A DNA stretch of 64,000 nucleotides, taken from IMG/VR virus record IMGVR_UViG_3300042382_000268, positions 62,001 to 126,000 of that record. One strand, written 5' to 3'. The notes under the pieces are model-generated. The model made no database searches, was not told the DNA's origin, and worked only from the letters and a program-made list of their open reading frames with translations. The number at the start of each line of letters is the position of its first letter. Positions within the stretch are counted from its first letter, which is position 1. This DNA is from a virus. Of the stretch, positions 1 through 64,000 are shown in pieces. A program made the translations under genes and the position numbers.

Positions 1-495
1 TTGCTGCATTTTAAAATTTCTTAAAGAAAACTCAGTAGTTTGTTTATAATTTAGTGGTTGCAATTTGATAGTTAATGTGCCAACTTCAATTGTATTATTG
101 TATATACAACTACTAAAATGATCGATCACTGTACCTAAATCAATATCGTAATCGTTTTCTGTTTTACATTTTGGGCATGTATGTACAACTTCTAACACAC
201 TCCCATGAGTAGCAATTCGAATTGCTGTTAGTAGTAGATCAACATCTAATGTAGTTACTGCCCAACCGTCTTTAATTGACGGGCAGCAGCTTTCAATTAG
301 TTTCACTGAACTATCACCGGATAATAATGCATCCGGAGTTTTCATTATGATATCGTCCATACCTGTCATACCAAATATTGGCATGTGTGTAGGATCACCA
401 GTAAATGTTCCTAATTGATTGTATATTCCTTTTGAAGGTAAAGAAACGAATATTTTTGGTTGTCTATAAAATTCTTGTAAAGGGTTTTGTGCCAT
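1..495 (-). CDS. Baseplate hub protein, T4 gp26-like (partial, 3' end beyond window)
   Basis: Read on the minus strand, an uninterrupted frame of 165 codons starts with ATG at 495 (MAQNPLQEFYRQPKIF) and runs off the left edge. The start has a good SD (GGAG six bases upstream). Visible features are an N-terminal LPSKG segment, a TPDALLSGDSS stretch followed by SCCPSIKDGW, an aliphatic DVDLLLTAIRIATHG helix and a CPKC pair that could be half of a zinc site. This arrangement matches the T4 gp26/gp51-type baseplate hub family found in T4-like phages, whose members take part in hub assembly in the cytoplasm. In T4, gene 26 lies in the same hub cluster as the tape measure gene 29, so the neighbouring tape measure supports the call. 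Family membership is inferred from pattern; other T4 baseplate proteins with the same LPSKG/CxxC layout are possible. Confidence 0.6.
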   Translation of the reverse strand, partial: MAQNPLQEFYRQPKIFVSLPSKGIYNQLGTFTGDPTHMPIFGMTGMDDIIMKTPDALLSGDSSVKLIESCCPSIKDGWAVTTLDVDLLLTAIRIATHGSVLEVVHTCPKCKTENDYDIDLGTVIDHFSSCIYNNTIEVGTLTIKLQPLNYKQTTEFSLRNFKMQQ

Positions 496-506
496 TTGTT
501 ACTCCG

Positions 507-514
507 CATAAATA
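507..514 (+). promoter_or_regulatory. Late promoter-like element CATAAATA, plus strand
   Basis: CATAAATA differs from the T4 late consensus only at its first base. The predicted start near 520 leaves a leader of about 38 bases to the ATG at 558. With the minus-strand element at 524-531 it makes a compact divergent promoter pair. Confidence 0.5.
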
Positions 515-523
515 TATTAACCG

Positions 524-531
524 TATTTATA
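524..531 (-). promoter_or_regulatory. T4-type late promoter element (TATAAATA), minus strand
   Basis: On the minus strand these bases read TATAAATA, a perfect match to the T4 late promoter element. It normally occupies -13 to -6, giving a start near 518 and a leader of about 23 bases before the ATG at 495. Confidence 0.65.
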
Positions 532-557
532 TATACAAACTTATAGGAAAATAAAAC

Positions 558-3500
558 ATGAGTAGTGAAGACGATAGACGTAATGATCAATTAGATAAGC
601 TTATCAACGCGTTGGAAGGTAATAATCGAAATAATCGAAGATCTAACCCAGATTCTGGATCAAGCGGTGGCGGTGGTGGATGGGGCGGATTTGGCCAAAT
701 ATTTGTTAATACTGCACAAACTGGCGCTAAAGCATTAGACGATTTATGGAGAGGAACTCTAAATGTGTCTAATGGTTTTGACTCGTTAACTGGAGTCTTA
801 AAAAACGCAGATTCATCTCTTGGTAAAGTATTTGGCCAGATCGCATCTCAAGTTGGAACTGCTCTTATTGATACTACTGCAAGTTTAAACAAAGCTGGAT
901 CAAACGGCGCTGATTTTAACATGGATATTGCAGAATACGATCGCTTATTAAAAGGCGCTCGTATGACCCATGAGCAATACAACGACATGATTAAGCATAG
1001 TGCTACTGATTTAGCAGGATTAGGCAGTGGAATCAATAAAGCTCAAAAACACTTTTTAGATATAGCTAGAGATTTTCAAGAATCAGACGTTGGTGCTAGA
1101 TTTAAAACGTTAGGGTGGACTACTGACGAACTTAACGAAGTTACCAAAGTTGCAATGTCTAATCGCAAAGGCATGGACCTGAACGATCCCAATAATCAGC
1201 AAAACGCAGTAATAGCTACTGAAAAATTAGGAACGGCAATTGATGAAAATTCAAGAATACTTGGTTTAAGTAGAAAAGACCAACTTGAGGCGCTTCAACG
1301 ATCAAAAGACGAAGGCGATTTAGAAGCATCAATGTTATTAGCTGGCCCACAAGCTCGTGCGCAATATAAACAAGCCGAAGCTGATTCAATGGGAATGGGC
1401 GACTCTTTTAAACGAGTAATGAAAGAAGCGTTTACTGGAAAAACTACTGCAGAAGGTTCAGAAGCAGCAGCAGCAACAGGCACAGCAGCTGCTGCAATTA
1501 GAGAATATGGGATATCGTTAAAAGATACTACAGATGAAGGCCAAAAACGATCTGAAGCATTAGGCGAAAAAGCTCGTGCAGCGCAACTTGAATATATGAA
1601 TTCTAAAGGTGCATTAGAAGCTGCAGCTCTAGCAGGCGGCGCAGTTGCTGACAAAATGGGTAAAGAGTTAGTTACAAGTAAAACACAAGGTGTATATGTA
1701 ACTAAACAAGCCGAAGCAGCATCTGAAGGTAAAAAATTAAGTGCTGAAGATGCCTTAAAAGAACTAAAAGATGCTGCAATAAACCGCCGTAACCTTAAAA
1801 CAGAAGAAGGCGGTGCACTTGACACGCCAGGTGCAACTGTATCAAAAGCATTAAACAATGCAGATCGAACGTTATCTGATTTATTTGCCGGGTCAACTGA
1901 AGGATTTAGTAAGTTAGTTGGAGCAACTGATGATGTTATAAACAAATTTCATTTATTAGATTCTGAAGTATTAAAACCTCATAAACAAAAAGATATAAAT
2001 TTAGACGCAATTGTTGGAGAGCTAAAAAAAGGAACGGGCGATAAAGTAAATAAATTGTTTGAAGGTAACAACGCAAACATACCAGTTACTCCTCCAAAAC
2101 GTGCATCAGGATCACCTGAAATTGACAGTTTTATTAAATCATCTTCCTCATCTTTTAATAGTATGTTTGAACAATTTAACCCAAAAGGTGAAATGGTAGA
2201 ACTACATGGTGCAGAATCAGTAGTAACACCTAAACAAATGGAAGGTATTATTGCTAAATTTATGCCTACCGATATAATGGACATGATTAAACAGCCAATG
2301 AATGCGGCTAAATCACAGTCTCAACAAGGAATGCAACCGTTTACAATTGATTTACCAACATCAGGCAACGCAACACAAACCGCAGACCACAAACCAATAG
2401 ATATTAAATCGTTAGCAGTACTTACGCCAAACAACGAAGATTTATTAGTAAAGAACATTTCTACAACTGTTCATGATGTAGTTACTAAAGTGTTTCACCC
2501 CATGGGGAATATGCTACAAACAGTAACTAAATCTGTTGAAAAACATACCGAACCTAAAAAAGAAGAACCTAAAAAAGAAGAAAAGCCAGCTGAACCTAAA
2601 AAAGAAGAACCTAAAAAAGAAGAAAAGCCAGCTGAAGTTAAAAAAGAAGAACCTAAAATACTAGATTTAGGTATTAAAACTGCAGAAGATTTAAACAAGT
2701 TTATGTTTGGCACACAGCAAGTTGGTACCAAACAGCCTGAAACAAAACCAGCTGACGGTTTTCCAGCTATTCCAGGTCCATCAATAACAAATAGAAAACC
2801 GCATTGGATTCCAGATGAAAATGGTACAGATCAACCAACAGGTTCGTTTAAACAAATTGATTATGATATAGACACTGAAGCTCTTCAAGATCAAATAGCA
2901 TATCTTAGAACACGGAAAGATGAAGATGCAGAACATGATCTTCCTATATATGATGAGATGTTACGTCAACATTTAGCAAAAGGTAGACCGGCTGACGAAG
3001 TAATTAAAGGCGGAAACGTTGAAAAAGAAATGAAAACGTTTAATGACTCATTAAAAAACATGGGCGGACCTGAAACTTTTAAAGAAATTGGTTCTCAACT
3101 TACTGATTCAATATCTACAGCATTGCCATCAACTGAAAAATTAGAAGAAACAATGACATCTGCAACTGATACATTTAAATCTACTGATTTTAATAAAGCA
3201 TTTGCATCAGTTGGCGATTCTTTTGCATCTGCTAATGTTAGTACTCCTACTGTTGAAGAAAAAGTACCAGATGCATCAATAGAAGAACAACAAGCACAGC
3301 TGAAAAAAGACAATGACAAAACAGTTGACAATTATCTTGCTGCTAATCCTACTGCTGAACTAGTTGAACCTAATAAAGATGAAGCTAAAGATAATTCACC
3401 GGGAATATTTGATAAGTTTACAAATTTATTCAGTAGTAGCAATAAACCTGCATTTGCAAGTGGTAATGTAAAATACGAAACTATACCACAAGCAGAAATT

Positions 3501-4097
3501 GATGCTAGAGATAAAGAACTTCAAAAAACTATAGGTACAATAGACAATAGTCCGGAAGCAATTGAAGCTCGTAATGCAGAACTTGACAGACAGAAAAATT
3601 CAGGGATGTACAAACAAAAAGAACCAGAGAAACATGTACTTCCTGAAATTAAAAAGCCTGCAGAAACAAAAGAGCAAGCTCATATTAAAGATATGTACAA
3701 AAAGTTTGGTCTTGAATCGTTTAATGACTACAATGCAAGAATGACAGCTGAAGAAAAAGCTAAAAAGCCTGATCACAGCAAGCTTGCTGAAATTAAACCA
3801 ACTGTAATGCCAACAATTAAAGCACCTGATATTAAAGCACCGGTAGTTTCAGGAGATTCATTAAAGCCGCCATCTCCGCCAGTGGTAAACAAGCCGCATG
3901 AAGAACAAAAACCAGCCGAACAACCTAAATCTACAGCGCAAGTTGTTGAAAAGCAAGTATCATTAAAAGATATACTCGATGCAGTAACAAAGTTAAATAA
4001 CACAATGACAACGATGGCACACCATACTGATAAAATTAGTACTAACAGCCATAAACAAATTAGTGCAACACAAAGTTTATCTAATTCAAGATTTTAA
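558..4097 (+). CDS. Tail tape measure protein
   Basis: A 1179-residue protein starts at an ATG with AGGAAAA upstream. The N-terminus is charged and Gly-rich (about residues 33-45), followed by long Ala/Lys/Glu-rich helical sequence. Around residues 545-561 it carries GEMVELHGAESVVTPKQ, which matches the LHG-x-EAVV-(T/P) signature common near the end of the core of phage tape measure proteins. Residues 665-692 are two exact copies of a 14-residue Pro/Lys/Glu unit, and the rest of the C-terminus stays rich in Pro, Lys and Glu. Tape measure proteins fill the tail tube lumen, set tail length and are ejected at infection. The gene sits between a divergent hub-type gene and the portal gene. It is about twice the length of T4 gp29 (590 residues), which would predict a longer tail if the usual proportionality holds. 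Confidence 0.75.
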   Translation: MSSEDDRRNDQLDKLINALEGNNRNNRRSNPDSGSSGGGGGWGGFGQIFVNTAQTGAKALDDLWRGTLNVSNGFDSLTGVLKNADSSLGKVFGQIASQVGTALIDTTASLNKAGSNGADFNMDIAEYDRLLKGARMTHEQYNDMIKHSATDLAGLGSGINKAQKHFLDIARDFQESDVGARFKTLGWTTDELNEVTKVAMSNRKGMDLNDPNNQQNAVIATEKLGTAIDENSRILGLSRKDQLEALQRSKDEGDLEASMLLAGPQARAQYKQAEADSMGMGDSFKRVMKEAFTGKTTAEGSEAAAATGTAAAAIREYGISLKDTTDEGQKRSEALGEKARAAQLEYMNSKGALEAAALAGGAVADKMGKELVTSKTQGVYVTKQAEAASEGKKLSAEDALKELKDAAINRRNLKTEEGGALDTPGATVSKALNNADRTLSDLFAGSTEGFSKLVGATDDVINKFHLLDSEVLKPHKQKDINLDAIVGELKKGTGDKVNKLFEGNNANIPVTPPKRASGSPEIDSFIKSSSSSFNSMFEQFNPKGEMVELHGAESVVTPKQMEGIIAKFMPTDIMDMIKQPMNAAKSQSQQGMQPFTIDLPTSGNATQTADHKPIDIKSLAVLTPNNEDLLVKNISTTVHDVVTKVFHPMGNMLQTVTKSVEKHTEPKKEEPKKEEKPAEPKKEEPKKEEKPAEVKKEEPKILDLGIKTAEDLNKFMFGTQQVGTKQPETKPADGFPAIPGPSITNRKPHWIPDENGTDQPTGSFKQIDYDIDTEALQDQIAYLRTRKDEDAEHDLPIYDEMLRQHLAKGRPADEVIKGGNVEKEMKTFNDSLKNMGGPETFKEIGSQLTDSISTALPSTEKLEETMTSATDTFKSTDFNKAFASVGDSFASANVSTPTVEEKVPDASIEEQQAQLKKDNDKTVDNYLAANPTAELVEPNKDEAKDNSPGIFDKFTNLFSSSNKPAFASGNVKYETIPQAEIDARDKELQKTIGTIDNSPEAIEARNAELDRQKNSGMYKQKEPEKHVLPEIKKPAETKEQAHIKDMYKKFGLESFNDYNARMTAEEKAKKPDHSKLAEIKPTVMPTIKAPDIKAPVVSGDSLKPPSPPVVNKPHEEQKPAEQPKSTAQVVEKQVSLKDILDAVTKLNNTMTTMAHHTDKISTNSHKQISATQSLSNSRF
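2550..2633 (+). repeat. 42-bp tandem repeat, two exact copies
   Basis: Two perfect 42-bp copies (2550-2591 and 2592-2633) encode EPKKEEPKKEEKPA twice within the tape measure gene. The repeat then decays into similar codons (PAEVKKEEPK). It looks like a recent in-frame duplication in a disordered linker. Confidence 0.9.
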
Positions 4098-4121
4098 ATA
4101 GAACCAAAAAGGAATTATTAT

Positions 4122-5873
4122 ATGTCGTGGCGAAAACACTTTTCACCAATTGAAACTGATTACGATACCACTAGATCTGCAGGATTTAATCAAAATTCTA
4201 AAGCCGGTCCTGCTAGAACCAATTATTCTAGCTACTTACCTGATGTATATACAGGTAGTCCTAATAGAGTTGAACGGTATCAACAATACGAAGTTATGGA
4301 TAGTGATCCAGAAATTAACGCAGCACTTGATATTCTTGCTGAATTTTGTACACAGAAGCTAAAAGATGGTAAAAGTCCATTTACGGTTCGATGGAACAGT
4401 AAAGGTACTAATTCGGAAATTAGAATCTTAGGTGAATATCTGCAGCAGTGGAATAAATTACAACAGTTTGATACTAAAATATTTCGTATAGTACGTAATG
4501 TATTCAAATATGGTGACGCTTTCTTTATTAGAGATCCAGAAACACAGAAATGGAATTGGATTGATAACAGCAAAATTGTTAAAATTATTGCAAACGAGAG
4601 TGATGGAAAGAAACCAGAACAGTATATTATTAAAGATCTTGCTCCTAACTTTGAAAATTTAGTAGTTACACAGATTACACCTAACATTAATCCTAGACAA
4701 GCAGGCGGCGGAATGACATCTGGTGCAGGTTTTATGGGTTCGCCTGGTGCTCAACGTGGGTCATCTGGTCCTTATCCTAGCTCAAGTGGTGGTTCTAAAT
4801 TTGGTTTAGCTGAAACAGAATATGCAATCAATGCAGAACATGTGGTTCATTTGTCACTATCTGAAGGTTTAGATAACAATTTCCCATTTGGTAACAGCTT
4901 ATTAGAGAACATTTTCAAAGTTTATAAGCAAAAAGAGCTGTTAGAAGACGCTATTTTGATTTATCGTATACAAAGAGCTCCAGAAAGACGTGTATTTCAT
5001 ATTGACGTAGGTAATATGCCTAGTCATTTAGCTATGGCTTTTGTAGAAAGAGTTAAAAATGAGATACATCAACGTAGAATTCCTAGTCAAAGTGGCGGTG
5101 GACAGAACGTAATTGATAGTGCATACAACCCTTTAAGCATAAATGAAGACTATTTCTTTCCGCAAACTGCAGAAGGACGTGGTTCTAAAGTTGATACATT
5201 ACCGGGTGGTACTAATTTAGGTGAAATTGATGACTTAAAATTCTTTACAAACAAGTTATTCCGTGGTTTACGAATTCCAAGTAGCTACTTACCAACAGGT
5301 GCTGATGATTCTCAAGCAAGTTTTAACGACGGACGCGTAGGTACAGCATACATTCAAGAGCTAAGATTTAACAAATACTGTGAAAGATTGCAAAGTTTAA
5401 TTACAGAAGCATTTACGAACGAATTTAAAATGTATATGTACTCAAGAGGTATGAATATTGATGCAAACTTATTTGAATTAGCATTTAATCCGCCAATGAA
5501 CTTTGCAAGTGCCCGTCAAGCAGGATTAGATTCGGAAAGAATTAATACATTTAACACCATACAAGCAGTTCCTTACATGAGTAAACGCTTTGCCCTTAAA
5601 CGATTTTTAGGGTTAAACGAAGATGAAATGGCAGAAAACGAAAGATTATGGGGTGAAGAACAAGGTAAAGGGCAACCTACTCATACAGATGCAGCTGGTG
5701 AACTACGTAGTGCAGGCTTATCTGCTGCAGGTATGGAAGGCGATTTAGGCGCAGCAGGTAATTTAGCTGCACCGGCTGATATGGGCATGGGCATGGATCC
5801 ATCAATGGGTGGCATGGGAGCTGGTATGCCCCCAGCTGGCGCACCTGCAGGCGGTATGCCGCCATCAATGTGA
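4122..5873 (+). CDS. gp20: Portal vertex protein (T4 gp20 family)
   Basis: The 583-residue protein forms the dodecameric portal ring through which DNA is packaged and to which the neck and tail attach. The N-terminus (MSWRKHFSPIETDYDTTRSA) and motifs such as SDPEINAALDILAEF, FKYGDAFF, LPGGTNLGEIDDLKFF and LFRGLRIPSSYLP follow the T4-like gp20 pattern. T4 gp20 is 524 residues; the excess here is partly a Gly/Ser-rich insert near residues 200-230 and a Met/Gly/Pro-rich tail from about residue 550. AAGGAATTA upstream supplies the SD. It is the first gene of a head cluster in the canonical order 20-67-21-22-23. Confidence 0.95.
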   Translation: MSWRKHFSPIETDYDTTRSAGFNQNSKAGPARTNYSSYLPDVYTGSPNRVERYQQYEVMDSDPEINAALDILAEFCTQKLKDGKSPFTVRWNSKGTNSEIRILGEYLQQWNKLQQFDTKIFRIVRNVFKYGDAFFIRDPETQKWNWIDNSKIVKIIANESDGKKPEQYIIKDLAPNFENLVVTQITPNINPRQAGGGMTSGAGFMGSPGAQRGSSGPYPSSSGGSKFGLAETEYAINAEHVVHLSLSEGLDNNFPFGNSLLENIFKVYKQKELLEDAILIYRIQRAPERRVFHIDVGNMPSHLAMAFVERVKNEIHQRRIPSQSGGGQNVIDSAYNPLSINEDYFFPQTAEGRGSKVDTLPGGTNLGEIDDLKFFTNKLFRGLRIPSSYLPTGADDSQASFNDGRVGTAYIQELRFNKYCERLQSLITEAFTNEFKMYMYSRGMNIDANLFELAFNPPMNFASARQAGLDSERINTFNTIQAVPYMSKRFALKRFLGLNEDEMAENERLWGEEQGKGQPTHTDAAGELRSAGLSAAGMEGDLGAAGNLAAPADMGMGMDPSMGGMGAGMPPAGAPAGGMPPSM

Positions 5874-5879
5874 TAAATA
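5872..5879 (+). promoter_or_regulatory. Late promoter-like element GATAAATA overlapping the portal stop
   Basis: GATAAATA overlaps the portal TGA stop. With T4 late spacing (-13 to -6) transcription would begin at about 5885, exactly the ATG of the next gene. Either it gives a leaderless mRNA or the match is fortuitous. Confidence 0.35.
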
Positions 5880-5884
5880 GATAT

Positions 5885-6121
5885 ATGATACTTAGAGAAC
5901 TTTTTTATATTGACCCTAACACACGCCATGTTGCTAGTGATATGCGGTACAATCCTGATAATGATAAATCGGTAATGCAGCGTTCAGATACACGCAAAAC
6001 ACGTTTATCTCTTAGGCAAATTAATGAATTACGTAAGAGCAGTGAAGCTCATATTTTAGAACAAGAAGTTGAATTATCATTCGTTAACGCAATGTATTCA
6101 ACTCCACCACCTGCAGTATAA
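5885..6121 (+). CDS. Small conserved protein between portal and prohead core genes
   Basis: A 78-residue protein starting at ATG 5885 (MILRELFYIDPNTRHVASD). An alternative GTG start at 5870 would add five residues and overlap the portal stop; ATG is preferred because the extra residues are only the promoter-like sequence read as codons. It has an N-terminal LRELFYIDP segment, a strongly basic middle (QRSDTRKTRLSLRQINELRK) and a Pro-rich end. A small protein of this kind directly after the portal gene fits my recollection of other T4-like phages, but its function is not known to me. No Shine-Dalgarno sequence precedes it. Its position suggests a role in prohead assembly, by context only. Confidence 0.75.
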   Translation: MILRELFYIDPNTRHVASDMRYNPDNDKSVMQRSDTRKTRLSLRQINELRKSSEAHILEQEVELSFVNAMYSTPPPAV

Positions 6122-6124
6122 ATA
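6117..6124 (+). promoter_or_regulatory. T4-type late promoter TATAAATA
   Basis: A perfect TATAAATA with the TAA stop of the preceding 78-residue gene (6119-6121) inside it. The predicted start near 6130 gives a leader of about 100 bases to the prohead core gene. Confidence 0.65.
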
Positions 6125-6152
6125 ATTCTAAAATATTAAAAAAACCACCGGT

Positions 6153-6183
6153 TTGACCCCATATTTACATTCTTTTTTATAAG
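6153..6183 (+). promoter_or_regulatory. Possible sigma70-like promoter
   Basis: TTGACC (6153-6158) is followed after 19 bases by TATAAG (6178-6183), or after 17 by TTTATA. The spacing and match are only moderate. It lies in the 112-bp gap before the gp67-like gene and overlaps an inverted repeat. Confidence 0.25.
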
Positions 6184-6195
6184 TAGTGTAAATAT
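6161..6195. repeat. Inverted repeat in the gp67 leader
   Basis: ATATTTACA (6161-6169) and TGTAAATAT (6187-6195) are perfect 9-bp inverted copies around a 17-base centre. It could form an RNA hairpin in the leader from the late promoter at 6117 or be a dyad protein site. It is AT-only apart from one pair and has no T-run, so it is not a convincing terminator. Confidence 0.45.
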
Positions 6196-6233
6196 AAGAC
6201 AGCCTTGTATAAAAATTATCACAGGAGATTAAC

Positions 6234-7085
6234 ATGACTGACCGTACAAAATTTGAAGCCATGCTTGAGGCATTGATCAATGAAGATCACGAAGCAGCGA
6301 AAGATATTTTTCACAATATCGTAGTAGGTAAATCGCGTGAGATTTACGAAAAATTATTAGCAGAAGAATTTGAAGAAGATGATTCTGAAGATGACGCATT
6401 TAGTGCTGACGACGAAGAAGGCGAAGACGATGACATGTTTGGTGCTGACGACGAAGAAGGCGAAGACGATGACATGTTTGGTGCTGACGACGAAGAAGGC
6501 GAAGACGATGAATTTGGTGATGACGAATTTGGTGATGAAGAAGGCGACGAAGGTTTAGAAGATCGCGTTATGGATCTTGAAGATGCATTAGACGAATTAA
6601 AATCAGAATTTGAACAATTATTAGCTGGCGAAGAAGATGAACCAGAACATGATGACATGTTTGGTGCTGATGATGAATTAGGCGGCGATGAATTTGGCGG
6701 CGACATGATGGGCGGCGATGAATTTGGCGCTGGCGAAGAAGAAAATGAATTCCAAAGCATGTTTGAATACGTAAACAAAGTTGCATTACCTAAACACGGT
6801 GACAACGGCTTAAACAATAAAAGTATTTTTAATAAACCAAAATACAATGACATGGGTGGAACAGCACCTGTATTTGCAAAAGAAGCATCTGGTGAAGGTA
6901 CAAAAGGCGGTTTGTTAAACCCAGCTACCCAAGACTTAACTAAAGGTATGCAAGTACATAATCGTAAAGATAGTAACGCTGGTAAAAAAGCATTCAAAAG
7001 CCAACAACCAGGTCACGGTGCAGAGAAAAAAGGTAACCGCGAATCAGCTCCAAACACAAAAAGTTTGATTCCAGGCAGAAAATAA
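6234..7085 (+). CDS. gp67: Prohead core protein, gp67-like, acidic
   Basis: A 283-residue protein with a strong SD (CAGGAGATT). Its N-terminal 45 residues (FEAMLEALINEDHEAAKDIF, then a KSREIYEKLLAEE helix) follow the helical N-terminus of T4 gp67, an internal prohead core component cut up by gp21 during maturation. Residues 45-115 and 140-170 are extremely acidic Asp/Glu/Gly/Phe repeats, separated by a short coiled-coil-like segment (DRVMDLEDALDELKSEFEQLL). The C-terminal 110 residues are neutral to basic. T4 gp67 is only 80 residues, so this is a much enlarged version. Position between portal and protease genes agrees. It probably acts with gp22 as scaffold. Confidence 0.75.
   Translation: MTDRTKFEAMLEALINEDHEAAKDIFHNIVVGKSREIYEKLLAEEFEEDDSEDDAFSADDEEGEDDDMFGADDEEGEDDDMFGADDEEGEDDEFGDDEFGDEEGDEGLEDRVMDLEDALDELKSEFEQLLAGEEDEPEHDDMFGADDELGGDEFGGDMMGGDEFGAGEEENEFQSMFEYVNKVALPKHGDNGLNNKSIFNKPKYNDMGGTAPVFAKEASGEGTKGGLLNPATQDLTKGMQVHNRKDSNAGKKAFKSQQPGHGAEKKGNRESAPNTKSLIPGRK
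6402..6518 (+). repeat. 39-bp tandem repeat in the acidic region
   Basis: Two nearly exact 39-bp units (6402-6440 and 6441-6479) plus a third that diverges after about 32 bases (6480-6518). They encode (S/G)ADDEEGEDDDMF repeats in the gp67-like protein. Only one base differs between the first two copies, which points to recent slippage or unequal exchange. Confidence 0.9.
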
Positions 7086-7088
7086 TTT

Positions 7089-7715
7089 ATGTTACATCTC
7101 CGAGAAAACCTTAGCTTCAACGAAGCACAAATGATCGTTGAATCCGACGACAAGGAAGGAAAGAACTTGTATATGAGCGGTATTTGTATACAAGGTGGCA
7201 TCCGCAACGCAAATCAACGTGTGTATCCTGTGAGCGAGATTAGCAAGGCTGTTAAAACCCTCAACGATCAAATTCAAAACGGTTATTCTGTGCTCGGAGA
7301 AGTAGATCATCCAGATGATCTAAAAATAAACTTAGACCGAGTTTCGCATATGATAACTAACATGTGGATGGAAGGCCCAAATGGTTACGGTAAACTTAAA
7401 ATTTTACCAACACCAATGGGACAATTAATCAAAACAATGTTAGAAAGCGGAGTGAAACTTGGCGTTAGTTCACGCGGATCTGGTAACGTTAGCGATAGCG
7501 GATCCGGTGAAGTTTCAGATTTTGAGATTATCACAGTTGATATGGTAGCTCAACCAAGTGCTCCAGGAGCTTACCCTACGCCTATTTACGAACACCTAAT
7601 GAATACACAAGGTGGCCTTAAATCCTTTCGCATAGCGGAAGAAGTTAGAGGAGATCCAAAAGCACAAAAATACCTCAAAGAGAGCTTATTGAATATAATA
7701 AGCAAACTCCAATAG
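7089..7715 (+). CDS. gp21: Prohead core protease (T4 gp21, peptidase family S77)
   Basis: This 208-residue serine protease cleaves the scaffold and the capsid protein N-termini inside the prohead and then itself. The GEVDHP segment places a probable catalytic His at residue 74, and GVSSRGSG places the nucleophile Ser at 127 or 128. FEIITVDMVAQPSAPGA downstream is the usual third conserved block. Length is close to T4 gp21 (212 residues). It starts four bases after the gp67-like stop without a clear SD, so translational coupling is likely. The adjacent scaffold and capsid genes are its substrates. Confidence 0.95.
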   Translation: MLHLRENLSFNEAQMIVESDDKEGKNLYMSGICIQGGIRNANQRVYPVSEISKAVKTLNDQIQNGYSVLGEVDHPDDLKINLDRVSHMITNMWMEGPNGYGKLKILPTPMGQLIKTMLESGVKLGVSSRGSGNVSDSGSGEVSDFEIITVDMVAQPSAPGAYPTPIYEHLMNTQGGLKSFRIAEEVRGDPKAQKYLKESLLNIISKLQ

Positions 7716-7731
7716 TAAAGGAGAATCACAT

Positions 7732-8826
7732 ATGTTGGACGCACTAAAAACTTTATTTGAAAACAATGTGGTTTCGGCAGAGATCAAAGAGTCTATTGAA
7801 CAAGCATGGGATCAACGTATTGTTGAAAACCGTGAATTAGTTTCTCAACAACTCCGCGAAGAATTCGCTCGTAAATACGAGCATGATAAGAGCACAATGG
7901 TTGAAGCAGTTGATCGTATGATTTCTGAGCAACTTCAAAGTGAACTTAGTGAATTCGTTGACGATCGTAAACAACTAGCAGAAATGAAAATTAAATTTGC
8001 TAGAAAAATGACCGAAAGCGCAAAAACCGTTAACACTTTTGTTACACGTCAGTTAGCACAAGAAGTTAAAGAATTACACGAAGATCAAATGACAATGGCT
8101 AATAAATTTGGTACATTAGAACACTTCGTAGTAGAAGCTCTTGCACAAGAAATTGCAGAGTTCTACAAAGATAAAAAAGACGTAGCCGAATCAAAAGTTC
8201 GTCTGATTCGTGAAGGTCGTCAAGAAATCAAACGAGTAAAACAACAGTTTGTACAACGTGCAGCTGCAATGGTTGAAAGTGTTGTAGGTACTACCTTAAA
8301 CGCTGAAATTACTGCATTAAAAGAAGATATTGAATCAGCTCGTCGTACAGATTTTGGTCGCAAATTATTTGAAGCATTTGCTGTTGAATATCAAGCGAGT
8401 TACTTGAATGAAAAATCCGAAACTGCAAAATTGCTCAAAGTCATAGACATGAAAGATTTGGCCATCAATGAGGCTGCACATGCAGTTGTCAAAGCTGAAA
8501 AAATATTAGAAAGCAAACAAGCAGAAATCGTTGCGTTGAAAGAGTCGCAAGAAAGAAAAGCAATTATGAGCGAATTGTTGGCTCCTCTAAACGCTGAACA
8601 ACGCTCTATTATGGGCGAATTGATGACGAGTGTGAAAACTTCAAAACTTAACGAAAGCTTTGAAAAATACTTACCGGCAGTAATTTCTGGTAAACAAGCA
8701 CCACAAAAAAGACAAGCTCTTGTAGAAGCTAAAGAAATAACAGGAAACAAAGCTGTTTCCACAACCACCCGTAGCAGCGAAGATGAATCAAACATTATTG
8801 ATATCCGCCGCCTCGCTGGTCTATAA
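7732..8826 (+). CDS. gp22: Prohead scaffold/core protein (T4 gp22)
   Basis: A 364-residue protein, almost entirely charged alpha-helix with long heptad-like stretches (for example residues 25-130 and 190-270), as expected for the main prohead core protein that guides gp23 assembly and is then degraded by gp21. It starts at ATG 7732 after AAAGGAG. T4 gp22 is 269 residues, so this one is longer. The C-terminal segment (NIIDIRRLAGL) resembles the conserved short C-terminal helix of scaffold proteins that contacts capsid protein. Identity rests on composition plus its position between protease and capsid genes. Confidence 0.9.
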   Translation: MLDALKTLFENNVVSAEIKESIEQAWDQRIVENRELVSQQLREEFARKYEHDKSTMVEAVDRMISEQLQSELSEFVDDRKQLAEMKIKFARKMTESAKTVNTFVTRQLAQEVKELHEDQMTMANKFGTLEHFVVEALAQEIAEFYKDKKDVAESKVRLIREGRQEIKRVKQQFVQRAAAMVESVVGTTLNAEITALKEDIESARRTDFGRKLFEAFAVEYQASYLNEKSETAKLLKVIDMKDLAINEAAHAVVKAEKILESKQAEIVALKESQERKAIMSELLAPLNAEQRSIMGELMTSVKTSKLNESFEKYLPAVISGKQAPQKRQALVEAKEITGNKAVSTTTRSSEDESNIIDIRRLAGL

Positions 8827-8844
8827 AAATTTAGGAGAATTTAA

Positions 8845-10017
8845 ATGTCAGAACTACTTAATGGCCGTTGGGCAGAAACAAAGCAAGCACTTTTAGAAGG
8901 CTTGACAGGTACAAAAAAATCAGTAATGGGCGTAACACTTGAAAATACACGTAGGTATTTGATAGAATCTCCTACTGCTGGTGCTACATCAGCTGGAAAC
9001 ATCTCAACTTTAAACCGTGTGATTTTACCAGTAATTCGTCGTGTTATGCCAACTGTTATTGCTAACGAATTGGTAGGTGTACAACCGATGACTGGCCCAG
9101 TTGGTCAAATCCATACATTGCGTGTTCGTTATGCAGATTCTAGCACAGGTGCTGGTGTATTAGCAGGCGAAGAAGCATTAAGCCCATTCAAAATTGCAGA
9201 AAGCTATTCAGGTAATGAATCAGCTACAGCGAAAGCTGCATCAACTGCAACTTTAGAAGGACAAGCAGGCAAAAAAATGAGCATTCAAATCTTGAAACAA
9301 ACAGTTGAAGCAAAAACTCGTAAGTTATCAGCTCGCTGGACATTTGAAGCTGCTCAAGACGCTCAAGCACAACAAGGTATTGACGTTGAAGCAGAAATTA
9401 TGGCTGCATTAGCTCAAGAAATTACTGCTGAGATTGATCAAGAAATTATCGCTTCATTGTTAACATTGGCTGGTTCAGATGTTGAAAGATATGACCAATC
9501 TGCAGTATCAGGTACTGCTACTTTCGTAGGTGACGAACATGCTGCATTAGCTGTTCAAATCAACCGTGTAAGTAACTTAATTGCACAACGTACACGTCGT
9601 GGCGCTGGCAACTATGCTGTTGTATCTCCATTTGCTTTAACAATTTTACAATCAGCTACTACTTCAGCTTTTGCTCGTACTACTGAAGGTACTTTTGAAG
9701 CTCCTACTAACACTAAATTTGTTGGTACATTAAACAATTCATTGAAAGTATATGTTAACAGTTATGCAACTGATAACACATCTATCTTAATTGGTTACAA
9801 AGGTGGTTCAGAATCAGACGCTCCTGCGTTTTATTGCCCTTACATTCCTTTGATGTCTTCAGGTGTTGTTTTAGATCCATCAACATTTGAACCAGTTGTA
9901 TCGTTCATGACACGTTATGGTTATGTTGAACTTTCTAACACTGCGTCATCTTTGGGTAACGCTGCTGACTATTTAGGTCGTGTTGGTATTTCTAACGCTA
10001 ACGTAAGATTTAGCTAA
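8845..10017 (+). CDS. gp23: Major capsid protein (T4 gp23)
   Basis: A 390-residue HK97-fold capsid protein preceded by TTAGGAG. Recognisable T4-like segments are LPVIRRVMPTVIANELVGVQPM near residue 60, IHTLRVRYA near residue 90, ARWTFEAAQDAQAQQGIDVE near residue 170 and the C-terminal FMTRYGYVEL. T4 gp23 has 521 residues; the shorter size indicates loss or reduction of the insertion domain. In the N-terminal region, LIE at residues 39-41 fits the (L/I)-x-E preference of the T4 prohead protease, so maturation after Glu41 is plausible (inference). No gp24 vertex paralogue follows, as in many non-enteric T4-like phages. Confidence 0.95.
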   Translation: MSELLNGRWAETKQALLEGLTGTKKSVMGVTLENTRRYLIESPTAGATSAGNISTLNRVILPVIRRVMPTVIANELVGVQPMTGPVGQIHTLRVRYADSSTGAGVLAGEEALSPFKIAESYSGNESATAKAASTATLEGQAGKKMSIQILKQTVEAKTRKLSARWTFEAAQDAQAQQGIDVEAEIMAALAQEITAEIDQEIIASLLTLAGSDVERYDQSAVSGTATFVGDEHAALAVQINRVSNLIAQRTRRGAGNYAVVSPFALTILQSATTSAFARTTEGTFEAPTNTKFVGTLNNSLKVYVNSYATDNTSILIGYKGGSESDAPAFYCPYIPLMSSGVVLDPSTFEPVVSFMTRYGYVELSNTASSLGNAADYLGRVGISNANVRFS

Positions 10018-10041
10018 TTTAAACTTAGGTTTAATTATATT

Positions 10042-10067
10042 AAAAAGGCTCTTTGGAGCCTTTTTTT
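10042..10067 (+). terminator. Rho-independent terminator after gp23
   Basis: GGCTC (10047-10051), loop TTTG, GAGCC (10056-10060), flanked by five A before and seven T after. It ends the head operon 25 bases after the capsid stop codon. Confidence 0.9.
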
Positions 10068-10069
10068 AT

Positions 10070-10077
10070 GATAAATA
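10070..10077 (+). promoter_or_regulatory. Late promoter-like element GATAAATA just after the terminator
   Basis: GATAAATA directly follows the T-run of the terminator. The expected start (about 10083) coincides within one base with the ATG at 10082, and the gene has no SD, so a leaderless transcript is predicted. Confidence 0.5.
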
Positions 10078-10081
10078 CATC

Positions 10082-10660
10082 ATGACAACACAATTCTATA
10101 CACCTACCACAATTCAAGAAGTTACACCTACAGACGATTATTTGATGCAACCTATTATAGGATGGAATCACAATGGCGCAATATATGATAACAACTATGC
10201 TGTTACTAAGCAACCGCTTTATACTATCAGTGGGTTGTGGATGGAGAAATATCTCAGTCATACTAGCGAGTTATGGTGTACTGGACTTAATATTCTAGAC
10301 ACTGAGCAATCAGTAGTAGGTATAGAATTTTCATTGCTAATGCATCGATTTTCAAGAATTGAAGATTTACGATTGCAATTAACGCTAAATGGCGAAGCAA
10401 TTGGTGATAACATGGCAAGTCCAGTTAATCCTGTACAAAGTAATATGTATACAGGTGATAATAGTCCATTACTTCCTATAATAGGCGACTCTAATATATA
10501 CGGTAGTTCTACTAATTTATGGGGAACAACTGGATTAACTAGTACCAATGTCTCCGATCCGTCATTTGGAATCATAATTAGTTTCCGCAGTAATCAAGTA
10601 TATCCACATCGTGATATAGCGCAAATAAATCAGATTGCGTTAGGTATCACCTACGGATAA
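10082..10660 (+). CDS. Putative virion protein of unknown function
   Basis: A 192-residue protein I do not recognise. It has no signal peptide or membrane segment and alternates hydrophobic and polar residues with many aromatic, Asn, Ser and Thr positions, consistent with a beta-rich structural protein. The C-terminal half includes SDPSFGIIISFRSNQVYPHRD and ends in LGITYG. It lies directly after the capsid operon behind its own late-type promoter and before other virion-type genes, so a role in the particle (decoration, neck or fibre attachment) is likely but unproven. The start is the only ATG near the front of the frame. Confidence 0.7.
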   Translation: MTTQFYTPTTIQEVTPTDDYLMQPIIGWNHNGAIYDNNYAVTKQPLYTISGLWMEKYLSHTSELWCTGLNILDTEQSVVGIEFSLLMHRFSRIEDLRLQLTLNGEAIGDNMASPVNPVQSNMYTGDNSPLLPIIGDSNIYGSSTNLWGTTGLTSTNVSDPSFGIIISFRSNQVYPHRDIAQINQIALGITYG

Positions 10661-10663
10661 ATA
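10656..10663 (+). promoter_or_regulatory. Late promoter-like element GATAAATA spanning a stop codon
   Basis: GATAAATA contains the TAA stop (10658-10660) of the upstream gene. The predicted start near 10669 gives a leader of about 73 bases to ATG 10742, which has the strong SD AAAGGAGA. Confidence 0.55.
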
Positions 10664-10741
10664 CTTAGTCATTCAAGTGCTGTAAACACAGACTTATGCA
10701 GTACCCACTGCGTATGGCTTAAAACGTCAAAGGAGAAAACA

Positions 10742-11707
10742 ATGGGACGTCCACTCAATAAAAGATATTTTGGTAACCGTAATGTCGGTTCAGCATCCAC
10801 TACTGCAGATGATGGTATTGGCGGTAAAAGTGTAGCAAGTATTCCAGTAACTACTGCTAGTACATACACTACTCGTCCGTTAGTAACATTAACTGGTGCA
10901 CCTAATTTAGTAAAAGGTACAGCTGCTACTGCAACTATTACTTCAGAAGCAGCAACCGGTGCAACTACTACTCCGGGTACAGGTTATACTGTTGGCGACA
11001 CTCTTACATTATCAACTGCAGGCGGCACAGCTGTTGCAGTTGTAGCTAGCATCACTGGCGGTGGCGCAACTGGTCCAATTGGCTTAGTTAACTTTACTGG
11101 TACTGGAGCAAGTCGTGGTAGTTTTGAAGCATTACCTGGTGTTAAAGTTGCCGCAGTCGGTGGAACTGGCACAGGCGCTGAAATTACTATTACCTTCCAA
11201 GCTAAATCAGTAAAAGTATTACCTGGTTCAGGTTACACAACTACAACTCCAACTGCAGCAGCAACACAATCTGTTGTATTAGGAACCGTGGTAATGACTA
11301 CTCCAATTGCAAATACTGCTACAGTAGGTTCAGGATTTAATCCAGAGTCTGCAATTATTGCGTATGCATATACTGCGTCATCTTCTAAACAAGCTGACAT
11401 TGTTAAACAAGTTTCAACCGATCGTTATAAAGTTGTTACCTCAGATACTACTACACCAATTATTGCAAAACTAATAACAGTTGGCACACCTGCTGCAGTT
11501 GGCGAAATGATGATTAAAGCAACTGATAGTGCCGGTAAACCATATTTTGTTAAAAAATTAACTTCACGTAAAGTAGTTATTGTTCCAGATACATCTTCTG
11601 TTACTGGACACCAATTTCCTGCAACCTCTGCTGGAGTTTATCAAAGACCTCAATGGACACTTGGCACTGCAACAGCAAATGTATCAGTAAAAATAGAAAA
11701 CGGTTAA
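10742..11707 (+). CDS. Virion structural protein beginning MGRPLNKRYFG
   Basis: A 321-residue Thr/Ala/Gly/Val-rich beta protein. The N-terminal MGRPLNKRYFGNRN is, from memory, a recurrent start of a structural protein in marine T4-like phages. Two stretches of the form PGTGYTVGDTLTL and LPGSGYTTTTPT (residues about 78-93 and 160-172) belong to a repeat common in phage fibre and decoration proteins. The C-terminal 120 residues (from AIIAYAYTASSSKQADIV) form a second, less repetitive domain. It has its own late-type promoter and is closed by a terminator, so it is probably a monocistronic, abundant virion protein. The exact location in the particle is unknown. Confidence 0.7.
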   Translation: MGRPLNKRYFGNRNVGSASTTADDGIGGKSVASIPVTTASTYTTRPLVTLTGAPNLVKGTAATATITSEAATGATTTPGTGYTVGDTLTLSTAGGTAVAVVASITGGGATGPIGLVNFTGTGASRGSFEALPGVKVAAVGGTGTGAEITITFQAKSVKVLPGSGYTTTTPTAAATQSVVLGTVVMTTPIANTATVGSGFNPESAIIAYAYTASSSKQADIVKQVSTDRYKVVTSDTTTPIIAKLITVGTPAAVGEMMIKATDSAGKPYFVKKLTSRKVVIVPDTSSVTGHQFPATSAGVYQRPQWTLGTATANVSVKIENG

Positions 11708-11719
11708 TAAAAATTAGAT

Positions 11720-11742
11720 AAGGGGTCGCAAGGCCCCTTTTT
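11720..11742 (+). terminator. Rho-independent terminator with GNRA tetraloop
   Basis: AAGGGGTC, loop GCAA, GGCCCCTT followed by more T (to 11742). The stem is eight pairs including one T-G, and GCAA is a stable GNRA tetraloop. The SD of the next gene (GAGGAAT) starts immediately after it. Confidence 0.85.
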
Positions 11743-11753
11743 GAGGAATATAA

Positions 11754-13574
11754 ATGTCAAAAATATTAAAAATTAGCCAAGGTGATTACATAGTTCAAGT
11801 ACCTTCTGGTAAAAAAATTACGTTAGATACTGATTCGTTACATGTTACCGGTAATATCGTTGTTGAAGGCACTACTACTGAAATCCAAACGACGAATACT
11901 ACTATTGCTGATAATATAATCGTTTTAAATAAAGGTGAAGTAGGTCCCGGAATTACAAAAGCTGCCGACCAATCTGGTTTTGAAATTGATCGTGGAACAT
12001 CTAACGGATTACCTAGCGGATTAAAATTATCTGCAAGTTTAATATTTGACGAATCATTATCTGCATTTGTATTAAACACTACTTCTAACACAACTACTAC
12101 CTTAACTAATTTATATGCAAATACTGCTAATTTAAATAAAGTCTCGAGTAACGACGTAGGCATTACTCTTAGTTTAACAAATGATAACACTACAGTAACT
12201 ATAGAAACACCAAATTCAGCTACTGATTATCATAATCGTACCTTAGTTTCTAACAGCATTGTAACTAAACAATATCTTGAAAATTATGTTGAAGCAGACA
12301 GTGGTCGTGCTATTGTTAGTCAACTTTTGCAAACAGCAGGAACTGTTACTAATTCACAAGTTCTAGCAACTGCAGACGCAATTGAATTTTATGTTGGCGA
12401 AACAGACAGTGTTAAAAATTTAATTGGAAAAATACTAATCGATGGAATTTATATTGACCAAATACAAAGTATAACAGGTGATACTGTATTTTTTGTATCA
12501 AATATCGAAAGTGCATATAATTTAACACTTACCGGTAATGTGGATATTATAGGTGATGCTAACCGAGACATTACACTTACAACAGATGGCACTGGTGTTA
12601 TTACTCTTACATCAGGAACTACAGGTACAATTAACAATGTAGATATTGGGTTAACTACTCCTGGTAACAGTAAATTTAATAACTTGCAAGTAACTACTTC
12701 AGCTACTCTTCCATCAGGTCCAACAACTGGTGCCGGTGGTCGTCCAACTAATGCTGCTGCAGGTAACATACGATATAACACAACTATTAAATCGTTTGAA
12801 GGATTTAACGGTACATTATGGGGTACTGTAGGCGGCGGTTTACAATCAAGTCCAGGAATTGAAACAAGCAATTATACTGCATTATCAAATAATTTAGTTA
12901 GAGCAAATTCAACAGCTGGTGGGTTTACAATTACACTACCAGATGCACCAAATGACGGCGATGTTGTTGGTATTATTGATGTTGCAAATACATTTGGTAT
13001 TAGCGGTAAAGAAGTAACAGTTGTTCCGGGCGCAGTTGGCACAATTGAAGGTACTACTGATGTAGTTTTAGACTTAGAAGGTACATTTGTATCATTTGTG
13101 TATATTGCAGCAGTTACTAACTGGAAGTTAGAACAAACACCAACCGGACCAAGCAGCGGATCTGCAGGATTAACTATTTCAAATAGTCGAGTTGTTTCTC
13201 GAGTTACAACAGCAACTGCTACACCTACTGCATTGACATTTGACGGCGAAGTGCCAAGTGCAACTAATCAACTAATTTTACCAAACGACAGCACTTATAC
13301 ATTTTCAATTTTAGTAACCGCAAGACGGACAGATGCAGATAACGAGTCTGCAGGCTATAAATTTGAAGGAGTGATTGATCGTAATACTATTGCAGCAACA
13401 ACTAATTTTGTCGGAGTACCGATTAAAACTGTGCTAGCAGAAGATTCGGCTTTGTGGGATTGTGTTATTTCAGAAGATACCGTTAACGGTGGATTACGAA
13501 TTACAGTTACTGGCGAAGCAAATAAAACAATTAAATGGGTAGCAGTATGCAATACCGCAGAAGTTACTGGATAA
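11754..13574 (+). CDS. Fibre-like virion structural protein
   Basis: A 606-residue protein with SD GAGGAA. Residues 30-80 carry the module TGNIVVEGTTTEIQTTNTTI followed by DNIIVLNKGE, a recurrent unit of phage tail fibre proteins also present in several genes downstream. Residues 275-300 contain TLTSGTTGTINNVDIG, residues 325-355 a NAAAGNIRYNTTIKSFEGFNGTLW segment typical of fibre repeats, and residues 385-455 an FTITLPDAPNDGDVVGIIDVANTFG beta-domain related to the 108-residue protein at 52009. The C-terminus (about 130 residues) is a separate jelly-roll-like end. It heads the large fibre block. Being the first and smallest, it may be a baseplate-proximal piece, but this is inference. Confidence 0.75.
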   Translation: MSKILKISQGDYIVQVPSGKKITLDTDSLHVTGNIVVEGTTTEIQTTNTTIADNIIVLNKGEVGPGITKAADQSGFEIDRGTSNGLPSGLKLSASLIFDESLSAFVLNTTSNTTTTLTNLYANTANLNKVSSNDVGITLSLTNDNTTVTIETPNSATDYHNRTLVSNSIVTKQYLENYVEADSGRAIVSQLLQTAGTVTNSQVLATADAIEFYVGETDSVKNLIGKILIDGIYIDQIQSITGDTVFFVSNIESAYNLTLTGNVDIIGDANRDITLTTDGTGVITLTSGTTGTINNVDIGLTTPGNSKFNNLQVTTSATLPSGPTTGAGGRPTNAAAGNIRYNTTIKSFEGFNGTLWGTVGGGLQSSPGIETSNYTALSNNLVRANSTAGGFTITLPDAPNDGDVVGIIDVANTFGISGKEVTVVPGAVGTIEGTTDVVLDLEGTFVSFVYIAAVTNWKLEQTPTGPSSGSAGLTISNSRVVSRVTTATATPTALTFDGEVPSATNQLILPNDSTYTFSILVTARRTDADNESAGYKFEGVIDRNTIAATTNFVGVPIKTVLAEDSALWDCVISEDTVNGGLRITVTGEANKTIKWVAVCNTAEVTG

Positions 13575-13605
13575 AAATAAACCGTATATCAACAAGGAAT
13601 TTTAA

Positions 13606-16600
13606 ATGTCAAAAAATCTTTCAAACATTCTAAAAGGAGGAACTCTTCCAGTTATTCACGGAGGTACTGGCGTAACAGTATCAACTGGTACCGGAAGTGT
13701 TGTATTAAATACAAGTCCTTCATTAGTTACTCCTGACATAGGTATTGCGACTGCTACTTCAATTAATAAAGTAATGTTTACTCAACCAACCGGTAATGCG
13801 ACGTTGACTATTGCAAATAATAAAGTATTAACTGTAAGCAACACTATATCATTTACTGGCACTGATTCAGCTGCAGTTGAAGTTAGTACCGGGGGAACAG
13901 TAACTTATACGAAAGATAAATTATCAGTATTTTCAACTACTACATCAGCTGAGTTAGCAGGTGTTATTTCAGACGAGACTGGTTATGTTGCTGGTGCAAT
14001 ATTAATGTTTAACGACAGTCCTACAATTAAAAACTCAATTGTTACTACGTCAACTAGTTTTGATTTACTCAATACTAACGCAACTACTGTAAACTTTGCA
14101 AGTGCTGCAGGAACTATTAGCATTGGTGCATCCGGTACTGGAACTACAACAATTAATCATAATTTACAAGTAGCTGGTGATATTTTCTTTAATGGTACTG
14201 CAAGTCAGTTAAGTGCATCAACTATTGAAGTAACTGACACATTAGTAATGTTGGCTAAAAATAACCCGGGTGATATTGTAGATGTTGGTTGGTATGCGTC
14301 TTATATTGCAACTGCAACAGGTGTAAAAACATATACCGGTTTAGTAAGAGATGCTAGTGAATCTGATAGATCGTGGAAATTGTTTAGCGGAACAATTACT
14401 GCACCGTCAACTACAATTGATTTTGGTAATGCAGTCTATGATAACTTAAAAATAGCTGCATTAACTGCAACCACTGGTAACTTTTCCGGACAAATAACAT
14501 CAACTCTTGCACAAGGTACTGCACCATTTTCAGTTGTGTCAACTACCCCTGTTACTAATTTAAGCATTGGCGGAAATGCTGCAACTGTTACTACAAATGC
14601 AAATATGACAGGACCAATTACAGGTACCGGCAATGTTACATCTATTACAAGTCAAACCGGTACAGGTACTAAATTTGTAATGGATACTAGTCCAGTTCTA
14701 ATTACACCTACTATTGGTGTTGCTACTGCTACATCAATAAACGGGTTAACACTTACTGCATCAACCGGTACATTAACTATTGCAACTGATAAAGTATTAA
14801 CCGTAAGCAATACATTAACCTTTACTGGTACTGATACATCATCTGTAGCATTTGGCGCAGGTGGAACAGTAGCATACACAGGCGGCACAGGTACTAAATT
14901 ATCATCATTTGCTGCAACAACTTCAGATGAATTAGCAAGTGTTATTTCAGATGAAACCGGTACAGGTAAATTAGTATTTGCAAATACTCCTACATTAATT
15001 ACTCCAGCAATTGGTGCTGCAACTGGTACATCAGTAGTACTAACAAGTGATTCTACAATTAATGGATTAACAATCGGGTTAGGCGGAAGCAACGTTGCAT
15101 CTAATACTGTTATTGGTTTTTCTGCATTTAGTGGTAATACAACAGGCACATCAAACATTGCGATTGGTATGCAATCGCTGTATGGATCAACAACTGCTAA
15201 TGTAAACACATCAGTTGGTTCTCAATCAATGCAAAATGTGCAAGACGGTAGTGCAAACGTTGGGATAGGTGCTGGGACATTATATTCTAACACATCAGGT
15301 GCACAAAACACTGCAATTGGTGCATTTGCAGGGTACGGATCTAACGGAGTTAACGCAAACACTACTGGAACAAACAATGTATATGTAGGGTATAGTACTA
15401 TAGGTTCTGCAATTGACAATACAAACGAAATTGTAATTGGTTCACTTGCAGTAGGGTTAGGGTCTAATTCAACAGTACTTGGTACAACAAGTACAACTAC
15501 TGCAACTATTTACGGTGCATTATCGATACCTAATACTACTGCATCGTCTAGTTCAATAACCGGTGCATTAAAAGTTGCAGGCGGAGTTGGAATTGGCGGT
15601 AATTTATATGTTGAAGGAAACTTATCTGTAAACGGGTTAATCACTACGATTAATTCTACTACAATTACAGTTGACGATAAAAATCTTGAATTAGGATCAA
15701 CTGCGTCACCAACTGACGTAACTGCAGACGGTGGCGGCATTACGTTAAAAGGGTTAACTGATAAAACATTTACATGGAGTGCTGCATCAAATAGTTGGGT
15801 AAGTAACGTTGGTATTACTGCATCAAGCATTCAAAATACCCCAATTGGATCTACAACTGCTAGTTCAGGAAACTTTACAGGTATTACTGTTGAAAATGGT
15901 GGATCCTTAATTTTAAAAGAAACATCATTAAATGGTATCAACTATATTAGCATTAAATCTCCAGATAGTTTAGCTGCAGATTACACAATAACGTTACCTA
16001 CTACTGTCGGTACAGCTGGACAAGTACTATCAACTGACGGTAATGGTGCATTAACGTTTGTTGACTCTGATGTGTTTGGTGGTAACGTTGTGTACGTATC
16101 AGAATCTAAAGGTAATGATCTAAATGACGGGTTATCTTTACCAGTTAGAACAATTAAACGCGCATTACAAATTGCATCTGGAATGGTTTACAATTCGTTA
16201 GGTGCAGTAAACCGTATACGTGCCGTTGTTTCAGTAGCTGCAGGCAACTATGTTGAAAACAATCCAGTTATTATTCCTGATAATGTTAGTGTAGAAGGCG
16301 CAGGGTTAAGAGCATGTGTTATTCGTCCGTTAAACGCAAACAAAGATATGTTTAGACTTAGAAACGGTGGATATTTTGCGCAATTTACATTTAGAGATGG
16401 GATAACTGCATCTGGTGTAGCATCGTATACTTGGGCGTATGCATTTGCATTTGATGATGTATTTGATACGCAATGTGATCGTACTGGGTATATTAACTTA
16501 CCAAGTAACAGACCAACGATGACATTGTCGCCATATGTTCAAAACTGTTCTATTATTAGTTTCTTAGGCGGTAACGGTGCATATGTTGACGGAAGTAAGG

Positions 16601-19600
16601 TTGCTAATCCAAACGTTCCGACTAGCTTATTAGAAGTTGAAGTAAACCCTGCAGGTGCTGCACCTGTACAGTGTAAATCAATGATTGCAAATGCGTTTAC
16701 TATGATTAGTTTTGGCGGTACAGGATGGCGTGTTACAAATGATGCGTATGTTCAGTTAGTATCATGTTTCCAATTATTCTTACTAAATGGTGTTTATGCA
16801 CAAAGCGGTGGTTATACGTCTATTACTAACTCTGCAACTAACTTTGGTAAGTACGCATTGCGATCTTCAGGCTATTCGCCTATTGCATACCCATACGATA
16901 AAGGTTTTGTATCCGCTGTTGGATCATCTGGAAGTATTCAAACAGTTACTGCAATTGGTTTTACAAGACCAGATGGTCCAGTTGAACAATATGTTATTAG
17001 AATATACGATAATAACGCATTTACTTACAACGTAGCAATTTGCCAACGAGATATTGGTTTTATTATTGATGCAATTGGTTACGATATGATGTTTGGCGGT
17101 AACTTTAGATCAATTAAAGCTGCAATGACATATTATTCAACGCAAGCTGCAAACGTAGTTGGTGTTCAAAAAACTGCAACAATTGCAGGATTTACGTATT
17201 TACGAGACTATGTTGCTAATGCAGTTAATGGTGATCCAATAGCCGGAGCATCTATTATTGCTAATATGAATACAATTAATGATATTGTTAATAACGGGTT
17301 GTCAGTAGTACCTGCATCAGTAATACCGGAACCATCTAACATCGATCCTGGTTTTTCAGATGCTGCTAGGTTACTTGCTGGTAATAAATTATTCTTACAA
17401 GCTGAAATAATAGCATTTATGTCGTCAACTTACACTGCATTATGGAGTAGTTTAACTGCACCGCAACGCTTGTTATGCCAACGCGATGTAGGATATATGG
17501 TTGATGCAATACAATATGATTTAATATACGCATGTAACTTAGAAACAACTGTAATTGGAAGACTGTATTATAATCGATTAACTAACACTTTTGTAGAGAA
17601 CGCTGGAGAAAAAACTGCAGCATTGGATGTAGTTTTAAGATTACGTGCAATTGTTGAATATATTGTAACAAACAATACTGCAGGCTGGACAAAATCAGCT
17701 GGCAATGCAGCATCACAATTTATTAGTGGAACTGCTGCAACTCCTGGAGCAGTTACTTTTGCAAAGGCACGTTTCCAAGAAATATATGATACTATTAATA
17801 CAGGTACAGAAACTGCAGTAGCAATATTGCCAGATACAACATGGGTAGTTGATGCTAACTTAGTTACACAATTTAACATTTTACAAACAACAAAAGACGC
17901 AATAAAAACATTTGTTACTGAATATATTTCTACTCAGTACGGCGCTACTGATTTAACATCACAGTATAAAGTGCAATCACCTAACTTTTTGCAAGTTTCA
18001 TTTAATGCGTTTACTGAGATTGATATTGCAACTGATGTGTTTACAACTAGTACACCGCATGGGTTAACAAACGGTGACTCGGTTATCTACGACAGTACCG
18101 GCAATTCACCGTTGGGCGGACTGTTTACAGGTAGTGTATACTACGTGTATTTCTTAAATACTGTGCAATTTAAATTAGCACACGATGATAGTTTAACATT
18201 ACCGGTTGATGTAGTAGCATTAGGCACTGGTACACATACATTTACAAAAAATGATTATGAATTGTATGTTGACACAGTTACTAGCACACATACTACTTTC
18301 CAAACAATTGTTTTAACATCTGCTTATTCGTTTGCACCTGGTGATTTACTTGAAGGTACAACCGGTGCATTGCCTAATAAAGCAAGCGTTTATAGCTATG
18401 ATGGTGATAAAACTATTGTTGTTGCTATTAATTTTGTTACTATTGGCATATCACAAGAACGCAAACTATTTGCTACAAATTCAATTATAACAAAAATAAA
18501 TGCAACTGTAGTTAGTTTAACGGTGTCGTCTGTAACATCAAGAAACGACTTACATGCAGCTACATTTAACGTTGCATCAACATTGCTAGGCGGATTATTA
18601 GACAACGTTGGTACACTAGTTGGTAAACAAATTTTCTTCCATAGAGCAAGTATTGTAAACTCGTCTGGTCATACATGGGAATACGCAGGTTCAGGAATTG
18701 ATTACAACGCGTTACCGACAAATGGTGGTAAAACAGATGTTAGATTTGAACAATATCAAGAACGATCTGGGCGAGTATATACGTCAGGTACTAACGAATT
18801 AGGTGACTTTAAAGTTGGTGATTTTATTACCGCATATAACAGAACAGGGAACATTGTATTTAAAAATACTGTTACAGTTAGTCAGTTAAATGTATTAAAA
18901 TTAGCGTTAAGTGACATTTCGGTTGATGCAATTAGTAATGACACTGGGTTAGGTGAAAATGAAGTTGGCGGACCATCTGATAGTAAATTAAGTACGCAGC
19001 TAGCAATTTGGTCATATGCAAATCAACGATTAGGTGCGTTTATTGATAAAGCAGTTAGTACTAACGCAGTACCTGGAGCACTAGTTCAATTAAATGCAAC
19101 TGGGCAAATTAACGTTGACTTAATTCCGGCACAGCGAACATCTGCATCGGTTATTACATATGGTTACCGTTCACGATTAACTGCATACGATGATGTGCCA
19201 TCTGTAAACTTTTTATCAGGTGATAACAGTACAGAAGAATTTGAAACTGTCACGTTAACGTTAAGTGATCCAATTACTGCATTAGATGGTGCAATTGTTA
19301 CCCAATCTACTAGCGGTGCATCAGGTTTGTTAAAAGGCGATCATACTAACGTAAATACTATTTTAGTAGCTAGTACTGGTTATACATTTACTACTGTATT
19401 TGATACAACTCCTGCGCATACACTTATTATTAATTTAGATTCAACACCAAGTACTACTAACACATCGGTGTATTGTTTAGTAGTCAGTGCTGCAATTAGC
19501 GCAACTGATAATAGTGTGTTACGTAATTCTACAACTAATCAATACTTAGTGTTACCTACTACTGGAACATATGTATATACATTTGTAGGTATTAGTAAGA

Positions 19601-22600
19601 TTCTTAGATACAACAACATTGCATATGTTACTACCGACGCAGCACATTTATTAGTATCATCTAATCAAGTTAAAATTACACCAACTACGTTAACAAATTA
19701 CGCAGCTACACCGTATGTTACTGTGCTAAGTTCTACTAGATTTAGGTGTCCAAATGTTGGACCACAAACTCCTGCTGCTGCAACTACTACAAACACTGCA
19801 ACAGTGCCTGCAACTACCGGAACTACTACTGTTACTGTTGCAAGTGCAAGTGTTTCCGGCGGCCCAATTCAGATTGGAGATTACGTATTTTCAAATATTA
19901 ATAGTTTTCCAATAGGTTCAGTAGTAACCGGAGTAACTGGAACTACAACACTTTTAATTGCAATTGAATTTCCGTCAGTAAGTGATACTTCTACTGCATC
20001 ATCGATAGCAGGATTAACATTTATTCGACCAATAACTGAAGCTGGTACAGTTCGATCTGTTATAACTGCAGTTAATAACAGTGCGCAAGGTGAAATTTCA
20101 AGCATACGAAAAGGCATGTTAACTGCAGTTAATAATTTAACAATTACTAGCGGTAGTTCCTATGTGTCAGGAACATATTATAGGGTTTCGTTATCTAATG
20201 TAACAGGTACAGGTTCTGGTGCATTAGCAAATATCACAGTTACTGGCGATTCAGTAACGGCAGTAGATTTAACGTATGCAGGATCAGGTTATGCAGTTGG
20301 GAATACAGTAAGTGCATCATTGCCTGGTGGCAGTGGTTTTAGTATACCAGTTTCGGCAATTGAAACTCATGCATATATTAACAATATCTCAGATTTGTTT
20401 GTTGGGTCAAGTATATCACCAGATTTTGTTAGTGATAACGCTAGTGCAATAAACACTATTACTGTGTCAAGTACAATTTCTAAAACATTTAATGCTTCAA
20501 GTGATGTTAATTACTCTACTAACAGAATAACTATTGCAACCCACGGTTATTCTAATGGTGATTACGTAATGTATAATCCAGGTTCTAATCAACTAATATC
20601 CGGATTATCAATTACTCTACCGTATTATGTTAAACGAATTGATGCTAATATTATTGAACTGTATAGCGAATACTACCTAACTAATATTATATCATTAGGC
20701 ACTAGTTCAACTGGTACACACACGTTTACAACAAGTGCAATAAACATTACTAATAACAGATTGTACGTTGCGGCGCACGGGTTATCTACTGGTGATGCAT
20801 TAGTGTTTACCGGAACTAACTTACCGTCAATTGATTCTAATCAGATTGGTGATAGATCGCATTTCTTTATTGGATCAGTTACAACTAACACATTTACAAT
20901 TCACAATTTACGAAGTGATGCATTAGATAGTGTAAATGGCGTAGTGGTTGCCCCAAACAACATTACAAGTATTGGATCTAGTACATTATCTATGATTCAT
21001 TATCAAGTTCAAATTATTGGGTATTCAAATACTAGTAGTAAACAAATATCAAACTGGGGACTTTTAGCATCGTCAAGTATTGATGCAAGTAATATTGTGT
21101 CGGGCGTAGTTACAACTAGCAGATTAGCAACATCCGGTACTGCAAGTTCAACAACTTATTTACGAGGCGACTCTACTTGGTCAACTGCAGTTACAAGCAT
21201 CCAGTCTTCAAACAGCGCGTTAACTATTACCGGATCTGGAATAGGTGCTATGTACGGTGCATTAACATTTGATGTTGCAAAAACAACATTCCCAACTGAT
21301 AATGGATCTTATTCAACATTAGGTGTTGCTAGTTTTAATATTAATCAATTTACAGTTGGTACAGGCGCCACTGCTGGTCTAGTTTATATTACTGCAGGAA
21401 CAATTGATGCTGGTACATTAGATGGTAACGACTCGTCGTATTACTTAGATCCTGTAAACTTATCTGCATCAATACCACTCAATAAAGGCGGTACTGGAAT
21501 TAGTGTGTATACTGCAGGCGATATGATTTATGCAAGTACGACAACAAGCTTAAATCAACTTCCAATTGGGCCAGCTAATACTATTTTATCAAGCAACGGT
21601 ACATTACCGTATTGGGCGCCGTCATTATCATTAGCAACTGTTATTAAAACAGGTGCTGGCGAGATTTCAACTACTAATGCAGGTTCTGCAAACGTATTTA
21701 ATACGAATGCATTAACATTAAATGTTGGTGGAGCAGCAACTAGTGTGTATTTAGGTGCAAATTCTACAGGTATAACATTAATTAATGTTAAGAGCTATAC
21801 TACAAACGGTGCATCAAGCACTACTGTTTCAGCAGTATATGGTATTGTTGCACCTATTAGCACCGCAGCTAGAAATAATAGTGGAGTATCAACTATTGTT
21901 ACTACTATACCGCACGGTTTAACTGCAGGTGATCTAATTACGGTTGTGTGTTTGTCTGACCCGTCGTACAACGTAAGAAACGCTGTAGTATCAGTTACTA
22001 ACACAACTACATTTACCTATTCAAATGCTGGCTCGTTAACTACCGTTGTTGCAAGTACTGGTTCAATATTTACTGGGTCACAATCATTATCATTAGCAAC
22101 GACTGCTGCAAACGGTGATACTAAATTAATTTTTGGTAGTACTGCTGGAGTTATTATTGGCCAAATTGTATTAGGTAATTCGCATATACCTACAAATACA
22201 ACAGTTATTGGTATTGATGCGTTAAATATTTATTTAAGTGCAGCAATCACTGATGTAATTATGTCAGCTACGTCAATTGTGTTTGTTCACACTAATGCTA
22301 GTTTAGGTATTGCTACTGGTAACCAAATAACTATTGCGTCATCTGGTATAACAAATTTAGACGGTACATGGCCAGTTACTAGCGCATCTTCATTTTCAAC
22401 ATCATTTAGTATTTCAATAACTACTGCAATTACTGCATCATCTGCTCCTCGCGTAGGTAATATTACTAAAGCTAATTCATTAGTATTAAAAAATAAAAAT
22501 ATTACAATTGGTAGCAGTGAAGCAAGTGCAACTCCGGTTGCAGCTACATTAATTGGTGAAAAATCAGTAGGTACAAATGTTGCAGGTGTTGATTTTAATA

Positions 22601-23103
22601 TTATCCCTGGAACAGGAACAGGTAATGCAGCATCAGGTAGTTTTGTAGTAAAAACAGGTAACGGTGCAGCATCAGGCACATCACCCCAAACTCCGACTAC
22701 TAAGTTAACTATTGATAATAATGGTATTGCAACATTTACAAATTCAGTAGTTATAAATCAAAACATTGAAGTACACGGTGTTAATACTACTGGAATTACT
22801 AATGCAGCAGCTGTGCCAGTAAAATCATTTTCAAAGACAGTTTATAGAAGTGCTAAATTAATATTCCAAGTAACTTGTACGTCGGGACCAAATGCAAATA
22901 CATATCAAATTGGTGAAGTTTTAATCATCCATGACGGTACTACTGCATATATGGCAGAATACGGTGATATTAAAACTGGTGCAAACATGTTAGCAACATT
23001 TACTTGTGATATTGATGGATTAGATAACGTTCGAATTTTAGCACAAGCACTTACTGGTGATACTATTTCAGTTCGTGTAGTAAGTAGTTTAAATATTATA
23101 TAA
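13606..23103 (+). CDS. Giant modular fibre/adhesin protein (3165 residues)
   Basis: One continuous 9.5-kb frame with SD AAGGAAT. Modules in order by nucleotide: fibre-type TGTGTKFVMDTSP and TSFDLLNTNATTVNF repeats (13660-15060); NTAIGxxAG-type repeats like trimeric autotransporter heads (15100-15480); a VDDKNLELGS module (15600-15830); a beta-helix with the lead-in VYVSESKGNDLNDGLSLPVR (16080-16900); two CQRD(I/V)GxxxDAIxYD helical modules (17035 and 17470); several PHGLTxGDxV beta modules (18040, 20530, 20760, 21900); and a GRVYTSGTNELGDFKVGDF domain (18770). The last 100 residues are a compact end domain. Thr, Ser, Ala, Asn and Gly dominate; Cys is rare. It has no enzymatic motif I can name. 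It probably forms a long trimeric fibre or baseplate-attached appendage for host binding. Confidence 0.8.
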   Translation: MSKNLSNILKGGTLPVIHGGTGVTVSTGTGSVVLNTSPSLVTPDIGIATATSINKVMFTQPTGNATLTIANNKVLTVSNTISFTGTDSAAVEVSTGGTVTYTKDKLSVFSTTTSAELAGVISDETGYVAGAILMFNDSPTIKNSIVTTSTSFDLLNTNATTVNFASAAGTISIGASGTGTTTINHNLQVAGDIFFNGTASQLSASTIEVTDTLVMLAKNNPGDIVDVGWYASYIATATGVKTYTGLVRDASESDRSWKLFSGTITAPSTTIDFGNAVYDNLKIAALTATTGNFSGQITSTLAQGTAPFSVVSTTPVTNLSIGGNAATVTTNANMTGPITGTGNVTSITSQTGTGTKFVMDTSPVLITPTIGVATATSINGLTLTASTGTLTIATDKVLTVSNTLTFTGTDTSSVAFGAGGTVAYTGGTGTKLSSFAATTSDELASVISDETGTGKLVFANTPTLITPAIGAATGTSVVLTSDSTINGLTIGLGGSNVASNTVIGFSAFSGNTTGTSNIAIGMQSLYGSTTANVNTSVGSQSMQNVQDGSANVGIGAGTLYSNTSGAQNTAIGAFAGYGSNGVNANTTGTNNVYVGYSTIGSAIDNTNEIVIGSLAVGLGSNSTVLGTTSTTTATIYGALSIPNTTASSSSITGALKVAGGVGIGGNLYVEGNLSVNGLITTINSTTITVDDKNLELGSTASPTDVTADGGGITLKGLTDKTFTWSAASNSWVSNVGITASSIQNTPIGSTTASSGNFTGITVENGGSLILKETSLNGINYISIKSPDSLAADYTITLPTTVGTAGQVLSTDGNGALTFVDSDVFGGNVVYVSESKGNDLNDGLSLPVRTIKRALQIASGMVYNSLGAVNRIRAVVSVAAGNYVENNPVIIPDNVSVEGAGLRACVIRPLNANKDMFRLRNGGYFAQFTFRDGITASGVASYTWAYAFAFDDVFDTQCDRTGYINLPSNRPTMTLSPYVQNCSIISFLGGNGAYVDGSKVANPNVPTSLLEVEVNPAGAAPVQCKSMIANAFTMISFGGTGWRVTNDAYVQLVSCFQLFLLNGVYAQSGGYTSITNSATNFGKYALRSSGYSPIAYPYDKGFVSAVGSSGSIQTVTAIGFTRPDGPVEQYVIRIYDNNAFTYNVAICQRDIGFIIDAIGYDMMFGGNFRSIKAAMTYYSTQAANVVGVQKTATIAGFTYLRDYVANAVNGDPIAGASIIANMNTINDIVNNGLSVVPASVIPEPSNIDPGFSDAARLLAGNKLFLQAEIIAFMSSTYTALWSSLTAPQRLLCQRDVGYMVDAIQYDLIYACNLETTVIGRLYYNRLTNTFVENAGEKTAALDVVLRLRAIVEYIVTNNTAGWTKSAGNAASQFISGTAATPGAVTFAKARFQEIYDTINTGTETAVAILPDTTWVVDANLVTQFNILQTTKDAIKTFVTEYISTQYGATDLTSQYKVQSPNFLQVSFNAFTEIDIATDVFTTSTPHGLTNGDSVIYDSTGNSPLGGLFTGSVYYVYFLNTVQFKLAHDDSLTLPVDVVALGTGTHTFTKNDYELYVDTVTSTHTTFQTIVLTSAYSFAPGDLLEGTTGALPNKASVYSYDGDKTIVVAINFVTIGISQERKLFATNSIITKINATVVSLTVSSVTSRNDLHAATFNVASTLLGGLLDNVGTLVGKQIFFHRASIVNSSGHTWEYAGSGIDYNALPTNGGKTDVRFEQYQERSGRVYTSGTNELGDFKVGDFITAYNRTGNIVFKNTVTVSQLNVLKLALSDISVDAISNDTGLGENEVGGPSDSKLSTQLAIWSYANQRLGAFIDKAVSTNAVPGALVQLNATGQINVDLIPAQRTSASVITYGYRSRLTAYDDVPSVNFLSGDNSTEEFETVTLTLSDPITALDGAIVTQSTSGASGLLKGDHTNVNTILVASTGYTFTTVFDTTPAHTLIINLDSTPSTTNTSVYCLVVSAAISATDNSVLRNSTTNQYLVLPTTGTYVYTFVGISKILRYNNIAYVTTDAAHLLVSSNQVKITPTTLTNYAATPYVTVLSSTRFRCPNVGPQTPAAATTTNTATVPATTGTTTVTVASASVSGGPIQIGDYVFSNINSFPIGSVVTGVTGTTTLLIAIEFPSVSDTSTASSIAGLTFIRPITEAGTVRSVITAVNNSAQGEISSIRKGMLTAVNNLTITSGSSYVSGTYYRVSLSNVTGTGSGALANITVTGDSVTAVDLTYAGSGYAVGNTVSASLPGGSGFSIPVSAIETHAYINNISDLFVGSSISPDFVSDNASAINTITVSSTISKTFNASSDVNYSTNRITIATHGYSNGDYVMYNPGSNQLISGLSITLPYYVKRIDANIIELYSEYYLTNIISLGTSSTGTHTFTTSAINITNNRLYVAAHGLSTGDALVFTGTNLPSIDSNQIGDRSHFFIGSVTTNTFTIHNLRSDALDSVNGVVVAPNNITSIGSSTLSMIHYQVQIIGYSNTSSKQISNWGLLASSSIDASNIVSGVVTTSRLATSGTASSTTYLRGDSTWSTAVTSIQSSNSALTITGSGIGAMYGALTFDVAKTTFPTDNGSYSTLGVASFNINQFTVGTGATAGLVYITAGTIDAGTLDGNDSSYYLDPVNLSASIPLNKGGTGISVYTAGDMIYASTTTSLNQLPIGPANTILSSNGTLPYWAPSLSLATVIKTGAGEISTTNAGSANVFNTNALTLNVGGAATSVYLGANSTGITLINVKSYTTNGASSTTVSAVYGIVAPISTAARNNSGVSTIVTTIPHGLTAGDLITVVCLSDPSYNVRNAVVSVTNTTTFTYSNAGSLTTVVASTGSIFTGSQSLSLATTAANGDTKLIFGSTAGVIIGQIVLGNSHIPTNTTVIGIDALNIYLSAAITDVIMSATSIVFVHTNASLGIATGNQITIASSGITNLDGTWPVTSASSFSTSFSISITTAITASSAPRVGNITKANSLVLKNKNITIGSSEASATPVAATLIGEKSVGTNVAGVDFNIIPGTGTGNAASGSFVVKTGNGAASGTSPQTPTTKLTIDNNGIATFTNSVVINQNIEVHGVNTTGITNAAAVPVKSFSKTVYRSAKLIFQVTCTSGPNANTYQIGEVLIIHDGTTAYMAEYGDIKTGANMLATFTCDIDGLDNVRILAQALTGDTISVRVVSSLNII

Positions 23104-23112
23104 GGAAAATAA

Positions 23113-26100
23113 ATGGCTCAAGCTGATTTTACCATAAAAAGCGGATTTACCGCTAACGACATTTTGCAAGTTAATTCAGAAACTGATTCAACATCATCTA
23201 TAACTGGTGCGGCAATTGTTGTAGGTGGTATGGGTATTGGTAAAAAATTATATGTAGGTAGTGGTATTAATACCACTACCGGTACTTTTACATCAACCGT
23301 TTCAACAACTCAATTAACATCAACTATTGCACAAGGAACTGCACCATTTGTTGTAACTTCTACCACGCCTGTTACTAACTTAAAATCAGATTGGGTAGTA
23401 ACAAATGCAAATATGACAGGTCCAATTACAGGAACTGGAAATGTAACTTCTATCACAAGTCAAACTGGTACTGGTACTAAATTTGTTGTTGATAATTCAC
23501 CAACGTTAATTACTCCAGATATAGGAGTTGCAACTGCAACTACGGTTAATAAAGTAACAATTACTGCTCCGGCTACTAATTCTGTACTAACTATTGCTAA
23601 TAACAAAACGTTAACTGCAAGTAATTCTATTACGATTGCAGGTACTGATAGTAAAACTTTAACTGTTACAAATTCGGTAGCATTTTCAGGTACTGACAGT
23701 TCAACGTTAGCATTTAGAGCAGGTGGCCAAGTTGCATATACTGATAAAGATAAATTATCAGCATTTTTAGCAACTACATCAGCTGAATTAGCAACTGTAA
23801 TTTCAGATGAAACCGGAACTGGTGTTTTAGTTTTTAGTACAAGTCCTGCATTTACTACATCAATTACAACCGGATCTACTAGTTTTGATTTAATCAATAC
23901 TACTGCAACTACTGTAAATTTTGCCAAAGCAGCAACTGCATTAAGTATTGGAGCAGCTACTGGAACTACTACAGTTAACAATAACCTACAAGTAACTGGT
24001 GACATTTATTTTAATGGTACTGCAAGTAAACTTAGTTCAACTAACATTGAAGTTAACGATGCATTAGTTTATTTTGGTGCAAACAACATAGGTGATTTAT
24101 TAGATTTAGGGTGGATAGGACGTTACAACAACGGTGTTGTTAACGATGCTCACGTAGGATTTATAAGAAGTGCTGCAGATAAAGAATGGAAACTCTTTAG
24201 TAATATTACTGCAGAACCGACTACTACTGTAGACTTAACAGGAGCTACATACGATAATTTAAGGATTGGAAAACTAACAACTACTGGTGTTAATAAGGTA
24301 GCAATAACTGCCCCAACTACAAGTGCAACATTGACTATTGCAGACGGCGCAACGTTTGCAACATCAGGTGCATTTACTACTACAATTACATCAACTGCTA
24401 ATACTGCAGTAACATTACCCACTTCTGGAATATTAGTTAATACATCTGTAACAACACTCTCATCATTAGCATCAGTTGGTACTATTACTTCGGGTACTTG
24501 GTCAGGATCATTCGGCATAGTATCAGGTTCAAATCTTACAAGTTTAACTGCAGGAAATTTAAGTGGAACTATTCCAAGTGCAGTGTTAGCTAATTCAACA
24601 CAGTATATTGGAACAACTGCTATTACGCTATCGAGAGCATCATTAGCACAAACCCTAACCGGTGTTAGTATTGACGGTAATGCTGCTACAGTTACCAGTG
24701 GAGTTTACACAACTGGAAGTTATGCAGATCCAGCATGGCTTACAAGTTTAGCTTATTCAAAAATAACTGGAACTCCGAGTGCATATTCATTACTAGCAGC
24801 TACTACAACTACATTAGGTGGGGTAAAAGTAGACGGTTCTAGTATTACAATAAATGGGTCAGGTGTAATTAGTACTCCTGGACCAACACTTAAAACTATA
24901 AACAGTAGTTCACTTTTAGGATCAGGAGACATTGCAGTAGTATCATCATTGTCAGTTACATCAGCTAACGGGTTTGCAGGTTCTATTTCTGGAACTTCTT
25001 CATCAGCAATTACAATTTCTACTTCTATAACAGGATTATTAAAAGGTAATGGAACTGCAATTTCAGCCGCTACTGTTAACACAGATTATTTACCTGCAAC
25101 CAGTCCAGCTGTTACTACATCGTTAACTACTCCGTCGACGTCTTTTGATTTAATTAATACTACTGCAACTACTGTAAATTTTGCCAAAGCAGCTACTACC
25201 TTGAGTATTGGTGCAGCAACTGGTACTACTACAATTAATAATGCAATTTCGTCAATATTTGATGCAACATTTAACTCGTGTGTGGTTGGCTCTGGATCGT
25301 ATTCAACAAATATAAGAGTCGGATTTGGCACATTAGCTAACGTTACTGCAGCCGGTGTTAGAAACACTAGTGTAGGATATGCTCCGTTATCGTATACTAC
25401 TTCTGGTACAAAAAATACTGCAATAGGGTATGGCGTATTAAATGTTAATTCAACTGGCAGTTCAAATACCGCAATTGGTTCATCGGCATTAATAAAAAAT
25501 TCAATAGGTAACTATAATGTTGCGCTTGGTTCAGAATCATTAATAAATCTAACTACATCAGTTGCTACTATTACATTTACTGCCGGATCTGGATATACTG
25601 CTAATTCTACATTTACTGCAGCACAATTAGTGTATTCATCAGGTACAGTTGCAGGATCGTATCCAACTGCTACTATTGTTACCAATGCTAGCGGAGTAGT
25701 TACAAGCGTAACGTTAGTAACGTATGGAACTGGATTTACTGACGCAACTACTGTTATGACGTATGCAAGTATGGGCGCCGGTACCGGATTTACTGTAACC
25801 GCAGCAACATTATCAGCTACTGGAAGCAGCAATATTGCAATTGGCTATCAAACATTACTTAGCACAACTACTAGCGGCACTAATATTGCAATTGGGACAC
25901 AATCGTTAGCATTAAATACAACCGGTAGTAGCAATACTGCAATTGGGCATGCAGCAGGGTATGCAGGTAGTTCAAATGCAAATGCTACCGGATCAAACAA
26001 TGTATATGTTGGTTATTATGCCATAGGATCTGGAACAGCTAACACAAATGAAATTGTAATTGGATCATCTGCTATTGGTTTAGGAAGTAATTCTACTGTA

Positions 26101-26571
26101 ATTGGTAACAGTACTACAACTTCGGCTAAAATATTTGGTGCATTAACATTAGCAGGTTCTTCGTCAACGTTGGCTGCTATTCTTACAAATATGGCAGAGG
26201 TAACAACTGTAATTGCAACTGCTGCAGCAACTTCAGTTACTTACTACACGTCGTCACAGGCAGTTCTATATTATACAACTGCAGCATCATCAAACTGGGC
26301 TATAAACATAACACATTCAGCAGGTACTACACTAAACACCGCGTTAGGGATTGGGCAATCAATCACTGTTGCATTTTTAGTAACTCAAGGAGCTACTGCA
26401 TATTATAATACCGCAGTTCAAATAGACGGAACAGCAGTAACTCCAAAATGGCAAGGTGGATCAGCGCCAACTTCCGGTAATACTAACGCTCTTGATGTAT
26501 ATTCGTACACTGTAATTAAAACTGCAGCTTCAACATTTACTGTGTTAGCATCAATAACTAAATTTGCATAG
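23113..26571 (+). CDS. Fibre/adhesin protein with NTAIG repeats
   Basis: A 1152-residue paralogue of the preceding gene, nine bases after its stop, with SD AAGGAAA. The N-terminal 90 residues contain SITGAAIVVGGMGIGKKLYVG, a module shared with the gene at 30789. Residues 98-170 repeat the MTGPITGTGNVTSITSQTGT module, and residues about 255-300 and 675-710 the SFDLINTTATTVNFAKAA module. Between about residues 735 and 1010 there is a run of NTAIGxxxL repeats, interrupted by a TFTAGSGYTANSTFTAAQLV insertion. It ends with a beta C-terminal domain whose SVTYYTSSQAVLYYTTAASS stretch resembles the end of the gene at 59830. It is a probable trimeric side or tip fibre. Confidence 0.75.
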   Translation: MAQADFTIKSGFTANDILQVNSETDSTSSITGAAIVVGGMGIGKKLYVGSGINTTTGTFTSTVSTTQLTSTIAQGTAPFVVTSTTPVTNLKSDWVVTNANMTGPITGTGNVTSITSQTGTGTKFVVDNSPTLITPDIGVATATTVNKVTITAPATNSVLTIANNKTLTASNSITIAGTDSKTLTVTNSVAFSGTDSSTLAFRAGGQVAYTDKDKLSAFLATTSAELATVISDETGTGVLVFSTSPAFTTSITTGSTSFDLINTTATTVNFAKAATALSIGAATGTTTVNNNLQVTGDIYFNGTASKLSSTNIEVNDALVYFGANNIGDLLDLGWIGRYNNGVVNDAHVGFIRSAADKEWKLFSNITAEPTTTVDLTGATYDNLRIGKLTTTGVNKVAITAPTTSATLTIADGATFATSGAFTTTITSTANTAVTLPTSGILVNTSVTTLSSLASVGTITSGTWSGSFGIVSGSNLTSLTAGNLSGTIPSAVLANSTQYIGTTAITLSRASLAQTLTGVSIDGNAATVTSGVYTTGSYADPAWLTSLAYSKITGTPSAYSLLAATTTTLGGVKVDGSSITINGSGVISTPGPTLKTINSSSLLGSGDIAVVSSLSVTSANGFAGSISGTSSSAITISTSITGLLKGNGTAISAATVNTDYLPATSPAVTTSLTTPSTSFDLINTTATTVNFAKAATTLSIGAATGTTTINNAISSIFDATFNSCVVGSGSYSTNIRVGFGTLANVTAAGVRNTSVGYAPLSYTTSGTKNTAIGYGVLNVNSTGSSNTAIGSSALIKNSIGNYNVALGSESLINLTTSVATITFTAGSGYTANSTFTAAQLVYSSGTVAGSYPTATIVTNASGVVTSVTLVTYGTGFTDATTVMTYASMGAGTGFTVTAATLSATGSSNIAIGYQTLLSTTTSGTNIAIGTQSLALNTTGSSNTAIGHAAGYAGSSNANATGSNNVYVGYYAIGSGTANTNEIVIGSSAIGLGSNSTVIGNSTTTSAKIFGALTLAGSSSTLAAILTNMAEVTTVIATAAATSVTYYTSSQAVLYYTTAASSNWAINITHSAGTTLNTALGIGQSITVAFLVTQGATAYYNTAVQIDGTAVTPKWQGGSAPTSGNTNALDVYSYTVIKTAASTFTVLASITKFA

Positions 26572-26581
26572 GAAACACAAC

Positions 26582-29500
26582 ATGCCATCATTAATATCTT
26601 TTGGAACTGCAGCAGGACGTGCATATGGGTTAACTAATAAAAAGGGTTCGTCTATAGGTGATCCGTATTGGGATAATGTTACTATTATGTTACATTTTAA
26701 TGGAACAAGCGGGTCTACTGTTGCTACTGATACAAGTAATAATCAGTTAACAATGACTAATATATCGTCGTTAAACAGTATTAATACATCTACCTTAAAA
26801 TTTGGAACTGGATCAATGTATTTTCCAGGAACTTCTAATTTAACTAATCCAAGTACTGCAACTACATTAGTTGGTTTAAATAACAATTTTACAATTGAAT
26901 TTTGGGTATATCTTAATGGCACGCAAGGTGCATGGAAAGGATTTTGCGGAAACTATTTAGATTCGAGCTACGGATCAAGAAGCTGTTGGGCAATTGGGCT
27001 TGACGGCACCGGTAGTGGCTTAAGCTCGAGTATTGCAACCAGTACCAACGGAACATATCAAGGTACATCTTTAGGTACATCAACTTATACAGTATCGCCA
27101 AACACATGGTATCATGTTGCATTTGTTCGATCAGGCAGCACGTTTACTCAATATGTTAATGGATCAAGTACTGGAAGTTTTACATATTCTGGTTCAATAT
27201 ATGATGGCGGTTCTAATCTTGAAGTCGGATCGTACATTAACGGAGGGTATCGATTTACTGGATATATGGATGAATTTCGTATTACTAAAGGTGTTGCAAG
27301 ATACACTGCAAACTTTGTTCCTCAATCATTTGAATTTTTAGATTTTAGTACCAGTAGTACTGCCCCTGTAATTACTGCCATTGGCATATCATCTTCATCT
27401 GGTATACAAAATAATTATATGAATGAAACTGATTCATTAATTGCTGTAGTGTCGTTTAACAAAGCAGTTACTATAACAGGAACTCCGAGATTGGCAGCAA
27501 ATATCGGTGGAAGTATTTTATATCTAAATTATGTAAGTATATCTGGATTAAACGTTTATTTTTCATATGGATCATTACCTGCAGGATATAACGACTCTGA
27601 TGGTATTAGTTTTGATGCAAATGCAGTATCATTAAATGGCGGAACAATAATTGATATAGCAGGTAATAGTGCTGATCTAACTAGTCTTGCAGTAGCAGCA
27701 AATCCATCGTATAAAGTAGACACTACCGCCCCAACTGGAGGATCGATAAGTGTAGATGCAAATGGATTAGTTACAGTAAGTGGATTAGAGTCTGGAGCAA
27801 CTTGGCAATTCAGTACTAATTCTGGTAGTTCATGGACGACTGGTACCGGTACTACATTTTCTTTAGCTACGGGTTCATACGCAATAGGTTCAGTTCAAGT
27901 ACGACAAACTGACTTAGCAGGTAACGTGCAAACATCTGGAATTGCATATAATTCATCACTTATAACAGTAGCATCTACTTATGATGTAACAAAATTAAGC
28001 TTATTAATGAACTGTGACGGTGCAAATGGTTCAGCAATCTTTTTAGATCATTCATTAAACAACGTAACTTTATCTAACGGAGGCGGTGCACCGCAACTAA
28101 GCACAGCTACCTATAAGTTCGGTACTTCGTCGTTGTATGTTAACGGATCAAGTAGCAGGGTGAGCGCACCAAATAACGCTTTATTTAACTTTGATTCAGG
28201 TGATTTAACTATTGAATTTTGGATGTACACTCCAATTGCATGGACAAGTCAAGCGTATAGTGCAGGAATACTTGGACAAAAGGCAAATGATTCTACTAAC
28301 GGGTGGGTACTTTATATTGATGGAGGTTATCCATCTAAAATAAATGCAAGACTTGCATTAGAAAACAATTTTCCAACGGGAAGTACACCAACACAAAATA
28401 CATGGGAACATTGGGCATTAGTAAGATCTGGTACAACATTAAAATGGTATAAAAATGGAGTTTTAGATGCAACAGGTACATCCTTTGCTGCTGTTTCAGA
28501 TTCAACTGGAACGTTTTATATTGGACACGCTCAAACATGGGGCGGATATTTAAACGCGTATTTAGACGATATTCGAATTACTAAACAAGCATTGTATCTT
28601 TCAAACTTTACACCTCCTACATCAAAATTGTTAACTTATCCGGACATATACTATAACAATGTAAGTTTACTTTTAGTAGGCGATGGTGCTAATGGGGTAA
28701 ACACGTTTACCGATCTAAGTCCTACACCTAAAGCAATTACTGCTGCCGGTAACGCTATTAACAGCACTACTACTTATAAAACTGGCACATCATCGATGTA
28801 CTTTGACGGTACCGGCGATTATCTGTATGTAACAACTGCAAATTCTGCATTTAATTACGACATAAGCAATTTTACTATTGAATTTTGGGTATATCCGCAA
28901 GCAGGTCCTGCGTCAACTTATAACCCAACATTCTTTACAAATCATGGTGACAACGATTGGAATTCAGTAGGTACTGGTGTTCGTATTCATCATCAAAATG
29001 TGTTAATTGGAAGCTCTCAAATAACATTCAGTAGTCCTATAACTAATAACGTGTGGACGCATGTTGCTCTAGTACGAAATGATAACATAATTACTGCATA
29101 TAAAAACGGTGCAAGTGTTGGTAGTGTTTCGTACACCGGATCAGTCGGCGCCAATTCGGATCGTCCTGCATTAGCAACATCAGACAGTGTTGGTAGTGGA
29201 GGTAGAGAATTCTTACAAGGGTTTATCGACGACCTTCGTATTACTAAAGGTATTGCTCGATATACATCAAACTTTACTGCACCTGGACGATTAGGGGTGT
29301 TACGTATAGGAGCTTCTGCGCCGCTTACTATGACGTTAGCAGGTGGTACTAATGTAACTATTAACAAAGCATGGTTAATGACAAACGGATGGGATGGAAA
29401 TTCAATACTTTCTACAACTATTACTAATACTGCAGATATTCGATCTTCAACTACTTCAGTTGCAGCATTAACATTTGCAGCTGATTTGTCAACACTACCA

Positions 29501-30739
29501 TCTGGATCTTCTATTACTTTTACTAATAGCTCCGGAATTTATATTGCAGGACGAGGAGGAGATGGCGGTGTATGGGGAGGCGCAGGCGGCGCAGGCGGCA
29601 CTGCAATAGCAGTAAACGCGGCAATTACATTTAACAATAATGGAATTATTGGCGGTGGCGGTGGCGGTGGCAGCAGTTATTGGGGATGTGGTGGCGGTGG
29701 CTGGGGAGGCGGCAACGGCGGATCAACAGCCGACACAAGATCAGGCGGTGGAGGTGGTGGCGCCGGGGGTGGTGCAGCTGGTACCGGCCCGATGGGCAAT
29801 GGCACAGCTGGTAGTACAAGTCTTGCAGGTGCAGGTGGTAGCGGTGGATATTCGGGCGCAAGTGGAGGTAGCTCACTTGGTGGAGGTGGCGGTGCCGGGT
29901 CAACACAAAGTGCAACAACAGGCGGTGCAGGTGGTGCTAACGGTAATGCAGGATCAGGTTCCGGTTACGGCGGTGCAGGTGGTGGTTCTGCTGGAGCTTC
30001 CGGTGGTATAAATACTGGCAGTGGTGCCGGCGGTGCAGCTGGTGCAGCGGTTGTTGGTAATTCTTATATTACCTGGGGAACTACTGGCACAAGATACGGA
30101 ACTCCGTTTAGTGTAGTTATACCTACTCCATTAAACTTAGTTAGTTCAAATCGATCGCCATTGTATGGTGCATCAAGCGCCGGTTCATGGCCTCCAAGTG
30201 GATGGACATCACAAATAAATAGTAGCCAAGACGATGCTAACTTTGGTCTTACCCTACCGTTTACTTTTTACTTTAACGGAACTGCATATACTACCGTGTA
30301 TGTAGGATCAAACGCTTATATAACTTTTGGAAGTGGTTCGAGTAACTACTCTGGGTTATCAGCTTCAAATCCAGCAATTGATAAAATCATGATGAATTCA
30401 GGTGACAGAAGTTGGCAACGGGTTGCCACTTATTCAACAAGTTCTTATGTAAGAATTAGATATGAAGGCAGTGCATCTACTTCAGGAACAGTCGGCGCAT
30501 CAACAGTAATTTACGAATGTACAATATTTAATCCAAGTGTTCAAAGTGGAAACTCGGTAATTGAATGGATTATAGGATCTAGTAACATTATTAGTAGTAC
30601 TAATATTGCGGGAATATATTCAAGTTCTGCATTAATAACAGCTTGGAGTCCGGCTGCAAATACATCATATGTATTTGCAAGTAATTCAACTGGAACAGCT
30701 TGGCAAGTGTACAGTGCATACATTAGCGGGTATTATTAA
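26582..30739 (+). CDS. LamG-domain and polyglycine adhesin
   Basis: A 1385-residue protein starting at ATG 26582 with SD AGGA; a TTG six codons upstream is an unlikely start. Three concanavalin A/LamG-like domains are marked by YKFGTSSLYVNGSS, (F/L)TIEFWxYxx, H(V/W)A(F/L)VR and (D/E)(F/D)(R/I)ITK signatures at about residues 35-265, 480-685 and 695-910. An Ig-like region (VVSFNKAVTITGTPRLAANI through VDTTAPTGGSISVDANG) lies between the first and second. Residues 1000-1155 are a polyglycine region with GGGGG clusters, and the last 210 residues form another beta-sandwich. LamG domains bind carbohydrate in many proteins, so a receptor or glycan-binding tail protein is the likely role. Confidence 0.8.
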   Translation: MPSLISFGTAAGRAYGLTNKKGSSIGDPYWDNVTIMLHFNGTSGSTVATDTSNNQLTMTNISSLNSINTSTLKFGTGSMYFPGTSNLTNPSTATTLVGLNNNFTIEFWVYLNGTQGAWKGFCGNYLDSSYGSRSCWAIGLDGTGSGLSSSIATSTNGTYQGTSLGTSTYTVSPNTWYHVAFVRSGSTFTQYVNGSSTGSFTYSGSIYDGGSNLEVGSYINGGYRFTGYMDEFRITKGVARYTANFVPQSFEFLDFSTSSTAPVITAIGISSSSGIQNNYMNETDSLIAVVSFNKAVTITGTPRLAANIGGSILYLNYVSISGLNVYFSYGSLPAGYNDSDGISFDANAVSLNGGTIIDIAGNSADLTSLAVAANPSYKVDTTAPTGGSISVDANGLVTVSGLESGATWQFSTNSGSSWTTGTGTTFSLATGSYAIGSVQVRQTDLAGNVQTSGIAYNSSLITVASTYDVTKLSLLMNCDGANGSAIFLDHSLNNVTLSNGGGAPQLSTATYKFGTSSLYVNGSSSRVSAPNNALFNFDSGDLTIEFWMYTPIAWTSQAYSAGILGQKANDSTNGWVLYIDGGYPSKINARLALENNFPTGSTPTQNTWEHWALVRSGTTLKWYKNGVLDATGTSFAAVSDSTGTFYIGHAQTWGGYLNAYLDDIRITKQALYLSNFTPPTSKLLTYPDIYYNNVSLLLVGDGANGVNTFTDLSPTPKAITAAGNAINSTTTYKTGTSSMYFDGTGDYLYVTTANSAFNYDISNFTIEFWVYPQAGPASTYNPTFFTNHGDNDWNSVGTGVRIHHQNVLIGSSQITFSSPITNNVWTHVALVRNDNIITAYKNGASVGSVSYTGSVGANSDRPALATSDSVGSGGREFLQGFIDDLRITKGIARYTSNFTAPGRLGVLRIGASAPLTMTLAGGTNVTINKAWLMTNGWDGNSILSTTITNTADIRSSTTSVAALTFAADLSTLPSGSSITFTNSSGIYIAGRGGDGGVWGGAGGAGGTAIAVNAAITFNNNGIIGGGGGGGSSYWGCGGGGWGGGNGGSTADTRSGGGGGGAGGGAAGTGPMGNGTAGSTSLAGAGGSGGYSGASGGSSLGGGGGAGSTQSATTGGAGGANGNAGSGSGYGGAGGGSAGASGGINTGSGAGGAAGAAVVGNSYITWGTTGTRYGTPFSVVIPTPLNLVSSNRSPLYGASSAGSWPPSGWTSQINSSQDDANFGLTLPFTFYFNGTAYTTVYVGSNAYITFGSGSSNYSGLSASNPAIDKIMMNSGDRSWQRVATYSTSSYVRIRYEGSASTSGTVGASTVIYECTIFNPSVQSGNSVIEWIIGSSNIISSTNIAGIYSSSALITAWSPAANTSYVFASNSTGTAWQVYSAYISGYY

Positions 30740-30753
30740 CTCTAATTTTTAAA

Positions 30754-30760
30754 CTAAATA
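30754..30760 (+). promoter_or_regulatory. Late promoter-like element CTAAATA
   Basis: CTAAATA, the shorter variant of the T4-like late element, precedes ATG 30789 by 28 bases; the strong SD AAAAGGAGA lies between them. Confidence 0.4.
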
Positions 30761-30788
30761 CTGCATATTAGCAGGAAAAGGAGATCTA

Positions 30789-33700
30789 ATGGCTATAGCA
30801 GATTTTGTCGTTAAACACGGAGCAACCGTTAACGAAATTGCAACATTTACATCACAAACTGAAGCAACATCTACATCAAATGCAGCACTAATTGTTGCAG
30901 GTGGTGTAGGTATTGCAAAAAAACTTATTGTTGCATCAACAATATCCGGAACACAATTAATTTCAACTATTGCAACTGGTACTGCACCGTTTTCTGTAAC
31001 GTCAACTACTACAGTTGCTAATTTAACTGCAGCAACCGTTGCAACTAACGCAAATTTAACCGGACCAATTACATCGACAGGTAATGCTACTGCTATTGCA
31101 AGCCAAACTGGCACTGGTTCTAAATTTGTTATGGACACAAGTCCAACATTAGTTACACCTGCGCTAGGAGTTGCAACTGCTACTTCAATTAACGGGTTAA
31201 CAATTTCATCGTCAACTGGTACTTTAAGTATTGCAAATACCAAAACATTTGCAGTTAACAATACAATAACATTAGCCGGTACTGACTCTACTACTATTAC
31301 ATTACCAGCCACTACTGGAACAGTTGCACTTAATAATCAAATACATTATATTGGTACAACGTCAATTGCAATTAATAGGGCGTCGTTAGCACAAACATTA
31401 ACCGGTGTTAGTATTGACGGAAATGCAGCCACTGTTACAACTAATGCAAATTTAACTGGTGTTATTACGTCAACTGGTAATGCCACAGTTATTGCAAGCC
31501 AAACTGGTACTGGTTCTAAATTTGTAGTTGATACAAGTCCAACATTAGTAACTCCAATATTAGGCGTAGCAACTGCAACATCTATCAATAAAGTAGCAAT
31601 TAGCACAATTGGTACTACTAATAATGCATCTATTGTAATAGGTGATACAAAAACTCTTACAGTTAACAATACATTAACTTTTAATGGAACGGATGCATCA
31701 TCTGTAGCATTTGGCACAGGTGGCACAGTAGTTTATGCATCTAGCGGGCTGAGTCAATTTACATCAGCATCTACTACATCTGCTCAATTAGCAACTGTTA
31801 TATCAGATGAAACCGGATCTGGATTATTAGTATTTGGTACTAGCCCAAACATCATTACTTCGTTAACTACTACTTCAACTAGTTTTGATTTAATTAACGC
31901 TAATGCAACGACTGTAAATTTTGCTAAAGCGGCTACTGTATTAAGTATAGGAGCAACGACTGGCACTACTACAATTAACAATGATCTAACGGTATCAGGT
32001 GCATTAACTGTAAACGGAACAATTACTACTGTAAATTCAACTACAGTAACCGTTGACGACAAGAACCTTGAATTAGGATCAGTTACTACACCAACTGATG
32101 TAACTGCAGACGGCGGCGGTATTACATTAAAAGCAGCTGCTGATAAAACATTCCAATGGGCATCTGCATCAAATACATGGGTAAGTAATATTGGGTTAAC
32201 TGCAGCAACATCATTAGTATCATCGTCTGCATCATTTAACTTAATTAATACTACTGCAACTACTATAAACTTTGCAGGAGCAGCTACTACGTTAGCTATT
32301 GGTGTAGCTGGTACTGCTACTACGTTAAATGGATCAGTAAATTTACCAAATGTTGGCACTTCTGGTTTTGTAAAATTAGGCGCAAGTGGTGCGTTAAGTG
32401 CTGATACAAATTCATATGCACTAACTAATCAAACAATGTATATTGGTACTACTGCAATTAATATTAATAGAGCGTCAGGTGCATTAACGTTAACAGGCAT
32501 AACAAGTATTGACGGAGCACTTGCAAGTCAAGGTGCAGTGGCAAATAATACAACTGGAACAGGATTAGCTCCAGGATTAAGTCACGCGCAAGTTTATAAT
32601 AATGGATATCCTACAAGTTACGGTAACGTAATGACAATGTACGGCACAGGCGCATCTCAATTATTATTAGGGTGGTCTGGGACAACTGGTGCAACTGCTG
32701 ACAACTATATAAGATCATTACGTGATTCAGCAGTAGGAACTAATGGTTGGTCAACATGGGATAAGATATTAACAAGTGCAAACTATAATACGTATTCTCC
32801 AACATTAACTGGTACTGGTGCAAGCGGAAATTGGGGTATTAATATTACTGGTACTGCTACTGGATTATCGTCATCACCAACAGTAACTGGAACGTTAACA
32901 TTAGATTACGCACAAGCTGTTGGAACAGGAGCAATTGGACAATACGATGCAGTATACGGTTCAAGCACATCTTGGTATAATGCTGGGTTTAGAAATGATG
33001 GCGGAAACGTTTACTTATTAAGTTCAAATGTTCAAACTACACAGGCATTAGCTAAAGCTGCATCTTGGAATACATATAGACCACTGTCGTGGAATTTAAG
33101 TACTGGCATATTATCGTTATGTGCTTCGGGACAATCTATTAATATTGCAGGAGGTACAGGTAGTTCTCAAGTAAACATTGCATCGTCAAATGCATACGGC
33201 GGCGCTGGATATGCTGGGTTCTTTACTCTAACTAATACTAATGCCGGTGCTACTAATACTAACAAATATATTCGCACTAATATAGCAGGCGGACTTGAAG
33301 TAATTAACAATGCATATAACGCAGTAATTTTTGCAATATCCGATGCTGGAAATGTAAATATTTCTGGATCATTTAATGGTAGCGGCGCCGGTATATCAAC
33401 TAATACTATTCCAGTTGCGTCAATTTCTGCCACCGGCACTAAAGATTCAACTACATACTTAGCAGGTGATGGAACTTGGAAATCGACGTTACTTGAACCA
33501 ACATACACTCCTTCTATTACAGGTAGTGGTGCAATTACATTAACTATAGACTTTGCAACAGTGAACTCAACTACTATTTTAATTCCGTTACCAACAGGCA
33601 TTACAGGAGCTACTATTACATTTACTAATTTAAGCAGTAAAGCAATATCAAATACTGTATTTTCATATAATGTAGTGTTGTCGCATGTTTCTGCATTATC

Positions 33701-33878
33701 CGCAACAACATCAATTGTTTGGAAATTTGGATCAGCTCTTAATCCAAAATGGACTGGGAATATTATACCTCCAAGTACTGTTACTGCAGGTGCTATTGAC
33801 ATATGGTCGTTCTTTACATATGATGCAGGTGCAAGTTTAGTTGGCAGTCTATCAATGGCTGACGTTAGAAATGCATAA
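30789..33878 (+). CDS. Fibre-like structural protein with repeated modules
   Basis: A 1029-residue protein assembled from the same modules as the genes at 13606 and 23113. These are the N-terminal NAALIVAGGVGIAKKLIVAS segment, two copies of the NLTGxITSTGNATxIASQTG module (nt 31060 and 31450), SFDLINANATTVNFAKAATV (31885) and its variant at 32230, and VDDKNLELGSVTTPTDVTAD (32050), nearly identical to the copy in the 3165-residue protein. Residues about 590-670 read like pyocin-knob/tail-fibre sequence (LAPGLSHAQVYNNGYPTSYG, then DNYIRSLRDSAVGTNGWSTW). The C-terminal 130 residues form a beta domain that starts after the AGDGTWK repeat. It is probably a distal tail fibre. Confidence 0.75.
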   Translation: MAIADFVVKHGATVNEIATFTSQTEATSTSNAALIVAGGVGIAKKLIVASTISGTQLISTIATGTAPFSVTSTTTVANLTAATVATNANLTGPITSTGNATAIASQTGTGSKFVMDTSPTLVTPALGVATATSINGLTISSSTGTLSIANTKTFAVNNTITLAGTDSTTITLPATTGTVALNNQIHYIGTTSIAINRASLAQTLTGVSIDGNAATVTTNANLTGVITSTGNATVIASQTGTGSKFVVDTSPTLVTPILGVATATSINKVAISTIGTTNNASIVIGDTKTLTVNNTLTFNGTDASSVAFGTGGTVVYASSGLSQFTSASTTSAQLATVISDETGSGLLVFGTSPNIITSLTTTSTSFDLINANATTVNFAKAATVLSIGATTGTTTINNDLTVSGALTVNGTITTVNSTTVTVDDKNLELGSVTTPTDVTADGGGITLKAAADKTFQWASASNTWVSNIGLTAATSLVSSSASFNLINTTATTINFAGAATTLAIGVAGTATTLNGSVNLPNVGTSGFVKLGASGALSADTNSYALTNQTMYIGTTAININRASGALTLTGITSIDGALASQGAVANNTTGTGLAPGLSHAQVYNNGYPTSYGNVMTMYGTGASQLLLGWSGTTGATADNYIRSLRDSAVGTNGWSTWDKILTSANYNTYSPTLTGTGASGNWGINITGTATGLSSSPTVTGTLTLDYAQAVGTGAIGQYDAVYGSSTSWYNAGFRNDGGNVYLLSSNVQTTQALAKAASWNTYRPLSWNLSTGILSLCASGQSINIAGGTGSSQVNIASSNAYGGAGYAGFFTLTNTNAGATNTNKYIRTNIAGGLEVINNAYNAVIFAISDAGNVNISGSFNGSGAGISTNTIPVASISATGTKDSTTYLAGDGTWKSTLLEPTYTPSITGSGAITLTIDFATVNSTTILIPLPTGITGATITFTNLSSKAISNTVFSYNVVLSHVSALSATTSIVWKFGSALNPKWTGNIIPPSTVTAGAIDIWSFFTYDAGASLVGSLSMADVRNA

Positions 33879-33887
33879 GGATTAGTA

Positions 33888-35426
33888 ATGTTTTCAAGAT
33901 TAATTAAAAAAGTATTTACAGAAACTACAAACATTTCCGATATTACACCTGTTACATTTAATGCAACCGGTAATTATAATCCAAGATACGGAAAGTCTCG
34001 CCAATACGTAAGTGGAAAAGGAGCCGCCGGTTCGTATATAGCCGGCACTGCAAATTATAATGTAGTTGCTGGGACTGCAAATTATACAACAGTTACTGGT
34101 ACTGCAAATTACACAACAGTTACTGGGAATGCAAATTATAATACTGTTAATGGATTTGATGTTTATTATACTGCTACTGGGAATGCAGAATATTATAATA
34201 CTGGAGGCAATGCAATTTATAGCACAGTTACTGGGACTGCAAATTACTATGCGCCGACTGCAGTTGCTGCAACAAGTAACTCTACCGCTAATTATACTAA
34301 TAACTCTGGTGGGACTATTTACGGTAGTTATGTTAATGAAACTAGTTTTTCATCAAACAATTACTCAACATACGGTCAAGGTCCAGTTAATGCAGGATCG
34401 GCGTATAGTGCAGGATATAATACATGGTATCGTACAACTACGTATCAGTACTATAGTGCAATTGCATTTAGCCCAGGTAATAATGCAAATTATAATGCAT
34501 CTAATCTAAATGCAACAACCTATAATGCATCTAATCTAAATGCAACAACCTATAATGCTGCAACTCCCGGTACTATTGGATATATGTCGTACGTTGCCCA
34601 AGGATGGAATGTAAATTATGCAAAAGGTGCACCAAACACATATTTCAATACAACGCTGTATAGGACAGTAGGTGTAAATTATTATTATACATTGTATTAT
34701 GCATTGTACACAACACCATTACCTTCACCATCATATATTTACAGCGGCGCATATACTGAAAATCAAGGACCGGTACCTAAGGCAAGTGCGCTACCGGCTA
34801 ACTATGCAAATACAAATTATTACTCTCTTACTGCGGTTGACGGAGTTATACCTATACAATCTATACCAGGAACTTATAATACACAAAATGCAATTCCAGG
34901 AACTTATAATACACAAACTGTTGCAAGCTATAATACCCCAAATGCGTATTCAGCATTTAGAATTTGGTATAATGTTCAATATTTAACTGTATACGACAGT
35001 AATGCGTTTACTCAACTTGGAAATGTGTCTGGTAATAATAATCCAAGTTTTCCGCATAATGGTAATAACGCAATAACTCCAGTGCTTTGGTATTATAATA
35101 CAAACTATCCATACTGGTATACTAATAATACAAATTATCCGTATGCAAATACTAATGCAACAAATTATCCGTATGCAAATACTAATGCAACAAATTATCC
35201 GTATGCAAATACTAATGCAACAAATTATCCGTATGCAAATACTAATGCAAATATTACAAATACCGGCGGTTCGTCTAGCGTACTTGGAATAACATTACCT
35301 GGCGGATACGGTGGGCCAAGTACAGTAGTACCTGCTACATTAGCATCATCTATACCAAAATACGGAACTACAACACCAGTAACTGTACCCTCCGGTGGGT
35401 ATGTTACAATTACATTTACACTATGA
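33888..35426 (+). CDS. Asn/Tyr/Thr-rich repetitive structural protein
   Basis: A 512-residue protein with SD AGGATTA. Apart from 45 N-terminal residues (MFSRLIKKVFTETTNIS) and about 65 C-terminal residues, it is low-complexity Asn, Tyr, Thr, Ala and Gly. Residues 48-125 repeat units like GTANYTTV, residues 195-225 repeat NASNLNATTY, and residues 414-454 hold four copies of TNYPYANTNA. Tyr at regular spacing suggests a stacked beta-solenoid or ladder rather than a disordered linker. The C-terminus (SLSSVLGITLPGGYGG-like, then VPSGGYVTITFTL) resembles the ends of the Gly-rich fibre proteins of this window. I know of no named family; a role in adsorption fibres is inferred from position. Confidence 0.7.
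   Translation: MFSRLIKKVFTETTNISDITPVTFNATGNYNPRYGKSRQYVSGKGAAGSYIAGTANYNVVAGTANYTTVTGTANYTTVTGNANYNTVNGFDVYYTATGNAEYYNTGGNAIYSTVTGTANYYAPTAVAATSNSTANYTNNSGGTIYGSYVNETSFSSNNYSTYGQGPVNAGSAYSAGYNTWYRTTTYQYYSAIAFSPGNNANYNASNLNATTYNASNLNATTYNAATPGTIGYMSYVAQGWNVNYAKGAPNTYFNTTLYRTVGVNYYYTLYYALYTTPLPSPSYIYSGAYTENQGPVPKASALPANYANTNYYSLTAVDGVIPIQSIPGTYNTQNAIPGTYNTQTVASYNTPNAYSAFRIWYNVQYLTVYDSNAFTQLGNVSGNNNPSFPHNGNNAITPVLWYYNTNYPYWYTNNTNYPYANTNATNYPYANTNATNYPYANTNATNYPYANTNANITNTGGSSSVLGITLPGGYGGPSTVVPATLASSIPKYGTTTPVTVPSGGYVTITFTL
34491..34550 (+). repeat. 30-bp tandem repeat, two copies
   Basis: Two exact 30-bp copies (34491-34520 and 34521-34550) encode a ten-residue unit, YNASNLNATT, in the Asn/Tyr-rich protein. 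Confidence 0.9.
35130..35249 (+). repeat. 30-bp tandem repeat, four exact copies
   Basis: Four perfect head-to-tail 30-bp copies encode TNYPYANTNA. A diverged half-copy (NTNYPYWYTN) precedes them and a partial copy follows. Lack of synonymous differences indicates recent expansion. Confidence 0.95.
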
Positions 35427-35435
35427 GAACCTAAT

Positions 35436-36032
35436 ATGTTTACAATACCAGATATCCATTCTGCGTTAGAACCATGCGTTTGCTGGTCAGGCGCATTTTC
35501 AGAAGAAGAACTTGATGCAATCATCGAACTAGGTGATGCTCAAGAATTTCATCAAGGCAAGACAGGCTCAGGCGACGGCATAGACGATATAGCTGTTCGA
35601 AACAGCAATATATCGTGGATACAGCCGGCGGAAGATACTGCTTGGTTGTTTAATAAAATGGTTGAAGTAGTTGCAAGAATGAATACCGATAAGTATCAAT
35701 TTGATTTAACATCAATCGACGAGTTTCAATATACTACTTATACTACCGGAGGGTTTTATTCGTGGCACATTGACGGCATGGCAGAAGATACGTTTGGACC
35801 TAGACATAGAAAACTTGGTATTATTTTAGTGTTATCTGACCCTACTACTGAATTTGCAGGAGGTGAATTCCAGATTATCCCAGACGGCAATCCCGAACAT
35901 GTAAATACAATAGAAATTAAGAAAGGAGATGTATTAGCATTTCCTGCATTTGTTCCTCATCAAGTTGCAGAAGTTACTTCAGGTAAACGCAGAAGTTTAG
36001 TATGCTGGGTGCTTGGGCCAAAATTTAAATAA
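35436..36032 (+). CDS. 2-oxoglutarate/Fe(II)-dependent oxygenase (PKHD-type)
   Basis: A 198-residue enzyme of the prolyl-4-hydroxylase-like double-stranded beta-helix family. The iron ligands are visible as SWHIDG (His111, Asp113) and FVPHQVAEV (His175), and Arg185 in TSGKRR is placed to bind 2-oxoglutarate. The segments RKLGIILVLSDP, EFAGGEFQI and KKGDVLAFPAFVPH are the usual strand motifs. Such enzymes hydroxylate proline or other residues using O2 and 2-oxoglutarate; the substrate is unknown here. Relatives are common in T4-like marine phages. It sits between virion genes and two paralogous unknown proteins, nine bases after the Asn/Tyr-rich protein, so virion proteins are candidate substrates (inference). 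The start has only a weak SD. Confidence 0.9.
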   Translation: MFTIPDIHSALEPCVCWSGAFSEEELDAIIELGDAQEFHQGKTGSGDGIDDIAVRNSNISWIQPAEDTAWLFNKMVEVVARMNTDKYQFDLTSIDEFQYTTYTTGGFYSWHIDGMAEDTFGPRHRKLGIILVLSDPTTEFAGGEFQIIPDGNPEHVNTIEIKKGDVLAFPAFVPHQVAEVTSGKRRSLVCWVLGPKFK

Positions 36033-36043
36033 TCAAAGGATTT

Positions 36044-36763
36044 ATGTCATTATTATCATTTTTTAAAGATCCTCTTATAGAGTTTTTAACTACCGAAGAA
36101 TATTACGATATTCTAATACCCCCTGCACCTGCAAATAAATTTATACCTGATTGGTATAAAGTAATTCCATCCCACAGCAAGAAAAATAGAGATGCAAAAG
36201 GTGGATTTGCAATGACTGCAAAGAAATGTTTACCAATGATTGATGCAATGACTCACGGCTATATTATTCCGCTAGCAGGTGATGTACATATACGAACAAA
36301 CGATGATGCAACTAGAATTGATATTACTGAAAACCATTATGTTAAACTTACAGATGAACACAGCGAAGAACAAGTAGGACCGCAGTTCCCGTTTCCAGGT
36401 AGGCATTTAGTTAAATTTATAAATCATTTTGTTATAAAAACTCCTCCTGGCTATTCGTGTTTGTTTGTAGCACCAATTAATCATTTAGAAACTAGATTTC
36501 ATACATTAGGTGCAGTTGTTGATACTGACAAATACGACAGAGAAATAAATTTTCCAACATGCTGGTTAGCAGCTAATTATGACGATATATTACCTGCCGG
36601 TACACCTATTATACAATGCATTCCTTTTAAACGTAGTACAAGTATTAATGAATGTGACGTTCGTCCATTTACAGATACAGAATTTAAAAAACGAGAAATT
36701 ACTAGATTAAAACAAGACAATCAAAATAGTTATTATGTAAATAATCTTCGAGTAAAAAAATAA
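36044..36763 (+). CDS. Conserved phage protein of unknown function, paralogue A
   Basis: A 239-residue soluble protein with SD AAAGGA. Visible motifs are IPPAPANKFIPDWYK near residue 25, KKCLPMIDAMTHGYIIPLAGD near 65, KTPPGYSCLFVAPINHLE near 133, FHTLGAVVDTDKYDREINFP near 153 and PAGTPIIQCIPFKR near 187. It is a paralogue of the next gene, which keeps the same motif order. The alternating beta strands with conserved Pro/Gly turns and a late GTPxxxxIPFKR element suggest a cupin-like barrel, but no metal triad is obvious, so I do not assign a function. Its stop overlaps the start of the next gene (TAATG). Confidence 0.8.
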   Translation: MSLLSFFKDPLIEFLTTEEYYDILIPPAPANKFIPDWYKVIPSHSKKNRDAKGGFAMTAKKCLPMIDAMTHGYIIPLAGDVHIRTNDDATRIDITENHYVKLTDEHSEEQVGPQFPFPGRHLVKFINHFVIKTPPGYSCLFVAPINHLETRFHTLGAVVDTDKYDREINFPTCWLAANYDDILPAGTPIIQCIPFKRSTSINECDVRPFTDTEFKKREITRLKQDNQNSYYVNNLRVKK

Positions 36764-37515
36764 TGTCGGTATTTTCAAAAATTAAATCATCAGTATCTGA
36801 AATGTTTAGTCCACAACCAATAATTAGGTTTAAGTGTTGTATTCCGGGATATGAAATTGGACAACCAGTGAAACGTGCAATGGATGTAAAACCAGACTGG
36901 ATGATCAAACAATTAAAAGACTCCGAAAAAAATAATACCCCTAAATTTTCGTCATGTCCGGGTATGCACGACTATTATAGAACAGGATATATTATTCCTG
37001 CATGGGAAGATTTTGAAATTGTAGTAAATGATAAAACTGCAAATATTAAAATTGGCATAACTGATCAAATAAGTTGTGCTCCTTTTGAAAGAATGGGATA
37101 TAGTGTTCTTGCAGGCGCTGCTAATATTGATGAGAATATTAAACCACATGCCCTAAAATTACCGTGCCCGTGGAAAGTATTTACTAAACCGGGATATTCT
37201 GCATTTGTTATGCCTGCGTTATATCATTCTCCATTTTTAAGAGATTTATTTTTATATCCGGGAATAAACGATTATGATCATTACCATACAATTAATGTTA
37301 TGTTTTCACCATTAAGAGAAATGCGTGTTAAAATATATGCAGGTACTCCAATGTTGCATGTTATTCCGTACAAACGAGAAGACATTACAGCCGAAGTTGG
37401 ATTAATAAATCAGAAAGAGGCCGGGTTAGCTAACTTTACTTACCGAACAAAATCTCCCGGCTTTTATAGAAAATGGTTACACCAAAAGAAAACAACTGAT
37501 ATAACTTACCTTTAA
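36763..37515 (+). CDS. Conserved phage protein of unknown function, paralogue B
   Basis: A 250-residue protein whose ATG shares one base with the stop of paralogue A. The shared pattern is PDWMIKQ, then CPGMHDYYRTGYIIPAWEDF, FTKPGYSAFVMPALYHSPF, INDYDHYHTINVMF and YAGTPMLHVIPYKRE. The N-terminal 25 residues (KIKSSVSEMFSPQ) differ. Tight coupling suggests the two are made together and may form a heteromer. No catalytic signature is certain. Both could act with the upstream 2OG oxygenase in the same process. Confidence 0.8.
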   Translation: MSVFSKIKSSVSEMFSPQPIIRFKCCIPGYEIGQPVKRAMDVKPDWMIKQLKDSEKNNTPKFSSCPGMHDYYRTGYIIPAWEDFEIVVNDKTANIKIGITDQISCAPFERMGYSVLAGAANIDENIKPHALKLPCPWKVFTKPGYSAFVMPALYHSPFLRDLFLYPGINDYDHYHTINVMFSPLREMRVKIYAGTPMLHVIPYKREDITAEVGLINQKEAGLANFTYRTKSPGFYRKWLHQKKTTDITYL

Positions 37516-37540
37516 TCTTATAACCATACCTGACTAATTG

Positions 37541-37548
37541 TATAAATA
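37541..37548 (+). promoter_or_regulatory. T4-type late promoter TATAAATA
   Basis: A perfect TATAAATA lies in the 100-bp gap between the enzyme cluster and the next structural genes. The predicted start near 37554 leaves a leader of about 62 bases before ATG 37616; the leader carries AGTTGG and CCAACT, which could pair. Confidence 0.65.
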
Positions 37549-37615
37549 CTACAATATAGTTGGGTATCGGTCAAATTTGCAGATTGTATCAACCAACTCA
37601 CAATCGGATAATATA

Positions 37616-37948
37616 ATGGCAACACTCTTAAAAAATAAACTTCTTGCTAATATTGGTGCTACAGAAGCACTAATACTTACAACCGATTCTACCACAAGGG
37701 TTACGGTAATTGGATTAAGTTTAACAAATATTACTGATGCTATGGTTCTTGCATCTGTTCGTATTCTTGATACTACTACTTTAGATACTGCATACTACAT
37801 AAAAAATGTAATTATACCACCTCATCAAAGTTTACGAGTTGTAAATGGAGGTGAGAAATTAGTGTTAAGTCAAGGTATGAGCGTGTACGTACAAACAAAT
37901 ACAGAATTAAGCATAGATCTCGTAATGAGCTATGTTGAACTTACATAA
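37616..37948 (+). CDS. Small beta-rich virion-type protein
   Basis: A 110-residue protein starting at ATG 37616 (MATLLKNKLLANIGATEALI). A longer reading from 37538 would translate the promoter TATAAATA and is rejected. Regular hydrophobic/polar alternation (TRVTVIGLSLTNITDAM, then LVLSQGMSVYVQTNTE) indicates a single beta-sandwich. It resembles, in size and strand pattern, the protein at 51663, and each precedes or follows a giant CBM-repeat protein, so both may be small fibre or baseplate accessory pieces. Confidence 0.7.
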   Translation: MATLLKNKLLANIGATEALILTTDSTTRVTVIGLSLTNITDAMVLASVRILDTTTLDTAYYIKNVIIPPHQSLRVVNGGEKLVLSQGMSVYVQTNTELSIDLVMSYVELT

Positions 37949-37959
37949 GGGAATAAACT

Positions 37960-38319
37960 ATGGCATATTATGTTGGCGGAGACATCGACCAAAGAGAATT
38001 ATTAGGAACTAATTCTAGATATTTCTATGCATTACGCAGAACAGACGACGGGGAATTATATTTTACCCGTGTAAATCAATTAACAGATAACGAAATTGTA
38101 GCAATCAATTATTCAGGTGCTATGGACGAAAACTACAACGAATTTGCACAAGGTGTGGATTTTTTTGAAGGACGAGATGTACATCACGAATTAGTGTTTG
38201 ATAATTTACAATATGAACAATACAGATGGGATGATTGCAACTTGTTTTACTTTATTGATGACACTGGAAATTTAGTAGTAAGAATGTATTCGGCATATCA
38301 GTATCCAACCGGTATATAA
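37960..38319 (+). CDS. Conserved hypothetical protein of the structural cluster
   Basis: A 119-residue acidic protein starting MAYYVGGDIDQRELLGTNSR, with SD AAGGGAA. It is rich in Asp, Glu, Tyr and Phe (DFFEGRDVHHELVFDNLQYE, then DDCNLFYFIDDTGNL). I do not recognise a functional family. The position, in a short operon between a small virion-type protein and the giant CBM-repeat protein, suggests a structural or assembly role. Confidence 0.7.
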   Translation: MAYYVGGDIDQRELLGTNSRYFYALRRTDDGELYFTRVNQLTDNEIVAINYSGAMDENYNEFAQGVDFFEGRDVHHELVFDNLQYEQYRWDDCNLFYFIDDTGNLVVRMYSAYQYPTGI

Positions 38320-38350
38320 CAAATGAATTTACATAATTATGAGGTAAAAA

Positions 38351-41300
38351 ATGGCTGAGTTTAAATTAGAAAGAATTAGATTTTCATGGGTAGGAGATTG
38401 GATAGCTGCTACTTTATTTAGAAAGGACGATATTGTCCGATACGGCGGCAAATCATATGTCTGTTTAGTTGGCCACACTTCAAGTTCTAATTTTTATACA
38501 GACCTTAACTACGTAGATACTGCATCAGAACCAGATATTCCTAAACCAAAATGGGTACTATGGTTTGACGGTTATGAATTTAGAAATAACTGGACTGGAA
38601 GCACGTTGTATAATTTAGGTGACATTGTTAGATACGGAAGTTTAATCTATGTATGTAACGAATCACATACTAGTGATCCATTAGGATTAGAATACACATT
38701 AAGCAAATGGGTAATATACGCAATTGCTGAAAAATGGGGGAATGCGTGGCTACCATTAACTAACTATAAAGTTAATGATATTGTAAAAATATCAGGAAAT
38801 TTATATCGGTGTAATACTACGCATGTGTCAGCATCTACTATTTCAACCGGTGTTACACCAGATATTGCTAAATGGGATGTTGTATCAACCTCAGAAAATT
38901 GGCAATCAAATTGGATACCCGGAGCACGATATGAAATTAATAGTACTGTTAGATATGGCGGTATTGTTTACTCTTGTGTTACCGGTCATGCTGCAGCTGC
39001 AACAGATGCGTTAGGTCTTGAAGCTGATATAGAAAAATGGACTGTTATTCATGCTGGTATTGATCATAAAGGTATTTTTGCATTAGCAGTTCGATATAAA
39101 TTAAACGACACTGTAAAATATGGTGCAAATGTATGGATTTGTACAGCAGGCCATACTTCAGTTTCTACATTTGATCCAAATAACTGGGCAATTTATATCC
39201 CAGGTAACGAATATGTTGATCAATGGACTGATATTACACAATATGTTCCGGGAGATATTGTAAGATACGGCGGATATAGTTATACTTGTCTTAATCACAA
39301 TCTTAATGTTATCCCATACGGTCATCTACTTGACTGGAGATTATTAACAATTGGATTTAAAGTTGTTGGTAATTGGGATAATGTTACTACATTTAAAACT
39401 GGTGATCTTGTTCGTCGTAACGGTAGATTATATGTAGCAAATGCTAACACTTCCTCGCAAGAACCCACAACTAATTCAGTGTGGACATTAGTTGTACCGG
39501 GGGACGAATGGCATAAAGTATGGGTAGTGTCAACAGCTTATGCAGTCGGTGACATTGTTGATTATGCATCTACATTGTACCGTTGCATTTTAGCGCATAT
39601 TGCATTAAATTTAATCAAACCGTCAATTGATAACACTTATTGGGAACGAGTAATAGATGGTGATCCACGCAATCCATTAACATACGCAGGCGATACAGTT
39701 TCTTATAACTTAGATGAAAATATAAGAACAGGAATTGGCCAAACAAGTCAATTGTTTAAATCAGAAATATTACCATATTTTGGCGGTTTTGGAGAAATTG
39801 GTTACATATACTACGTATCACCATCAGGAGTTGATGATCCATCTTATGGTAAAACGTTAGATCTACCATTTAAGACTATTAAATATGCTTGTGATTTTGT
39901 TAAAGCTGGTACACAAAATCAAAATGCAAATTTTTTATTAACTTCAAATAGAGCATGGGTACTTGCAGAGATGTATCAATGGATGTTATATCAAAAAGCT
40001 AATAATATTAGTCCATTTACTGTTAGTTCTGTAATTGATCAATCTAAAACAATTCGAGATGCAAGTATTATCTTTAATGCATTATCTTATGATATATCTC
40101 GCGGCGGTAATAGCCAACTAGTTACTAATACATACGCATATTTTCAACCAGGTACTAATTTATTCTTTAATACAGACGTTGCAAATGACATGCCGTATAT
40201 TATTGCAGCATTAACAAAAATGATATCATTGATTCAAGACGCAGTTTCAAACTCTGCACCTTTGCAAAGTTATCAATTGTTAAACGGAGTAACTGTTCCT
40301 GCATTACAAGTTATTAATCCATCATATCCTCCTGAACTAGGAATTAACAACTTAATAACAACATTATCAAACATATTAATTAACGCACTAACTACACAAA
40401 CAACTTCAAATATACCTAAAATTACCGGCGGGTTAGATGCAACTATTTTTATTAAAACTGGTACATATTATGAAAATACACCAATTATTGTTCCTGCTGA
40501 TACTGCATTAGTAGGTGATGAACTTCATAGTACCATTGTACATCCGGCTATTGGCAATGAATTAGTTGATATGTTTAGAGTACGAAATGGCACTGGTATA
40601 AGAAATATGTCATTAAAAGGATTATCTGGAACATTAGGACCAGCTAATCAATATTTAACAAAACGTCCATCTGCAGGTGCTTATGTTAGTTTAGATGGTG
40701 GTGCAGGACCGGCTGATTCATCAACTTGGATTACTACAAGATCGCCGTATATTCAAAATGTTACAAACTTTGGTGTGGGTTGTGTTGGTTTAAAAATTGA
40801 TGGAAATTTACACGGTGGTGGGAATAAATCTATTGTAGCAAACGATTTTACACAAGTATTAAGTGACGGAATTGGCGTTTGGTGTACCGGATCTAACGCA
40901 TTAGTTGAATTAGTATCTGTGTTTTCATATTATGGACATATTGGATATTTAGCAGAAAATGGTGGTAGAATCCGTGCTACTAATGGTAATAGTTCATATG
41001 GTAACTACGGTACGGTTGCGGAAGGGTACGATTTATCAGAAACTCCTCAATTAGGAACTATTAATAATAGAACACAAGAAGCACAAGTTGCGTCAGTAGT
41101 TGCAGGTGAATCTCAAAATAAAATTATATTATTAGAATATTTAACAGCTGGGCAAAATTATACAGCAGCGGCATATTCGTTTGCAGGTTCCGGTACTGGA
41201 GCAATTGCAGTTGCTGATGAATTTAGAGATCGCGCAATCTTTGAAAATAAAATATATGGAACAGAAATATCTGCAGGTGGCGACGGGTATTCTACAGCAA

Positions 41301-44095
41301 GCAACCATGCACAAACCGGTGATGCAACTACAATTACAATTGCGTCAAATGACACTAATCTTGCTGTAAATTATATAGGCATGCGAATTGTATTAACTAG
41401 CGGAACCGGTGTTGGACAATACGGGTATATTCAGGCATATGACGAAATTGGAAAAGTTGCAACGGTATATAACGAACAAACGGGATTAATTGGGTGGAAT
41501 CACATGATTCCGGGTACTGTAATTTTATCAGAACTTGATGCTACTACTGTATACAATATTGAACCTCGTGTTACATTTTCAACACCGTTATACTCATCAA
41601 CTGCAGTTACTTTACCGGCTGCATCTTGGACAGGTGTGGTATATGGCAATGGCAAATTTGTAAGCGTTGCATCGTTTTCAAATGCAGCATATTCAACTGA
41701 CGGTACAACATGGTCTGTAGGATCAAATTTCCCAAGTTTAATATCCCCAACGGTAGCATATACAAATGGAATATTTGTCTCTGTAAATGCAACTACTACA
41801 TCATACGCATTCTCAAATGACGGTATTACATGGGACTCGGGTACTTTTTCAACAGGCGCATCGTATTCAAATGTAATTGCAGTTGGTACTACATTTGTAG
41901 TTGTGAGTTATAGTACTACTGAATTATTAGTATCATCTAATGGTGTATCATGGGCTCCTGTAGCTGCTACTGGCATACAATCTGGAAAAATTGCATACGG
42001 TGCTAGCACGTATGTATCGTTTGCTAGTGGTAGTACAAATGCAGCTGCATATTCAACTAATGGAACAACTTGGACTAGCGTAACATTACCAACAACTGCA
42101 ACATGGGCAAGCATTACATATGGTAATGGTAGATTTATTGCTATTGCAACTTCAGGAACATCAGTTGTTTATTCATTAGATGGTATTACTTGGGTAGCAT
42201 CTGCTGTGTTAACTGCAGCAGCGTGGACATCTATTGCATACGGGCAAGGTGTGTTTGTTGCAGTTGCAACCGGAACAAATACAATTGCTACAACACAAGA
42301 CGGAATAGTATGGATTACTCGAAGTATTTTAGCATCTAATCAATGGTCAGCGGTTGCATTTGGAAATCCATCATCATTAAGACAATTCATTGCAGTAGCA
42401 ACCGCCGGTTCATCTGCAGGTAGACAAATACTAGCAGGTGCTCAATCGTTTGGTAGAGCAGTAATTGCATCCGGAAAAATTGGTAGCATTAATATTTGGG
42501 AACCTGGCAGCGGATATTCACTAACTCCAACTGTAGTGCAATTTGTTGGTTCTATCTCTAATACAACATTATCTGTTACTTATGTAATATCAGGTGCTCT
42601 TGCTGCAGGCTTGTTTTTAGGCGGCGGTCGAGGTAATATATCTGCTAATACGTCTATTACTACAGTAAATAATGCAGTATTTACTGGGTTTATATCAAAT
42701 ACATCTTTAACTATTGTTTCAATAGTTTCAGGAACTGTTACGTTTGGCATGGTAATCGATAACGGAGCAGCAAGTTCCGGTACAACTATTACAGGAACAA
42801 TCACTGCAGTATTTACTGGATCAATAACCGGAACTACGCTAACTGTAACTGGAATGACTTCTGGAGTTATTTCTGCAGGCATGGTGTTAACCGGTGGCGC
42901 TATACCTGCAGAAGTGTTTATTGTTTCAAATATAGCAGGAGCAGGGATCAATAGTACATGGTTAATCAATACAACTGTTAGTCAATCTTCTACATTGATA
43001 ACTGGAACAAAATACACAGTTGAAAATGGACAAATTAATGGTTCGCCAAGTCTAACAGTTACATTTAATGCAGTTAACTACACTATAAGTTTAACTCAAA
43101 CGGTTGCGTCTGCTAATATGTTTGCGTACACATTAGGATCTGCAGTAGTAACTCTTACTGCACCAGATGCCATAACAACAGTAATTGTAAATTGTAGAAC
43201 TGCAGACGGTGTCTTAGGGAATCCTTCTTTTACAAATCGAGGAAATAATTATCAAACTTCAACTACAAGTTGTACAATTAGCGGTAACGGATTTGCAGAT
43301 ATTCCAAGTATTTCTAAATATGTTTATGTTAGCGGGTTGGACGCAGCACCTAGTCCAGGAGCTAGTATTGCAATTTCCGGAAACTCAACACAATTTAAAA
43401 TTGTTAACATTACTCTAATTTCAACAGGTACTTATTATTTTCAAATTGCACCTGCACTTACTAGAATGACTGCTCCGGTTCATGCCACTGCAGTTGAAAT
43501 TAGACAAAAATACAGTCAAGTTCGGTTAACTGGTCACGACTTTTTGTTAATTGGAACCGGTAATAAAGAATCGACTAATTTTCCTAATACTGATATTACG
43601 TTAGCATTACAGGCATATCAAGTTCAAGAAAATAATCAAGGACGGGTATTTGTAACTGCAACTGATCAAGACGGTAACTTTAAAGTAGGTGGGCAATTTG
43701 CAGTACAACAAGCAACTGGTATTGTTACAATTTCGGCAGATTTATTTAACCTAGCAGGATTAAATCAAATTACATTAGGCGGCGTGCAAATTGGACAAAA
43801 CACTGTTACAATTACGCAATTTTCAACCGACTCTTACTTTACTGCAAATAGTGATAACATTGTCCCTACACAAAAAGCTATTAAATCTTATTTGGCTAGA
43901 CTAATTAGTAGCGGTGGTGCAAATGCAATGACGTCTATTTTAACTGCTGGTACAGTCGGTATCGGCCCGCAACGCATTTTTTCATCGTCAAACGATACTA
44001 TTGTAATGAATAACAATGTTAATTTCACAGGCGGGATTGCCGGTACTATGTTAGCATTGCAATATTTTATGCAATCACCTGGATCTACTGACTAA
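38351..44095 (+). CDS. Giant baseplate/fibre protein with CBM-like repeats, beta-helix and propeller (1914 residues)
   Basis: SD GAGG precedes the ATG. Residues 13-425 hold about eight repeats of the form W-x(2)-W-x(4)-Y-x(2)-(G/N)D-(I/V)-V-x-Y-G-x(2)-Y-x-C-x(3)-H-T-S, closely resembling carbohydrate-binding modules of families 5/12. From about residue 488 a pectate-lyase-like beta-helix begins (YYVSPSGVDDPSYGKTLDLP) and runs to about 900, with SPYIQNV and GLKIDGN rungs. A single degenerate CxRD-type helical module without its Cys lies at nt 40040. Residues 1090-1345 repeat YGNGxFxxVA-x(n)-S-x-DG-x-x-W, a BNR-like propeller. The last 200 residues (YSQVRLTGHDFLLIGTGN, then NSDNIVPTQKAIKSYL) are shared with the next gene. 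It is likely a glycan-binding virion component. Confidence 0.8.
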   Translation: MAEFKLERIRFSWVGDWIAATLFRKDDIVRYGGKSYVCLVGHTSSSNFYTDLNYVDTASEPDIPKPKWVLWFDGYEFRNNWTGSTLYNLGDIVRYGSLIYVCNESHTSDPLGLEYTLSKWVIYAIAEKWGNAWLPLTNYKVNDIVKISGNLYRCNTTHVSASTISTGVTPDIAKWDVVSTSENWQSNWIPGARYEINSTVRYGGIVYSCVTGHAAAATDALGLEADIEKWTVIHAGIDHKGIFALAVRYKLNDTVKYGANVWICTAGHTSVSTFDPNNWAIYIPGNEYVDQWTDITQYVPGDIVRYGGYSYTCLNHNLNVIPYGHLLDWRLLTIGFKVVGNWDNVTTFKTGDLVRRNGRLYVANANTSSQEPTTNSVWTLVVPGDEWHKVWVVSTAYAVGDIVDYASTLYRCILAHIALNLIKPSIDNTYWERVIDGDPRNPLTYAGDTVSYNLDENIRTGIGQTSQLFKSEILPYFGGFGEIGYIYYVSPSGVDDPSYGKTLDLPFKTIKYACDFVKAGTQNQNANFLLTSNRAWVLAEMYQWMLYQKANNISPFTVSSVIDQSKTIRDASIIFNALSYDISRGGNSQLVTNTYAYFQPGTNLFFNTDVANDMPYIIAALTKMISLIQDAVSNSAPLQSYQLLNGVTVPALQVINPSYPPELGINNLITTLSNILINALTTQTTSNIPKITGGLDATIFIKTGTYYENTPIIVPADTALVGDELHSTIVHPAIGNELVDMFRVRNGTGIRNMSLKGLSGTLGPANQYLTKRPSAGAYVSLDGGAGPADSSTWITTRSPYIQNVTNFGVGCVGLKIDGNLHGGGNKSIVANDFTQVLSDGIGVWCTGSNALVELVSVFSYYGHIGYLAENGGRIRATNGNSSYGNYGTVAEGYDLSETPQLGTINNRTQEAQVASVVAGESQNKIILLEYLTAGQNYTAAAYSFAGSGTGAIAVADEFRDRAIFENKIYGTEISAGGDGYSTASNHAQTGDATTITIASNDTNLAVNYIGMRIVLTSGTGVGQYGYIQAYDEIGKVATVYNEQTGLIGWNHMIPGTVILSELDATTVYNIEPRVTFSTPLYSSTAVTLPAASWTGVVYGNGKFVSVASFSNAAYSTDGTTWSVGSNFPSLISPTVAYTNGIFVSVNATTTSYAFSNDGITWDSGTFSTGASYSNVIAVGTTFVVVSYSTTELLVSSNGVSWAPVAATGIQSGKIAYGASTYVSFASGSTNAAAYSTNGTTWTSVTLPTTATWASITYGNGRFIAIATSGTSVVYSLDGITWVASAVLTAAAWTSIAYGQGVFVAVATGTNTIATTQDGIVWITRSILASNQWSAVAFGNPSSLRQFIAVATAGSSAGRQILAGAQSFGRAVIASGKIGSINIWEPGSGYSLTPTVVQFVGSISNTTLSVTYVISGALAAGLFLGGGRGNISANTSITTVNNAVFTGFISNTSLTIVSIVSGTVTFGMVIDNGAASSGTTITGTITAVFTGSITGTTLTVTGMTSGVISAGMVLTGGAIPAEVFIVSNIAGAGINSTWLINTTVSQSSTLITGTKYTVENGQINGSPSLTVTFNAVNYTISLTQTVASANMFAYTLGSAVVTLTAPDAITTVIVNCRTADGVLGNPSFTNRGNNYQTSTTSCTISGNGFADIPSISKYVYVSGLDAAPSPGASIAISGNSTQFKIVNITLISTGTYYFQIAPALTRMTAPVHATAVEIRQKYSQVRLTGHDFLLIGTGNKESTNFPNTDITLALQAYQVQENNQGRVFVTATDQDGNFKVGGQFAVQQATGIVTISADLFNLAGLNQITLGGVQIGQNTVTITQFSTDSYFTANSDNIVPTQKAIKSYLARLISSGGANAMTSILTAGTVGIGPQRIFSSSNDTIVMNNNVNFTGGIAGTMLALQYFMQSPGSTD

Positions 44096-44098
44096 ATA
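44092..44098 (+). promoter_or_regulatory. Late promoter-like element CTAAATA
   Basis: CTAAATA contains the stop codon of the upstream giant gene (TAA 44093-44095). A second candidate, AATAAATA, lies at 44122-44129; either would serve ATG 44154. Confidence 0.4.
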
Positions 44099-44153
44099 TT
44101 GAAAATTAGTAATATCAAATGAATAAATATAATAAAGAATTTTGGAGCATTGA

Positions 44154-47100
44154 ATGGCTGAATTTAAACTAGGTAGAATACGATTCATATGGAAAGATGA
44201 GTGGACTCCATCCACATCTTATCTACGAGATGATGTTGTTAGAAACGGTGGTAAAGCATACGTTTGTATAGCAGGGCATACTAGCTCTGTTTTGTTTACA
44301 ACTGATTTAACCGGTATTCCTACAAAATGGAATCAAGTATCTGACGGTACTACATGGAGATCAAACTGGACAGTTAACACATATTACAATTTAAATGATT
44401 TAGTAAAATATGGTGGAATTGTATATATCTGTAATAATAGTCACAACTCTGCAGCAACTCTTGTATTAGGCCTTGAAGCAAATCAAAGCAATTGGACATT
44501 ATATGCAACTAGCTTTGATTGGAAATCAACTTGGACAGTATCAACAAGATATAAAAAGAATGATGTTGTAAAATATAGTGGTAGAAATTATGTGTGTAAT
44601 GCTGGTCATACTTCTGCAGCAACATCTGCGCTGGGTCTTGAAAATGATCAAGGTAAATGGGATTTATTTACTGATGGTTTTACATGGTTAACTGATTGGA
44701 CAGTATCAACAAGATATAAAGTAAATGATGTTGTAAAGTATGGAGGACAGACATATGTGTGTAATGCTGGTCATACTTCTGCAGCAACCGCTACGTTAGG
44801 TCTTGAAAATGATCAAGGTAAATGGGATTATTTCCATAAAGGTGTTAATTATTTAGGTCAATGGAGTGGAAGTTCTGTTCGTTATACAGTTAATGACTTA
44901 GTAAACTACGGTGCCGATGTTTGGATATGTACAACATACCATACATCATCTACACTATTTGAAGAATCAAACTGGGCAAGATTTGTTGAAGGGTTAACTT
45001 ATGAAGATTCATGGGATAACGCAACACTTTATCAGCCTGGAGATATTGTTGGGTACGGTGGTTATTCATATATTAGTAAAACTAATAATTCAAATAAAAC
45101 TCCTACTGCTAACGCAAGTGATTGGTCTTTATTTACAACCGGATTTTCGTTTATTGGAGATTGGGCATCTGGGCAATCATATTTAGTTGGTGATGTTTTA
45201 CGAAATGGTGCGTACACTTACGTAGTTACAGCTGATCACACTTCTGCATCTAACAATCAACCACCAAATGTTACTTATTGGTCAAGATTAAACTCAGGGG
45301 TAAAATGGGCAAATACTAATAAGACATATACTGCATTAGCAGGTACAAACATAACAGCTGCTGGCAGCTCTGCAACATTTGATGTTAGTACAATTGGTAC
45401 TTCTTACACTGTTACTAAAAATGCAGGTGGTACTGGATATGCTGCAAATACAACCATTAAGATATTAGGTACACAAGTTGGCGGGTTATCACCGTTTAAT
45501 GACGTGTTAATTACTGTTGCTACTGTTTCGGGTAATGCAATTGCTACTATTACAGCAACTGGCTATGCAGCAACATGGGATACTAGTGTTAACTATGTGT
45601 TAGGCGATACTATAAGTGTTGGACCAAACAGTTATATTTGTATTTTAGCACATACAAGTGCAAGTGGTAACAGACCGGATGTTGATGTATCAGGACAGTA
45701 CTGGAATGTGATTGCTGCGGGTGCGCAAGACTCGGTGTTAACAACAGCTGGTGATATACCATACATGAGTCAAAGTGGTCCTACACGATTAGCAATCGGT
45801 GACCCTGGTCAGGTGTTAAAAGTTTCACCAACGTTACTACCATCGTGGGGATATTTTGGTGTTATTGATCAAATTTATTATGTTGGGCAGACTGGCTTAA
45901 ATAATCCAGCACCAAGTTATGGCGCAACTTTAGATCGTCCGTGGTTAACTGTTAGATATGCAGCTGAACAAGTTACAAACGGACCATTAAATCCAAATGC
46001 AAAATATTTCTTAACAAATAACCGGGCATATATTCAAAAAGAAGTTATTGGATGGATTAATTCACAAATAACTAATAATACACTACCATTTACATCAGCA
46101 TTTACTTATAATGAAAGTAAATGTGAGCGTGATATTGGCTATGTAGTTGATGCGTTAGCTTATGACTTATCGCATGGTGGCAATGCTAAAGTTGTAGAAG
46201 TTGCTCAATCGTATGTATCCGGAAGTTACACTGTATTAGGTACCCAATCAAGCCAAGATGTTGCTGGATATAACTATATGTTGTCTGTTATTAATTCAGT
46301 AATTGCAAGTACTTCACCAAATACTTCATATCAAGCAACAGTAACAAGAGTTTCAAATAATCTTAAACCTGTTGAACCTGGCGTAGTTACATTGTTATCA
46401 AATTTAGTAGGTGTTATCACAGCAGCAATTACTGCCGGTGTAAGTACAAATATTCCGGCGGTTGTTAGTACAACTTATTCTATTTTTGTTAAAACAGGGA
46501 TTTACTATGAAACACTTCCAATTATTGTTCCAGATAATACGTCAATTATTGGAGACGAATTACGATCAACAAATATTAGACCGTCCCCGTCGTTAATTGC
46601 AAGTAACGATATTGCAAAATCAATTTCAGCAGTTACATATATTCAATCAATTACGTCAGATATTATATCAAACACTACAGTTGCATCGCCGTATCAGGTT
46701 ACAGTTTCTCAAGATGTGCATTTGCCAGCAGGATCTGTCGGTAGTACGTCTGCAGTAACTGCAGTATCGGAAAATGCCGATGTAATGTACACAATTCTCA
46801 ATGGCGGTACAGTGTCAGCACCTCCTTATACATACACCGACCCAACAAGTTATAATACTGGATTTTTAAATGCTAGACGATTAATTAATGCTAACAAACA
46901 ATTTTTAAAAGATGAAGTTACTGCATTTATGGTACTTAATTACAGTTCAATATGGACTATGTTAGGTCCAGCAGGTCAAGCATCATGTACGCGTGATATT
47001 GGCTATATTGTTGATGCAGTATACTACGATTTAACATACGGGACTACTCTTATTCCTTGTAATTTAGCTACAACAATTGTTGCAAGATCATATTATAGCA

Positions 47101-50100
47101 ATAATAATTTTGTTGAATTAATTACTGAAAAACCTGCAGCATTGGCTGTTCAAGATAGAATTAAAACAATTATCGCAAGCATTGCACAAGGCACTGCGAT
47201 TACTAGAACTACCGGAAACACTACTACGCAAGATGTTAGTGGTTCGGGAGGTTCGACGAATGCTGGTACATTTGCACAAGATCGTATTCAAGAAATTTAT
47301 AATACTATAAACACCGGAATTACACCAACATTACTTGCACCAACAACAAGTTGGGTTGCTAGCGGTCTAGTTGCAGCAAATACTGCATTACAAGCAGCAA
47401 AATCACAAATACAACTTGATTGTCTAGCGTATGTTAAAGCGCATAATGCAACATTATTGTTTAATCAAACTACGTGTTCGCGAGATGTTGGATATATGAT
47501 TGACGCAATTGGGTATGATATGATGTTTGGAAGTAATTTCTTATCATGTCAAACTGGCATGTCGTATTACAGAGCAGTAGCGTCGGCACAAATTGTATTA
47601 TCAGGACAAAAATCTGCAACTTTAGGAATGATAACGTTCTTAAAATATACTGCAAAATATATTGCAGCATCGGGATCAGCAGCACTTGCTAATGCATTGT
47701 GGACAGATGTTATTGCAAATATGAGCGGAACAAGTGTTCCAAATGCAGGCAGCAACTTTACAAATGCAAGTAATGACGCAATTAATGGCGCATATCAGTT
47801 GCTTGCAAATGCTGATTTTCTTGCAGCTGAATCAGTTGCGTATATTAATACATTTAATACTACTGTTACTGCAAGTTCAACTACTACATTCACATGTACA
47901 AGCACCAGTTGGATGGTAGCCGGAGACAAAATTACATTTACTGGATCAATATTTGGTGGAATTAATTTAAGTGTTAACTATTATATTCATACAGTAGTTA
48001 ACGGAGTTTCGTTTAAAATTTCATCTACAGTAGGTGGATCTGCAGAAACCTTAACTACTGGTACTGGATCTATGATTGTTTCTTATGTTTATGATCCAAT
48101 TTCGTGTGCAAGAGATATGAAAATTTTAGTAACTTCAGTTGCTAATGACATTATTAATATTGGAAATTATTCATCTCAATGGAGTGCAGCGTGTTATTCA
48201 ACTGCAGTATCTGGTTCTCTGTTATCTGATATGTTCTATGTTAGAAATTCAACAGGTATTAGGAATTTAACAGTACAGGGATTAACTGGCACTTTAGGAC
48301 CTGTAAATAGCTATGGTACAAAACGTCCAACTGCTGGCGCATATGTTAGTTTAGACCCAGGTTGGGGACCAAATGATAGACGTACCTGGATTACATCACG
48401 GTCACCGTATATTCAAAATGTTACAACATTTGGTACAGGGTGTATTGGGTTAAAGATTGATGGAACTATACACAGTGGCGGAAACCGTTCTGTTGTAGCA
48501 AACGACTTTACTCAAATTTTAAGTGACGGTATTGGTGTTTGGTGTACTGGTTCACAATCATTAACTGAATTAGTATCTGTGTTTTCGTACTACGGATATA
48601 TGGGATACTTAGCTGAGAACGGCGGTAAAATTCGTGCTACTAATGGTAACAGCTCGTATGGTACGTATGGCACAGTTGCTGAAGGTGTTGATATTTATGA
48701 AACTCCATTGATTGCAACGGTTAACAATTATGCTAACCAAGCACTTATTACTAATGTAATAACTAACGCAGTTGATAGAATTTACAGAGTTGAATTCTTA
48801 AATGCTGGTACAAAGTACAATACTGCTACATTTTCATTTAGTGGAACAGGTTACGGTGCAGTATCAGTTGCTAACGAATTTAGAGATAACGCAGTGTTTG
48901 AAACAAAATTGTTATCAAATGGTGAAAATTATGTAACATCTGCTAACACTGGACAGTCAGGCAATACTACATCAATAACCATTGCTGCAGTTGATTTGGC
49001 AATTAATTCAACATATATTGGAATGAGCATTCAAATAACTAGTGGTTTAGGAACAGGACAATACGGCTATATTGTAAGATATAATTCAGGATCTAAAGTA
49101 GCAATGGTTGCAAAAGAAAGTTTCAGTGCAATAGTTGCAACCGGAACGACTGTTACTTCAAATCTAATCACAGTTCCGAGTACTGCTACATTATATGTTA
49201 ACATGCCGGTTATATTTACCGGAACTGCAATTGGTGGATTAGCAGTTGGAACAGTGTACTATGTAATTTCTACAGGATTTACATCAACTCAATTTTCAGT
49301 TAGCACAAGCGTTGGAGGATCAGCAGTTACTTTATCGACAATAACTGCAAGTACAATGACTTTAAATGCTGCAGGATGGGATCATGTGGTATCAGGTACT
49401 CCAATTCTAGCAGCGTTAGATACTACCTCATCGTATATAATTGAACCAAGAGTACAATTTGCAAGTCCTGGTTATTCTGCAACGTCAGTAACACAACAAA
49501 ATGCTGCATGGATTGATTCAATTTACGGGGATATTAATACTACGTATACAGCAGTATCACCGACTGGGGGTGCTGGTACAAGTGCAACATTTAATATAGT
49601 TAAAACTGGTGTATCATATGCAGTTACTTTAAATGCAGGCGGTATTAATTATGTTAAAGACAATGTATTAACTATATTAGGTACGAGTTTAGGCGGAGCT
49701 GCTCCATTAAACAACTTAACGATTACTGTAAATAACGTTGTAAACGGTGTTATTAGTAACTTTACATATAACGGTTTAGGAGCTGGCGGTAATTATGTTG
49801 CAATCGCAGGTTCAGGTACATTAACTCAATATAGTGTTGATGGTACTAATTGGGTCACAGGAGGAGCTCTTCCAGTTAGTTCGTCATGGACTGCAGTAAC
49901 TTATGGTACATTAAGCGGAGTAGGTACATGGGTTGCAGTACAAAACGGATCATTAAATACTGCAAAAAGTGTAGATGGCGGCGCAACATGGTCAAGTGCA
50001 GGATCGTTATCAACAACAGGTAATTGGTCAGATGTTGCATACGGCAATAATAGATACATTGCAGTGTTATCCGGATCAGCTACTGCTAATATTACATCAA

Positions 50101-51647
50101 ATGCTACTGTATGGACATCAACTGGTGCATTACCTACGCCTACTACGTGGACTAGTGTTGCATATGGAGCAGGTACATGGGTAGCAATTGCAAGTGGTGG
50201 CACATCTGCTGCATATTCAATTAATGACGGAACTTCATGGACACCTGCAGCATTACCAGTTGCTGCAACGTGGAAAAGTGTTACGTATGGTAATGGTAAA
50301 TTTGTAGCAATTGCAAGTGGAAGTACTATTGCTGCATATTCGTTAAATGGTATCACATGGTACTCAAGTCAGCCGTTGCCAGCATCGCAAGCATGGACAC
50401 AAGTAAAATACGGACAAGGTGTATTCTTTGCAGTAGCAACCGGTACTACAACTATTGCTGCATCGTCAGAAGATGGAATTGCATGGATTAGCAGAACGTT
50501 ATTAACATCAACATCTTGGCCTACTGTATCATTTGGTAATCCAAATAGTACTCCAATTTGGGCAGCGTTATCAAGTGCAACTACGACTGCTAACAATATT
50601 GTTACTGGTGCAACGGCTCAAGGTCGTGTTAAAGTATCGTCAGGTTCTATATCAGAATTTAGAATTGTTGAACCTGGAAGCGGTTACAATGCAATACCAA
50701 TTGTAACTGTAACTGACTCAAACGTAACCTCTCCATTTACATGGCAAGTAAGAACAGGGGTAGGTGTATTAGCAAACCCGACATTTAATAATAGAGGAAC
50801 CCAGTATTCAGTTGCATCTGCAAGCGTAATTGGTAACGGATATGCTGATATGTTCCAACCAGGAAATTATGTTAATATTTCAGGTTTAGCATCAGCTCCG
50901 ATTCCAGGTTCAAATGTTGTATTTACTGGGGATCCAACTTATTATAAATTGGTTGCAGTATTGAATTATATGGGGACTGGCGGAGGGCAATCCCCATATA
51001 ACGCCACACTACAGCTAAGTCCTGCAGTACCAATTGCAAATGCGCCAGCACACGGAGTTATTGTAACTATGCGAATTCAATATAGTCAAGTTCGATTAAC
51101 AGGACACGACTTTTTAAATATTGGAACTGGTAATTTTCCAAGCACTAACTTCCCTGGTGCACCTGCATTAGCAGTTGATTCAGAAAAACAAACTGTGGCA
51201 TTTGGCGGCGGACGGGTATTCTATACAAGCACTGACCAAGATGGTAACTTTACGGTAGGTAATTTGTTCTCAGTACAACAATCAACTGGTGTTGCAACAT
51301 TGAATGCAGATGCATTTAACATCGCAGGGTTAAATCAGTTAACATTAGGTTCAGTAACATTAGGCGGCACAAGTGCTACTATTACTTCATTTTCAACTGA
51401 TCCGTATTTTACAGCAAATAGCGATAATGTAATACCAACACAAAAAGCTATTAAATCATATATTAGTAGCCAAATCGGTGGAGGTGGTAGTTCTCTGAAC
51501 GTAAATACAATAACCGCAGGTGTTGTGTATATTGCAGGCAACACTATTTCAACAACAACGGGTGTACAGATCAATGTAGCAAACACTATGAATTTCATAG
51601 GCGGTGTATCTGGATCACCGCTAGCAATGAACTTCTTATTATCTTAA
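44154..51647 (+). CDS. Giant paralogue with CBM-like repeats, split beta-helix, CxRD modules and propeller (2497 residues)
   Basis: Paralogue of the preceding gene from the first residues (MAEFKLGRIRFIWKDEW). Residues 10-380 contain seven CBM5/12-like repeats, with an eighth at about 475-505. The beta-helix starts near residue 578 (YYVGQTGLNNPAPSYG) but is interrupted. After DELRSTNIRPSPSL (nt 46595) about 540 residues with three clear C-x-RD-x-GY-x-x-DA-x-x-YD helical modules and other sequence intervene before SDMFYVRNSTGIRNL (nt 48225), where collinearity with the paralogue resumes. Another CxRD copy at nt 46110 lies before the break. Residues 1880-2135 form the BNR-like propeller, and the end has the YSQVRLTGHDFLNIGTGN domain. 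It is expected to be a baseplate-associated or fibre adhesin. Confidence 0.8.
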   Translation: MAEFKLGRIRFIWKDEWTPSTSYLRDDVVRNGGKAYVCIAGHTSSVLFTTDLTGIPTKWNQVSDGTTWRSNWTVNTYYNLNDLVKYGGIVYICNNSHNSAATLVLGLEANQSNWTLYATSFDWKSTWTVSTRYKKNDVVKYSGRNYVCNAGHTSAATSALGLENDQGKWDLFTDGFTWLTDWTVSTRYKVNDVVKYGGQTYVCNAGHTSAATATLGLENDQGKWDYFHKGVNYLGQWSGSSVRYTVNDLVNYGADVWICTTYHTSSTLFEESNWARFVEGLTYEDSWDNATLYQPGDIVGYGGYSYISKTNNSNKTPTANASDWSLFTTGFSFIGDWASGQSYLVGDVLRNGAYTYVVTADHTSASNNQPPNVTYWSRLNSGVKWANTNKTYTALAGTNITAAGSSATFDVSTIGTSYTVTKNAGGTGYAANTTIKILGTQVGGLSPFNDVLITVATVSGNAIATITATGYAATWDTSVNYVLGDTISVGPNSYICILAHTSASGNRPDVDVSGQYWNVIAAGAQDSVLTTAGDIPYMSQSGPTRLAIGDPGQVLKVSPTLLPSWGYFGVIDQIYYVGQTGLNNPAPSYGATLDRPWLTVRYAAEQVTNGPLNPNAKYFLTNNRAYIQKEVIGWINSQITNNTLPFTSAFTYNESKCERDIGYVVDALAYDLSHGGNAKVVEVAQSYVSGSYTVLGTQSSQDVAGYNYMLSVINSVIASTSPNTSYQATVTRVSNNLKPVEPGVVTLLSNLVGVITAAITAGVSTNIPAVVSTTYSIFVKTGIYYETLPIIVPDNTSIIGDELRSTNIRPSPSLIASNDIAKSISAVTYIQSITSDIISNTTVASPYQVTVSQDVHLPAGSVGSTSAVTAVSENADVMYTILNGGTVSAPPYTYTDPTSYNTGFLNARRLINANKQFLKDEVTAFMVLNYSSIWTMLGPAGQASCTRDIGYIVDAVYYDLTYGTTLIPCNLATTIVARSYYSNNNFVELITEKPAALAVQDRIKTIIASIAQGTAITRTTGNTTTQDVSGSGGSTNAGTFAQDRIQEIYNTINTGITPTLLAPTTSWVASGLVAANTALQAAKSQIQLDCLAYVKAHNATLLFNQTTCSRDVGYMIDAIGYDMMFGSNFLSCQTGMSYYRAVASAQIVLSGQKSATLGMITFLKYTAKYIAASGSAALANALWTDVIANMSGTSVPNAGSNFTNASNDAINGAYQLLANADFLAAESVAYINTFNTTVTASSTTTFTCTSTSWMVAGDKITFTGSIFGGINLSVNYYIHTVVNGVSFKISSTVGGSAETLTTGTGSMIVSYVYDPISCARDMKILVTSVANDIINIGNYSSQWSAACYSTAVSGSLLSDMFYVRNSTGIRNLTVQGLTGTLGPVNSYGTKRPTAGAYVSLDPGWGPNDRRTWITSRSPYIQNVTTFGTGCIGLKIDGTIHSGGNRSVVANDFTQILSDGIGVWCTGSQSLTELVSVFSYYGYMGYLAENGGKIRATNGNSSYGTYGTVAEGVDIYETPLIATVNNYANQALITNVITNAVDRIYRVEFLNAGTKYNTATFSFSGTGYGAVSVANEFRDNAVFETKLLSNGENYVTSANTGQSGNTTSITIAAVDLAINSTYIGMSIQITSGLGTGQYGYIVRYNSGSKVAMVAKESFSAIVATGTTVTSNLITVPSTATLYVNMPVIFTGTAIGGLAVGTVYYVISTGFTSTQFSVSTSVGGSAVTLSTITASTMTLNAAGWDHVVSGTPILAALDTTSSYIIEPRVQFASPGYSATSVTQQNAAWIDSIYGDINTTYTAVSPTGGAGTSATFNIVKTGVSYAVTLNAGGINYVKDNVLTILGTSLGGAAPLNNLTITVNNVVNGVISNFTYNGLGAGGNYVAIAGSGTLTQYSVDGTNWVTGGALPVSSSWTAVTYGTLSGVGTWVAVQNGSLNTAKSVDGGATWSSAGSLSTTGNWSDVAYGNNRYIAVLSGSATANITSNATVWTSTGALPTPTTWTSVAYGAGTWVAIASGGTSAAYSINDGTSWTPAALPVAATWKSVTYGNGKFVAIASGSTIAAYSLNGITWYSSQPLPASQAWTQVKYGQGVFFAVATGTTTIAASSEDGIAWISRTLLTSTSWPTVSFGNPNSTPIWAALSSATTTANNIVTGATAQGRVKVSSGSISEFRIVEPGSGYNAIPIVTVTDSNVTSPFTWQVRTGVGVLANPTFNNRGTQYSVASASVIGNGYADMFQPGNYVNISGLASAPIPGSNVVFTGDPTYYKLVAVLNYMGTGGGQSPYNATLQLSPAVPIANAPAHGVIVTMRIQYSQVRLTGHDFLNIGTGNFPSTNFPGAPALAVDSEKQTVAFGGGRVFYTSTDQDGNFTVGNLFSVQQSTGVATLNADAFNIAGLNQLTLGSVTLGGTSATITSFSTDPYFTANSDNVIPTQKAIKSYISSQIGGGGSSLNVNTITAGVVYIAGNTISTTTGVQINVANTMNFIGGVSGSPLAMNFLLS
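44535..44829 (+). repeat. Recent duplication of a CBM-like repeat (165-bp period)
   Basis: Copies 44535-44664 and 44700-44829 are highly similar at DNA level, with long identical blocks at their ends. They encode consecutive TVSTRYKxNDVVKY and YVCNAGHTSAAT modules 55 residues apart. Other repeats in the array are far more diverged. Confidence 0.85.
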
Positions 51648-51662
51648 CAAGGAAAAACAAAT

Positions 51663-51986
51663 ATGGCAACAGGAAGATTAGGCGCAGTGAATCTTGTAGC
51701 AGGAACAGATACGTTATTGTATACTGTTCCTGCTGGGACTTTCACAGTAGCAACAGTATCGATAGTAAATAGAAGTAACGTTTCGGTTACTGTGAGAATT
51801 GGTTTATCTACATCAACAACAACAATCGGTGCTTCTGAATTTATTGAGTATGACACTGAATTGCTACCAAAGGGTGTACTTGAACGAACAGGGTTAGTAC
51901 TTGATGCAACTAAAACTATTTTAGTTAGATCAAGTACAGCAAACGTAAATGCAGTTGCATACGGAATTGAGACCCCAACGTCATAA
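51663..51986 (+). CDS. Small beta-sandwich virion protein
   Basis: A 107-residue protein with SD AAGGAAA. It reads MATGRLGAVNLVAGTDTLLY, then TVPAGTFTVATVSIVNRSN and ASEFIEYDTELLPKGVLERT. This pattern of a short beta-sandwich with a GVLERTG-x-VLDA end matches a widespread small phage structural protein family, often next to fibre genes. It follows the giant paralogue by 15 bases. A decoration or fibre-adapter role is plausible; the family is not functionally defined to my knowledge. Confidence 0.7.
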   Translation: MATGRLGAVNLVAGTDTLLYTVPAGTFTVATVSIVNRSNVSVTVRIGLSTSTTTIGASEFIEYDTELLPKGVLERTGLVLDATKTILVRSSTANVNAVAYGIETPTS

Positions 51987-51989
51987 ATA
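51982..51989 (+). promoter_or_regulatory. Late promoter-like element CATAAATA spanning a stop codon
   Basis: CATAAATA includes the TAA stop (51984-51986) of the upstream gene. The predicted start near 51995 leaves about 14 bases to ATG 52009, still containing the GAGGA SD. Confidence 0.5.
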
Positions 51990-52008
51990 CACTAACGAGG
52001 ACATTTAA

Positions 52009-52335
52009 ATGGGAAGATATATAACAACAACAGGGACCGCAGGTGCAGTAAATAGATCAGTAAGTACTACATACACTGCACAGGTAAATGATAGAATTAT
52101 CTGTACAGCCGGCGGTTTTACAATTACATTACCAAATAGTGCAACTTGCATTGATGGTGATACAATTCAAATACTCGATGTTACTGGAGTATTTGGATCA
52201 AGTAACGTTACTGTAGCACGAAGCGGTGCTGCAAATATACAAAATTTAGCAGAAAATTTAATATTAAACATTAATAATGCATCCATTACACTACTTTATA
52301 CAGTATCAAATGGTTGGATTATTGCTGGCAAGTAA
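52009..52335 (+). CDS. Small fibre-type beta domain protein
   Basis: A 108-residue protein with SD GAGGA. Its sequence FTITLPNSATCIDGDTIQIL followed by DVTGVFGSSNVTV is the same domain seen inside the 606-residue protein at 11754 (FTITLPDAPNDGDVVGIIDV) and in many phage fibre ends, here as a free-standing gene. It probably forms a small trimeric beta cap or connector. It leads the Cys/Gly-rich cassette. Confidence 0.7.
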   Translation: MGRYITTTGTAGAVNRSVSTTYTAQVNDRIICTAGGFTITLPNSATCIDGDTIQILDVTGVFGSSNVTVARSGAANIQNLAENLILNINNASITLLYTVSNGWIIAGK

Positions 52336-52345
52336 GGAGCAGTGA

Positions 52346-53122
52346 ATGGCAAATTTACGAGATTTATCGTTAATTGTTCCACCAGTTTTTGCATCGTATG
52401 CGCCTAAACAATTAATGATTATGAACGGCAGAGAAGGGGTTGGTGTTACAACCGGAAACACTTGCTGTTGCTGGATAGTGCCGTCAGGTACAACTTGGGC
52501 TACATTTGAAGTATACGGGTCCGGCGGAGACGGCGCTGGTGGGTGTTGTTGTATGGGATCATGCATGGCATCCGGCAATGGTATGTACGTAGTAAAAACT
52601 ATTCAAACATGCGGCTGCGCATTTTATAATATTTGTGTTGGTATGTCAGGTTGTTGTTCACCAAACTGTTGCGGCACATGTGGGTTTCCTAGTTATGTTA
52701 CAAACACTGCAGGTTCTATGGTTGCGTGTGCTAGTGGAGGAGTAGGCGGTACTACCGGTTGTTGGATGATGTCACAAGCAAGCTATCAAGGAATTAACTG
52801 TGGTGGTAGAGTTTGCGGGTGTTGTGGTCTTGGAGATATGCAATATCCAAGTATGACTCAAGGATCCAAACATAGTAGCTATTGTGCAAACCATAATTTT
52901 CCATTTTTGTCGGGTACTTATCAATATGCACCAAATACTAGACACGGGCAAGATGACTGTTCGGTTGGGTATGCAGGATCAGGTTGTATGAAATGGTGTG
53001 CATCACCGTCTAATGCAACATCATGGCCCGGCGGCGGCGGTGCAAACGGTCTCGGATGTGGTGGCGCTTGTTGTTGGGGAAGTTGGGGTACACCTGGAAT
53101 GGTTTTAATTACATACGGATAA
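52346..53122 (+). CDS. Cysteine- and glycine-rich adhesin-like protein 1
   Basis: A 258-residue protein with SD AAGGAG. By my count 28 residues are Cys, many as CC or CCC. The core begins NTCCCWIVPSGTTWATFEVY and continues with GGDGAGGCCC, then FYNICVGMSGCC, several Gly/Cys loops, and the end GGACCWGSWGTPGMVLITYG. The scaffold W-x-x-P-x-G-T-x-x-x-x-F-E-x-x-G-x-G-G at the front and WGxxGMVxITYG at the end is the glycine-rich domain seen at phage fibre tips. In T-even gp38-type adhesins such Gly-rich motifs form polyglycine II sandwiches carrying receptor-binding loops. The Cys content is not typical of that family. No signal peptide. It is followed by a chaperone-like gene. Confidence 0.7.
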   Translation: MANLRDLSLIVPPVFASYAPKQLMIMNGREGVGVTTGNTCCCWIVPSGTTWATFEVYGSGGDGAGGCCCMGSCMASGNGMYVVKTIQTCGCAFYNICVGMSGCCSPNCCGTCGFPSYVTNTAGSMVACASGGVGGTTGCWMMSQASYQGINCGGRVCGCCGLGDMQYPSMTQGSKHSSYCANHNFPFLSGTYQYAPNTRHGQDDCSVGYAGSGCMKWCASPSNATSWPGGGGANGLGCGGACCWGSWGTPGMVLITYG

Positions 53123-53134
53123 AGAGGATATAGT

Positions 53135-53809
53135 ATGGCAGAAAATACAAATATAGAAAAAACGTTTACATATGATATTGCCGACCAATATTTATACCAA
53201 ACAAATAAATTAAAAAGAAAAGCAGAATGGACGTATAAAGGTCCTGACAAGCTTTGGATTTTTATTGACAGTTCTACTAATAAAATTAGTAGTAGATTTC
53301 ATTATACTGAACGAGATGAGGGTGCAGATGTACCTACCCCAGACGGACAAATTAAAGTGTTAGTAGATGCAACAGTAAATCCAGATATTGCAAGTTTAAT
53401 TCATAACGAATGGGATTACGGATCATTGCCGCATACTACCGAAGAATTACCTAACGGTGCAGTGTATGGTCATCCGGATCCGATTCCGCCTGATCATACA
53501 TACGAGTTAACTGAAATTACGTATGATACTAAAAAAAGTAAATTTGTTAAACCGTATCCATGGAAACAACCACATGTATCGTGGGATGACATTAGTGATC
53601 AACGTAATAATTGCTTATCATGGTCAGATCTTCAATATGTACAAGCACCTGAAAATAAAAAAATTGAATGGGAAGAATTTCGTCAAACGTTAAGAGACTT
53701 GCCAACAGTGTTTAAAGATATTGATCCATGGAAAGTTCCATTTCCACATCATCCGGGATCAGAGCCTCCTGTTTTTAGAGTTGGAGAACCAACTACTGGG
53801 AGTACATAA
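53135..53809 (+). CDS. Tail fibre assembly chaperone-like protein 1
   Basis: A 224-residue acidic protein. The C-terminal third carries SWDDISDQRNNCLSWSD followed by KKIEWEEFRQTLRDLPTVFK and DPWKVPFP. This is the RNxxLxxSD ... W-x-x-(Y/F)RQ-x-LRDLP pattern of phage tail assembly chaperone proteins (Pfam Phage_tail_APC type). The N-terminal part (FTYDIADQYLYQTNKLKRKA, then GPDKLWIFID) is shared only with the paralogue at 55316. Such proteins are often encoded right after the fibre or adhesin they help fold. It overlaps the next adhesin gene by one base. Confidence 0.75.
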   Translation: MAENTNIEKTFTYDIADQYLYQTNKLKRKAEWTYKGPDKLWIFIDSSTNKISSRFHYTERDEGADVPTPDGQIKVLVDATVNPDIASLIHNEWDYGSLPHTTEELPNGAVYGHPDPIPPDHTYELTEITYDTKKSKFVKPYPWKQPHVSWDDISDQRNNCLSWSDLQYVQAPENKKIEWEEFRQTLRDLPTVFKDIDPWKVPFPHHPGSEPPVFRVGEPTTGST

Positions 53810-54570
53810 TGGCAAGTTTAACTACATTATTTCCCGATAGTAGGTATTCTATTTCAATTGGTGGTGTAACACAGTTATCTGTATTGTATGTGTACAATAC
53901 TAATACAACATCTGTTACAAACGGTGGCATTTGTTGCGGATGGACAGTGCCCACAGGCGCTACGTGGGCACTGTTTGACGTATGGGGAGGCGGCGGCAGC
54001 GGCGCCGGGGCATGTTGTTGTCAACAGCCTTTTCAAGCAGGAGCATCGGGATCATATACAAGAAAATATACTCGAGTAAATCCTGGTGAGGTTTATACAA
54101 TCTGTGCAGCCGGATCTGGATGTTGTTCAACAACGTGTTGTGGCGTATGTGGGTATCCGTCGTACGTATGTAATGCATCTGCAACGTATCCAGTATGTTT
54201 GTGTGCAAGCGGCGGATGTGGTGGTCAGTCTCAGTGCTTTATAGCTAATGGAGGATGCTATCCATCATTAAGTTGTGTAACTGGTACAACGTGCGGCGGC
54301 TCATTAAGTATGTGTGGACATTTTGCAAGCGACCACGGCGGAGGTTCATGTGCATTTGAGCACTGGCATTATGTTCCAGGTGCTCCTTATAAATCAAGCG
54401 GTGTTCGAGTGTCACGTGACAGCTGCGGTCTGCTTAGTGGATGTCAGATGATGGGAGACACTCCTCCATTATTTCCAGCCGGCGCTGGAGCAACTTCATC
54501 AGTACATGGTGGCGCCTGTTGTTGGGGACAATGGGGAGCCGGTGGCATGATAAAAATAACATACAGATAA
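53809..54570 (+). CDS. Cysteine- and glycine-rich adhesin-like protein 2
   Basis: A 253-residue paralogue of the protein at 52346, with 25 Cys by my count. It keeps GGICCGWTVPTGATWALFDV, GGGGSGAGACCCQQ, YTICAAGSGCCSTTCCGVCG and the end HGGACCWGQWGAGGMIKITY. The segment between about residues 120 and 230 is very different from the other two, while the frame regions are conserved, as expected when loops are under diversifying selection. The ATG overlaps the stop of the chaperone-like gene (TAATG), indicating coupled translation. Confidence 0.7.
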   Translation: MASLTTLFPDSRYSISIGGVTQLSVLYVYNTNTTSVTNGGICCGWTVPTGATWALFDVWGGGGSGAGACCCQQPFQAGASGSYTRKYTRVNPGEVYTICAAGSGCCSTTCCGVCGYPSYVCNASATYPVCLCASGGCGGQSQCFIANGGCYPSLSCVTGTTCGGSLSMCGHFASDHGGGSCAFEHWHYVPGAPYKSSGVRVSRDSCGLLSGCQMMGDTPPLFPAGAGATSSVHGGACCWGQWGAGGMIKITYR

Positions 54571-54579
54571 AGGAATAAT

Positions 54580-55311
54580 ATGTCAAATTTAAGATCACTA
54601 GCATATACTGCAACAACTACCCTTGTACCAAATTACCCAATTGAACTATTAGTGTATAATACATCAATGTCAGGGGCAAATGGCGGATGCTGCTGTTTAT
54701 GGACAGCACCAGCTGGTACTACTAATATAATATTTGAATTATGGGGTGGAGGAGGCGGTGGCGGTATGGCATGTTGTTGTCAATACGGACCAGGCGGTGG
54801 CGCCGGTGGGTATGCGAAAAAAACAATTTCTGGTAAGTTAGCCGGTTGCCAATATACTATATGCGCTGCTAGCAGTACCGGATGTTCTCAATCACTAACA
54901 GGTTGTACTGGATCAACTTCGTATGTGACAGGATACGGCTTATCAAATTTCTGCGGTGCAGGGGGTAGCGGCGGATGTACACAATGTTTTGCATTTGGAA
55001 GTTGTTATATTTGTAATGTATCCGGATGTTGTGCAATAGCAACTGGTGGAGATGTGTGTGCTGCTGGTTATACTGGTTCGGCAATACAAAATACATTTTG
55101 TTATTTCAAATCACAGCAATTTTCTGCTCTTGCGGCATCAACCGGATCCGGTGCGTGGGCAGGACCGGGAGGTTGCGGACCAATGGGGGGTGGTGGCACA
55201 TGGACTCCGTATTTTCCAGGCGGCGGCGGATGGAACGCAAATGTTTCTGGAAACGTTTGCTGTTACGGCGGATGGGGCGCAGGCGGGCTAGTATCAATTA
55301 CTTACGGATAA
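54580..55311 (+). CDS. Cysteine- and glycine-rich adhesin-like protein 3
   Basis: A 243-residue third paralogue with 22 Cys by my count, SD AAAGGAAT. The conserved frame is NGGCCCLWTAPAGTTNIIFE, GGGGGGGMACCCQYGPGGGA, YTICAASSTGC and the end VCCYGGWGAGGLVSITYG. The middle holds CTQCFAFGSCYICNVSGCC and Gly-rich turns. The polyglycine run is longer than in the other two. It precedes the second chaperone-like gene by four bases, making the repeating pattern adhesin-chaperone-adhesin-adhesin-chaperone. Confidence 0.7.
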   Translation: MSNLRSLAYTATTTLVPNYPIELLVYNTSMSGANGGCCCLWTAPAGTTNIIFELWGGGGGGGMACCCQYGPGGGAGGYAKKTISGKLAGCQYTICAASSTGCSQSLTGCTGSTSYVTGYGLSNFCGAGGSGGCTQCFAFGSCYICNVSGCCAIATGGDVCAAGYTGSAIQNTFCYFKSQQFSALAASTGSGAWAGPGGCGPMGGGGTWTPYFPGGGGWNANVSGNVCCYGGWGAGGLVSITYG

Positions 55312-55315
55312 TAAT

Positions 55316-55963
55316 ATGAATAAAATTACACATACATTTACATACGACTTACCGGATGATTACTTAGCACAAACTAATATACTCGGTAAAGTTGCAACTT
55401 GGACATATAATGGTCCAGATAAAATTTGGATTTTTTTAGACAAAGAAACTAATAAAATTGTTGGAAATTTTTTAACTGAAGATGATAAAGGCGGAGAAAT
55501 ACCAGTTCCATTAGATCAATATCGAATAGAAATTGATCCTACAGTTGATCCAATTATAGCAACATTAGTTGGTGCAGATGAACTGCCCGATTATGCAACT
55601 TTAGAACAATATACCGAAGAATTGCCGTGTGGTAATACGTATACTCGTCCATTATGTCCACCACCTGACCATACATATGAATTATTAGACATTACGTACG
55701 ATGTTGAAAATTCTACGTTTGTAACTCCACTTCCGTGGAAACAACCACATATAACATGGGATGGTATTAGACAATGGCGGAATCATTTATTAGATGGTTC
55801 TGATTATAATGAATTGCCAGATATGCCAGCTGCGGTGTTATCTAACTGGGTAGCGTATCGACAAGGATTGCGTGATTTACCGCAAACATACGGTGCGTCA
55901 AGTGGTTCAACTATTCCACCGGTTGATCCGTGGAAAATCCAACCAATTAATCCACCAAATTAA
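55316..55963 (+). CDS. Tail fibre assembly chaperone-like protein 2
   Basis: A 215-residue paralogue of the gene at 53135. Shared N-terminal elements are FTYDLPDDYLAQTNILGKVA, TWTYNGPDKIWIFLD and TNKIVGNF; the shared C-terminal ones are WKQPHITWDGIRQWRNHLLD, SDYNELPDMP and WVAYRQGLRDLPQTYG. The last is a textbook phage tail assembly chaperone signature. The SD is weak and the ATG lies four bases after the upstream stop, so translation is likely coupled to the adhesin. It is the last gene of the plus-strand block and is followed by a bidirectional terminator. Confidence 0.8.
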   Translation: MNKITHTFTYDLPDDYLAQTNILGKVATWTYNGPDKIWIFLDKETNKIVGNFLTEDDKGGEIPVPLDQYRIEIDPTVDPIIATLVGADELPDYATLEQYTEELPCGNTYTRPLCPPPDHTYELLDITYDVENSTFVTPLPWKQPHITWDGIRQWRNHLLDGSDYNELPDMPAAVLSNWVAYRQGLRDLPQTYGASSGSTIPPVDPWKIQPINPPN

Positions 55964-55971
55964 CAGTCATT

Positions 55972-55998
55972 AAAAAAGGAGCTAATAGCTCCTTTTTT
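55972..55998. terminator. Bidirectional rho-independent terminator
   Basis: AAAAAAGGAGCT, loop AAT, AGCTCCTTTTTT. The A-tract and T-tract make it work in both directions, separating the convergent adhesin block and the minus-strand sugar operon. Confidence 0.9.
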
Positions 55999-55999
55999 A

Positions 56000-57802
56000 T
56001 TAGTTAGCAACTTTGATTATTTTTTGTAATTCTGGAAGATAAACATATTCAATTTTACTATGGTATAACGTATGCACTGCATCGTCTAAAGTTTCTACTA
56101 AGGGATCTCCACCTAGATTAAAACTAGTGTTAAATAATATTGGAACTCCTGTCTTTTCATAAAAGTCATTAATTAAATTGTAATAATGATAATTTTGTTC
56201 AGAAGTTACTGTTTGAATTCTGCAAGTATCATCAACATGAATAATACTTGGAATTTTTTCTTTAACACCCGGTTGGCAATTTACAGCATACATCATATAA
56301 GGACTGTCTTCCATTCCTTTTAAATCAAACCATTCATGAACATGCTCTTGTAAGATTGAACCGGCAAACGGTCTAAAGTATTCTCTGTTTTTAATTTGAT
56401 TAACAAAGTCTTTTCCATCTTCATATGTTGGATTAAACATTAATGATCTGTTACCTAATGCACGAGGTCCATTTTCAGATCTTCCTTGGAACATTGCAAC
56501 GATATTTTTATTTAAAAGCAAATCAACTACTGTACTATTATCGGCATCTAATATTTCAGCTCCATACCAGTTAACATATTTTTGCAAATCGTCATCTGTA
56601 TAATTGTATTCAAATCCAAGATATAATCTGTTTTTAGTATGATCAACATGCATGTGAGGATATTTTCTGTTAAACACTAATAATGCTGCACCTATTGCAG
56701 TTCCTGCATCATTACTAATTGGTTCAACATATAATTTAATACCTTCTTCTGCTAATTGGTCTAAGTATGAATAATTTGCTACGCAATTTAATCCATAACC
56801 CCCACTTAACACTACTTGCTTTTGACCAGTTTTCTTAACAGCTGATCGAATTAAATCTAATACTTGCTGTTGTGTTTCAGACTGGCATGCCCATGCTAAA
56901 TCTCTTCTATTATCATTTAATGTAACATCAGTTTCTGGCAAATCATTAAGATAATCGTACAACATATAGTTTACAGATGCGCCATTTGGATATGTTGGAA
57001 CAATAATATTTCTATTTGCTAATGCTGCAATAGAAGTATCATCAAATAATTTAGGAATTTTATCAGTTGCTTTACCATACGGAGCTAATCCCATAGTTTT
57101 ACCAGCTTCAATAGATGACCATCCGCAATATTGTGTTACTGCTTCATAAACTTTTGTAATGCCTGCTCGATCAGTAATTAATGCTTCATGGGTAGATTCC
57201 GGTTCTTCATACATTCCGCTATCAAACTCTGTAACTAATGCACCTGGTAACGGACCTCTAACACCAATATGTTTATACACAGTTTTAAACCATGTAGGAT
57301 ATGCACAGTCAAAAACTGATTCAGTTTCCCAACCAGTCATTTGTTCACCATTGTTTGAAGTTAATGTAATAAACGTACCTGCACCGTCTACAATTACTGC
57401 AGTTGCTTCTCTAAATCCAGATCTATAAAATGCACATGCAGCATGCAATTTATGATGATAATGACTTAGATCAATCACTTGAGGGTGTTGATACATATTC
57501 TCAGTACGACTAATTAATCCTAACTTTCTTGCAAGACCAGTATAAATATCTTCACCAGTAAAATCAACTCTTCCAGCAGTATCTGATAATTTTTGAGTAT
57601 GTGCAATTACAATAAAATCTAATCTATCGGTATAATCTAAAATTTTTAAAAATGCAGCAAACGGCCCGCCGTCATACTTATTACGACTAACTCGTTCTTC
57701 TTCAATACTAAAAACAATTTCACCGTTTTTAGTTAAGCATACACTACTATTATGTCCTCTAGCGATGCCTGCAATCCAAATATCTTTGTTTATTAAATTC
57801 AT
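56000..57802 (-). CDS. Carbamoyltransferase (NodU/TobZ family)
   Basis: A 600-residue enzyme of the family that transfers a carbamoyl group from carbamoyl phosphate, via carbamoyl-adenylate, to a sugar or other hydroxyl. The N-terminal Kae1-like domain shows GIARGHNSS near residue 12, FSIEEERVSR near 31, HHKLHAACAFYRSGF near 116, and VDGAGT near 138. LSGGYGLNCVANY is near 333. The YrdC-like C-terminal part has GRSENGPRALGNRSL near 441, REYFRPFAGSIL and GVPILFNTSFNLGGDP. All major motifs are intact, so it is probably active. Homologues occur in cyanophages. It is the last gene of a minus-strand operon with an SGNH-like protein and a GT9-like glycosyltransferase, pointing to glycan modification. 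Confidence 0.92.
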   Translation of the reverse strand: MNLINKDIWIAGIARGHNSSVCLTKNGEIVFSIEEERVSRNKYDGGPFAAFLKILDYTDRLDFIVIAHTQKLSDTAGRVDFTGEDIYTGLARKLGLISRTENMYQHPQVIDLSHYHHKLHAACAFYRSGFREATAVIVDGAGTFITLTSNNGEQMTGWETESVFDCAYPTWFKTVYKHIGVRGPLPGALVTEFDSGMYEEPESTHEALITDRAGITKVYEAVTQYCGWSSIEAGKTMGLAPYGKATDKIPKLFDDTSIAALANRNIIVPTYPNGASVNYMLYDYLNDLPETDVTLNDNRRDLAWACQSETQQQVLDLIRSAVKKTGQKQVVLSGGYGLNCVANYSYLDQLAEEGIKLYVEPISNDAGTAIGAALLVFNRKYPHMHVDHTKNRLYLGFEYNYTDDDLQKYVNWYGAEILDADNSTVVDLLLNKNIVAMFQGRSENGPRALGNRSLMFNPTYEDGKDFVNQIKNREYFRPFAGSILQEHVHEWFDLKGMEDSPYMMYAVNCQPGVKEKIPSIIHVDDTCRIQTVTSEQNYHYYNLINDFYEKTGVPILFNTSFNLGGDPLVETLDDAVHTLYHSKIEYVYLPELQKIIKVAN

Positions 57803-57805
57803 TTT

Positions 57806-58723
57806 TTAAAATCCTTGCGGTGATCCGGGCCACGTTAATTTAGCAGCTTCGGGTGGAAATTTTTCTTTATTTGCAAGTGAAAAATCAAATGCATATCGAT
57901 TAGTTCTATATTTTTGGTGTTGCTGATCAATGTAGTCAACTAATAAACCTACAGAATTAAAAAAGTTTTCTGATAACGATATTTTTTCTGATAATTCACT
58001 TTTTAACCATAACAAATGTTGCCTTGCTGACGGGTGTAAGTCAGGAAATTTAGAACCATCGGATGCAACGAACTCATAAGTTAATTCTAAGCAGGTTTGA
58101 CAAAATTCTTCAAATGGCATTAACCAATGATCTTTGTGATCTTCCCATATTGGTTTTTCATATACCTGTAAATCAGGTAAAATTGCCCATCCAACGTACC
58201 CTGTTGCATGTTTAAGAGCGTTTTTAGTTAACTCAGTTTTTTCACCATAATCTTCTTTATCTCTCATATTAGAACCTAAATTACGAATATCACTAATACT
58301 TGTCATATACCATTGGCATCCTGTTGATTTTAGTAACCCTTGAGTCATTGAAATAAAGTTTAAAGTATGCATAAAATATGCAGGTTCGTAAAAAAACGTG
58401 TTAACCCATTTTTTATCATATAATTTTACATTATGATAATTGAAGATACTACCGTATGTTTTCCAGCCGTCAACTCGTTCTGGCATACTTTCTTGATGCC
58501 ACCAATCGTTTCTTAAATGAGATGACCATTGGACAATTACAATATCATCTTTTGTAAATTGAAATTTAGCATTTGCTTCTGAAATTCGTTCAGCAATTGC
58601 TTGGTTTCCAATACCGGATAACCCCCAATTATGCACTTCGTCAAATTCTAAGTCTAAAAAATTAGCCCATGTAGGCCAGGAGTAGCAAGTATAACTACAT
58701 CCAAATGCAAATATTCTTTTCAT
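57806..58723 (-). CDS. SGNH/GDSL hydrolase-like protein
   Basis: A 305-residue protein starting at ATG 58723 (MKRIFAFGCSYTCYSWPTWA); a longer start at 58768 would overlap the upstream gene and is not needed. GCSYT (residues 8-12) is the GDS-like block I with Ser10 as nucleophile. NWGLSGIGN (residues 32-40) fits block II. FPDLHPSARQH around 226-236 gives an Asp/His pair as in block V. These suggest an esterase, acetylhydrolase or acyltransferase acting on a polysaccharide, although activity is not proven and the family includes degenerate members. Its start is one base after the stop of the glycosyltransferase gene, so the two are translationally coupled. Confidence 0.7.
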   Translation of the reverse strand: MKRIFAFGCSYTCYSWPTWANFLDLEFDEVHNWGLSGIGNQAIAERISEANAKFQFTKDDIVIVQWSSHLRNDWWHQESMPERVDGWKTYGSIFNYHNVKLYDKKWVNTFFYEPAYFMHTLNFISMTQGLLKSTGCQWYMTSISDIRNLGSNMRDKEDYGEKTELTKNALKHATGYVGWAILPDLQVYEKPIWEDHKDHWLMPFEEFCQTCLELTYEFVASDGSKFPDLHPSARQHLLWLKSELSEKISLSENFFNSVGLLVDYIDQQHQKYRTNRYAFDFSLANKEKFPPEAAKLTWPGSPQGF

Positions 58724-58724
58724 A

Positions 58725-59732
58725 TTATTTTGGGCAGCAAGCTGAAGTTGGAGCAGCAGATGATTCAATTGCTACTGTTGTATTAACTGGATTTTTAAAT
58801 TTTCTACTACCTTTTATTACAGAATCAACAATTGCATCTTCAATTTTATCATTCATTATCATAATACCGTCATTACCTCGATCAGCAACTTCATCCATTG
58901 TTATTCTAATCGGACTGTATCGTCTAATATCTCCACCCATATCTAAAACATCAAACTTATCATAATCCGGATAGGAAACGTTAATTGAGAATGTTGATCC
59001 TACTACAATAGTAGCTGGTTTATCTAACGAATATGCTAAATGTTGTCCTACAGAATCACAACCTAAGAAGTAGTCTGCATTTGCAATAATGCCTGCCCAT
59101 TTACGTAGATCAATGTTTTGTGGCATTGCAACTACGTCTTTACAACCATGTTTAGCAAATTCAATACCAAATTCTGCCATTACTACTACTGCAAAATTTT
59201 TCTGTAATTTTTTAACAATATTCAGTAAATGAGTACTTTCAAAACTACGTCCAGATGCATCATATATAACACCGTCCTTGTTAGTTACGCCACGACCAAA
59301 TGGTTGAAACACAACTACTTTGTCTTTTTTAGTTTTTTCTTTAACTTCTTTAATTGCAAAATAACCTGTAAGCATTTCGTCATTTGATAACCGCATTGTT
59401 GGTTTTTGTAATGTTCTAACGCCTTTATTGTTAATTGCAATATCATATGCTTGCGCAATTGAACATTTTTGATTATAATATTCCCAAATACGATATGGTT
59501 CTGGAGATACTAAATCCATATTAATAAGTTTATCTTCAAATAAATTTTTGTGCCAATGATCGTACGCACGTTCGTGTAATAACGGATGGCCTTTATAAAA
59601 GTCAGTGCCGCCTTCGCATACTATAATAAAATCTTTACTAACTTCTTCTGCGTATTTTTCTAATGCTGGTATAGAACAGATTACTCTACCTGCTCCTCCA
59701 TTGATAAAAAACGCTTTTGCTCTTTCTGTCAT
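58725..59732 (-). CDS. Glycosyltransferase family 9-like (heptosyltransferase-like) protein
   Basis: A 335-residue protein with SD AAGGAG and ATG at 59732. The N-terminus FFINGGAGRVICSIPALEKY has the G-(G/A)-x-G-(R/D)-x-x-x-(S/A)-x-P-A-L pattern of GT9 acceptor domains. The C-terminal half has VVVFQPFGRG near residue 140 and DLRKWAGIIANADYFLGCDS followed by VGQHLAYSLDKPATIVVGST near 205-248, the nucleotide-sugar binding region. It probably adds a sugar to a glycan or lipid-linked acceptor in the cytoplasm. The C-terminal 30 residues (TVAIESSAAPTSACCPK) are unusual, with a CC near the end. It is the first gene of the operon. Confidence 0.75.
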   Translation of the reverse strand: MTERAKAFFINGGAGRVICSIPALEKYAEEVSKDFIIVCEGGTDFYKGHPLLHERAYDHWHKNLFEDKLINMDLVSPEPYRIWEYYNQKCSIAQAYDIAINNKGVRTLQKPTMRLSNDEMLTGYFAIKEVKEKTKKDKVVVFQPFGRGVTNKDGVIYDASGRSFESTHLLNIVKKLQKNFAVVVMAEFGIEFAKHGCKDVVAMPQNIDLRKWAGIIANADYFLGCDSVGQHLAYSLDKPATIVVGSTFSINVSYPDYDKFDVLDMGGDIRRYSPIRITMDEVADRGNDGIMIMNDKIEDAIVDSVIKGSRKFKNPVNTTVAIESSAAPTSACCPK

Positions 59733-59754
59733 GTGTACTCCTTATTTTTGATTA

Positions 59755-59790
59755 CTATAGTATTTTAGCAGAAAACAAACCATAAGTCAA
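59755..59790 (-). promoter_or_regulatory. Sigma70-like promoter for the sugar-modification operon
   Basis: On the minus strand TTGACT (59785-59790) is followed after exactly 17 bases by TAAAAT (59762-59767). Each differs from the sigma70 consensus at one base. The predicted start near 59755 is about 23 bases from the ATG. This is the best host-type promoter in the window. Confidence 0.75.
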
Positions 59791-59803
59791 TAGTTTTGAG
59801 TTA

Positions 59804-59811
59804 GATAAATA
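59804..59811 (+). promoter_or_regulatory. Late promoter-like element GATAAATA
   Basis: GATAAATA on the plus strand, divergent from the sigma70-like promoter. The predicted start near 59817 leaves 13 bases to ATG 59830. Confidence 0.5.
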
Positions 59812-59829
59812 TACAAAACGAGAACTATT

Positions 59830-61437
59830 ATGACAGATTTTTTAAGAGGTCCAAACAACACATTTCGATTAAATCATCGGTATCCATCTTTTGGTAGACC
59901 ATGGACGCGAGTGTATGCCGATACGTTAATTGACAGTTGGTTTGTTGGCGATTTTTCAAGTGCTAACTACCTCATCACTGTGGAATTTGATTCAAATCAG
60001 AAAGAAACAATGCAGGTATTAGTAATAGCACGACCGGAACATGCAAGTTTTACAATCTACGGTCGTACAAGTATACAAGACGAACTTATAACCTTATCAG
60101 CTACTGTAACAGCTAGTAAATTATATTTAACTGCGTCTTCTGCAAGTAGTGCATTTGACGGAGCAAAAGTAATTTTTACAGCAACTTATGCCGAAACAAT
60201 TAGTCAACTTGGTAAACCTACTGTAGTTCCTGGAACATCGTCCGGCGGAAGTGCGTTAGATCCGATTGATAATGCTCATTCATTTGGAACTATTGCAGTA
60301 CTTTCGCAAGAAAATGTAACAGCAGCTGCAGCATCTGATGAAATCACATTTTTAACTGGTAACGGTATTAATATTACTACTAATAATACATCAAAGTCAA
60401 TAACATTTAGTTCAGTTGTTGATCTTTTTAAAACTGTTACTGTTGGTAGTACAGTTATAACCGCATCAGATCCAAATGATTCTATAAGATTTTCTGCAAG
60501 TAACGGCGTTGCAATAACTGCATCTACATTAACTAATACAATTTCATTATCAGCTACAGGTATACTAAGTAGTTTAGATGTGTCTGGTGATAGTACACTT
60601 AATACGTTAACTGTTTCCGGAAATACTATATTATCAAATTTAACAGTTAATGGTAATTTAATAATTAACGGGTCTACTACATCTGTAAATTCTACTGCAT
60701 TAACTATTGCTGATTACAATATTACATTAGCACAAGGTGCAACAACATCTCAACTTGCAAATGGATCAGGTATTACTATTGCAGGCGCTCTTGCATCATT
60801 GAACTGGGATCATTCTACATCAAGTTGGCAATCAAATAAGATCATTACACCATCAGTAAACAATGCGCTAACATTAGGCACATCTGGAATGTTATGGCAG
60901 AATGTATATGCTACTACATTAACTGGTACATTAGCTGCCGGAGCTCAACCTAATATTACTGCGTTAGGTTCATTGAGTACACTAACTGTAAATGGATTAG
61001 CATCATTTAATGGGACATCAACATTTACCGGCAGTGTATCTGCAGCTACAGTATCAGTTAGTGGAATATTAGATGTAACTTCAACAAGAGAAACTGTAGT
61101 TGATGTTACTAGTGCATCGACTGTTAATTACGATTATGCAGCATCATCAATATTTTATCATTCTACTAGTCCAGCTGTAGATTGGATTGCAAATTTTGCA
61201 AATTTACCTAATACAGTAAATGGTAAATCGATTACACTTAATATTATTGTGCCACAAGGCAGTACTGCTTATAAAATTTCATCGGTTACAATAGCCGGCG
61301 TATCGCAAACAATATTATGGTCGGGATCTTCATTGCCAGCTGGCACTGCAAGTAAAACTGATATATGGGCTTTTACATTTATAAGACGAAGTAATGCATG
61401 GACATTGTTTGGTTCACGTTCGGCAAATTTTGGATAA
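59830..61437 (+). CDS. Virion structural/fibre protein
   Basis: A 535-residue protein. The N-terminal 130 residues (MTDFLRGPNNTFRLNHRYPS, then GRPWTRVYADTLIDSWFVGD) form a non-repetitive attachment-type domain. From residue about 160 come fibre modules: ENVTAAAASDEITFLTGNGI, NGNLIINGSTTSVNSTALTI, LNWDHSTSSWQSNKI. These correspond to the VDDKNLEL-type module of the genes at 13606 and 30789. The C-terminal 130 residues (STVNYDYAASSIFYHSTSP, then SITLNIIVPQGSTAYK) form a beta end domain similar to that of the gene at 23113. Probable tail fibre with an N-terminal particle-binding domain. Confidence 0.75.
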   Translation: MTDFLRGPNNTFRLNHRYPSFGRPWTRVYADTLIDSWFVGDFSSANYLITVEFDSNQKETMQVLVIARPEHASFTIYGRTSIQDELITLSATVTASKLYLTASSASSAFDGAKVIFTATYAETISQLGKPTVVPGTSSGGSALDPIDNAHSFGTIAVLSQENVTAAAASDEITFLTGNGINITTNNTSKSITFSSVVDLFKTVTVGSTVITASDPNDSIRFSASNGVAITASTLTNTISLSATGILSSLDVSGDSTLNTLTVSGNTILSNLTVNGNLIINGSTTSVNSTALTIADYNITLAQGATTSQLANGSGITIAGALASLNWDHSTSSWQSNKIITPSVNNALTLGTSGMLWQNVYATTLTGTLAAGAQPNITALGSLSTLTVNGLASFNGTSTFTGSVSAATVSVSGILDVTSTRETVVDVTSASTVNYDYAASSIFYHSTSPAVDWIANFANLPNTVNGKSITLNIIVPQGSTAYKISSVTIAGVSQTILWSGSSLPAGTASKTDIWAFTFIRRSNAWTLFGSRSANFG

Positions 61438-61440
61438 ACT

Positions 61441-62247
61441 ATGACATTATTGTGTTCATTAAAATCAACTACGTTTTGGGTTTCTACTACTGGTTCGTTA
61501 CCGTCTGCTGTTGGCCAACAGGCATATGCATCTGCCGGCACGTATTTTTGGACAGCGCCAATTGGCGTTACATCTGTATGTGTTGTGTGTGTCGGGGGCG
61601 GTGGCGGTGGAGGGTACGGTAATTCTGCTAATTGGAATGGGTCTGCAGGCGGCAATTTAAGATATGCTAACAATATACCAGTAGTTCCAGGTAATGCGTA
61701 TACTGTTGTAGTCGGCGCAGGCGGAACTAACTACTTAACTACTGGTAACCCAAACGGAGGAGCTGGTGGTACTAGTTCATTCAACGTATCATCTGTAATA
61801 GCAACTGGCGGTGGCGGTGGTGGAGCAGTAGCCGGTGTTTCAACATCTTCCGGTAACGTTGGATTCGGCGGTAATGGCGGTAATGGACTTGTAACTGTTG
61901 ACGGCGGTGGTGGAGGGGCAGGCGGTTATTCCGGTAACGGCGGTGCCGGTGGCTCGGTTGCCCCTCCGGGAGGAGGCGGCGCAGGTGGTCGAAACGGGAG
62001 CGGTGGCCCAGGTGGGGGTGGGGTTGGAATTTACGGCGAAGGCCCGTCGGGGTCAGTTACAGGCGGCGGAGGGTCAGGCGGCGGTTCTACAGTCGACGGA
62101 AGCGGAGGCGGATCGTATCAAGCAGGCGGCTTGTTTGGTGGAGGCGGCGGTTCTGGATACAGCGGCGGACCAGGCGCAAGCGGCGCAGTTAGAATAATTT
62201 GGGGACCAAACAGATCATTCCCTTCAACTAATACTGGTAATTTATAA
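61441..62247 (+). CDS. Glycine-rich fibre-tip protein
   Basis: A 268-residue protein starting three bases after the upstream stop. It is the same glycine-rich domain type as the Cys-rich proteins (GTYFWTAPIGVTSVCVVCVG at the front, PGNAYTVVVGAGG, and GASGAVRIIWG near the end) but nearly Cys-free. More than 100 residues in the centre are Gly-rich, with many GGGGG or GGNGG blocks (for example GGNGGNGLVTVDGGGGGAGG), compatible with polyglycine II helices. The strand order matches tail fibre tip adhesins. It may cap the fibre encoded just upstream. Confidence 0.75.
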   Translation: MTLLCSLKSTTFWVSTTGSLPSAVGQQAYASAGTYFWTAPIGVTSVCVVCVGGGGGGGYGNSANWNGSAGGNLRYANNIPVVPGNAYTVVVGAGGTNYLTTGNPNGGAGGTSSFNVSSVIATGGGGGGAVAGVSTSSGNVGFGGNGGNGLVTVDGGGGGAGGYSGNGGAGGSVAPPGGGGAGGRNGSGGPGGGGVGIYGEGPSGSVTGGGGSGGGSTVDGSGGGSYQAGGLFGGGGGSGYSGGPGASGAVRIIWGPNRSFPSTNTGNL

Positions 62248-62262
62248 CAACATGGAAAAAAT

Positions 62263-62877
62263 ATGTCAATAAGTCAAAAACCTTTACGCTCTGAATTAGG
62301 ATTTGTAAGTCCTGGTTTTGCAGTCGATGTATACGGAAATGTTAACATTGCCGGTGCATTTAAAATAAACGGTGTGTCTATATCATCGTCATCTGGTACA
62401 TTACCAAGCATGTATGTAAACAGTAGTTTAACAAGAGTAGGTACATTAACACAATTAACAGTTAACGGGAACACATCGGTATCTGGCGGTACATTATCTG
62501 TATCATCGACTGGAACAGTTAGTATAACTGCAGGCACGACTGGAACCTTAAATAATATTACAATTGGTAACAATGTTGCAGCAGCTGGATCATTTACAGA
62601 TTTAGCAGCTGACAATGCATCTTTTACTGCGTTAACTACATTAACTTTATCAGCAACGAGTGTATCAGCAACTAATCTAACAAATACAGGAACGTTAAAT
62701 ATCAATCCCACTACTGTAGGTGCAATTAATCATGTAAATATAGGGTATACAACTCCTGGTACAGGAAAATTTACCACCTTATCAATTACAACAACTCCAT
62801 CTAATAACACAGATGCAACAACAAAACAATATGTCGATACAAGAATTTCAGCAATGGCTATTGCTCTTGGATCATAA
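62263..62877 (+). CDS. Small fibre protein with C-terminal KQYVD motif
   Basis: A 204-residue protein beginning MSISQKPLRSELGFVSPGFA. It has a YGNVNIAGAFKINGVSIS module near residue 25, TVSITAGTTGTLNNITIGNN near 85 and a repeat of that unit (NINPTTVGAINHVNIGYTTP) near 145, and ends NTDATTKQYVDTRISAMAIA. The last element (DATxKxYVD) is a common phage tail fibre motif. It is likely a short fibre or connector between neighbouring fibre proteins. Confidence 0.75.
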   Translation: MSISQKPLRSELGFVSPGFAVDVYGNVNIAGAFKINGVSISSSSGTLPSMYVNSSLTRVGTLTQLTVNGNTSVSGGTLSVSSTGTVSITAGTTGTLNNITIGNNVAAAGSFTDLAADNASFTALTTLTLSATSVSATNLTNTGTLNINPTTVGAINHVNIGYTTPGTGKFTTLSITTTPSNNTDATTKQYVDTRISAMAIALGS

Positions 62878-62888
62878 CGGAGATATAA

Positions 62889-64000
62889 ATGGCAAAACAA
62901 AGAATACAAAATTACGTTTTTTTACCCGGTGTTTCGAGTAGCAGTAATGCTTATCCAAATGCGTATTCTCTATTATCAACAAATAAAGAATTTTTAAAAG
63001 CAGAAACAAAAGCATATATTAATGCACAGATTGCAGTAGATACTGCATCAAACTTATACCCAAATGCAGTTACATTATTAACTAATAATAAAGCATTTAT
63101 TATTGATGAAATTATTGCGTGGGTTGCATATCGTGTAACTAATAATATTTCTCCATTTGTAGGATATACTTATAGCGTGGCATCTTGTAGACGTGATACT
63201 AGTTATCTCATAGATGCGCTTATTTATGACATTAGATACGGTGGCAATGAACAAACTATTGATATTTGTAAAAATATGTGGCAAGGTGGTGCAGCTCAGT
63301 TAATATCTCCTACACAAGAGATTGCAGGGTTTACTCAAATATTTACAATAATTACAAACTTTATTTTACCAAAGACTGCGTACACAAGCCAACAAAGTCC
63401 AGTAACTTCTACACAAAACATAACAGGTACTGCAGGCGAAGCAGCTGTTCCAAATCGTATAAATTCATTACGAGATTTGTTAACTAATTCAATTCCAAAT
63501 GGCTTATCTGTATTACCACCAATAACTTATTCGTTAAGAAAGTTTGCAGGATATGCATACAATCAGTCACGTTGCGATCGTGATATTGGTATGTTATTAG
63601 ATGCCTATCTATATGATTTAAGATACGGCGGCAATTTTAAAACTAGATACGTGTCGTCTAAATTTTGGAATGGAGTTATTCCTCAAATTGTAGGCGATAG
63701 ACAACCTGAGATTACTGCACAGACCTTTTTAAGAGATTTAGTAATTAACACTGTGTTTACTCAAACTGCGTATACACCGTTGCAAACGACTATTGATATA
63801 GTAACTAACGGATTAACTATTGCAGAATCAGGTAGTTCGGCAAGAATAACGTCATTATCAAACGAATTTTTAGGTGTGCTTACTAACGGATTAACAAGTA
63901 TGCCAGCGTTAACTACTGGTGTAACTACTATTAAACTACAAGGCAAGTATAAATTAGATTCGATATTGTTAATCACAAATACAACGTCTAATCAAATTTT
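62889..64000 (+). CDS. Structural protein with CxRD helical modules (partial, 3' end beyond window)
   Basis: The frame opens at ATG 62889 with SD GGAGA and stays open for 370 codons to the window end. It starts MAKQRIQNYVFLPGVSSSSN, a start I recall from large structural proteins of cyanobacterial T4-like phages. It contains two helical modules, SCRRDTSYLIDALIYDIRYG (nt 63180) and RCDRDIGMLLDAYLYDLRYG (nt 63560), each followed by GN and a helix. Between them are Leu/Ile/Thr/Asn-rich helices. The full length and the C-terminal part are unknown. Confidence 0.75.
   Translation, partial: MAKQRIQNYVFLPGVSSSSNAYPNAYSLLSTNKEFLKAETKAYINAQIAVDTASNLYPNAVTLLTNNKAFIIDEIIAWVAYRVTNNISPFVGYTYSVASCRRDTSYLIDALIYDIRYGGNEQTIDICKNMWQGGAAQLISPTQEIAGFTQIFTIITNFILPKTAYTSQQSPVTSTQNITGTAGEAAVPNRINSLRDLLTNSIPNGLSVLPPITYSLRKFAGYAYNQSRCDRDIGMLLDAYLYDLRYGGNFKTRYVSSKFWNGVIPQIVGDRQPEITAQTFLRDLVINTVFTQTAYTPLQTTIDIVTNGLTIAESGSSARITSLSNEFLGVLTNGLTSMPALTTGVTTIKLQGKYKLDSILLITNTTSNQI

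Follow-up and report, generated by a model that had tools for sequence, protein, structure and literature searches.

A probable composite phage adhesin with LamG and gp38-type domains and a conserved N-terminal peptide that may dock on the upstream fibre

The adhesin gp38 of T2-type phages is built of a beta-helix and a polyglycine-II (PGII) sandwich with protruding loops (PMC12892980), and in phages S16 and PP01 the distal fibre gene gp37 is followed at once by the gene of this adhesin. A glycine-rich receptor domain reported to resemble S16 gp38 is also carried on the fibre gp24 of the cyanophage Pam3 (PMC9608196). In jumbo phages, virion proteins of the LamG (Laminin G3) type bear at least one concanavalin-fold lectin domain on the tail fibres; the passages of that paper on these proteins mention no gp38-type module, and the word gp38 is absent from its text (PMC7824862). 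Mosaic receptor-binding proteins are described as joining a conserved N-terminus, which binds the tail structure, to exchanged C-terminal binding domains (PMC10684548).

The viral DNA analysed here (the window, 64,000 nucleotides) resembles these systems in its gene order, in the fold of one module, in its LamG domains and in its conserved N-terminus with exchanged binding domains. Unlike gp38, the window protein has a 17-residue peptide, three LamG domains and a linker before the module and a beta domain after it, and it measures 1385 aa vs 249-262 aa in the six gp38s used. It differs from Pam3 gp24, which has a TNF-like domain instead of the beta-helix, a trimeric form with a helical shaft and a separate chaperone, gp25 (PMC9608196). 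Whereas the N-terminus of the mosaic proteins binds the tail structure, the peptide in the window is paired with a fibre domain of the preceding gene. The features are as follows.

23113-26571, plus strand: long fibre-type protein, 1152 aa (phrog_6002 'virion structural protein', 4.4e-60)
26152-26568, plus strand: C-terminal domain of that fibre, residues 1014-1152, the proposed 'socket' (alignment A7)
26582-30739, plus strand: ORF of the composite adhesin, 1385 aa counted from the ATG
26582-26632, plus strand: N-terminal peptide MPSLISFGTAAGRAYGL, residues 1-17, the proposed 'plug' (weight-matrix score 18.5, outside the training set)
26666-27355, plus strand: LamG1, residues 29-258 (Pfam Laminin_G_3; limits of all three LamGs set with a profile built on these copies)
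27356-27979, plus strand: linker, possibly Ig-like, residues 259-466 (Big_13 E 0.0037, under the cut-off)
27980-28648, plus strand: LamG2, residues 467-689 (Pfam Laminin_G_3)
28649-29290, plus strand: LamG3, residues 690-903 (Pfam Laminin_G_3)
29288-30109, plus strand: gp38-type receptor-binding domain (beta-helix and PGII sandwich), residues 903-1176 (structure matches, alignments)
29537-30052, plus strand: glycine-rich block, about residues 986-1157 (glycine content, GC, GC skew)
30155-30736, plus strand: C-terminal beta domain, residues 1192-1385 (relatives 40-45% identical)

We consider it probable (roughly 0.7) that this ORF encodes a modular, exchangeable adhesin docked by its plug peptide on the socket of the upstream fibre, in a manner like that of gp37 and gp38. 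The product would serve in adsorption of a jumbo-like myophage of the T4 supergroup. Through its first ~17 residues it would dock on the C-terminal domain of the fibre encoded 10 nt upstream, and its body would present a chain of binders, namely three probably carbohydrate-binding LamGs, the gp38-type PGII domain and an extra C-terminal beta domain. The distal loops of the PGII domain would contact the receptor. We infer that the plug touches the socket, that the adhesin sits at the fibre tip and that molecules on the host surface are bound by its LamG and PGII parts.

The initial annotation had read the protein as LamG, Ig-like, LamG, LamG, polyglycine and beta-sandwich. These parts do lie in a single ORF, for which the ATG is favoured (GGA 8 nt 5' of it, 10-nt gap after the upstream stop) and a TTG 18 nt 5' is a possible alternative start. 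The Ig-like label is the exception: because Big_13 gave 18.2 bits on the residues between LamG1 and LamG2 vs a cut-off of 27, it is unconfirmed, and the structural model of the linker has low confidence. That reading had missed two points: a gp38-type domain has the polyglycine block at its core, and the conserved N-terminal peptide is tied to the upstream fibre gene. A single other allele of the region was found, with 1 mismatch in 16,155 bp.

Sequence and structure comparisons established both the LamG and the gp38-type identities. The glycine-rich block had been noted as locally G-rich, and indeed glycine makes up 40.5% of residues 991-1190 vs 10.8% elsewhere in the protein, with GC up to 0.58 and GC skew up to 0.36 at 29500-29999. 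In VIA-align, the module model matched gp38 of PP01 (9v85_A; Z 19.6, 207 aligned, 27% identity) and of S16 (6f45_D; Z 19.4, 208 aligned, 31% identity), the next row having Z 5.5. With Foldseek, 6f45_D was the sole PDB match below E 0.001 (E 8.8e-5). The fold that defines gp38 (PF05268), a beta-helix with a PGII sandwich, is present in the module model, in which the glycine loops have low confidence. Alignment with five gp38s gave 36 invariant columns, and the motif order GRGGxG, NxGxIxxGGGGG, glycine motifs, GxAVxGxxxxWxxxGxxxG is preserved; 36 environmental modules were aligned as well.

Without composition correction, the glycine block reached 129.8 bits against the gp38 HMM (best domain 91.4), compared with a maximum of 88.6 bits (best domain 49.4) in 300 residue shuffles. 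Since none of the shuffles attained the observed score, the reading of the block as compositional noise was rejected. With the HMMER composition correction the cut-out module scored 11.8 bits (E 0.0022) and the full protein was unreported; with Pfam GP38 the whole adhesin scored 32.6 bits vs a cut-off of 25 and the cut-out module was unreported. A six-frame search reported no Pfam GP38, and no control was reported there either. The full-length gp38 HMM matches the whole adhesin only from model position 50, leaving its first 49 positions, the N-terminal gp37-binding part, without a match; LamG3 stands where gp38 would have that part. Low-complexity filtering is the probable cause of the outcome of two tblastn searches, in which the glycine module gave nothing useful and alignment A1 gave 600 pattern matches, 0 of them confirmed. 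Phmmer of the module against the PDB gave no useful match. A diversity-generating retroelement was rejected, as no reverse transcriptase (PF00078) was found in the 175,916-bp record, possibly a fragment, by a search that rang in 3 of 14 control genomes.

Pfam Laminin_G_3 (PF13385) matched three stretches (180.8 bits vs a cut-off of 27.6; whole protein 2.4e-53). The copies had been called diverged, which agrees with their pairwise identities of 28.5-36%; they may, as had also been suggested, differ in the glycans that they bind. The LamG model resembles domain 4 of the arabinanase AbnA (Z 20.9-21.4), a structural likeness that fits carbohydrate binding by the LamGs without demonstrating it. This match runs from residue 29 to 681 and so combines LamG1 with a portion of LamG2; beyond LamG1 the quality of the LamG model is poor. 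A match to Toxin_R_bind_N and a structural likeness to clostridial binding domains reflect, in our judgement, only the shared LamG jelly roll, and a toxin reading was rejected.

LamG arrays alone are ordinary in phages, and gp38-type modules are likewise common. Among the matches listed, at least two LamG copies occur in 58 of 106 LamG ORFs and three copies in 27, including the window protein's own three records. The combination had been described as unusual, and in support of this the gp38-type glycine motif was present in 0 of 102 other LamG ORFs among the matches listed. This zero is valid for the strict pattern (regex N.G.I.GGGG) alone, because the pattern misses gp38-type heads such as those of loci L249 and L253. 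The heads of L249, L253 and MW202481 are gp38-type by motif only, since Pfam GP38 left L249 and MW202481 unreported and gave L253 24.8 bits, just below the cut-off of 25.

Residues 1010-1151 of the upstream fibre protein match phrog_5906 (function unassigned; 7.8e-22). The socket is 56-71% identical to 36 homologues (alignment A7), and its profile hits the window at E 2.6e-64, the window itself being one of its 37 rows. Pfam found nothing better than E 0.03 on the 37 members, and the profile gave a single weak PDB match (E 0.09). The window has both an upstream gene ending in a phrog_5906-type domain and an N-terminal peptide that fits the plug profile. It also holds a second, diverged socket (59809-61434, E 5e-13), whose next gene is without the plug peptide.

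Gene order and the conservation of the plug next to the socket, with unlike bodies, were evident from the same comparisons. By inspection, a ~17-residue peptide of the MPLIGTRGAASARGFGF type starts the next gene in 77 of 80 viral socket loci, which are the best 80 matches of the scan rather than a random sample and include near-duplicates (61 distinct 18-mers). Left out of the 77 are L264 and L267, with a next ORF starting MFGITS, and L311, where the chosen next ORF is a further fibre piece; in L264 the plug gene lies further downstream. The plug-bearing bodies form 14 groups that BLAST does not connect (single-linkage clusters, the largest with 39 of the 77), and the gap to the socket gene is -8 to +12 nt.

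In sample, 74 of the 77 plugs score at least 10; those of L260, L293 and L300 fall below, with an inserted residue as the apparent cause. The socket loci contain 1152 ORFs of at least 80 aa; a score of 10 is reached by 74, of which 72 directly follow the socket gene. In loci not fetched by the socket, five of 3528 ORFs reach 10: three are copies of the window protein, and the other two likewise follow the fibre domain. The window score of 18.5 is low for the family (leave-one-out training median 34.6), and, copies aside, it ranks second among the 3528 ORFs, after L215. In two loci that did not contribute to training, L215 (retrieved through LamG) and L082 (retrieved with a polyglycine DNA pattern), a socket gene lies immediately 5' of the plug-bearing ORF. 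Six MAG contigs contain a complete socket, and the plugs of all six score 18.3-40.7. MW202481, also outside the training set, bears a plug (score 27.1) whose protein is annotated as 'phage tail fiber adhesin gp38'.

Isolates behaved differently: of the 12 isolate records in which a socket-like domain occurs, two have a next gene that reaches 10 (MW202481 and CRP-3) and 10 have one that starts with MP, and isolate cyanophages are mostly without the plug peptide behind the socket. The next annotated gene of CRP-3 lies 199 nt from the gene with the socket-like domain, and for S-CAM22 the score refers to the gene that follows the second of its socket-like genes. The conserved Gly, Ala and Pro positions of the plug make use of all synonymous codons, so it is the protein that is conserved and not the DNA; a conserved DNA recombination site was rejected accordingly. 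A strict N-terminal DNA pattern retrieved five stretches, with the motif inside an ORF of at least 120 aa only in L151, at an internal position. Tblastn of residues 1-45 gave 22 records, all weak, and among the matches listed no row starts before residue 18. In the literature, seen mostly as titles and beginnings of abstracts, no description of such a peptide or docking scheme was found.

The peptide might alternatively be a recognition tag for a chaperone or a baseplate part, the two genes being adjacent merely through co-transcription of fibre genes. In Pam3, fibre chaperones attach to distal parts of the fibre (PMC9608196), and for Alteromonas phages a role of such chaperones as fibre caps is discussed (PMC10579305); the plug-socket contact is inferred here. 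The Roseobacter phage CRP-738 is a clear exception to the pairing: although its domain shows 57-60% identity, the protein that follows begins with MLGTLGGGSARGMGRG and has a score of -23.3. Such a tag would hardly explain why in loci fetched for other reasons (the window and its copies, L215, L082) each canonical socket is followed by a plug-bearing gene, why the high-scoring ORFs are almost always the immediate next gene (72 of 74), or why more similar sockets tend to come with more similar plugs even when the bodies are unlike (rho 0.26, reached in 0 of 500 permutations, largest permuted value 0.257). This correlation, in which the bodies of L215, L082 and MW202481 entered as placeholders counted as unlike all others, is weak and may stem from shared ancestry. 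On balance we regard a mere tag as unlikely.

Somewhat more doubtful is a plain elongated lectin fibre, in which the LamGs bind and the polyglycine block is a linker without receptor contact. The LamGs account for almost half of the residues, and the glycine block, which has loops with much Gly, Ser and Ala, exceeds in length that of the compared gp38s. As the PGII loops contain few bulky residues, that part might be mainly a spacer. Against this, the gp38 fold is retained, including the beta-helix and the terminal motif, and 31 of 123 ORFs with a gp38-type module, among the matches listed, end right at that motif, as gp38 does. Ordinary mosaicism, with recombined fragments and an N-terminus of no special docking role, appears very unlikely. 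It is well described for tail proteins (PMC10684548), and LamG1 (L154, 57.7%), LamG3 (L157, 54.4%) and the C-terminal domain each have different closest relatives, those of the LamGs being taken among the fetched loci. The preservation of a 17-residue peptide before 14 body groups with varied synonymous codons, however, suggests a function.

Beyond docking in the window itself, it seems rather probable that a plug-and-socket arrangement is widespread. One fibre-end domain would take any adhesin with the ~17-residue N-terminal peptide, the window protein would be a composite head, and distant tailed phages would swap heads (LamG arrays, gp38-type PGII domains, beta-propellers, DUF7483, Gly-rich domains) while leaving the fibre unchanged. 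If the peptide docks heads, it could serve as a sequence tag by which host-recognition proteins of any fold, unassigned families such as DUF7483 among them, are found in metagenomic phages, and docking would help to explain the exchange of whole adhesins between distant phages.

A cyanophage origin from gene content was rejected, as no psbA-type gene (PF00124) was found by a search that rang in 1 of 14 controls. By capsid protein, the closest phages are Sinorhizobium phage Phosso (70.5%), Vibrio phage 2.275.O (68.6%) and PA5oct-type Pseudomonas phages (65.5%).

In the window protein, a gp38-type receptor domain is flanked by LamG modules on one side and by an additional beta domain on the other. 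This C-terminal domain is predicted with modest confidence to consist mostly of strands, and all its VIA-align rows have Z ≤5.5. Twelve environmental relatives, 40-45% identical, each form the C-terminus of a protein of 284-289 aa. A further relative is the C-terminal part of QPX48297 from Synechococcus phage S-SRM01, which is 45% identical and carries its own, different N-terminus of ~95 aa ahead of the shared domain.

The composite adhesin, a protein with three LamG domains (LamG1 to LamG3), a gp38-type module and a C-terminal beta domain, is encoded within a fibre cluster.

26582-30739, + strand: composite adhesin ORF, 1385 aa, flanked by two fibre-type genes, both of which match phrog_6002

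The gene was also found on one other contig, L004, with 1 mismatch in 16,155 bp. The virus record from which the window (62001-126000) was taken is 175,916 bp long, and its portal and capsid are by protein identity closest to those of T4-supergroup jumbo myophages (portal, 48-51% to these phages; capsid, 70.5% to that of Sinorhizobium phage Phosso and 65.5% to those of PA5oct-type phages).

In the whole composite adhesin, Pfam GP38 was matched at residues 922-1032 with 32.6 bits against a cut-off of 25. This match disappeared when the glycine piece was scanned alone, probably due to composition correction, and the module was therefore tested by other methods. Against an HMM built from six T-even gp38s, the module scored 129.8 bits (best domain, 91.4) without composition correction, and the maximum of 300 same-composition shuffles was 88.6 bits (best domain, 49.4). 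Once composition was corrected for, the score of the cut-out module was 11.8 bits (E 0.0022); neither a shuffle nor the full-length composite adhesin was reported. Alignment of the module with five gp38s revealed 36 invariant columns, and its motif order was the same as in 36 environmental modules. A polyglycine DNA pattern run over viral sequences matched at least 120 stretches, with 123 module-type ORFs among the matches listed. Of these 123, 31 stop 23-25 residues past the start of the AGxAxxG motif, as gp38 does. The only two environmental modules given to Pfam (L014 and L082) both exceeded the GP38 cut-off.

Domain structure prediction, which the initial annotation had proposed, was run. 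The polyglycine block described there is present and, beyond that description, is predicted to adopt the gp38 fold. The model of residues 893-1385 (mean pLDDT 64; exceeding 90 over a large part of the beta-helix and low for the glycine loops) gave Z values of 19.6 to PP01 gp38 and 19.4 to S16 gp38, with the next match at 5.5, and S16 gp38 was the sole PDB match of Foldseek under E 0.001. According to PMC12892980, the counterpart domain in PP01 and S16 is a polyglycine-II sandwich; cross-linking tied its loops to the receptor OmpC in PP01 gp38, and in S16 gp38 the loops are presumed to contact the receptor. The composite adhesin contains a gp38-type receptor-binding domain.

Gene order and domain identities are established by sequence and structure comparison, and a fibre gene followed by an adhesin gene is also the T-even gp37/gp38 order; however, the gp37-binding end of gp38 was not found here. 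Because the first 49 gp38 HMM positions, which lie within that end, had no match in the composite adhesin, its identity as a T-even gp38 was rejected. The composite adhesin gene would act like gp38 at the gp37 end, as the gene of a detachable adhesin behind a fibre gene. Most likely, the gp37-binding attachment end would be replaced by the plug, a peptide of ~17 residues opening the adhesin. We infer that the plug docks onto the socket (the phrog_5906-type C-terminal domain of the upstream fibre protein), that the adhesin sits at the fibre tip and that it binds a ligand. No description of the plug was found in a literature search, which was sparse in subscription papers.

Neighbour comparison drew attention to L215, an environmental viral locus where the upstream fibre end and the adhesin start are both present and adjacent. 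Viral loci were fetched by the socket alone, and the best 80 were kept. By inspection, the plug (consensus M-P-[LT]-[IL]-x-T-[RK]-G-A-A-S-A-[QRK]-G-F-G-[FL]) opens the next gene's product in 77 of them, with the gene starting -8 to +12 nt from the fibre stop. The bodies behind these 77 plugs form 14 groups without BLAST link, including LamG arrays (7/77) and glycine-rich bodies (21/77). A frequent head begins YIEDVFSTYLYTGNG-like (25/77, by pattern); the one in L243 (2605-4554) is PF24299 DUF7483 (370.5 bits, Pfam), and therefore this family of unknown function may be a phage adhesin. SBBP beta-propeller repeats were identified in L238 among the few bodies given to Pfam. By motif alone, gp38-type modules follow the plug in L249 and L253, neither reaching the Pfam GP38 cut-off (none and 24.8 of 25 bits, respectively). 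L251 encodes two plug-bearing proteins, at 5563 and 8435, the second not directly after the first socket.

A weight matrix from 61 distinct plug peptides, the window peptide excluded, gave the window plug 18.5. In other loci only 5 of 3528 ORFs scored at least 10 (the window protein three times, L215 and L082; next, 8.3), and in L215 and L082, each fetched for other reasons, the fibre domain lies immediately upstream. Among the 1152 ORFs of the best 80 socket loci, which had supplied the training peptides, 74 reached 10, 72 being the immediate next gene. Outside the training loci, all six complete cases on bacterial MAG contigs scored 18.3-40.7; two more ran off the contig. The conserved Gly, Ala, Pro and Thr residues are each encoded by the full set of four synonymous codons, and Ser by every one of the four TCN codons; therefore, selection acts on the peptide. 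Plug identity tracked socket identity over 2002 pairs with unlike bodies (rho 0.26; 0/500 permutations as high, largest 0.257), to which shared ancestry could contribute. The socket nearest to that of the window (L236, 72%) is followed by plug MPSIITRGTVAARGFGF, compared with MPSLISFGTAAGRAYGL in the window.

Evidence against this link came from isolate records with a socket-like domain. The next product starts with MP in 10 of 12, and the plug score reached 10 in only two, MW202481 (27.1) and CRP-3 (12.7), the latter with its next annotated gene 199 nt away. Identity of the domain to the queries is no more than 35-42% in the cyanophages among these records and in DSL-LC01; that of CRP-738 is 57-60% identical, yet its next gene scored -23.3. 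For the socket, Pfam gave nothing better than E 0.03, and a PDB search no convincing relative. The window itself holds another pair.

59830-62247: second fibre-plus-head pair, a fibre with a diverged socket (59809-61434, E 5e-13), then a Gly_rich_2 protein

This Gly_rich_2 protein (PF21722, 47.4 bits) begins 3 nt after the second fibre without a plug peptide.

As initially annotated, Laminin_G_3 was found three times in the composite adhesin (Pfam), and the copies are diverged (pairwise identity 28.5-36%). The closest relative within the fetched loci differs between LamG1 (L154, 57.7%) and LamG3 (L157, 54.4%). The Ig-like domain suggested between LamG1 and LamG2 was not confirmed, its match falling below the Pfam cut-off. 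The model of residues 1-904 had a mean pLDDT of 60, confident chiefly for LamG1, and its best solved match was domain 4 of arabinanase AbnA (Z 20.9-21.4), whose structures include one solved with arabino-oligosaccharide. As this match covers aligned residues 29 to 681, the model blends LamG1 with part of LamG2 and carries little information on single copies. The LamG fold occurs in many other binding proteins; nothing in the analysis points to a toxin, and this reading was rejected.

LamG arrays by themselves are ordinary: the fetched loci hold 106 LamG ORFs, of which 58 carry at least two copies. Chains of nine (L165:3-6308) and eleven (L156:3-8327) matches occur in single environmental phage ORFs. 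The combination was rightly called unusual, as a strict pattern for the gp38-type motif matched none of the 102 LamG ORFs other than the window protein and its copies (four). In one of the 102 (L132), LamG is fused to a Gly_rich_2-like domain, and in L154 a LamG and a polyglycine module are encoded by two different genes that flank a single ORF. The C-terminal domain, residues 1192-1385, shares 45% identity with the end of QPX48297 from S-SRM01. In that protein and 12 further environmental relatives (284-289 aa), the domain is fused to a different N-terminus of ~95 aa; the composite adhesin is therefore assembled from modules that also exist apart.

Further along the window, a 512-aa protein (33888-35426) has repeats rich in Tyr, Asn and Thr (e.g. 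NYTTVTGTANY, NATNYPYANT) and no match in PHROG and Pfam scans. A 2OG-Fe(II) oxygenase-like protein and then two phrog_7084 proteins (35436-37515) adjoin the fibre cluster. Two giant related proteins of 1914 and 2497 aa (38351-44095 and 44154-51647) contain repeated CBM_5_12 carbohydrate-binding modules, in 8 and 5 stretches. At 52346-55963, where one protein weakly matches Gly_rich_2 under its cut-off, three proteins rich in cysteine and glycine alternate with a related pair (224 and 215 aa, 48% identical); two of the three share 47% identity over 116 aa.
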